This document shows, piece by piece, positions 1 through 21,834 of a stretch of DNA of 21,834 nucleotides (position 1 is the first letter of the stretch; each line of letters starts with the position of its first letter). Both the position numbers and the translations under genes were made by a program. The DNA comes from a virus, in the IMG/VR virus record IMGVR_UViG_3300042731_005770, positions 1 through 21,834 of that record, one strand, 5' to 3'. The notes beneath the pieces were generated by a model. That model made no database searches and was not told where the DNA came from. It saw only the letters and a list, made by a program, of their open reading frames with translations.

Positions 1-773
1 TTGCTGTACGTAGACTTTCAGCTACGCCAGTACCAGGATCGAATGTTGTGTTTGACAGCCTACCAGGACAGTTCTTCAAACTTGTAAACACAGTTTCACT
101 TGTTGGTCTAAATGACGGTTCTAAAACAGCGTTCTTACAACTATCACCAGACATGAGTATCACAGATGCTCCTGCAAACGGTGATCCAGTAACAATGCGT
201 ATTAGATTTAGTCAGGTACGTCTAACAGGACACGATTTCCTAGATATAGGTACAGGAAACTTTACTACAACAAATTATCCTGGAGTGCCTACAATTGCTC
301 CAGATCAAACCAAAGAAACCAAAGACAGTAACGGAGGAAGAGTGTTCTTCACTGCTACTGACCAAGATGGTAACTTTAGAGTTGGTGACTTGTTTAGTAT
401 TGAACAGGCAACAGGTGTTGCAACATTGAATGCTGAAGCATTTAATATTGCAGGACTACAAGAACTTACACTCGGTGAAGTTACACTGGGTGGTAACTCT
501 GCAAGTATTACAGAATTTAGTACAGATCCATTCTTTACTGCAAACAGTGATACAGTTGTACCAACACAACGAGCTGTTAAGGCTTACATTGAGGCACAAA
601 TTGGTGGCGGTGGTGCTACCCTAAACGTTAACAGTGTGACAGCTGGCGACATATTTGTTAACACTAACCAAATAACAACAGTCAGTGGAGAACAGATAAA
701 TATAAAAGCAAATGTAAACTTTAGCAAGAGTGTACTTGGTTTACCACTAGCTTATAATTACTTTTTAAGATAA
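1..773 (+). CDS. Virion structural / tail-fibre-like protein (3' part only)
   Basis: The reading frame is open from the left edge (first whole codon at base 3) to the TAA at 771-773, so the gene starts upstream. A GTG at 48 is in frame but has no reason to be the start, since the same frame reads Ala-Val-Arg-Arg before it. The visible ~257 residues are rich in Thr, Asn, Ser and Gly, with few Cys or Trp and no membrane segment. The phrases GRVFFTATDQDGNFRVGD and PFFTANSDTVVPTQRAVKAY resemble a conserved segment I know from virion structural proteins of T4-like cyanophages; the second part looks like the helix leading to an intramolecular or trimerisation region in fibre proteins. The next genes are also virion-like. 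The exact role (fibre, baseplate or neck) cannot be told from this fragment. Confidence 0.8.
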   Translation, partial: AVRRLSATPVPGSNVVFDSLPGQFFKLVNTVSLVGLNDGSKTAFLQLSPDMSITDAPANGDPVTMRIRFSQVRLTGHDFLDIGTGNFTTTNYPGVPTIAPDQTKETKDSNGGRVFFTATDQDGNFRVGDLFSIEQATGVATLNAEAFNIAGLQELTLGEVTLGGNSASITEFSTDPFFTANSDTVVPTQRAVKAYIEAQIGGGGATLNVNSVTAGDIFVNTNQITTVSGEQINIKANVNFSKSVLGLPLAYNYFLR

Positions 774-789
774 ACGGAGAAAAAATAAA

Positions 790-1110
790 ATGGCAACAGG
801 AATATTAGGAACAGCAGATTTAGGTGCAGCCACAAACACAACCGTGTACACTGTGCCTGCAGATACATTTGCAGTTGTTACTGTTAACATAACAAATAGG
901 AACACAGCATCAAGAGATGTTAGGTTAGCTATTTCGGCAACAGGAACACCAACAAACGCAGAATACCTTGAATATAACACTGAACTACTAGGCAACGGTA
1001 GCTTAGAAAGAGGTGGTATTGTTTTAGATGCAACAAAAAATATTGTATGCTACTCAAATAGCTCAGATGTCAATGTTGTGGTATATGGTATAGAAACAGC
1101 AACGGCATAA
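790..1110 (+). CDS. Small virion-associated protein, unknown function
   Basis: A 106-residue protein with the look of a single beta-sandwich: alternating hydrophobic and polar stretches (for example TTVYTVPADTFAVVTVNIT), no Cys pair, no signal peptide and no membrane helix. Small proteins of this composition sit among the fibre genes of T4-like cyanophages, and I recognise the general type but not a named family. The ATG at 790 follows GGAG at 776-779 by 10 bases, and the gene begins 16 bases after the stop of the upstream structural gene. The next gene begins 10 bases after its TAA, so it is part of the structural transcription unit. It may be a fibre tip or an attachment domain; that is a guess from neighbourhood. 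Confidence 0.8.
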   Translation: MATGILGTADLGAATNTTVYTVPADTFAVVTVNITNRNTASRDVRLAISATGTPTNAEYLEYNTELLGNGSLERGGIVLDATKNIVCYSNSSDVNVVVYGIETATA

Positions 1111-1120
1111 AGGAGAGGCT

Positions 1121-1822
1121 ATGCGTAGGATAAACACAGGAACAGTTGGAAGACCACTACTAGCTCGATTAGTTAGTGTTGATAACAAATTATCAAGTTT
1201 GGTTCCAAACGAAAATATTACAATTGAACCCAACGGTTCAGGTGATGTTGTTATACCTGCTACTCCTCAACTGTTAGTTCAAAATACAACAAACGCTACA
1301 ACAACTGCAACAGGCGGAGCAGTGTTTAGTGGAGGCATAGGTGTAGCAAATAATATTTACTCAGGTGGTAATATTAACTCTTCAGGACATTTAACAACAC
1401 AATATCTAACAGCGGCGGCTTCAACACACATGACAATACCTCAGGGTACAACGGCACAGCGACCTGGTTCTCCGACAGAAGGCATGGTGCGTTTTAACAC
1501 TGATTATGGTCATTTAGAGTGGTATACAGGATCTGGATGGACAGTAGGCGGATTCCAAGATGTTACAGTATCAGCAAACAGAACAACATTGAGTTGGCAG
1601 ACAAATTGGGTACAGGGTAACTATACAGTTACACTTCCAGGTGCGCCAGCAAGAGGCGATAGAGTAAGATTTTTCTTAGTAAGTGGATCTAACATGACTG
1701 TTGCTAGAAATGGTAAATTAATTAACAGTGATGCAAGTAACCTAACAGTTACAACAGAGGACGCGGCTTTTGAATTAGTGTTTAACAATGACACATACGG
1801 ATGGCGAATCTTTACAATTTAA
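1121..1822 (+). CDS. Tail-fibre-like protein
   Basis: 233 residues, start ATG at 1121 behind AAGGAGAGG (1110-1118), a strong ribosome binding site. The N-terminal part (about 1-35, RRINTGTVGRPLLARLVSVD) looks like a short attachment region. Residues about 55-95 are low-complexity Thr/Ala/Gly/Asn repeats typical of a fibre shaft. Around residues 108-145 it has TTAQRPGSPTEGMVRFNTD followed by a W-Y-T-G-S-G-W element, a motif common in phage tail fibres and phage-like adhesins. The C-terminal ~90 residues look like a compact beta domain. It sits immediately upstream of three Cys-rich proteins, 12 bases before the first. No enzyme motif is seen. It is probably a distal fibre component; its place in the particle is not known. 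Confidence 0.82.
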   Translation: MRRINTGTVGRPLLARLVSVDNKLSSLVPNENITIEPNGSGDVVIPATPQLLVQNTTNATTTATGGAVFSGGIGVANNIYSGGNINSSGHLTTQYLTAAASTHMTIPQGTTAQRPGSPTEGMVRFNTDYGHLEWYTGSGWTVGGFQDVTVSANRTTLSWQTNWVQGNYTVTLPGAPARGDRVRFFLVSGSNMTVARNGKLINSDASNLTVTTEDAAFELVFNNDTYGWRIFTI

Positions 1823-1834
1823 TAGGAGTTTTGA

Positions 1835-2617
1835 ATGGCCACATACGAAAGTTATAAGAAAGTCACAAACGAACAGATTATTGACGGTACAGTTACCGAA
1901 GATAAACTGGGCACTGATGTTAGACATAGATTATGTACAAAATGGCTTATAGGTGATGCATGTCGTTGCTCAGCAGGATGCTGTTGTTTATGGACAGTAC
2001 CTGCATGTACAAGGCGTGTTTACTTTGAACTATGGGGTGCTGGAGGCAACGGCAATGGTGCATGTTCATGTAATAGATGTCATCACTATCAAGGCGCCGG
2101 CGGCGGATCTTATAATTCCAAAATGGTTTCAACAGCCCCAGGGTGTACATACAGAATGTGCGCTGGGGGTGTTTATAGATGTTTAAGTAGAAACTGTTCT
2201 GCTTGTAATGGATGTATATCATATGTTTGCGGTTATAATGCATGTCAACTTTGCACAGTTGGCGGACGTTGTGCTAATGCAAACACAGACTGGACGAACT
2301 ATTGTTTTAGTTGTTGGACCTGTTGTGTTGCACCAGGATGTTCTACAGGTAGAGGTGATTTTCACATGATGAGTCACACAGGTCACTTTAGTGGCATATT
2401 CAACTGTCACTGTCACCATCAATATGTAAGGCCTACACCAGCACCGTTTTTAGGCGGACAAGTTTCGATGTCACAATCAGTATGTTGGATACGTTGTGGT
2501 TGTTGGATTGCACCTCCAGGACATGGTGGACAAGGTGCTATGAGTTCATACTGTGGACGTTGCTGTGGCCAAGGCGGCACAGGTGGTCCAGGAGTAGTAA
2601 AATTAACATTTACGTAA
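1835..2617 (+). CDS. Cysteine-rich, glycine-rich fibre-like protein, paralog 1
   Basis: 260 residues with 33 cysteines (about 13%), the first of three tandem paralogs. Residues 1-30 (YESYKKVTNEQIIDGTVTED) match the N-termini of the other two and look like a particle-attachment segment. Next comes CRCSAGCCCLWTVPAC, then FELWGAGGNGNG, the W-T-V-P ... L-W-G-A-G-G pattern of Gly-rich phage tail appendage domains, here filled with Cys. Further Cys clusters are ACSCNRCHH, GVYRCLSRNC, FNCHCHH, CWIRCGCW and the C-terminal CGRCCGQGGTGGPG. No signal peptide or membrane helix is present. The Cys pairs could form disulfides once outside the cell or bind metal; the sequence does not decide. The start is ATG 1835 after AGGAG at 1824-1828. 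Certain as a gene; family recognised only as fibre-like. Confidence 0.85.
   Translation: MATYESYKKVTNEQIIDGTVTEDKLGTDVRHRLCTKWLIGDACRCSAGCCCLWTVPACTRRVYFELWGAGGNGNGACSCNRCHHYQGAGGGSYNSKMVSTAPGCTYRMCAGGVYRCLSRNCSACNGCISYVCGYNACQLCTVGGRCANANTDWTNYCFSCWTCCVAPGCSTGRGDFHMMSHTGHFSGIFNCHCHHQYVRPTPAPFLGGQVSMSQSVCWIRCGCWIAPPGHGGQGAMSSYCGRCCGQGGTGGPGVVKLTFT
2031..2087 (+). repeat. 57-base conserved block, copy 1 of 3 (inside the Cys-rich genes)
   Basis: This block encodes the Leu/Phe-Trp-Gly-Ala-Gly-Gly ... Cys-Ser-Cys-Asn-Arg-Cys-His-His core. It is repeated at 2824-2880 and 3612-3668 with the same 57-base length and no gaps. By eye it differs from copy 2 at 4 positions. The high DNA-level identity compared with the diverged middle of the genes suggests recent duplication, gene conversion or strong constraint. 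Confidence 0.8.
2552..2586 (+). repeat. 35-base 3' repeat of the Cys-rich genes (copies at 3342-3376 and 4160-4194)
   Basis: This stretch codes for C-G-R-C-C-G-Q-G-G-T-G-G near the C-terminus. The copy at 3342-3376 differs at a single base; the copy at 4160-4194 encodes the same peptide with several silent changes. It marks the 3' end of each tandem unit. Confidence 0.8.
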
Positions 2618-2627
2618 GGAATTATTA

Positions 2628-3407
2628 ATGGCAAGTTATGCAAGTTATAAAAAGGTACATGGTGATCAAATGGTTAACGGGACGTTAACCGATAATGACA
2701 TCAATGCAAATACACTTAATAACTTTGGTGTAAAATGGTTTCATGGCATACCTTGTAGATGCGGAGCAGGGTGTTGCTGTAACTGGACAGTACCATCAGG
2801 TGTATGTAGAATGACCATAGAATTATGGGGTGCTGGAGGCAACGGCGCAGGTGCTTGTTCATGTAATAGATGTCATCACTTCAAAGCTGCCATGGGCGGA
2901 AGTTACAATACAAAAACAATTGGCACAAAAGGTGGATGTACATATAGTGTTTGTGCGGGCGGCGTATACAGATGTCTAAGTCGTAACTGTACAAGTTGTA
3001 ACGGATGCACAACATATGTGAACGGATATAACCTAAGTGGATTCTGTGCTTGCGGCGGCTATAGAGCAGAAGCAAATACTAGTTGGTCAACAGGATGTTT
3101 TTATACAAATGCATATTGTAGATGTCCTACACACAACAACGGTGAAATGTATGTTGTGCCTAACAATCCAGGTTGGTCAACAGCATCTGGATATTGCCAT
3201 TGTCATCCACAGGAAATACATCAAGGTGTTGCTCCTATTATTGGAGGCGTAAGCTCACAAGGCATTAGACAGTGTTGGATTCGTTGCGGTAACTTTAGTG
3301 TACCATACGGAACAGGCGGCCAAAGTGCAATGAATACTTTTTGTGGACGTTGCTGTGGCCAAGGTGGCACAGGTGGACAAGGACTAGTAAGGATAACTTA
3401 TATTTAG
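2628..3407 (+). CDS. Cysteine-rich, glycine-rich fibre-like protein, paralog 2
   Basis: 259 residues with 27 cysteines, colinear with the preceding gene along its whole length. Shared landmarks are the N-terminal YASYKKVHGDQMVNGTLTD, CRCGAGCCCNWTVPSG, IELWGAGGNGAGACSCNRCHH, GVYRCLSRNCTSCNGC, the CHCH pair in the middle, CWIRCG and the end CGRCCGQGGTGGQG. Several cysteines found in the other two are absent here: the one before the K-W at residues 36-37, one in the YVNGYN stretch (YVCGYN or FVCGYG in the others), and the CGCWIAP element, which is CGNFSVP. These losses may come in bonded or metal-sharing sets. The middle (about residues 140-215) is hard to align with the neighbours. The start is ATG 2628 with AAGGA at 2616-2620, overlapping the upstream stop. 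Function unknown; a virion surface protein by context. Confidence 0.85.
   Translation: MASYASYKKVHGDQMVNGTLTDNDINANTLNNFGVKWFHGIPCRCGAGCCCNWTVPSGVCRMTIELWGAGGNGAGACSCNRCHHFKAAMGGSYNTKTIGTKGGCTYSVCAGGVYRCLSRNCTSCNGCTTYVNGYNLSGFCACGGYRAEANTSWSTGCFYTNAYCRCPTHNNGEMYVVPNNPGWSTASGYCHCHPQEIHQGVAPIIGGVSSQGIRQCWIRCGNFSVPYGTGGQSAMNTFCGRCCGQGGTGGQGLVRITYI
2824..2880 (+). repeat. 57-base conserved block, copy 2 of 3
   Basis: Second copy, about 793 bases downstream of the first. By eye it differs from copy 3 (3612-3668) at 3 of 57 positions. It codes for the same W-G-A-G-G ... C-S-C-N-R-C-H core in paralog 2. Confidence 0.8.
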
Positions 3408-3415
3408 GAACAATC

Positions 3416-4225
3416 ATGGCGAATTATAGAAGTTACAAAAAAGTTACAAGTGCAATGGTAGTAGATGGAGCCGTTGATAGCGGGCATATTGCTACTGGTG
3501 TACGTGATAATTGGTGCGTAAAATGGATATACGGCAATCCGTGTAGATGTTCTGCAGGGTGTTGTTGTTTATGGACCGTTCCTTCGTGTGTGCGTAATGC
3601 AACTTTTGAATTATGGGGTGCAGGAGGCAATGGCGCAGGTGCTTGTTCATGTAATAGATGTCAACACTTTTCACCTCCAGGTGGCGGAGCGCATACTAGT
3701 AAACACGTAACAACTAATGCAGGCTGTACATATAGAATGTGTGCGGCAGGCGTGTATAGATGTCTAAGTAGAGAATGTAACGGCTGTAATGGTTGTAGTT
3801 CTTTTGTTTGTGGATACGGATTGTGCGTGTGTGCTTGCGGTGGACAGCGTGGTTGTACTAACAGTTCATGGACAAACAACTGTCACTCTGTGATGCCATA
3901 TTGTGTGCGTCCAGGCTGTAACGGTACAAGTGCAAGTGGAGATTACGCAGGTTATACACACGGTGGTAACTTCCAAGGAGCTTCGGCTTACATGTATCCA
4001 GGTGGTGCATGTCACTGCTGGAAACACATAGGACATTCATCAGGCGCAATAAGATTAAACACAGGCTATGCAGAACAAAACTCAAACTATTGCTGGATTA
4101 GATGCGGATGCTGGATTGCACCCTATGGACAAGGTGGACAATCGGCAACATCAAACTACTGCGGTAGATGTTGTGGACAAGGTGGTACAGGCGGTCCAGG
4201 ACTAGTAAAAGTGACATTCTTTTAA
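3416..4225 (+). CDS. Cysteine-rich, glycine-rich fibre-like protein, paralog 3
   Basis: 269 residues with 32 cysteines, the third paralog. I start it at ATG 3416 (MANYRSYKKVTS), not at the in-frame ATG 3341, because the N-terminus from 3416 lines up with the other two copies and the longer version would run through the end of paralog 2. It shares CRCSAGCCCLWTVPSC, FELWGAGGNGAGACSCNRC, GVYRCLSREC, GACHCWKH, CWIRCGCWIAP and CGRCCGQGGTGGPG. It is about ten residues longer in the central part, where an insertion rich in Gly, His, Tyr and Ala (about residues 175-235) sits. Closer to paralog 1 in Cys pattern and closer to paralog 2 in DNA over the conserved 57-base block. Likely a surface-exposed virion protein; no enzymatic motif. 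Confidence 0.85.
   Translation: MANYRSYKKVTSAMVVDGAVDSGHIATGVRDNWCVKWIYGNPCRCSAGCCCLWTVPSCVRNATFELWGAGGNGAGACSCNRCQHFSPPGGGAHTSKHVTTNAGCTYRMCAAGVYRCLSRECNGCNGCSSFVCGYGLCVCACGGQRGCTNSSWTNNCHSVMPYCVRPGCNGTSASGDYAGYTHGGNFQGASAYMYPGGACHCWKHIGHSSGAIRLNTGYAEQNSNYCWIRCGCWIAPYGQGGQSATSNYCGRCCGQGGTGGPGLVKVTFF
3612..3668 (+). repeat. 57-base conserved block, copy 3 of 3
   Basis: Third copy, 788 bases after copy 2, the same spacing as between the gene starts. It encodes the same core in paralog 3, with His changed to Gln before the last His. Confidence 0.8.
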
Positions 4226-4232
4226 ATAAATA
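4225..4232 (+). promoter_or_regulatory. Possible T4-type late promoter octamer
   Basis: AATAAATA matches the T4 late promoter consensus TATAAATA at 7 of 8 positions and lies in the 28-base gap before the gene at 4254, about 20 bases upstream of its ATG. The same octamer occurs before 5098. AT-rich DNA makes chance matches likely, so this is tentative. Confidence 0.3.
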
Positions 4233-4253
4233 AAATGCAAGGAGAAAATTAAT

Positions 4254-4985
4254 ATGCCAATGGTACAATTTGATTATACATACAACGTTCCAAACGAACT
4301 GTGTGTAGATCATAGTTTTAGTAATAACTTAACTAGGACAGCAACTTATGACGGTCCAGACAAACTTTTCTTCATTGTAAATAATGAAACAGGAAGAGAA
4401 GAACTTGGACCAATTGTTGAAATAGAAAAAAATGATGGACGTCCTGTTCCTGACGGATGTAGATACGTTGAGATTGACTGTATTGATCATCCGGTACTTG
4501 CTCAGTTACGCGGACCAGTAGTAGACGAACAAGAAGAAGATCATACAGGGGAAGCAACACCGAGTACAGGTGCAACTGCTGTAACAGGGTACAAACCTTT
4601 TACATATCAAACACCAGTTCTTCCTTATCAATTTTATGATAGCTTGGCTATTATTTTTAATAGTGACGATACATATACAATCCCAGTAAAAGAACCGAGA
4701 GATACTGTAATGGGACTTGATATTGATAGAGATCTAACGTGGGACGATGTCAGAGCAAAAAGGGATACACTGCTAAAAAACAGTGATTCAGAAATTGTTG
4801 ATGATATGCCACAGGCATTAAAAGATGAGTGGAAAGATTATCGTCAAAGATTGCGTGATTGGCCGAATAGAATGCAGTCAGCAGGTAATTCACCTTTATT
4901 TGCATACTATATGGAACCAATTATGCCGGGCGCAGACCCAGTTACAGGAATGATAGATCCAGATACAACTACAGTCGTAATGTAA
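4254..4985 (+). CDS. Virion-region protein with tail-assembly-chaperone-like C-terminal domain
   Basis: 243 residues, ATG 4254 behind AAGGAG at 4239-4244. The first ~145 residues are not recognised: beta-rich, acidic, with a low-complexity linker near 91-112 (DEQEEDHTGEATPSTG). Residues about 161-206 (LTWDDVRAKRDTLLKNSDSE, then W193KDYRQRLRDWP) carry the W..vR..RD.LL..sD ... W..YR..LRD.P pattern of phage tail fibre assembly / tail assembly chaperone proteins. Such proteins help a fibre fold or trimerise and are usually encoded just downstream of it, and here the gene directly follows the Cys-rich proteins. A folding helper for those proteins is therefore plausible. The gene is followed by a terminator and closes the first structural block. 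The domain call is by pattern only. Confidence 0.7.
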   Translation: MPMVQFDYTYNVPNELCVDHSFSNNLTRTATYDGPDKLFFIVNNETGREELGPIVEIEKNDGRPVPDGCRYVEIDCIDHPVLAQLRGPVVDEQEEDHTGEATPSTGATAVTGYKPFTYQTPVLPYQFYDSLAIIFNSDDTYTIPVKEPRDTVMGLDIDRDLTWDDVRAKRDTLLKNSDSEIVDDMPQALKDEWKDYRQRLRDWPNRMQSAGNSPLFAYYMEPIMPGADPVTGMIDPDTTTVVM

Positions 4986-4989
4986 TTTT

Positions 4990-5014
4990 AAAGCGAGAGC
5001 TTGTCTCTCGCTTT
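4990..5014 (+). terminator. Rho-independent-type terminator hairpin
   Basis: A perfect 10-base stem, AAAGCGAGAG (4990-4999) with CTCTCGCTTT (5005-5014), around the loop CTTGT, starts 5 bases after the stop of the upstream gene. The downstream T-tract is short and broken (CTTTCTT), so termination may be partial. It separates the structural block from the enzyme operon. Confidence 0.75.
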
Positions 5015-5037
5015 CTTACCTTTACAAACATTTAACC

Positions 5038-5045
5038 AATAAATA
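5038..5045 (+). promoter_or_regulatory. Possible T4-type late promoter octamer
   Basis: A second AATAAATA (7 of 8 to TATAAATA), between the terminator and the operon. If real, the operon could be read late as well as from the sigma70-like promoter just downstream. Chance occurrence is possible in this AT-rich gap. Confidence 0.3.
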
Positions 5046-5047
5046 TC

Positions 5048-5076
5048 TTGCATTACTTTTAATATGGTGTTATAAT
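5048..5076 (+). promoter_or_regulatory. Sigma70-like promoter of the enzyme operon
   Basis: A perfect -10 box TATAAT (5071-5076) sits 17 bases from TTGCAT (5048-5053), which shares only TTG with the -35 consensus TTGACA. The spacing is ideal. It lies in the only sizeable non-coding gap of the window, after a terminator and 21 bases before the first gene of the operon. A T4-like middle promoter could also use this -10 box with a MotA-type site; no clear site of that kind is seen. Confidence 0.6.
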
Positions 5077-5097
5077 TTACACTATAAGGAGTTTATT

Positions 5098-6114
5098 TTG
5101 ACAAGATCCACTGCATTTTTTATTAACGGAGGAGCGGGTAGAGTAATCTGTTCTATTCCTGCATTTGAATTATACGAAAAAGAACACCCTGAAGATGATT
5201 TCATTATTGTATGCGAAGGAGGCATGGACTTTTATAAAGGACATCCTACACTTCATAATAGAGCATATGATCATTGGCATAAAGGGCTATTTGAAGAACA
5301 CATTAAACACAGGAATTGTATTACACCCGAGCCTTACAGGATATGGGAATACTACAATCAAAAATGCGATCTTGCACAAGCATTTGATATTGAAATAAAT
5401 GGCAAAGGTGTTCGCAAACTAGATAAGCCTAACATCTATATTAATAAACAAGAAATGGTTACTGCGGCAACTATTGTAGATGAAGTAAAACAAAAAACAG
5501 GAAGAGATAAAGTATTAGTAGTACAACCATTTGGTCGTTCTACAGAAACACATGGCGACTTTATTATCGATCCTACAAGCAGAAGTTTTCAGTTAAACAA
5601 TATTGTAGATGTTATCAACGTATTGAAAAAAGAATATGGTATCATACTAATGAGTGAAATACCTGTTCCATTAGAAGAAGGTGAAAACACAAAGTATCCT
5701 GTAGCACAACCTCAAATTCCAGAACTACGTATTTGGGCAAGTATTATTGATATCGCAGATCATTTCTTAGGTTGTGATAGTTTAGGACAACACATGGTTA
5801 AAGCATTAGAAGGTACAGCAACTATTGTTACAGGAAGTACATATCCAGTAAACATTTCATATCCTGACGATCCTAAGTTTGATATTATAGATGTAGGTGA
5901 AGGCAAAAGAGTATACGCACCTATACGCTTGACAATGGAAGAAGAACAAGACAGACACAATGACGAAGTTATGGAACTAACAGATAAACAAATCAATAAA
6001 ATCTGCGACAGTGTTAGAAAAGTTTTAGGAACAAGTACAAAGAAAACAAACCCTGCCGGAACAAGCAAACTCTTAGCAGGCAGTGCAAATTTAAATCTTG
6101 GAGATAAAAAATAA
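5098..6114 (+). CDS. GT-B glycosyltransferase, heptosyltransferase (GT9)-like
   Basis: 338 residues from a TTG start at 5098, chosen because AAGGAG (5086-5091) lies 6 bases upstream and no ATG occurs near. The N-terminus FFINGGAGRVICSIPAFELY (G11-G12-A-G14) is the Gly-loop start of a GT-B fold, as in ADP-heptose:LPS heptosyltransferases. The C-terminal half carries IADHFLGCDSLGQHMVKAL (residues 219-236), which corresponds to the 'a-D-l-x-v-G-x-D-s-G-x-x-H-l-a-a-A-l' nucleotide-sugar site of family GT9. Neighbouring HldE, HldD and GmhB genes make an ADP-heptose donor likely. The acceptor is unknown. First gene of the operon; its TAA overlaps the next ATG (TAATG). The C-terminal tail after ~312 is low-complexity. 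The family match is by motif and is distant. Confidence 0.72.
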   Translation: MTRSTAFFINGGAGRVICSIPAFELYEKEHPEDDFIIVCEGGMDFYKGHPTLHNRAYDHWHKGLFEEHIKHRNCITPEPYRIWEYYNQKCDLAQAFDIEINGKGVRKLDKPNIYINKQEMVTAATIVDEVKQKTGRDKVLVVQPFGRSTETHGDFIIDPTSRSFQLNNIVDVINVLKKEYGIILMSEIPVPLEEGENTKYPVAQPQIPELRIWASIIDIADHFLGCDSLGQHMVKALEGTATIVTGSTYPVNISYPDDPKFDIIDVGEGKRVYAPIRLTMEEEQDRHNDEVMELTDKQINKICDSVRKVLGTSTKKTNPAGTSKLLAGSANLNLGDKK

Positions 6115-7925
6115 TGGCAACTTGGATAGCAGGCATCACCAGAGGACATAATGCTGGTGTATGTTTGTTAAAAGACGGAGAAATTGTTTTTGCAATTGAG
6201 GAAGAAAGACTTTCTCGACAAAAATATGACGGCGGACCTTACGCAAGTATTGTAAAAATTTTAGATTATACAGATAAACTAGACTACTTAGTAGTAGCAC
6301 ATACACAGCCTTTAGACGCTAGTCCTAATAGAGTAGACTTTACTGGTGATGATGTATATACAGGGCTATGTAGAAAATTAGGTTTAATTGATAATAGTCC
6401 TGGTATAAATTTATATAACCACCCTCAAGTAGTAGATTTAAGTCACATGCATCATAAGTTACATGCGGCATGTGCATTTTATCGCAGTGGATTTGAAACT
6501 GCTACAGGAGTCATTGTAGATGGTGCTGGCACGTTTATTCCTATGAAACATATCTTGAATGACAACGATATGTTATATGAATTAGAAACTATTTTTACAT
6601 GCGAATATCCTGCAAAATTTACAACAAAGTGGAAACACTTAGGTGCTAATGGTCCATTCATTTCAAGTCGTGTACCAGATATGACTAGTGAAAAGTATGA
6701 AGAAGAAGGCACACATATTGCTGTTATGGATGAAATGGCAGGTATTGTCAAAGCATACGAAGCAGTTACACAATACTGTGGCTTTACTGCTATCGAAGCA
6801 GGTAAGACTATGGGCCTGTCGCCTTATGGTAAACCTAACGACAAAATTCCTTCAATCTACGAAAAGCACGGTGACTGGACTAGTGCAAACAGACATCTAA
6901 TAACACCTACATATCCAAATGGTGCAAGGGTAGCAGAAGGAAGATATGAATTTTTAGCAACTTCTGAAGAACTATATAACGATCCTAAACAACTAGCAGA
7001 CTATGAAAATAGGCGAGATCTAGCGTATGCTGTACAAAAAGAAAGCCAAGAACAAGTACAAAAAATCATATTAGACGCTGTTGAAATGACTGGTAATAAG
7101 AATGTTGTACTATCAGGCGGATACGGACTTAACTGTGTAGCAAACTATTTTTATAAAGAAGAACTTAACAAACAAGGAATTAATTTGTACGTTGAGCCTA
7201 TTAGTAGTGATGCAGGTACTGCGATTGGCGCGGCAATGTTTGCATGGCATGAAATAAGCAAAAGCGAAACTGTACTACCATTTGCAGATAGTTTATATTT
7301 AGGTCCATCGTATCAATATGATAAAGCAGAAATTAGTAATACTGCCGACAAATACAATGCCACATTAGAAAAAGTAGAAATGGCAGATGTAGTAAAATTA
7401 ATGATGAATAAAAATATTGTTGCTATGTTCCAAGGACGCTCAGAAGCAGGACCAAGGGCACTTGGTAATAGGAGTTTGATGTATGATCCAACTGATCCAA
7501 ACGGTAAAGATCATGTAAACAAAGTTAAACGCAGAGAATATTTCCGTCCGTTTGCAGGTACAATACTTGCTGAACATGCACATGAATGGTTTGATATGCG
7601 TGGACTAGATGAATCTCCGCATATGATGTACGCTATGAATTGTCAACCTGGCGTAGAAGAAAGGATACCATCAATTATACACGTAGATGGTACATGTAGA
7701 ATACAGACAGTAACAAGAGAACAGAATCCATTATACTATGACTACATTAATGAATTCTATAAACAGACAGGTGTTCCTATTATATTCAACACATCATTTA
7801 ACTTAGGTGGCGAACCACTAGTAGAAACTTTAGATGATGCATTTAGAACTCTTGCAAATAGTGATATTGAATATTTGTATATTGCGGAACACGGAATTTT
7901 AGCAAAGGTAGAAAATGTTAATTAA
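6114..7925 (+). CDS. Carbamoyltransferase, NodU/CmcH/TobZ family
   Basis: 603 residues, the normal length of the family. These enzymes make carbamoyl-AMP from carbamoyl phosphate and ATP in an N-terminal Kae1-like domain and pass the carbamoyl group to a sugar or antibiotic hydroxyl. Motifs in order: GITRGHNAGVCLLKDGEIVF with H12; AIEEERLSRQK; MHHKLHAACAFYRSGF (H113, H114, H117); VDGAG with D136; TMGLSPYGKP; VVLSGGYGLNC; SSDAGTAIGAA; then the C-terminal half with MFQGRSEAGPRALGNRS (to residue 454), FRPFAGTIL and TGVPIIFNTSFN with LGGEPLV. All expected elements are present, so it should be active. It overlaps the glycosyltransferase stop by one base, so the two are probably coupled and a carbamoylated sugar is the likely product. 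Confidence 0.95.
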   Translation: MATWIAGITRGHNAGVCLLKDGEIVFAIEEERLSRQKYDGGPYASIVKILDYTDKLDYLVVAHTQPLDASPNRVDFTGDDVYTGLCRKLGLIDNSPGINLYNHPQVVDLSHMHHKLHAACAFYRSGFETATGVIVDGAGTFIPMKHILNDNDMLYELETIFTCEYPAKFTTKWKHLGANGPFISSRVPDMTSEKYEEEGTHIAVMDEMAGIVKAYEAVTQYCGFTAIEAGKTMGLSPYGKPNDKIPSIYEKHGDWTSANRHLITPTYPNGARVAEGRYEFLATSEELYNDPKQLADYENRRDLAYAVQKESQEQVQKIILDAVEMTGNKNVVLSGGYGLNCVANYFYKEELNKQGINLYVEPISSDAGTAIGAAMFAWHEISKSETVLPFADSLYLGPSYQYDKAEISNTADKYNATLEKVEMADVVKLMMNKNIVAMFQGRSEAGPRALGNRSLMYDPTDPNGKDHVNKVKRREYFRPFAGTILAEHAHEWFDMRGLDESPHMMYAMNCQPGVEERIPSIIHVDGTCRIQTVTREQNPLYYDYINEFYKQTGVPIIFNTSFNLGGEPLVETLDDAFRTLANSDIEYLYIAEHGILAKVENVN

Positions 7926-8562
7926 CGGCAAGGAAGCAAAAGATTTATCAGAATTTGATTTAGCAGAAGATCAAATGATTGTAATAGATGACTTATTCCC
8001 TCAATATGTTATCGAGCATGTTCATGATCAAGTTTTTAATACATACAGTTGGTTTTATGGACATACAAGCAACTATCCAGATGATCCAAGAACTGATGTA
8101 GGTGCAATACCAGATTGGCCGGAAGTCCCTGCACTCAAACAACAAATTTATCCTCCTAACAGTCCTAATGCACACGATGCATCTTGGAATATGATTTATA
8201 ATGCAGTCGCACAAATGATTCCATTTGAATTAGAAATAGGAGAAATATTAGTTAACGGACAGCAATGGATACACAACACAGTTGAACATACTGATTGTCA
8301 GTGCGACAACGGTATTAGTTGGATCTACTATGTGAACAGAGAATGGAAAGAAGAATGGGGCGGAGAAACTGTAATTCAATTAGACGGCGAATGGAAAAAA
8401 GTTTATCCTAAACCAGGACGTGTTTTCTTATTCAAAGGCAAAATTCCACACCACGGAAATCCACCCAACGATTCATACAAAGGACTAAGAGCAACGCTTG
8501 TGTATAAAACCATGCGAGCGCAACCATTACCACCTAAACACCAACAACCTTGGAGAACGTAA
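7915..8562 (+). CDS. 2-oxoglutarate/Fe(II) oxygenase, prolyl-4-hydroxylase-like
   Basis: 215 residues. The double-stranded beta-helix core carries the iron triad H125-x-D127 (VEHTDCQCD), a downstream strand WGGETVIQLDG, VYPKPGRVFLFKG, the distal H180 in IPHHGNPP and R192 in KGLRATLVYK for 2-oxoglutarate binding. This is the layout of the prolyl-4-hydroxylase-type 2OG-Fe(II) oxygenase superfamily, which hydroxylates proteins, sugars or small molecules. A short N-terminal stretch (residues 1-20) precedes the typical MIVIDDLFPQ entry strand. The ATG at 7915 lies inside the end of the carbamoyltransferase gene (11-base overlap), and its own stop overlaps the next start. All key residues are present. 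The substrate is unknown; a peptide or a sugar in the same pathway are both possible. Confidence 0.85.
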   Translation: MLINGKEAKDLSEFDLAEDQMIVIDDLFPQYVIEHVHDQVFNTYSWFYGHTSNYPDDPRTDVGAIPDWPEVPALKQQIYPPNSPNAHDASWNMIYNAVAQMIPFELEIGEILVNGQQWIHNTVEHTDCQCDNGISWIYYVNREWKEEWGGETVIQLDGEWKKVYPKPGRVFLFKGKIPHHGNPPNDSYKGLRATLVYKTMRAQPLPPKHQQPWRT

Positions 8563-9080
8563 TGGAGCATCAAATGTGGAGTGTACCGTTCTTTATTGAT
8601 ACTGTTGATCTTGACAAAATAAAAGTTGAACATAAAGAGACAGAGCGTGTATGGTTAAGCCAAGTTGAATCTAGTTTTGGTAAAGAAAATAATGTTCCTC
8701 CCGAAACTTTTGATTATCTAGTTTCGAGATTTTTAGAAATACTACCACAAGAACTAATAGGAATGAATCCTCGTTTTGGAGAAATATGGCGGAACAAATA
8801 CGAAAAAAACGATTGGCAAGATATACACATACACCCTAAAAGTCAATGGAGTTTTATAATATATGAAACTGTAGAAACTGGTAAAACTGTTTTTATGAAT
8901 CCACTTTACAAATTAATACAAAATCAAATAGGTACAGGACATCCTTGGTTTCCTTTAGATTTTAGACCAGAATGTAAAAAAGGTGATATAGTAATCTTTC
9001 CGAGCATGATTGAACATTTTGTTATGCCAGGCAACGAAGGAACTACACTATCTGGTAACATTTATATGGACTATGAATGA
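8562..9080 (+). CDS. Putative 2OG-Fe(II) oxygenase-like protein (PF13759 type)
   Basis: 172 residues. I place the start at ATG 8562, which overlaps the upstream TAA as TAATG and has GGAG at 8552-8555; an in-frame TTG at 8550 would be the only longer choice. The core reads IHIHPKSQWSFIIYETV (H89, H91), a strand with MNPL, then GDIVIFPSMIEHFVMP with the distal H152, which follows the pattern of the 2OG-FeII_Oxy_5 group, where an H-x-H-P replaces H-x-D. The usual Arg after the distal His is not obvious (TTLSGNIYMD), so 2-oxoglutarate binding may differ or activity may be lost. It ends in ATGA with hldE, a 4-base overlap. Family by motif; substrate unknown. Confidence 0.68.
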   Translation: MEHQMWSVPFFIDTVDLDKIKVEHKETERVWLSQVESSFGKENNVPPETFDYLVSRFLEILPQELIGMNPRFGEIWRNKYEKNDWQDIHIHPKSQWSFIIYETVETGKTVFMNPLYKLIQNQIGTGHPWFPLDFRPECKKGDIVIFPSMIEHFVMPGNEGTTLSGNIYMDYE

Positions 9081-10225
9081 AAGTTTTAGTAATCGGTGAT
9101 ATAATACTAGACAAATACATTTATGGAACTAGTAGAAGAATTAGTCCAGAAGCACCTGTGCCTGTTGTAACTTTTACAGAAGAAAAAACTACTATGGGCG
9201 GCGCGGCTCTTGTTTATGATAACCTAGTAAGTCTAGGAGTAGATGTTACTTTATGCAATACTGAGCAACCAAATAGTGTAAAAACAAGAGTAATTTGTGA
9301 TGGACATTACATAACACGTATAGACGACGATAAGCAAGCTGATGGTGATGCTGTTTTACAAATAGTAAAGAAATCAGATTTTACACCATACGATTATGTC
9401 ATCCTAAGTGATTATGACAAAGGCACATTAAGTAAAGCAGATAAAATTATTAGACATATTAACAAATTTGGATGTAAAGTAATTGTAGATCCAAAAACTG
9501 ATATGTCAAAGTATAAAGATGCTTGGTTAGTAAAACCTAATGAAAAAGAAGAAAAAGAATATTTTAAAAATTGGAAAGGTAACATTATAACTACAAGAGC
9601 AAGCGATAATGTTACTGCTAAAATTGAAGATAATAATTATAATATACCTGTAGAAACTGTTGAAGTTGCAGATGTTACAGGCGCTGGCGATTGTTTCCTA
9701 GCAGGATTTGTATACGGACTCACAAAAGAATATAGCTACAAAAAATGTTTAGAACTTGCTGTAAAAGGATCTACTGAAAGTGTAAAACATGCAGGAACAT
9801 ACATATTAAAAAAAGATGATGTAGAGAATACAGTTGTATTTACTAATGGAGTCTTTGATATACTACATATAGGCCATTTAAAGCTTCTTAGACACGCTAA
9901 AACGCTTGGAAAACGTCTTGTAGTGGGTATTAACAGCGATAGTAGTGTAAAACGCTTAAAAGGCGATTTAAGACCCATAAACAATGAACAAACCCGCAAG
10001 GAAAGCCTCTTAGAGCTTGGTTTTGTAGATGAAGTAATTGTGTTTGAAGAAGATACGCCTCTTGAAACAATTACCAAATTAGAGCCTGATATTATAGTGA
10101 AAGGTGGTGATTATAACTTTGACACAGTCGTCGGAAATCATTTAGCAAAAGTTGTGATTTTCCCGACAGTAGAAGGGCATAGCACTACAAGGATAATAAA
10201 TGAAGATATTAATTACAGGACATAA
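9077..10225 (+). CDS. hldE: HldE-like bifunctional heptose 7-phosphate kinase / heptose 1-phosphate adenylyltransferase
   Basis: 382 residues with both HldE domains in the usual order. The N-terminal PfkB-type kinase shows VIGDIILDKYIYG, the HldE signature RISPEAPVPV (residues 21-30), MGGAA, SDYDKGTLSK, IVDPKTD, KPNEKE and DVTGAGDCFLAG with catalytic D205. The C-terminal nucleotidyltransferase shows VVFTNGVFDILHIGHLKLL with H264-I-G-H267, NSDSSVKRLKGDLRPIN and IVKGGDYN, and ends GHSTTRIINE. It would phosphorylate D-glycero-D-manno-heptose 7-phosphate at C1 and, after GmhB acts, adenylylate the 1-phosphate. It is about 95 residues shorter than the E. coli enzyme (477), all lost from the kinase, which is about 250 residues instead of about 318. 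It overlaps hldD by 26 bases. The domain identification is secure; kinase specificity is inferred. Confidence 0.92.
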   Translation: MKVLVIGDIILDKYIYGTSRRISPEAPVPVVTFTEEKTTMGGAALVYDNLVSLGVDVTLCNTEQPNSVKTRVICDGHYITRIDDDKQADGDAVLQIVKKSDFTPYDYVILSDYDKGTLSKADKIIRHINKFGCKVIVDPKTDMSKYKDAWLVKPNEKEEKEYFKNWKGNIITTRASDNVTAKIEDNNYNIPVETVEVADVTGAGDCFLAGFVYGLTKEYSYKKCLELAVKGSTESVKHAGTYILKKDDVENTVVFTNGVFDILHIGHLKLLRHAKTLGKRLVVGINSDSSVKRLKGDLRPINNEQTRKESLLELGFVDEVIVFEEDTPLETITKLEPDIIVKGGDYNFDTVVGNHLAKVVIFPTVEGHSTTRIINEDINYRT

Positions 10226-11009
10226 AGGGTTTATAGGACAAAATCTCATGTCCTATTTAGAAACAAAATACGAAGTTGCTGGATATGATTTCCATCCAGA
10301 AAACTTGCCTCTTGTTAAAGACTATGATTGGGTAATTCATTTAGGAGCCATTAGTTCAACTACTGAAACAGATGTAGATAAAGTTATATTACATAATTAT
10401 GAATTTTCTAAGTGGTTGTTTAATCAATGTAATCAATATAATGTAAACATGCAATATGCTTCAAGTGCTAGTGTTTACGGAAGCACAACACATTTCAAAG
10501 AAAATGGACCTAGTGATCCTAGAAGTCCATATGCATGGAGCAAGTATTTGTTTGATAGATGGGTGACTGGTATACATCCAAAAATTATATTCCAAGGATT
10601 TAGATATTTCAATGTGTATGGTCCTCATGAAGAACACAAAGAAAATCAAGCAAGCCCTATTACTAAATTTACTAAACAAGCAAAAGAAGAAGGTAAAATT
10701 ACAATTTTTACAGATAGTGAAAACTACAAAAGAGATTTTGTATGTGTTAGTGATATATGTGAAATACATGAAAAAATGTTTGACGTAAAAGAAAAAGGTG
10801 TATATAATATAGGAACAGGTACAGCGATAAGTTTTAAGGATGTAGCAGATTTAATTGCACAAAAGCACAATGCAGAAATTAAATATATACCTATGCCGGA
10901 CAATTTGAAAAATCAATATCAAAAATTTACTTGCGCTAATCTTGAACGTTTAAGTACAGTTGTTAAACACAACTTTAAAACAGTAAAGGAATATATTAAT
11001 GAGCACTAG
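10200..11009 (+). CDS. hldD: HldD-like ADP-L-glycero-D-manno-heptose 6-epimerase
   Basis: 269 residues, an extended short-chain dehydrogenase: ILITGHKGFIGQNL gives the Rossmann G7-x-x-G10-x-x-G13. The HldD-specific stretches are HLGAISSTTETD, YASSASVYG, YAWSKYLFD with catalytic Y111 and K115, FRYFNVYGPHEEHK with K147, ENYKRDFV, YNIGTGTAISF and YIPMPDNLKNQYQ. These follow E. coli HldD closely in order and spacing, so I prefer HldD to a generic UDP-galactose or GDP-mannose epimerase. It would convert ADP-D-glycero- to ADP-L-glycero-D-manno-heptose with bound NADP. It is about 40 residues shorter than the bacterial enzyme. The ATG at 10200 lies inside the end of hldE, and its TAG lies inside the next gene. 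Confidence 0.92.
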   Translation: MKILITGHKGFIGQNLMSYLETKYEVAGYDFHPENLPLVKDYDWVIHLGAISSTTETDVDKVILHNYEFSKWLFNQCNQYNVNMQYASSASVYGSTTHFKENGPSDPRSPYAWSKYLFDRWVTGIHPKIIFQGFRYFNVYGPHEEHKENQASPITKFTKQAKEEGKITIFTDSENYKRDFVCVSDICEIHEKMFDVKEKGVYNIGTGTAISFKDVADLIAQKHNAEIKYIPMPDNLKNQYQKFTCANLERLSTVVKHNFKTVKEYINEH

Positions 11010-11517
11010 TCTTTTTATTGTTGATGATTTTTTACCTAAGCCTGATATGGTTAGAGAACAGGTTGTAAACTTTGAATTTAATACAACTGGAGAATTTCCA
11101 GGAGTAAGATCTTTTGCGGCAGATGACGATTATCAGATGTATTGCAAAACAAGATTTGAAGATATAATGGGCGTAAAAATTACAGAATTTTTGATGGATA
11201 GTTTTTGCTGGCAGTTGTGCTACGAAGGTGCTGAAACTTGGATTCATAAAGATCCTAGCATGTGGGCAGGTGTTTTGTATCTTAATCCAGATGCTCCTAT
11301 AGAAGCAGGCACAGGATTATATAAAGAAGTAAAAGAACAGGAATTTGAATTAGTAGATGCTATAGGAAATATATACAATAGACTTATATTGTATAGAGGA
11401 GATATACTTCACAGGAGTCTGTTATCAGGATTTGGTAATTGTAAACGCACAGGAAGACTAACACAAGTGTTCTTTTTCAATGTAAAAGACCAACCCGCTG
11501 GAGGATGGGAAGGATGA
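10999..11517 (+). CDS. 2OG-Fe(II) oxygenase-like protein (DUF6445-like)
   Basis: 172 residues. The core shows WIHKDPSMWAGVLYLNPDAP with H83-x-D85 as the first two iron ligands, then AGTGLYKEV, YNRLILYRGDILHRSL with the distal H138, and R153 in TGRLTQVFFF as a 2-oxoglutarate anchor. This combination (WxHxDxSxWAGVLYLN, LYxGDxxHRSL, GRLTQVFFF) is that of the DUF6445-type proteins, which are seen as short oxygenase-like proteins in marine bacteria and phages. It is a different family from the oxygenases at 7915 and 8562. The ATG at 10999 has AAAGGA at 10985-10990 and overlaps hldD by 11 bases; its TGA forms ATGA with the next gene. Activity likely from intact residues; substrate not known. Confidence 0.75.
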   Translation: MSTSLFIVDDFLPKPDMVREQVVNFEFNTTGEFPGVRSFAADDDYQMYCKTRFEDIMGVKITEFLMDSFCWQLCYEGAETWIHKDPSMWAGVLYLNPDAPIEAGTGLYKEVKEQEFELVDAIGNIYNRLILYRGDILHRSLLSGFGNCKRTGRLTQVFFFNVKDQPAGGWEG

Positions 11518-12143
11518 TTGCAAATGGAAAAACATTAGGATTATGGCCTACTTGGGTTTATGAAGCACAAGTTGAAAAACACGATGAAATATATAAAGAG
11601 TTTTTGCCTTATTTAGATGACGAATCTAACTTTGACGAACCCTGGATATATGGTAGATGTAAAAGTAGTATTAGAAATAATAAGAATGATACATTTCCTT
11701 GGCAAACTTGGTTTGAAAATATAAGACCTTATACACAACAGCATTTTGATGATATGATGCCTGTGGTTCCTTTTAATATATCTTGTGAAGAATTCTGGGT
11801 TAATATTTACAAACAACATGACTATCAAGAAATACACGATCATGCATTTCCTGGTAGAACTATTAGTGCTGTTTATATCTTAGAATTACCCGATGGAGAA
11901 GACATAGGCGGAGAATTAGTACTAGATTGTCCTAACTACAACATAGTCCAATCATCCGGTACTGAAAGAATTTTTAATCAATGGCAATATCAACGTTTTA
12001 TTCCAGAACTACAACCAGGCAAATTAATACTATTTCCTAGTTGGATACCACATTATGTACTGCCTAATAAAACAGATAAACGTAGGGCAACTATTGCCGC
12101 AAACTTTAAAATAGAGATAGCAGATGACAAAACTCAAGGGTGA
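11514..12143 (+). CDS. 2OG-Fe(II) oxygenase (PF13759 type)
   Basis: 209 residues. I start at ATG 11514, not at the in-frame ATG 11505, because 11514 forms the ATGA overlap with the upstream stop and has GGAGG (11500-11504) at 9 bases; 11505 would have no spacing from that site. The core is EEFWVNIYKQHDYQEIHDHAF (written here in part) with H108 and H110, ISAVYILELP, GGELVLDCPN, then PGKLILFPSWIPHYVLP with the distal H180 and R190/R191. This is the 2OG-FeII_Oxy_5 pattern, with the 'N-x-Y ... H-x-H-x-x-P' replacing H-x-D. It is a distant relative of the protein at 8562 but keeps the Arg that one lacks. It overlaps the cupin gene by 20 bases. Substrate unknown. Confidence 0.8.
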   Translation: MIANGKTLGLWPTWVYEAQVEKHDEIYKEFLPYLDDESNFDEPWIYGRCKSSIRNNKNDTFPWQTWFENIRPYTQQHFDDMMPVVPFNISCEEFWVNIYKQHDYQEIHDHAFPGRTISAVYILELPDGEDIGGELVLDCPNYNIVQSSGTERIFNQWQYQRFIPELQPGKLILFPSWIPHYVLPNKTDKRRATIAANFKIEIADDKTQG

Positions 12144-12486
12144 AGTAGAAAAAGGATGGGGTAGCGAAACTATATTTGCTACTAATGATTTGTATTGTGG
12201 CAAATTATTAAACTTCCATACAGGTGCAAAATTCAGTATGCATCTGCACAAAGACAAAGATGAAACTTGGTATGTGTTAAGTGGTAAATTTGTAGTAAAA
12301 ACTATTGATACAAAAACTGCTGATGTAAATGCTACTTCTTTGAAAAAAGGAGATACATGGCATAATCCACCTATGCTACCACACCAATTGCTGTGTTTAG
12401 AAGAAGGTACTATTGTAGAAGTAAGCACACCTGATAGTGTGGAAGATAATTATAGGGTAGAAAAAGGAGATAGTCAAAATGTCTAA
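12124..12486 (+). CDS. Single-domain cupin
   Basis: 120 residues forming one cupin barrel. Motif 1 is complete: G34, then five residues, H40-x-H42, four residues, E47, six residues, G54 (AKFSMHLHKDKDETWYVLSG). Motif 2 is GDTWHNPPMLPHQLLC with G76 and H87. These residues bind a metal. The closest general type is the small cupin related to the C-terminal domain of type II mannose-6-phosphate isomerases and sugar-phosphate isomerases, which suits a nucleotide-sugar operon. A sedoheptulose isomerase role in place of GmhA is only speculation; a sugar isomerase, epimerase or oxygenase are equally open. The start ATG 12124 lies 20 bases inside the preceding gene. The last eight bases overlap the next gene. 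Confidence 0.82.
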   Translation: MTKLKGEVEKGWGSETIFATNDLYCGKLLNFHTGAKFSMHLHKDKDETWYVLSGKFVVKTIDTKTADVNATSLKKGDTWHNPPMLPHQLLCLEEGTIVEVSTPDSVEDNYRVEKGDSQNV

Positions 12487-13300
12487 AACACTTTTTATTG
12501 GATGCAGTCATACTATGGGCTATAGTGGTTTTATAGTTGCTGAAGATAAAAAACCTAATGTATGGGGCGAAAATAATTACGCAGAAATTTATAGTAAAGA
12601 ATTTCATAAAGATGTAATTATTATGGCTAGTGCAGGTGCAGGTAACAGTGCCTTTCCAAGATTTCTAGCACATGCATTCAAGACATATAATGATATAGAT
12701 GAAGTATTCATACAAAGCACTTATTGGGGGAGATTTCCTATAGTTATAAATCCTGATTTAGATGAAAAAGATATTTTTCCTTTAGATTTCTTTTTGCAAA
12801 AAGATAACTGTGATGAAAATATAGATAGATGGAGTATAAGTTTAAGCATAGATAACAAATACTTAGAGCATTATATTAAACCACAACCTCAAGACTGGGA
12901 AATTTTTAAATATAACAAAGATACAATACCTTGGATTTCAGAACCAGACACAAGGCGTAGTTCACACATGTACATGCAAATGTGGCATTATCAAAATACA
13001 CATCTTATACAACAGGACTATTTTAAGGATATGGCATTGTGCGATATGCTATGTCATTATAATAATGTTCCTTTGTACGTATGGAATATAAATGATAGAT
13101 GTTATATTCCTAAGGAATCAACTAATTTTTATACAGAATTGCGTAATACAAAATTTTGCAACCAAGATGCAATTAGTTTTTTAGATAAAAAATACAATAA
13201 AAATCATAAGAATGACACTCTCGACGGCGAACATTACTCAAAACACGTTCACGAGAAGATTGCTACAGACTATATATCTTATGTAAAGGATATACAATGA
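12479..13300 (+). CDS. SGNH/GDSL-hydrolase-like protein
   Basis: 273 residues. The N-terminus TLFIGCSHTMGYS gives the block I nucleophile S10, ASAGAGNSAFPRFL gives the Gly-Asn of block III (N56), and DTLDGEHYS near the C-terminus gives the D249-x-x-H252 block V pair. A separate Gly for block II is not clear. SGNH proteins of this kind act as esterases or acyl transferases and deacetylate or acylate sugars. No signal peptide is seen, so it works in the cytoplasm. The central part (residues ~90-200) is aromatic-rich and unlike anything I recognise. Start ATG 12479 has AAGGAG at 12464-12469. It ends in ATGA with the next gene. In a sugar-modifying operon, an O-acyl transferase or esterase is a reasonable guess. 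Confidence 0.7.
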   Translation: MSKTLFIGCSHTMGYSGFIVAEDKKPNVWGENNYAEIYSKEFHKDVIIMASAGAGNSAFPRFLAHAFKTYNDIDEVFIQSTYWGRFPIVINPDLDEKDIFPLDFFLQKDNCDENIDRWSISLSIDNKYLEHYIKPQPQDWEIFKYNKDTIPWISEPDTRRSSHMYMQMWHYQNTHLIQQDYFKDMALCDMLCHYNNVPLYVWNINDRCYIPKESTNFYTELRNTKFCNQDAISFLDKKYNKNHKNDTLDGEHYSKHVHEKIATDYISYVKDIQ

Positions 13301-13875
13301 AAGACGACTACAACGGAATAGAAGAATATCCGCTTGCTTACGAAAAAGAATATTGTGAAGAAATAATCAAACACTTCGAAGTAATGGCCAGAAATGCAGT
13401 AACATACAAACAAGACAAACTTGAAGTGAATCAAGATGAACGTATTGTATTTGATTGGGCTCATACACAAAATCAATATCACTATGATTTCAAATTATGT
13501 GATTATTTCTACAAAAGATTACATGAAGTTTATACAACAGCCTATATGGAAAAATATCAAATGTTAAAGAACAGTGAGCAACATAGTCCTAAAGGCATGA
13601 GTATACAAAAATCAAAACCACATCAAGGATATCACGCTTGGCATGCTGAAGCCGCTGATATTGGTTCCTGTTCAAGAGTAATGAATTACATGTTGTATCT
13701 AAATGATGTAGAAGAAGGCGGCGAAACAGAATTCCTATATCAAGGAGTAAAACTTAAACCAGAAACAGGTAAGCTAGTCATCTTTCCAACAAGTTATATG
13801 TATCCTCACAGAGGCAATCCTATCTATAAAGGTGTTAAGTATATCATAACAGGTTGGTATACATATGATAGATAA
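13297..13875 (+). CDS. 2OG-Fe(II) oxygenase, P4H-like with an H-x-E iron motif
   Basis: 192 residues. The core is GYHAWHAEAAD with H116-A-E118 in place of the usual H-x-D, MLYLNDVEEGGETEF, LKPETGKLVIFPTSY, the distal H171 in YPHRGNP and K181 (GVKYIITGWYTYD) where Arg or Lys binds 2-oxoglutarate. This is the prolyl-4-hydroxylase-like superfamily; the H-x-E form with GYHxWHxE is, in my recollection, common in marine phage oxygenases. It is the fifth oxygenase of the operon and is related to that at 7915 in overall pattern but not obviously a duplicate. It overlaps the SGNH gene by ATGA and the GmhB gene by 11 bases. Likely active; substrate unknown. Confidence 0.85.
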   Translation: MKDDYNGIEEYPLAYEKEYCEEIIKHFEVMARNAVTYKQDKLEVNQDERIVFDWAHTQNQYHYDFKLCDYFYKRLHEVYTTAYMEKYQMLKNSEQHSPKGMSIQKSKPHQGYHAWHAEAADIGSCSRVMNYMLYLNDVEEGGETEFLYQGVKLKPETGKLVIFPTSYMYPHRGNPIYKGVKYIITGWYTYDR

Positions 13876-14461
13876 GTATAAGGTTGCAAATGCGGCTCCT
13901 GCAATTCCTACAAAATGTGTGATAGGATTAGACAGAGACGGAGTAATTAACAAAGACATCGGCACATATGTGACTTCACCTAGTCAGTTTGAAGCAATTG
14001 ACGGTAGCCTTGAAGCAATAGCACACATGAGAAGATTAGGGCATCGTATTGTTATCCTAACTAATCAAGGAGGTATAGCAAAAGGCCTAATGACTAACGA
14101 ACATGTAGAAAACGTACATGAACACATGTTAGACCTATTCGGGCAAGCAGGTTGTCCGAGTATTGAAGGAATCTACTACAGCGAAAGCAGTCAGAAAAAC
14201 GATATGTATGCAAAACCAAATGCAGGTATGTTTAAAAGATGTGCAAAAGAAATTCCTGGAGTAAAGTGGTCACAAGGATTCTTTGTTGGTGATAAAATGA
14301 GTGATCTACGTGCCGCTATTAAAGTAGGAGCAAGGCCTGTCTTAGTTAGAACCGGATATGGACTTGAAACAGAAAAACAGCTAAATAAGTATACATATAG
14401 GGACATTCGAAAGAAAACCTATATATTTGACGATTTAGCTGATTTTGCAAGCCAGCTTTAA
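13865..14461 (+). CDS. gmhB: GmhB-like D-glycero-D-manno-heptose 1,7-bisphosphate 7-phosphatase (HAD)
   Basis: 198 residues, a HAD phosphatase with the GmhB / histidinol-phosphate phosphatase plan: VIGLDRDGVINKD (D23 nucleophile, D25), SLEAIAHMRRLGHRIVILTN with T66 in TNQGGIAKG, GIYYSES, KPNAGM with K117, and FFVGDKMSDLRAA with D143 and D147, then VLVRTGYG. It would remove the 7-phosphate between the two HldE steps. Odd point: the zinc-binding Cys/His loop between IYY and KP in most GmhB proteins is replaced here by a short loop with no Cys or His (SESSQKNDMYA). Last gene of the operon; 14 bases separate it from the next structural gene, with no terminator. Specificity for heptose rather than histidinol phosphate rests on the neighbours. 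Confidence 0.85.
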   Translation: MIDKYKVANAAPAIPTKCVIGLDRDGVINKDIGTYVTSPSQFEAIDGSLEAIAHMRRLGHRIVILTNQGGIAKGLMTNEHVENVHEHMLDLFGQAGCPSIEGIYYSESSQKNDMYAKPNAGMFKRCAKEIPGVKWSQGFFVGDKMSDLRAAIKVGARPVLVRTGYGLETEKQLNKYTYRDIRKKTYIFDDLADFASQL

Positions 14462-14475
14462 TAGGAGAAAAATAT

Positions 14476-14808
14476 ATGCCATACGCAGTTAAAAAACCGC
14501 ATCCTACAAGGGAAAACGTAATGCTTTATCATACATGGGATCCTGATGGTGACGGTTACGAAGAAATTAGAAAATTCCCAGATGAAGCAAAAGCAAATGA
14601 ATTTGCGGCAAATCATGCAGGTGCAATAGTAGTAGAAATTGGGTATGAAATTGATCAAACAGATGAAATGATTGCTGATAGATATGCTCAATCTATTGAT
14701 CCTACAAAATCACAAGGCAGTGTCACACTTTCAACAAACACTGATCAAGATCATAAGTTCGAGCCAGGTGTAATTACAGCATTTACCGCACACGGTATTT
14801 TAGGTTAA
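14476..14808 (+). CDS. Small unknown protein at the start of the second structural block
   Basis: 110 residues, ATG 14476 with AGGAG at 14463-14467. The first ~60 residues look like a small alpha/beta domain (VMLYHTWDPDGDGYEEIRKF, then an alanine-rich helix DEAKANEFAANHAGA and a strand IVVEIGYEI). The DPDGDG stretch is acidic and could bind calcium, but it is too short to claim. The C-terminal part is low in complexity and polar. No signal peptide, membrane helix or known family. It lies between the last heptose gene and a fibre gene, 9 bases before the latter, so a small virion or assembly protein is the best guess. Confidence 0.7.
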   Translation: MPYAVKKPHPTRENVMLYHTWDPDGDGYEEIRKFPDEAKANEFAANHAGAIVVEIGYEIDQTDEMIADRYAQSIDPTKSQGSVTLSTNTDQDHKFEPGVITAFTAHGILG

Positions 14809-14817
14809 GGATAACCT

Positions 14818-16332
14818 ATGGCATTTCCAGTAGCTCCCGTATTCGATAGAATTAGACTAGTACCTCGTCCAACTGACTTTTTGGACAGGAATACAGGTGC
14901 TAGTGGTGAGCTGTTCTACGAAAAAGAAACCAAAACACTTCGTGTATACAACGGATTGCAACGTGGCGGGTTTGAAGTTGTAAGCGAAGAACGTTTAAGA
15001 ATTAACACAGCAAACTTAGAAGTTGCAACTGTAAAATATTTGACTTACGTAGGTAACGATGGTATTTCAAACAAATATTTTTTCAATACTGACGAAACTG
15101 CCTTTGCTCCTGAATTAACATTTGTTGTAGGATATACATATAGGTTTGATCAAACTCATTATACAAATTTATTTTATCCTAATCAACAAGGAGGAACATT
15201 AAATCCTCATCCAATTAATTTTAGTGCTGATCAAAATAATACTGTAGCTTATACAGATAACGTAATTTATTTGTTAGACGATTCAGAAGTAGACAGTAAT
15301 ACATATTACAACAAATTCACAAGTGCAACAACTAGAGCAATCCAAATTACAATTACCACACAAACACCTACAACATTGTATTATCATTGTACAAACCATG
15401 TAGGAATGGGAAATGTAATAACCGTTGGTATGCCTGGTTCAGGAAGCGGTGCCGGAGGCAGTGCAAGTATTACATCTAGTGACACAGCACCAGCAGAACC
15501 TAGTGCAGGTGCTCTTTGGTATAATAGTGCAACAGGTTATTTGTATGTTTATGTAGATGACGGAGATAGTCAACAATGGGTGCAACCTGTAGCAGGGAAT
15601 GTGTTTAGTGGAGTGTATGGAGACTTAGTAGGTATACCTACTTTTGCAACAGTTGCTAGTACTGGCGAATGGAATGACATCCAAAACAAACCGACTATAC
15701 CTGCAACACTTACTGATTTAGGTATTTCAGACGGAACTGCAAACCAGGTTTTAACCACAGATGGTGCAGGCAATTTTACATTTCAAGATGGTGGAGGCGG
15801 TGGCCAAGCATATGATCAATCATTAAACACCACTGACGATGTGACGTTTGATGAAATTACTGCAACAACAAGTGTATCTGCACCTAGTGTAATTACAAAT
15901 GGTGTAGGCGTTACAAACTTTACAAGTTCAACAAGTTTAACATTGTCAGCAACAGACGGCGTGTTCCTTTCTGGAATAGCAAGATCAAGCGAAATAATAA
16001 ACACACTGACTGGTGCAACGTCAACAGTAGATCATAGTTTGAATTCAGGCAGTGTATGGAATCACACAAGTATTGCCGCTAACTTTACTGCTAACTTTAC
16101 AAATGTACCTACAACAAACGACAGAACTATTTCTGTAGCATTGATATTAAATCAAGGTGCATCACCATTTCTTCCTAATGCCGTTCAAATCAACGGAGCC
16201 GCTCAAACTATAAACTGGGAAGATGCATCTGCACCGACACCTAATGCAAACCAAACAGATGTTGTTGTCTTTACACTTGTACGTACAGGCGGTTCATGGA
16301 GCGTGTTAGGGAGTTTAACAACATATGGCTAA
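14818..16332 (+). CDS. Tail-fibre-like protein with a cupredoxin-like domain
   Basis: 504 residues, ATG 14818 after AAGGA overlapping the upstream stop. Residues 1-50 (RLVPRPTDFLDRNTGASGEL, then TLRVYNG) are an N-terminal fibre segment known from T4-like cyanophages. Residues ~95-205 look like a cupredoxin: GYTYRFDQ, NPHPINFS with H131, and TTLYYHCTNHVGMGN with C191, H194 and M197, the four ligands of a type-1 copper site in the right order (H ... C-x2-H-x2-M). A Gly/Ser linker follows, then an APAEPSAGALWYNS repeat-type element (~228), a shaft of low-complexity Thr/Ser/Ala, and a beta-rich C-terminus ending WSVLGSLTTYG. No signal peptide. It overlaps the protease gene by 8 bases. A structural role is likely; copper binding is untested. 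Confidence 0.85.
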   Translation: MAFPVAPVFDRIRLVPRPTDFLDRNTGASGELFYEKETKTLRVYNGLQRGGFEVVSEERLRINTANLEVATVKYLTYVGNDGISNKYFFNTDETAFAPELTFVVGYTYRFDQTHYTNLFYPNQQGGTLNPHPINFSADQNNTVAYTDNVIYLLDDSEVDSNTYYNKFTSATTRAIQITITTQTPTTLYYHCTNHVGMGNVITVGMPGSGSGAGGSASITSSDTAPAEPSAGALWYNSATGYLYVYVDDGDSQQWVQPVAGNVFSGVYGDLVGIPTFATVASTGEWNDIQNKPTIPATLTDLGISDGTANQVLTTDGAGNFTFQDGGGGGQAYDQSLNTTDDVTFDEITATTSVSAPSVITNGVGVTNFTSSTSLTLSATDGVFLSGIARSSEIINTLTGATSTVDHSLNSGSVWNHTSIAANFTANFTNVPTTNDRTISVALILNQGASPFLPNAVQINGAAQTINWEDASAPTPNANQTDVVVFTLVRTGGSWSVLGSLTTYG

Positions 16333-17926
16333 TGAAAAAGAATATGTGGTTGTTGTACATAGAGGTATAGATTTAGAAGCATTTGACGCAGAGCTTGCCG
16401 CTGAAACAGGTGCAGGACCAATTCCAAACAGAGCAGTAGAAGTAGCAAATCCTAGATGGGGATCAAAACGTATGACCCATTGGATGCTCACAGACGAAGA
16501 AGCACAAGAACTTGCAAACGATGAACGTGTATTATCAGTTGAAATACCCGTCGACCAAAGAGATGACATTGAAATTGGGCTTAATGCAAGCCAGTCAGAT
16601 GTTTGGTATAGAGCTTTAAGTACAGACAATAGTCACGTAAACTGGGCTCTCCGTCGATGCATAGAAACAACTAATATTTTTGCCGATACTGTTACATTGC
16701 CAGGTGATTACACATATCCATTAGATGGAACCGGTGTAGACTTTGTTGTGCAAGATAGCGGTATAGATCCCGACCAACCTGAATTCCAAGATGCAAATGG
16801 TGTTAGCCGTGTTCAGCAAATTGACTGGTTTGCAGGTAGTGGTATAGGCGGCGAATCACAGGATGATAATTTTTACACAGACTATGATGGTCACGGCACT
16901 CACTGTGCAAGTACAGCAGTAGGTAAAACTTTTGGTTGGGGTAAAAATGCAAGAGTATACTCCCAAAAACTAGCAGGACTAGAAGGTGCAGGCGATCCTA
17001 ACAGTGGTATTAGTATTGCAAATGCATTTGATACAATAAGGATATGGCATAACAATAAAGCAGTAGATCCTGCTACAGGATTCAAAAGGCCTACAGTTAT
17101 AAACATGAGTTGGGGCTACGGAACAACACGATTTGGCGATCCTACAGATGGAACTTATAGAGGAACTGCGTGGACCTATGGTGTTGATTACACAACTAGG
17201 GCAGATTTAGAAGCAGCCACAGGTGTTCCTAGAAATAGGATTACGTCTGGAGGTATTCCTGTTGCGGTTAGATTAAGTATAAGAATTCCTAGTGTTGATG
17301 CAGAAATAGAGGACATGATAGACGATGGTATTCATGTTTGCATTGCCGCAGGTAATAATTATCAAAAAATTGATAGCGGTGCAGGCAGTGACTATGCAAA
17401 CGTAGTTAACTTTGGAGGTAATGTAAGTTATCATCAAGGAAGTTCACCTTACAGTACAAGAGCGTTCATGGTTGCAAGTGTAGACAGTTTTGTAAATGCA
17501 TCTAACGAAGAGAAGCCAAGTGTATTTTCAAGTAGAGGTCCAGGATGTACCATTTGGGCACCAGGTAGTAATATAATGGCCGGCACTAGCAGAAATTATG
17601 ATAATACTAAGTTTAGCCCAATAGAATATTTTGGCGATAGCAATCATTTCCAAATGTCTATATCAGGAACATCAATGGCGACACCGCAGGTAGCAGGTGT
17701 GTGTTGTTTACATCTACAAGTATTTCCTGATTTATCACCTGAACAATTACAACAACGTATACTTGGCGACACACAAAATGCTATGGCGACAACAGGTTCA
17801 GACACAGATTATGACGATGTTGAAAATACATTGCTAGGGCAAACACGACAATTTTTATACAGCAAGTACAATCAGGAAAATCCGTGGACACTTACAGGTC
17901 CTTCGAACATATCAATAGGAAGTTAA
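16325..17926 (+). CDS. Subtilisin-family (S8) serine protease
   Basis: 533 residues with the full catalytic set: D144 in VVQDSGID, H190 in DGHGTHCAS, oxyanion N344/N345 in IAAGNN, and S450 in SISGTSMATPQVAG. Residues about 1-80 (YVVVVHRGIDLEAFD, LTDEEAQELANDERVLSVE) resemble the Inhibitor_I9 prodomain of subtilases, which folds the enzyme and is cut off. The catalytic domain runs from ~135 to ~480, with an insertion near 265-325 (GTTRFGDPTDGTYRG to VRLSIRIPS). There is no signal peptide, so it must act in the infected cell or ride in the virion. It overlaps the fibre gene upstream by 8 bases and precedes the giant adhesin by one base, which suggests it processes or is packaged with those proteins. 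Likely active. Confidence 0.95.
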   Translation: MANEKEYVVVVHRGIDLEAFDAELAAETGAGPIPNRAVEVANPRWGSKRMTHWMLTDEEAQELANDERVLSVEIPVDQRDDIEIGLNASQSDVWYRALSTDNSHVNWALRRCIETTNIFADTVTLPGDYTYPLDGTGVDFVVQDSGIDPDQPEFQDANGVSRVQQIDWFAGSGIGGESQDDNFYTDYDGHGTHCASTAVGKTFGWGKNARVYSQKLAGLEGAGDPNSGISIANAFDTIRIWHNNKAVDPATGFKRPTVINMSWGYGTTRFGDPTDGTYRGTAWTYGVDYTTRADLEAATGVPRNRITSGGIPVAVRLSIRIPSVDAEIEDMIDDGIHVCIAAGNNYQKIDSGAGSDYANVVNFGGNVSYHQGSSPYSTRAFMVASVDSFVNASNEEKPSVFSSRGPGCTIWAPGSNIMAGTSRNYDNTKFSPIEYFGDSNHFQMSISGTSMATPQVAGVCCLHLQVFPDLSPEQLQQRILGDTQNAMATTGSDTDYDDVENTLLGQTRQFLYSKYNQENPWTLTGPSNISIGS

Positions 17927-17927
17927 C

Positions 17928-20900
17928 ATGCCACGTCTTACACAAGTAGCAGGAATAGGAAAAGGACCAAGTGTGGCCGCATTTGTAGATCCTACTATGG
18001 TAGTGGGCGGTGATACTACTACAGGTCCTGTAAATGAAGGCGCTACTATACAAATACAAATTCTTACAACCGGAATACCCGACGGAGCAACCATAAACTA
18101 TAGTGCTGCCAACACTAATTCTGTAAGTGTCGCAGATATAAGTTTAAGTTCATTGAGTGGCACTATTTCGCCTACAGACGATAAAGCAAATTTGTTTATC
18201 ACAGTAAATGAGGATTTGACTACAGAAGGTTCAGAGGAATTAAGATTAACTTTTAGTTATAGCTACACGCACCCTGATAACGGTCCTCAAACACTAACCG
18301 TAACTCCTAATGGCGTTATTATTAATGATACAAGTACAACACCAAGTGTTCCTACATATATCCTCAACAGAAGCACACAGTTTGCAAACGAAGGTGAAAC
18401 TTTTGATATAACTTTGGTTACTGCTAACGTTGCCACAGGCACCACAGTGCCCTACACAATTACAGGAGTTTCCAGTGCTGATATAGGCGGAGTAAGTTTA
18501 ACCGGCTCTTTCGTTACTGGTACAACAGACACAGTAACGTTTAATGTCACAGCGGACGCAACCACAGAAAATTTTGAAACATTTAATCTTGCACTCGATA
18601 ATGGCGAAGATAGCATTACTGTAACTATTAATGATACAAGCCTCGATCCAACATATACTGTTAGTGCTAGTGCATCATCTGTAAACGAAGGCACTAGTTT
18701 TACTGTTAATCTTACAACCACAGACGTACAAGACGGAGTTGGTGTAGCATACACAATTACAGGTGTATCAAGCGCAGACATAGAAGGTGCTTCTCTAACG
18801 GGAAGTTTTACTGTTAATAACAATGCCGCTAGTTTAACGGTGAACACTAGTGAAGACGTAACACTAGGAGAAGGTGATGAAACATTTACACTATCTCTTA
18901 ACAATGGTGCGGATGACGTAAGTGTGACCATTGTTGACAGTAGTGTAGATACAACTCCTACATATACAAACTTAACATTACAAACGGCAACATCAGTTAA
19001 CGAAGGTGGTACATCAACTTTTAGAATTACAGGGAGAAACATTGCTCAAAACACAACAATAGATGTAAATCTTGTTGGAGTCACAGGCACAGTAGCGGCA
19101 AATGATTTCACACCTTCTGGAGTAACAAAAACAGTAACCTGGACTGGGGCAAGTAATCCTATAACACAATCGCAAGACTTTACAATAACATTATCTCAAG
19201 ATGAAATTACAGAAGGTGCAGAATCTTATAAATGTGTACTAGCGGCTACAGACAGCAACGGCACTTCAACAGGAGATTTAGAATCTCCTACAGTAACAAT
19301 AGGTGATACTTCATTAACACCTGTAACAGGACAAGCAGAATGGACAGGACTAACAACAGGTAATTTATCAACCACTTGGACCGTTCCAGAAGGTGTTACA
19401 AGTGTTAGCATGTTATGCATCAGCGGTGGTGGCGGTGGTGGCGGATGTGCGGCCAGTTTTGGACCAGCCGGAGGCGGCGGCGGTGGTGGCGGCCTATCAT
19501 ATGCAAACAACGTTTCTGTCACTCCAGGAGAAACATTAACTATACAAGCAGGCGGTGCTGGCGCCGCAGGAACTAGAGGTAATGATGGTGGTTCGGGTGG
19601 AGACAGCCATATACGTAGAGGAGCTACCTATCTATGCGCTGTAGATGGCGGCGGTCCAGGCACAGCAAGTAATACAGGCGGTGCAGGTGGAGGATCTGAA
19701 GGTGTAGGAACTAGATACGCCGGTGGCGCTGGAGGCACAGGCCAAAACTATTCACGCGGTGGAGGCGGTGGCGGCGCTGCCGGATATAGCGGAAACGGTG
19801 GTGCCGGACAAAATGGTAGTTCTTTCAATGCTGGCGGAAATGGTTCCGGCGGTGGCGGAGGTGGTGGAGGATCATGTTCTCAAAGCCCTGGACAAGTCGG
19901 CGGTGGCGGAATACAAAACAAAGGTCAAGGAACCAACGGTGTTGGCGGTAATTACAATAATGATGGCGGTGGCGGTTCTGGTGGAGAAGAAGGACAAAAT
20001 GGCATAGGCGGAGCCTTAGGTGGCGGTGGCGGTGGCACTTACTATACAGGTAATCCGTCACAGGGTAATGCATCTCGTGGTGCGCCAGGCAGTGTAAGGA
20101 TTATATATCCGGGTAATAGTAGACAATTCCCTAGCACTCGTACAGCAAATGAAAATGTAGTAACAGGAACATATGATACACTTGTAGCAAATAAGACATC
20201 AGCTACTGAATGGCCATTTACAGTATCAAGCGAGATCATAACATTTACACTTACAACTAGCGATGTTCCAGCAGGAACTACTGTAGGATATACTTTTAGT
20301 AATATCCAAGGAACTGTAACTGCGGATGACTTTATCAACAGAGATACTTTATTCACAATTCAAAGTGACGGAACTGCTACTGTTAGTATGCAACCAACAG
20401 GAGATTGGGCAACAGAAGGTACAGAGATATTCAGATTACAACTAGCGGCAACTGATAGTGTAGGATTTGAAACTGATGGATTACAAAGTCAGAATGTAAG
20501 CATTGTTGACAATTACCCTGCTACTGTTTACAATAGCATAAGTTTAGATAAAACAAATTACAATGAAGGTGAAACTGTTACTATCACAGTGAATTATACA
20601 AACAACACAGACAAAGCAGTACAAGTTGGCTATACTGCAACCACAAGTAATGGATCGGGCGATTTAGATAACACATATGGAATGTTATATTTGTTAGACG
20701 GTAACACATATGAAGGACCACCTTATGACGGAAATAAAACTGTTATCCTTGAAGATCTAACTACAGAAGGAGCAGAAACTCTTACTATTACATTGAATGA
20801 CGAAGATATGAATGGTAATCCGACCAATAATAGATCAGCAACAGCAACTATTAACGATACTAGCCTAACACCAAGAGTACCTGGATCAAGCCTTGTAGGA

Positions 20901-21834
20901 ACAATAGATGAACCTACATACGGCAATACTTATTTTGGAGTTGTAGCAGGACAATCTGGTGCTTGGGGATATACTCTTACTGGAGATAATGATATAGTAG
21001 TTGTATGTGATCCTTTACATAATTCAACTGCTACACCGGCTTTTTCCGGTGTAGGAGCAGTTTACATCTACAATAGAGCAACACAAGCCATGGTAAATGC
21101 AATAAAAAGTCCTTATGACGATCAAGCATATAGATTTGGAAATGATGCAGTACTATTGGAAAACGATTATGGCGGAAAACTATTGTGTGTTACTGCTCCA
21201 AGATTTAAAAATACCTCAGGATATTTTGAACCTAAAATGATGGTGTATTACTCTACTGATAATTTTGCCAGCTATACTTTAACCCAAACAATTAGTTTAT
21301 TTTCAAGTAACCAGACCGTTACCTACGGAGGTAATGTAATGGGATTCGCAAATGACAACTGGATAGATGCTGATAGAAATTGGCTAATCATGGCTTTTGA
21401 TGACTATGATAACCAAAATAATTACAGCCAATCAAACAACCATGCAAAAATTTATAGAGTTTCGCAAACTGCTCCTTACAATACACTTACATTAAGTACC
21501 ACAGTGAATAACGAGTCAGCTGGTATGTATCAGGCTAGTATAAGCCAAGATGCGGCAAATGCAGTCATAGGTAACACAACATTTGATTACACAGCAGGCT
21601 CTACCTCATATCTAGACGTAGGCATACAATATCAAGCATCCAAAACAACCGGAGCTACAAGCAATTTCAAAAACGGATTCATTTATGCATCAGGGCAAAC
21701 AAGTAGTTTTGCTTTTGGTTCTTGTGCTCATGCAGGTAGTCATTTTGTTGTACACTCTGCCGGCGACGACTATAGTGGGAATACAAATGCAGGTAGATTA
21801 AGATTTTTTAATTATTCAAACGGAAGTCTTGTTA
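17928..21834 (+). CDS. Giant adhesin-like virion protein: Calx-beta-like repeats, Gly-rich domain, propeller-like end (3' end outside window)
   Basis: The frame is open from ATG 17928 to the window edge, at least 1302 residues. I read it codon by codon and found no stop. Residues ~33-136, 147-238, 246-340 and 346-460 are Calx-beta-like repeats: each has a start like SVNEGxSFTVxL, a YTITGVSSADIxGxSLTGSF middle in the second and third, T-E-G-x-E-x-F, and ends in D-T-S or D-S-S. After W484 (TTWTVPEGVTSVSML) comes a Gly-rich domain to ~725, the same W-T-V-P entry as in the Cys-rich proteins at 1835-4225 but with only a few Cys. Two more Calx-beta-like units follow (~728-864, ~866-980). From ~983 the sequence (VYIYNRATQ, AGRLRFFNY) looks like an FG-GAP / beta-propeller domain. 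No signal peptide. A large fibre or host-binding protein by composition. Confidence 0.85.
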   Translation, partial: MPRLTQVAGIGKGPSVAAFVDPTMVVGGDTTTGPVNEGATIQIQILTTGIPDGATINYSAANTNSVSVADISLSSLSGTISPTDDKANLFITVNEDLTTEGSEELRLTFSYSYTHPDNGPQTLTVTPNGVIINDTSTTPSVPTYILNRSTQFANEGETFDITLVTANVATGTTVPYTITGVSSADIGGVSLTGSFVTGTTDTVTFNVTADATTENFETFNLALDNGEDSITVTINDTSLDPTYTVSASASSVNEGTSFTVNLTTTDVQDGVGVAYTITGVSSADIEGASLTGSFTVNNNAASLTVNTSEDVTLGEGDETFTLSLNNGADDVSVTIVDSSVDTTPTYTNLTLQTATSVNEGGTSTFRITGRNIAQNTTIDVNLVGVTGTVAANDFTPSGVTKTVTWTGASNPITQSQDFTITLSQDEITEGAESYKCVLAATDSNGTSTGDLESPTVTIGDTSLTPVTGQAEWTGLTTGNLSTTWTVPEGVTSVSMLCISGGGGGGGCAASFGPAGGGGGGGGLSYANNVSVTPGETLTIQAGGAGAAGTRGNDGGSGGDSHIRRGATYLCAVDGGGPGTASNTGGAGGGSEGVGTRYAGGAGGTGQNYSRGGGGGGAAGYSGNGGAGQNGSSFNAGGNGSGGGGGGGGSCSQSPGQVGGGGIQNKGQGTNGVGGNYNNDGGGGSGGEEGQNGIGGALGGGGGGTYYTGNPSQGNASRGAPGSVRIIYPGNSRQFPSTRTANENVVTGTYDTLVANKTSATEWPFTVSSEIITFTLTTSDVPAGTTVGYTFSNIQGTVTADDFINRDTLFTIQSDGTATVSMQPTGDWATEGTEIFRLQLAATDSVGFETDGLQSQNVSIVDNYPATVYNSISLDKTNYNEGETVTITVNYTNNTDKAVQVGYTATTSNGSGDLDNTYGMLYLLDGNTYEGPPYDGNKTVILEDLTTEGAETLTITLNDEDMNGNPTNNRSATATINDTSLTPRVPGSSLVGTIDEPTYGNTYFGVVAGQSGAWGYTLTGDNDIVVVCDPLHNSTATPAFSGVGAVYIYNRATQAMVNAIKSPYDDQAYRFGNDAVLLENDYGGKLLCVTAPRFKNTSGYFEPKMMVYYSTDNFASYTLTQTISLFSSNQTVTYGGNVMGFANDNWIDADRNWLIMAFDDYDNQNNYSQSNNHAKIYRVSQTAPYNTLTLSTTVNNESAGMYQASISQDAANAVIGNTTFDYTAGSTSYLDVGIQYQASKTTGATSNFKNGFIYASGQTSSFAFGSCAHAGSHFVVHSAGDDYSGNTNAGRLRFFNYSNGSLV
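19425..20040 (+). repeat. Imperfect GGN codon repeats coding the Gly-rich domain
   Basis: Short irregular runs of GGT/GGC/GGA codons (for example at 19426-19446, 19469-19493, 19842-19873 and 20022-20037) encode the Gly-rich part of the adhesin. Such simple sequence can slip or recombine in replication, so length may vary between relatives. It also produces false open frames on the other strand (Pro-rich) and in a shifted frame. Confidence 0.7.

Follow-up and report, generated by a model that had tools for sequence, protein, structure and literature searches.

Autotransporter protein heptosyltransferases are glycosyltransferases that act on a neighboring adhesin, and both phage-encoded glycosylation of virion proteins and S-glycosylated bacteriocins are known. 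In the latter two cases a virus protein or a peptide is glycosylated by a neighboring glycosyltransferase; a comparable relation is proposed for the locus described here, although the putative acceptors at this locus and its relatives are dozens of cysteines in otherwise unrelated tail proteins. The Gly_rich_2 domain of phage and surface proteins (PF21722) has a WTVP...WGAGG frame and a Gly-rich C-terminal end, both of which recur in the proteins of PHROG 4205. The latter is a family with no function assigned, encoded in the tail fiber operon of marine phages, T4-like cyanophages among them; the papers that we searched mention neither its Cys density nor a GT9-like partner, and our literature search found no paper connecting Cys-rich with Gly-rich tail fibers. 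In Salmonella phage S16, the polyglycine-sandwich adhesin gp38 caps the long tail fiber and binds the receptor (PMC6851490).

Cysteine-Rich Proteins in the Tail Fiber Operon

The window (the whole stretch of 21,834 nucleotides that was analyzed, from IMG/VR virus record IMGVR_UViG_3300042731_005770) encodes three consecutive Cys-rich proteins within a tail fiber operon (Table 1). The Cys counts of the preliminary description were reproduced by translation, and correspond to 12.7, 10.4, and 11.9% of residues; the remaining ORFs of the window contain 0–2.3% Cys. For copy 3, the homologous ATG was taken as the start, in place of a TTG at position 3341 in the mechanical ORF list. All three window copies match the PHROG 4205 profile over its full length, as do 24/24 of the S-CAM type. 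A long-fiber homolog was found upstream of all 89 arrays with room on that side, and a tail fiber assembly chaperone gene beside all 131 arrays with downstream room.

Table 1. Genes of the tail fiber operon and downstream sugar cluster in the window, with the profile matches on which each assignment is based.
Feature	Position	Strand	Match
Long tail fiber, C-terminal part (cut by window edge)	3..773	+	phrog_9851 tail fiber protein, E 7e-51
Tail-fiber-associated protein, 106 aa	790..1110	+	phrog_11338 tail fiber protein, E 6e-13
Fiber-like protein, 233 aa, between fiber and Cys-rich genes	1121..1822	+	Weak matches to several function-unknown PHROGs
Cys-rich copy 1, 260 aa, 33 Cys	1835..2617	+	phrog_4205, E 6e-42
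Cys-rich copy 2, 259 aa, 27 Cys	2628..3407	+	phrog_4205, E 2e-48
Cys-rich copy 3, 269 aa, 32 Cys	3416..4225	+	phrog_4205, E 3e-41
Tail fiber assembly chaperone (Phage_tail_APC)	4254..4985	+	PF16778, E 1.3e-9 (above cut-off)
GT9-like glycosyltransferase, phrog_8954	5098..6114	+	phrog_8954, E 2e-148; family hhalign to GT9 91.6%, E 8e-7
NodU/TobZ-type carbamoyltransferase	6114..7925	+	PF16861, E 2e-59; PF02543, E 4e-26
HldE-like sugar kinase with cytidylyltransferase-like domain (putative ADP-heptose synthesis)	9077..10225	+	PfkB, E 6e-18; CTP_transf_like, E 4e-19
NAD-dependent sugar epimerase (putatively HldD-like)	10200..11009	+	PF01370, E 5e-32
HAD phosphatase (putatively GmhB-like)	13865..14461	+	PF13242, E 2e-11; PF08645, E 6e-10

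The WTVP...LWGAGG framework previously noted in the Cys-rich copies is present, and is common to PF21722. The window copies matched this domain at E-values of 0.019 and 0.039, with no match for the third, all under the curated cut-off; they are therefore not filed as members. Because relatives reach 5e-9 (the best of 61/139 with matches at E < 0.01) and the S-CAM type reaches 3e-12 despite these sub-cut-off matches, the window proteins are likely to be divergent relations of PF21722. An almost Cys-free version of the framework had been described in the giant protein of the window; the frame is indeed shared over 66 columns (hhalign 77%, E 2e-5), but that version is low in Cys and not free of it. 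The giant protein itself (17928–21833, open at the window end) belongs to phrog_4474, and has Calx-beta-looking repeats flanking its PF21722-like Gly-rich domain. The proposal that Cys had been added to, or lost from, one fold is supported in the direction of gain: the Cys content of 27 cellular PF21722 domains has its median at 0% and does not exceed 2.5%, compared to 8–14% in the Cys-rich phage copies. As Gly-rich proteins putatively at the end of a long tail fiber, these copies resemble S16 gp38; however, gp38 is encoded by one gene, Cys density is not a feature of it, and the Cys-rich proteins have no PDB match at E ≤ 10, whether to gp38 or to other solved chains.

Copy Number and Distribution of the Arrays

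Exactly three copies occur in 143/145 arrays bounded on both sides (119 distinct protein triplets), and in 18/20 whole viral records (maximum length, 246 kb); of the other two records, one has an array truncated where its contig stops and the other, of S-CAM type, shows two copies at the threshold used. The cultured relatives are cyanophages. Three copies are present in S-SSM7, S-SSM6a, Sf-FS3, S-CAM1, and S-CAM3, and in S-SSM7, Sf-FS3, S-CAM1, and S-CAM3 the proteins belong to the same family, occupy the same operon slot, and contain 8–12% Cys. A MAG contig lineage at 31% identity also has three copies. A copy number of three is not universal, as there are two longer copies in P-SSM2 and P-SSM5, and two copies in L114. 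An ancient triplication was considered and set aside; copies 1–3 are each monophyletic within a lineage, in a tree whose deep branching order is not resolved.

A cyanophage identity of the window virus is unproven, the portal protein of a close relative being nearest to those of the jumbo phages Phosso, PA5oct, and Atu_ph07, and psbA was seen in contigs of other lineages and in none of the window-lineage contigs; the virus is probably not a cyanophage. Its lineage (L003, L004, and L011; window 3–21833) is an uncultured marine group of the T4 superfamily, and has the module in common with cyanophages. Phage arrays (L203, L202, L204, and L205/L206) were also found binned in bacterial MAGs (Rhodobacteraceae, Actinomycetota, Flavobacteriales, and Neomarinimicrobiota); these are likely to be binning contamination or jumbo-phage contigs.

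Cysteine Richness Follows a GT9-like Gene

Cys richness follows the neighboring phrog_8954 gene and not the fold, an association drawn from gene neighborhood. The phrog_8954 gene lies downstream of all 131 PHROG 4205 arrays with room for it. The reverse test used two scans with divergent phrog_8954 proteins, one of which repeats some contigs already seen while the other adds mostly new ones, and covered 117 loci for which 2.5 kb or more of upstream sequence was available. An upstream ORF of at least 6% Cys is present in 111 of these loci, and 57 of the 111 match no PHROG 4205-family model. After the six exceptions were opened, the loci with Cys-rich neighbors amounted to 116/117: one exception encodes a protein with 32 Cys in 575 aa (5.6%), four have Cys-rich ORFs downstream on the other strand, and one contig ends early. 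Across all 1,075 genes of the GT9-like loci, the Cys fraction is bimodal (below 3% in 810, at least 6% in 248).

The Cys-rich neighbors fall into about twenty similarity clusters, some perhaps distantly related; certain of them have no Pfam or PHROG match, and one is a fiber with a Peptidase_S74 domain. The most Cys in any protein of the analysis, 145 in 1,141 aa (12.7%; L350:1519-4944), is very unusual for a protein made in a reducing cytoplasm. Two single-cell marine viruses encode Cys-rich proteins in the same slot (73 Cys in 758 aa and 31 in 290; 26 in 282), with no match to phrog_4205 or PF21722. Tail fiber ORFs of 7–8.5% Cys were observed near the GT9-like gene at L344 (3–1238), L349, L354, and L356 (one with a confirmed Peptidase_S74 chaperone domain), and at these loci a second fiber gene is also Cys-rich.

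Every record of the phage collection with a GT9-like match of at least 80% length is a phage with a Cys-rich neighbor protein. S-SSM7, S-CAM1, and P-SSM2 have phrog_8954, and their proteins with 25–36 Cys are exactly those of the PHROG 4205 family; S-SM2, Syn9, S-SM1, S-PM2, and P-SSM4 are without phrog_8954, and among their proteins of at least 5% Cys, none exceeds 11 Cys. S-SM2 has kept homologs of the HldE-like and epimerase genes while being without phrog_8954, the carbamoyltransferase, and the fiber of the Cys-rich locus; therefore, Cys density is not predicted by the presence of sugar-synthesis genes on their own.

GT9-like homologs of 25–36% identity are encoded by Aeromonas phage HJ05 and Vibrio phages SBP1, D505, and K479. 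In HJ05, the gene directly adjoins that of a 559-aa tail protein whose 23 Cys lie mainly in its final 260 residues; the adjoining tail proteins of SBP1, D505, and K479 have 41 Cys in 925 aa, 41 in 1,756, and 39 in 1,643, respectively, those of K479 being concentrated near residues 100–400. Most other genes near these pairs encode proteins of 0–2% Cys, and in all four phages the annotation shows neither a carbamoyltransferase nor sugar genes beside the pair. Tail proteins from different sequence families have the trait, and a single neighboring enzyme gene predicts it; as unrelated tail proteins are equally Cys-rich beside it, the explanation moves from the fold to this gene.

Identity of the phrog_8954 Enzyme

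Weak matches to Glyco_transf_9 were obtained for 13/29 phrog_8954 members (E ≤ 0.1, best 1.1e-4), and most members fall below the Pfam cut-off: the window protein has no match, and the L206 homolog scores 20.9 bits against a cut-off of 22. By profile comparison with GT9 proteins (Table 1), the family aligns in the D-S-x-G-x-H donor-site region, with 0.2% for an unrelated control. The distant homologs of the HJ05/Vibrio group align with GT9 at 92.7% (E 4e-7) and with the marine family at E 4e-38. In place of the N-terminal GD motif of GT9 the family has GGAGR or GGLGR, and no solved homolog of phrog_8954 was found. Thus, phrog_8954 has a D-S-x-G-x-H donor-site region as in GT9 heptosyltransferases and autotransporter protein heptosyltransferases, although the acceptor of these enzymes is Ser/Thr or LPS, whereas Cys is proposed for phrog_8954. 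The carbamoyltransferase gene accompanies phrog_8954 in 114/114 GT9-like loci with downstream room.

Selection on the Cysteines and Their Possible Role

The cysteines are under strong selection. In 231 homologous sequences representing all three copies, Cys is invariant at 15 columns and nearly so at another five; at the invariant columns, about 597 switches between TGT and TGC were inferred with zero replacements, and dN/dS is 0.04–0.13, so that Cys richness is not attributable to chance. Several Cys columns are common to the window, S-CAM, and P-SSM2 types at low overall identity. Across the folds compared, Cys ranks first or close to first among residues in retention, with no sequon and with random parity.

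Given that the trait is independent of the fold yet tied to one enzyme gene, the simplest explanation is that the enzyme uses Cys as acceptor sites. We tentatively favor the reading, which we hold at somewhat less than an even chance, that the cysteines of these tail-fiber-associated proteins are acceptors of a modification by the GT9-like enzyme, most likely S-linked glycosylation. It is possible, but more doubtful, that this S-glycosylation is fold-independent, with unrelated tail proteins of marine T4-like phages, Vibrio schitoviruses, and an Aeromonas phage having independently become Cys-dense as acceptors of adjoining GT9-like enzymes. Action of the enzyme on these proteins, Cys sulfur as the acceptor, heptose as the sugar, and a virion location of the proteins are all inferred. 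The three window genes would encode tail-fiber-associated proteins on a Gly-rich PF21722-like frame, and the neighboring enzyme would modify their cysteines, most likely with an S-linked sugar. In the marine phages, synthesis of the sugar would fall to the HldE/epimerase genes within the cluster, and the NodU-type carbamoyltransferase would carbamoylate it; where a Gram-negative host makes ADP-heptose, its phages would draw on the host donor. Once decorated, the proteins would be located close to or at the fiber tip, where they may bind or shield. Independent, mostly single, Cys turnover and the absence of a sequon fit acceptor sites. The invariant positions fit less well, as they exceed the need of a decorative acceptor and accord with a structural role; in addition, the predicted glycosyltransferase function comes from profile evidence below the Pfam cut-off for most members, and host LPS could be the target of the sugar cluster. 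Disulfide or metal roles, or a mixture, may apply.

For disulfides, which we consider unlikely as the main explanation, thiols reduced in the cell would form intra- and inter-chain bonds after lysis in oxic seawater and lock a hetero-oligomeric fiber tip of the three paralogs. The invariant and near-invariant Cys of each chain would suit such a role, as would the joint occurrence of Cys 132 and 137 in copy 1 (8/8 loci), and the presence of exactly three copies in nearly all arrays suggests a 1:1:1 complex. A search for a dedicated sulfhydryl oxidase (Erv1) gave no match, and its control gave none either; oxidation would therefore come after lysis. However, the Cys number is even in 43–49% of chains and 39% of triplets, and branches with a Cys change mostly gained or lost one Cys, unlike the even numbers and paired gains and losses of an obligately disulfide-paired protein. 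The pairwise staples envisaged in the preliminary description are thus not borne out as stated, and the random parity and single turnover argue against an obligate partner for every Cys, with the invariant core lying outside the reach of the turnover test. Same-column co-change between paralogs, as a sign of inter-chain contacts, had no Cys-specific excess over other columns, in a comparison from which gene conversion is inseparable. Furthermore, cellular PF21722 domains do without Cys, and disulfides do not account for the restriction of the trait, among unrelated folds, to neighbors of the GT9-like gene.

Metal binding appears less probable again. Here, the cysteines, together with conserved His residues (H192 in C-H-C, H84, and H181), would hold Zn, Fe, or Fe-S, either for folding in a reducing cytoplasm or for receptor uptake (the Ferrojan horse idea). 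H192 is kept in 228/231 sequences, H181 in 199, and H84 in 186, and iron bound by HxH motifs has been described in tail fibers (PMC11705849), which counts for this possibility. Recurring C-x-C and CCC groups had been put forward as candidate staples or metal clusters; their positions are conserved, but in no one protein is there a clear excess over composition. CxC and CxxC groups per protein are near the composition expectation, and C-x-C enrichment was accordingly set aside as mostly a composition effect. Moreover, ligand sets are not fixed across folds, and metal binding does not account for the link to a glycosyltransferase and carbamoyltransferase. Of about the same low probability is a host-range cassette in which the sugar genes modify host surface glycans and the GT9-like gene and Cys-rich proteins only travel together, with no enzyme–substrate relation; the genes are co-located, and LPS biosynthesis genes similar to those of the sugar cluster have been noted in cyanophages (PMC3037559), but the pair persists without adjoining annotated sugar or carbamoyl genes in HJ05, SBP1, D505, and K479, and the GT9-like gene pairs with many different tail proteins.

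If the cysteines are indeed modified by the GT9-like enzyme, phages would own a surface chemistry, the S-linked decoration of host-contact proteins, and the reading of virion proteomics, receptor binding, and marine phage particles would change. If they are not, the purpose of the extreme Cys density is still a question, and one testable in S-SSM7, P-SSM2, Aeromonas phage HJ05, and Vibrio phage SBP1.

Additional Genes of the Window

Three 2OG-Fe(II) oxygenase genes lie inside the sugar cluster of the window (7915–8562, 11505–12143, and 13297–13875). Genes for proteins starting FGCSxTxYxWPTWAD recur between the GT9-like and carbamoyltransferase genes of other loci, sometimes in tandem (L382, L417, L416, and L439); the window protein encoded at 12479–13300 has a similar start (FIGCSHTMGYSG). 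Among the tail genes, the ORF at 16325–17926 has subtilisin-like motifs (DSG, HGTH, and SGTSMATP), and is a possible virion protease.

Follow-up and report, generated by a model that had tools for sequence, protein, structure and literature searches.

The tail region of a marine phage of the T4 superfamily, probably jumbo-like, harbours a 'host recognition' gene cassette that, in our judgement, rather probably directs the synthesis of ADP-glycero-manno-heptose. The genes and their motifs, the way they are conserved together and the fold of the candidate transferase are documented here; from these we infer what the enzymes do, which acceptor is modified and where the heptose 7-phosphate comes from. 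The analysed sequence is IMG/VR record IMGVR_UViG_3300042731_005770, positions 1-21,834 (21,834 nt, hereafter the window). The ORFs 5098-6114, 9077-10225, 10200-11009 and 13865-14461 were confirmed, all on the plus strand, and according to the ORF map of the window they lie in a run of overlapping genes spanning 5098-14461. The region contains the following features:

1835-2617, 2628-3407 and 3416-4225, plus strand: three tandem Cys/His/Gly-rich paralogues with 27-33 Cys each (phrog_4205)
4254-4985, plus strand: tail fibre assembly chaperone (PF16778 Phage_tail_APC, E=1.3e-9; phrog_4912 tail fiber assembly)
5098-6114, plus strand: GT9-fold protein (T4-GC302, phrog_8954), candidate heptosyltransferase (Foldseek, hhalign)
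6114-7925, plus strand: NodU-like carbamoyltransferase (T4-GC303; PF16861, E=2.3e-59, PF02543; phrog_1601)
7915-8562 and 8550-9080, plus strand: two 2OG-Fe(II) oxygenase-like genes (PF13640, PF13759)
9077-10225, plus strand: mini-HldE, a kinase and adenylyltransferase fusion of 382 aa (PRK11316; alignment with E. coli HldE)
10200-11009, plus strand: HldD-like ADP-heptose 6-epimerase of 269 aa (TIGR02197; 1eq2; alignment)
10999-11517, plus strand: DUF6445 protein
11505-12143, plus strand: 2OG-Fe(II) oxygenase-like protein
12124-12486, plus strand: small metal-type cupin (T4-GC307, phrog_7851; PF07883, PF01050)
12479-13300, plus strand: possible SGNH-like protein with no family match
13297-13875, plus strand: 2OG-Fe(II) oxygenase
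13865-14461, plus strand: GmhB-like HAD phosphatase without zinc-binding loop (PRK08942; PDB 4pnh)

Tail proteins occur on both flanks of the cassette. Together with the ORF map, they bear out the sequence-only reading that the HldE-, HldD-, GmhB- and GT9-like genes form one overlapping operon in a tail-fibre setting. The paralogues at 1835-4225, adjoining the GT9-like gene, are likely tail-fibre tip or adhesin proteins.

The assignment of these genes to the ADP-heptose pathway, proposed in the same reading, held up: HldE, HldD and GmhB were the best family matches, and the catalytic motifs are retained. Family profiles were taken from NCBIfam, with curated equivalog cut-offs of 521 (PRK11316), 274.6 (TIGR02197) and 178 bits (PRK08942). 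The protein at 9077 matched PRK11316 with E=1.4e-80 at 271 bits, which is below the cut-off, and is therefore named HldE-like. Likewise below their cut-offs, the HldD-like protein at 10200 matched TIGR02197 with E=4.9e-71 (239.5 bits) and the GmhB-like protein at 13865 matched PRK08942 with E=1.1e-40 (139 bits). Identity to HldE, HldD and GmhB of E. coli K-12 amounts to 37-40%. The best solved relatives were E. coli HldD (1eq2, E=1.3e-47) for the HldD-like and 4pnh (E=1.2e-23) for the GmhB-like protein, besides Burkholderia HldA and heptose bisphosphatases.

Aligned with E. coli HldE, the mini-HldE combines both domains in one chain, with the GAGD kinase motif, present in 203 of 203 HldE relatives, and the HxGH nucleotidyltransferase motif; at 382 versus 477 aa it is about 95 residues shorter. 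In the HldD-like protein, S88/S89, Y111, K115 and K147 are invariant with E. coli HldD (Ser/Tyr-x3-Lys and the HK lysine), and the alignment shows a shortened cofactor-binding segment. The HAD catalytic residues DxD, T, K and D of the GmhB-like protein are kept in 97-100% of 106 phage sequences, and the zinc-binding Cys/His loop is absent from 105 of the 106 phage relatives, the window protein included.

The protein at 5098 had no match in a Pfam search and was not recognised there as GT9. Its AlphaFold2 model matched GT9 ADP-heptosyltransferases: 30 of the 31 best Foldseek matches were GT9 proteins, headed by 3tov (E=3.6e-9) and followed by TibC, WaaF and WaaC. A GT9-like partner transferase at this position, as suggested before, thus finds support in the modelled fold and its matches to ADP-heptose-using enzymes. 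Alignment of the 5098 family to WaaC/WaaF/WaaU by hhalign yielded E=0.0012. Where WaaC and WaaF have the catalytic Asp of the GT9 N-lobe, the 5098 family has Arg (R15 in 45 of 45). The GT9-like gene was found in only 42 of 237 loci, so another transferase must act in many phages.

In the proposed pathway, the mini-HldE would phosphorylate D-glycero-D-manno-heptose 7-phosphate at C1, and the zinc-less GmhB would then take off the 7-phosphate. The C-terminal domain of HldE would adenylylate the dephosphorylated product, and HldD would epimerise the result. The GT9-fold protein, with the neighbouring carbamoyltransferase and 2OG oxygenases, probably decorates phage tail adhesins or fibres or a host surface glycan, while heptose 7-phosphate may be supplied by a host GmhA or by the phage's own invariant cupin. 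The best family matches, solved relatives, motifs, co-occurrence of the genes, transferase fold and tail flanks support this ADP-heptose reading, and it is weakened by the sub-cut-off scores, the lost GmhB zinc loop, the Arg in place of the GT9 Asp, the missing Pfam GT9 match and the sparse occurrence of the GT9-like gene across the loci. If the enzymes had drifted towards a different substrate, a C6 sugar or an aminoheptose, no ADP-heptose would be made; scores below the family cut-offs for all three enzymes, the shortening of HldE and the loss of the GmhB loop would be consistent with such a drift. We nevertheless consider it very unlikely, as the kinase, nucleotidyltransferase, phosphatase and epimerase, each taken separately, all lead to one pathway and the fold of the transferase matches that of ADP-heptose enzymes.

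The cassette is not a product of chance: about 200 IMG/VR loci contain related versions with the same genes, and so do isolate cyanophages, including P-SSM2, S-SSM7 and Sf-FS3. HldE, HldD and the cupin occurred together in 49 of 49 loci with long flanks, and GmhB in 36; the first three constitute the strict core. Heptose genes in marine phages have been published (PMC3037559, PMC7378029, PMC7029224), and the co-occurrence of kinase, nucleotidyltransferase, epimerase and cupin was already remarked in published work. New here are the lack of GmhA throughout 71 cassette records, the cupin in all 90 testable loci, and the resemblance of an annotated 'phosphoheptose isomerase' to a mini HAD phosphatase.

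In a near relative of the window (78.6 kb, 80% nucleotide identity over the cassette), the major capsid protein shares 65-70% identity with its counterparts in jumbo T4-superfamily phages of Sinorhizobium, Vibrio, Pseudomonas and Erwinia; the portal is likewise nearest to jumbo phages of heterotrophs, and no Photo_RC gene was found in this relative. Photo_RC genes (psbA/psbD) were found neither in the window nor in contigs G001, G004 and G008, all of which are fragments. A 155-kb cousin phage has genes for a CMP-KDO synthetase-like protein and for a TctA transporter. The marine picocyanobacterial host assumed in the sequence-only reading is not supported by the capsid, the portal and the lack of Photo_RC genes, and on the same grounds, within these fragments, we rejected identity as a cyanophage (Kyanoviridae) with a cyanobacterial host. 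Given the heterotroph-phage-like capsid, the lack of Photo_RC and the cousin's CMP-KDO synthetase-like gene, it does not follow for this phage that its heptose would be new to a heptose-poor host LPS. The claim of novelty also has to be revised in view of the isolate cyanophages with related cassettes and the earlier publications on heptose genes.

The sequence-only reading found no GmhA in the window, and PF13580 (SIS_2/GmhA) indeed had no match there. Contig G001 comes from the same phage and overlaps the window, its positions 1-14242 corresponding to window positions 7593-21834 at 99.99% identity; the 11.4 kb that it adds downstream likewise contained no GmhA. PF13580 had no match in any of 71 cassette-bearing records searched whole (1 + 20 + 50), complete cyanophage genomes included, nor did the SIS domain PF01380 in 20 phage records. 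The lack of GmhA characterises the cassette family as a whole and is no peculiarity of this window. Genuine GmhA was found in the phage records Cr30 and LR756504, neither of which is among the 35 cupin records. The annotated 'phosphoheptose isomerase' T4-GC306 was rejected as first-step enzyme: these proteins have about 105-116 aa, DxDGT and TAR...DDKG motifs and no SIS match. Polynucleotide kinase is their second-best PHROG match, no Pfam model covers them, and their motifs suggest that they are probably mini HAD phosphatases. Strict mutual exclusion of GmhB and T4-GC306 was also rejected, as AG-345-O18 carries both.

The GmhA reaction is the C7 homologue of the interconversion of fructose 6-phosphate and mannose 6-phosphate, and some phosphomannose isomerases are cupins; the cupin at 12124-12486 is thus a chemically sensible candidate replacement for GmhA. 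As a metal-dependent aldose-ketose isomerase not homologous to GmhA, it would convert sedoheptulose 7-phosphate to D-glycero-D-manno-heptose 7-phosphate and so complete the pathway from a pentose-phosphate intermediate. All 90 distinct fused-HldE loci that extend at least 6 kb further downstream contain it (in 88 it follows downstream, in 67 of these within 60 bp of HldD, and in two it lies elsewhere on the contig), as do, among the matches listed, 31 of 31 marine T4-like phage records with kinase/nucleotidyltransferase. The missing SIS matches and the position of the GmhA-bearing phages outside the cupin records fit this role, as do the metal ligands H40, H42, E47 and H87 (HxH...E...H), conserved in 97-100% of 151 sequences. 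Further hints come from weak phosphomannose-isomerase matches at the sequence level (PF01050 at 26.3 bits versus a cut-off of 23.6 for the window cupin, matched by just 6 of 57 relatives), a match of the fold to D-lyxose isomerase in complex with fructose or mannose, and a cousin phage in which an RfaE-II-like nucleotidyltransferase and a phosphomannose-isomerase-type cupin are fused into one protein. In one Parcubacteria MAG without SIS match, the cupin adjoins a heptose kinase and nucleotidyltransferase, but this MAG, a small one, may lack part of the genome. However, cupins have a promiscuous fold, with equal or better scores for oxalate decarboxylase and quercetinase; linkage does not identify the step, and in Marinoscillum and Thermoleophilia no cassette genes were detected near the relatives of the cupin. 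A profile search against solved structures returned solely oxalate decarboxylases and other generic cupins, and a literature search yielded nothing direct on ADP-heptose in phages or on a sedoheptulose isomerase of the cupin type. We regard this isomerase function as unlikely. The complete pathway, in which the cupin stands in for GmhA, a zinc-less GmhB or mini HAD dephosphorylates and tail adhesins are heptosylated by a GT9-fold enzyme that lacks the usual catalytic Asp, appears distinctly unlikely.

Supply of heptose 7-phosphate by a host GmhA has a nearly even chance; the phage would then boost or redirect the later steps, and the cupin would do something else, such as modifying the finished sugar nucleotide or sugar. 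Heterotrophic Gram-negative bacteria commonly possess GmhA, the phage lineage looks heterotroph-infecting, and CapF-type sugar-nucleotide cupins are among the cupin fold matches. On the other hand, the same gene set is carried by cyanophages, and heptose is absent from cyanobacterial LPS (PMC4515613). Moreover, S. elongatus, the sole cyanobacterial control genome, had no TIGR00441 GmhA match at E<=0.001, yet it matches PF13580.

The acceptor may lie on the virion or on the host. As in the window, the cassette is bordered by tail genes in the isolate cyanophages P-SSM2, Sf-FS3, S-SSM7 and S-CAM3, and in each of five loci inspected gene by gene, the core trio directly adjoins a very long predicted protein (~2,000-2,600 aa). 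Modification of a host surface glycan instead of the virion (O-antigen conversion, superinfection exclusion) is a real possibility, though a little on the unlikely side: published readings of such marine-phage genes favour LPS (PMC3037559, PMC7029224), and in S-T4, P-TIM68, S-SM2 and Sf-CH8 the cassette lies among several glycosyltransferases, whereas in the window and several other phages it is embedded in a tail-fibre module, where adhesin-like genes and a tail chaperone are its neighbours and no further glycosyltransferase lies close by.

ADP-heptose genes occur widely among marine phages and are usually classed as 'LPS genes' or as potential stuffer DNA. The missing first step is now narrowed to one candidate protein of 120 residues, the cupin. 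If it is the isomerase, a new family of such enzymes would be revealed, together with a virus-encoded route that leads from the pentose phosphate pathway to sugars on surfaces, possibly those of virions.

Compared with the bacterial ADP-L-glycero-beta-D-manno-heptose pathway (GmhA, HldE, GmhB, HldD, WaaC/F), the order of steps and the catalytic motifs are alike, whereas the phage lacks GmhA and the GmhB zinc loop, has a trimmed kinase and an extra invariant cupin, and its GT9-fold protein is without the catalytic Asp. Caulobacter phage Cr30 is also T4-sized, with annotated heptose 7-phosphate kinase and epimerase, but it encodes a SIS-type GmhA, is outside the cupin list and is not among the HldE matches listed. 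TibC-type BAHT enzymes share the GT9-like catalytic fold with the 5098 model, and their use of ADP-heptose and a protein acceptor would suit a tail-fibre target; the catalytic residue of TibC is Asp110 (PMC4358343). In contrast, the 5098 protein has Arg at the aligned catalytic-base position, lacks the extra N-terminal barrel and shows no four-Cys iron finger, C90 and C226 being the only conserved Cys in the alignment of its family. The heptose/LPS cassette of T4-like cyanophages (P-SSM2, P-SSM5, S-SSM7, S-CAM1/3, Sf-FS3; T4-GC302-308) shares with the window the GT9-like protein, carbamoyltransferase, heptose kinase, nucleotidyltransferase, cupin and HldD-like epimerase, the location in a tail-fibre region and the lack of GmhA. 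There, kinase and nucleotidyltransferase are two genes, whereas they are fused in the window, and the mini HAD T4-GC306 takes the place of the zinc-less GmhB; HldE and HldD are about 35-45% identical to those of the window.

The window, an IMG/VR virus fragment of 21,834 bases, contains a run of twelve overlapping genes at 5098-14461, preceded by a trio of Cys/His/Gly-rich paralogues with a tail assembly chaperone and followed by tail proteins and a subtilase:

1835-4225, three tandem paralogues matching phrog_4205 (unknown function)
gene 1 of 12, from 5098, plus strand, GT9-fold protein
gene 2, plus strand, NodU-like carbamoyltransferase
genes 3 and 4, plus strand, two 2OG-Fe(II) oxygenases
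gene 5, plus strand, mini-HldE
gene 6, plus strand, HldD-like epimerase
gene 7, plus strand, DUF6445 protein
gene 8, plus strand, 2OG oxygenase
gene 9, plus strand, cupin
gene 10, plus strand, possible SGNH-like protein
gene 11, plus strand, 2OG oxygenase
gene 12, plus strand, GmhB-like phosphatase
16325-17926, subtilisin-like protease within the tail-fibre region (PF00082, E=2.9e-30)

The central observation of the sequence-only reading, ADP-heptose genes in a tail-region run without GmhA, was right. The GmhA-type profile SIS_2 was not found in the window, nor in 20 further records or 50 of the larger cassette contigs, the searched records including eight complete cyanophage genomes; PF01380 gave no match in 20 phage records. 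The same search did detect GmhA in two phages, Cr30 of Caulobacter and the huge phage LR756504. GmhA is lacking in every searched phage with the cassette, not in the window's phage alone, and an uncharacterised cupin is the constant partner. The surprise is this family-wide absence together with an ever-present cupin, rather than the window's own missing gene.

Linkage of the cupin was counted in 90 distinct fused-HldE loci, each with at least 6 kb downstream. It was located within that stretch in 88 of them, at most 60 bp from HldD in 67 of these 88, and elsewhere on the contig in the remaining two. Among the matches listed, each of the 31 records from marine T4-like phages that carry the kinase was matched by the cupin as well; this cupin corresponds to phrog_7851, labelled 'cysteine dioxygenase'. 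Across 151 sequences, conservation reaches 97-100% at the metal ligands H40, H42, E47 and H87, and several Lys/Arg positions are likewise conserved. The sequence hints weakly at phosphomannose isomerase; the predicted structure (mean pLDDT 94) resembles many metal cupins in fold, among them D-lyxose isomerase in complex with fructose or mannose. The cassette cupin also aligns to the cupin part of a fusion in a 155-kb cousin (IMGVR_UViG_3300020463_000007):

L027:18717-19478, minus strand, RfaE-II-like nucleotidyltransferase fused to a phosphomannose-isomerase-type cupin

In a Parcubacteria MAG the cupin gene neighbours those for a heptose kinase and a nucleotidyltransferase, and no SIS match was obtained there. 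GmhA turns sedoheptulose 7-P into D-glycero-D-manno-heptose 7-P, the C7 counterpart of the step from fructose 6-P to mannose 6-P; a cupin resembling phosphomannose isomerase would therefore be a sensible replacement. Linkage by itself does not name the step, and we consider it rather improbable that the cupin is the isomerase replacing GmhA. A second cupin adjoins a NUDIX hydrolase downstream of tail genes in the overlapping contig G001 (15688-16475, minus) and in virus contig G008 (62063-62853, minus), and a NUDIX-like gene lies directly 5′ of HldE in several relatives (L006, L081, L108). Locus L269 (PBTY01000054) is labelled a Rickettsiales MAG; this looks wrong because its gene content is nearly that of Marinoscillum pacificum (L270) and the genome measures 6.6 Mb.

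A public label, widely copied in cyanophage genomes, places a 'phosphoheptose isomerase' in this gene set:

L001:15113-15457 and equivalents, T4-GC306 (phrog_1238), ~105-116 aa

Despite this label, its DxDGT and TAR...DDKG motifs suggest that T4-GC306 is a mini HAD phosphatase, probably standing in for GmhB in cyanophages. The 11 loci from phage isolates or single-cell phages have it, and it was not found in any of the 237 IMG/VR loci, among which GmhB is common.

The HldE-like, HldD-like and GmhB-like proteins gave best family matches with very low E-values, each scoring below the curated equivalog cut-offs; alignment scans found at least 80 loci for each. Aligned to E. coli K-12 HldE (37% identity), the phage HldE keeps SRISPEAPVPVV, GGAA, TGAGD, HxGH, KRLKGD and KGGDY, having lost ~27 residues from the kinase's first half and more stretches further on. 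The HldD-like protein retains S88/S89, Y111, K115 and K147 with a shorter cofactor segment. The GmhB-like protein retains its HAD residues and has lost the zinc loop, which is absent from 105 of the 106 phage sequences in a non-redundant set. The proposed GT9-like transferase at 5098 is supported by its predicted fold (AlphaFold2 model, mean pLDDT 80, matching 3tov, TibC, WaaF and WaaC), but the catalytic Asp position is Arg in 45/45 relatives.

Regarding the destination of the sugar, the upstream paralogues (~260 aa; 27-33 Cys, 8-10 His and about 40 Gly apiece) are probably tail adhesins, of unusual Cys content. The GT9-fold and carbamoyltransferase genes lie between these plus the chaperone and the heptose genes, and in S-SSM7 and Sf-FS3 such genes follow small tail-region genes of similar kind; this adjacency makes tail adhesins the likelier target in such phages. 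In S-T4, S-SM2, P-TIM68 and Sf-CH8 the heptose genes have further glycosyltransferase genes around them, and there a host glycan is the likelier target.

A cyanobacterial host, assumed in the sequence-only reading, is unlikely for the window's phage. A 78.6-kb relative (about 80% nucleotide identity across the cassette) has a capsid protein 65-70% and a portal about 50% identical to those of jumbo T4-superfamily phages of heterotrophic proteobacteria, psbA/psbD were not found in the window, G001, G008 or a further virus contig, G004 (all fragments), and the 155-kb cousin encodes KdsB-like, TctA, SHMT and peptide deformylase genes. The window's own phage is also represented by the 25.6-kb contig G001, which extends the window 11.4 kb downstream.

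True cyanophages also have related cassettes. Sullivan and colleagues already noted the co-occurrence and possible functional link of T4-GC304, 305, 307 and 308 (PMC3037559), the SynMITS9220M01 announcement lists a heptose kinase, 'phosphoheptose isomerase' and epimerase (PMC7378029), and rfaE is mentioned in a pelagimyophage survey (PMC7029224). Two contigs of the Neomarinimicrobiota MAG PBPT01 (L267, L268; identical hit coordinates) carry a phage-type cassette (fused HldE, HldD, cupin, GmhB, carbamoyltransferase) and are probably phage binned into the MAG. Of the 237 IMG/VR loci, kinase plus nucleotidyltransferase occur in 218, fused into one gene in 200, and HldD in 222; in several phages the set consists of HldE, HldD and cupin only. 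Non-cyanophage lineages typically have fused HldE, HldD, cupin and GmhB in that order, whereas in isolate cyanophages the kinase and nucleotidyltransferase are split.
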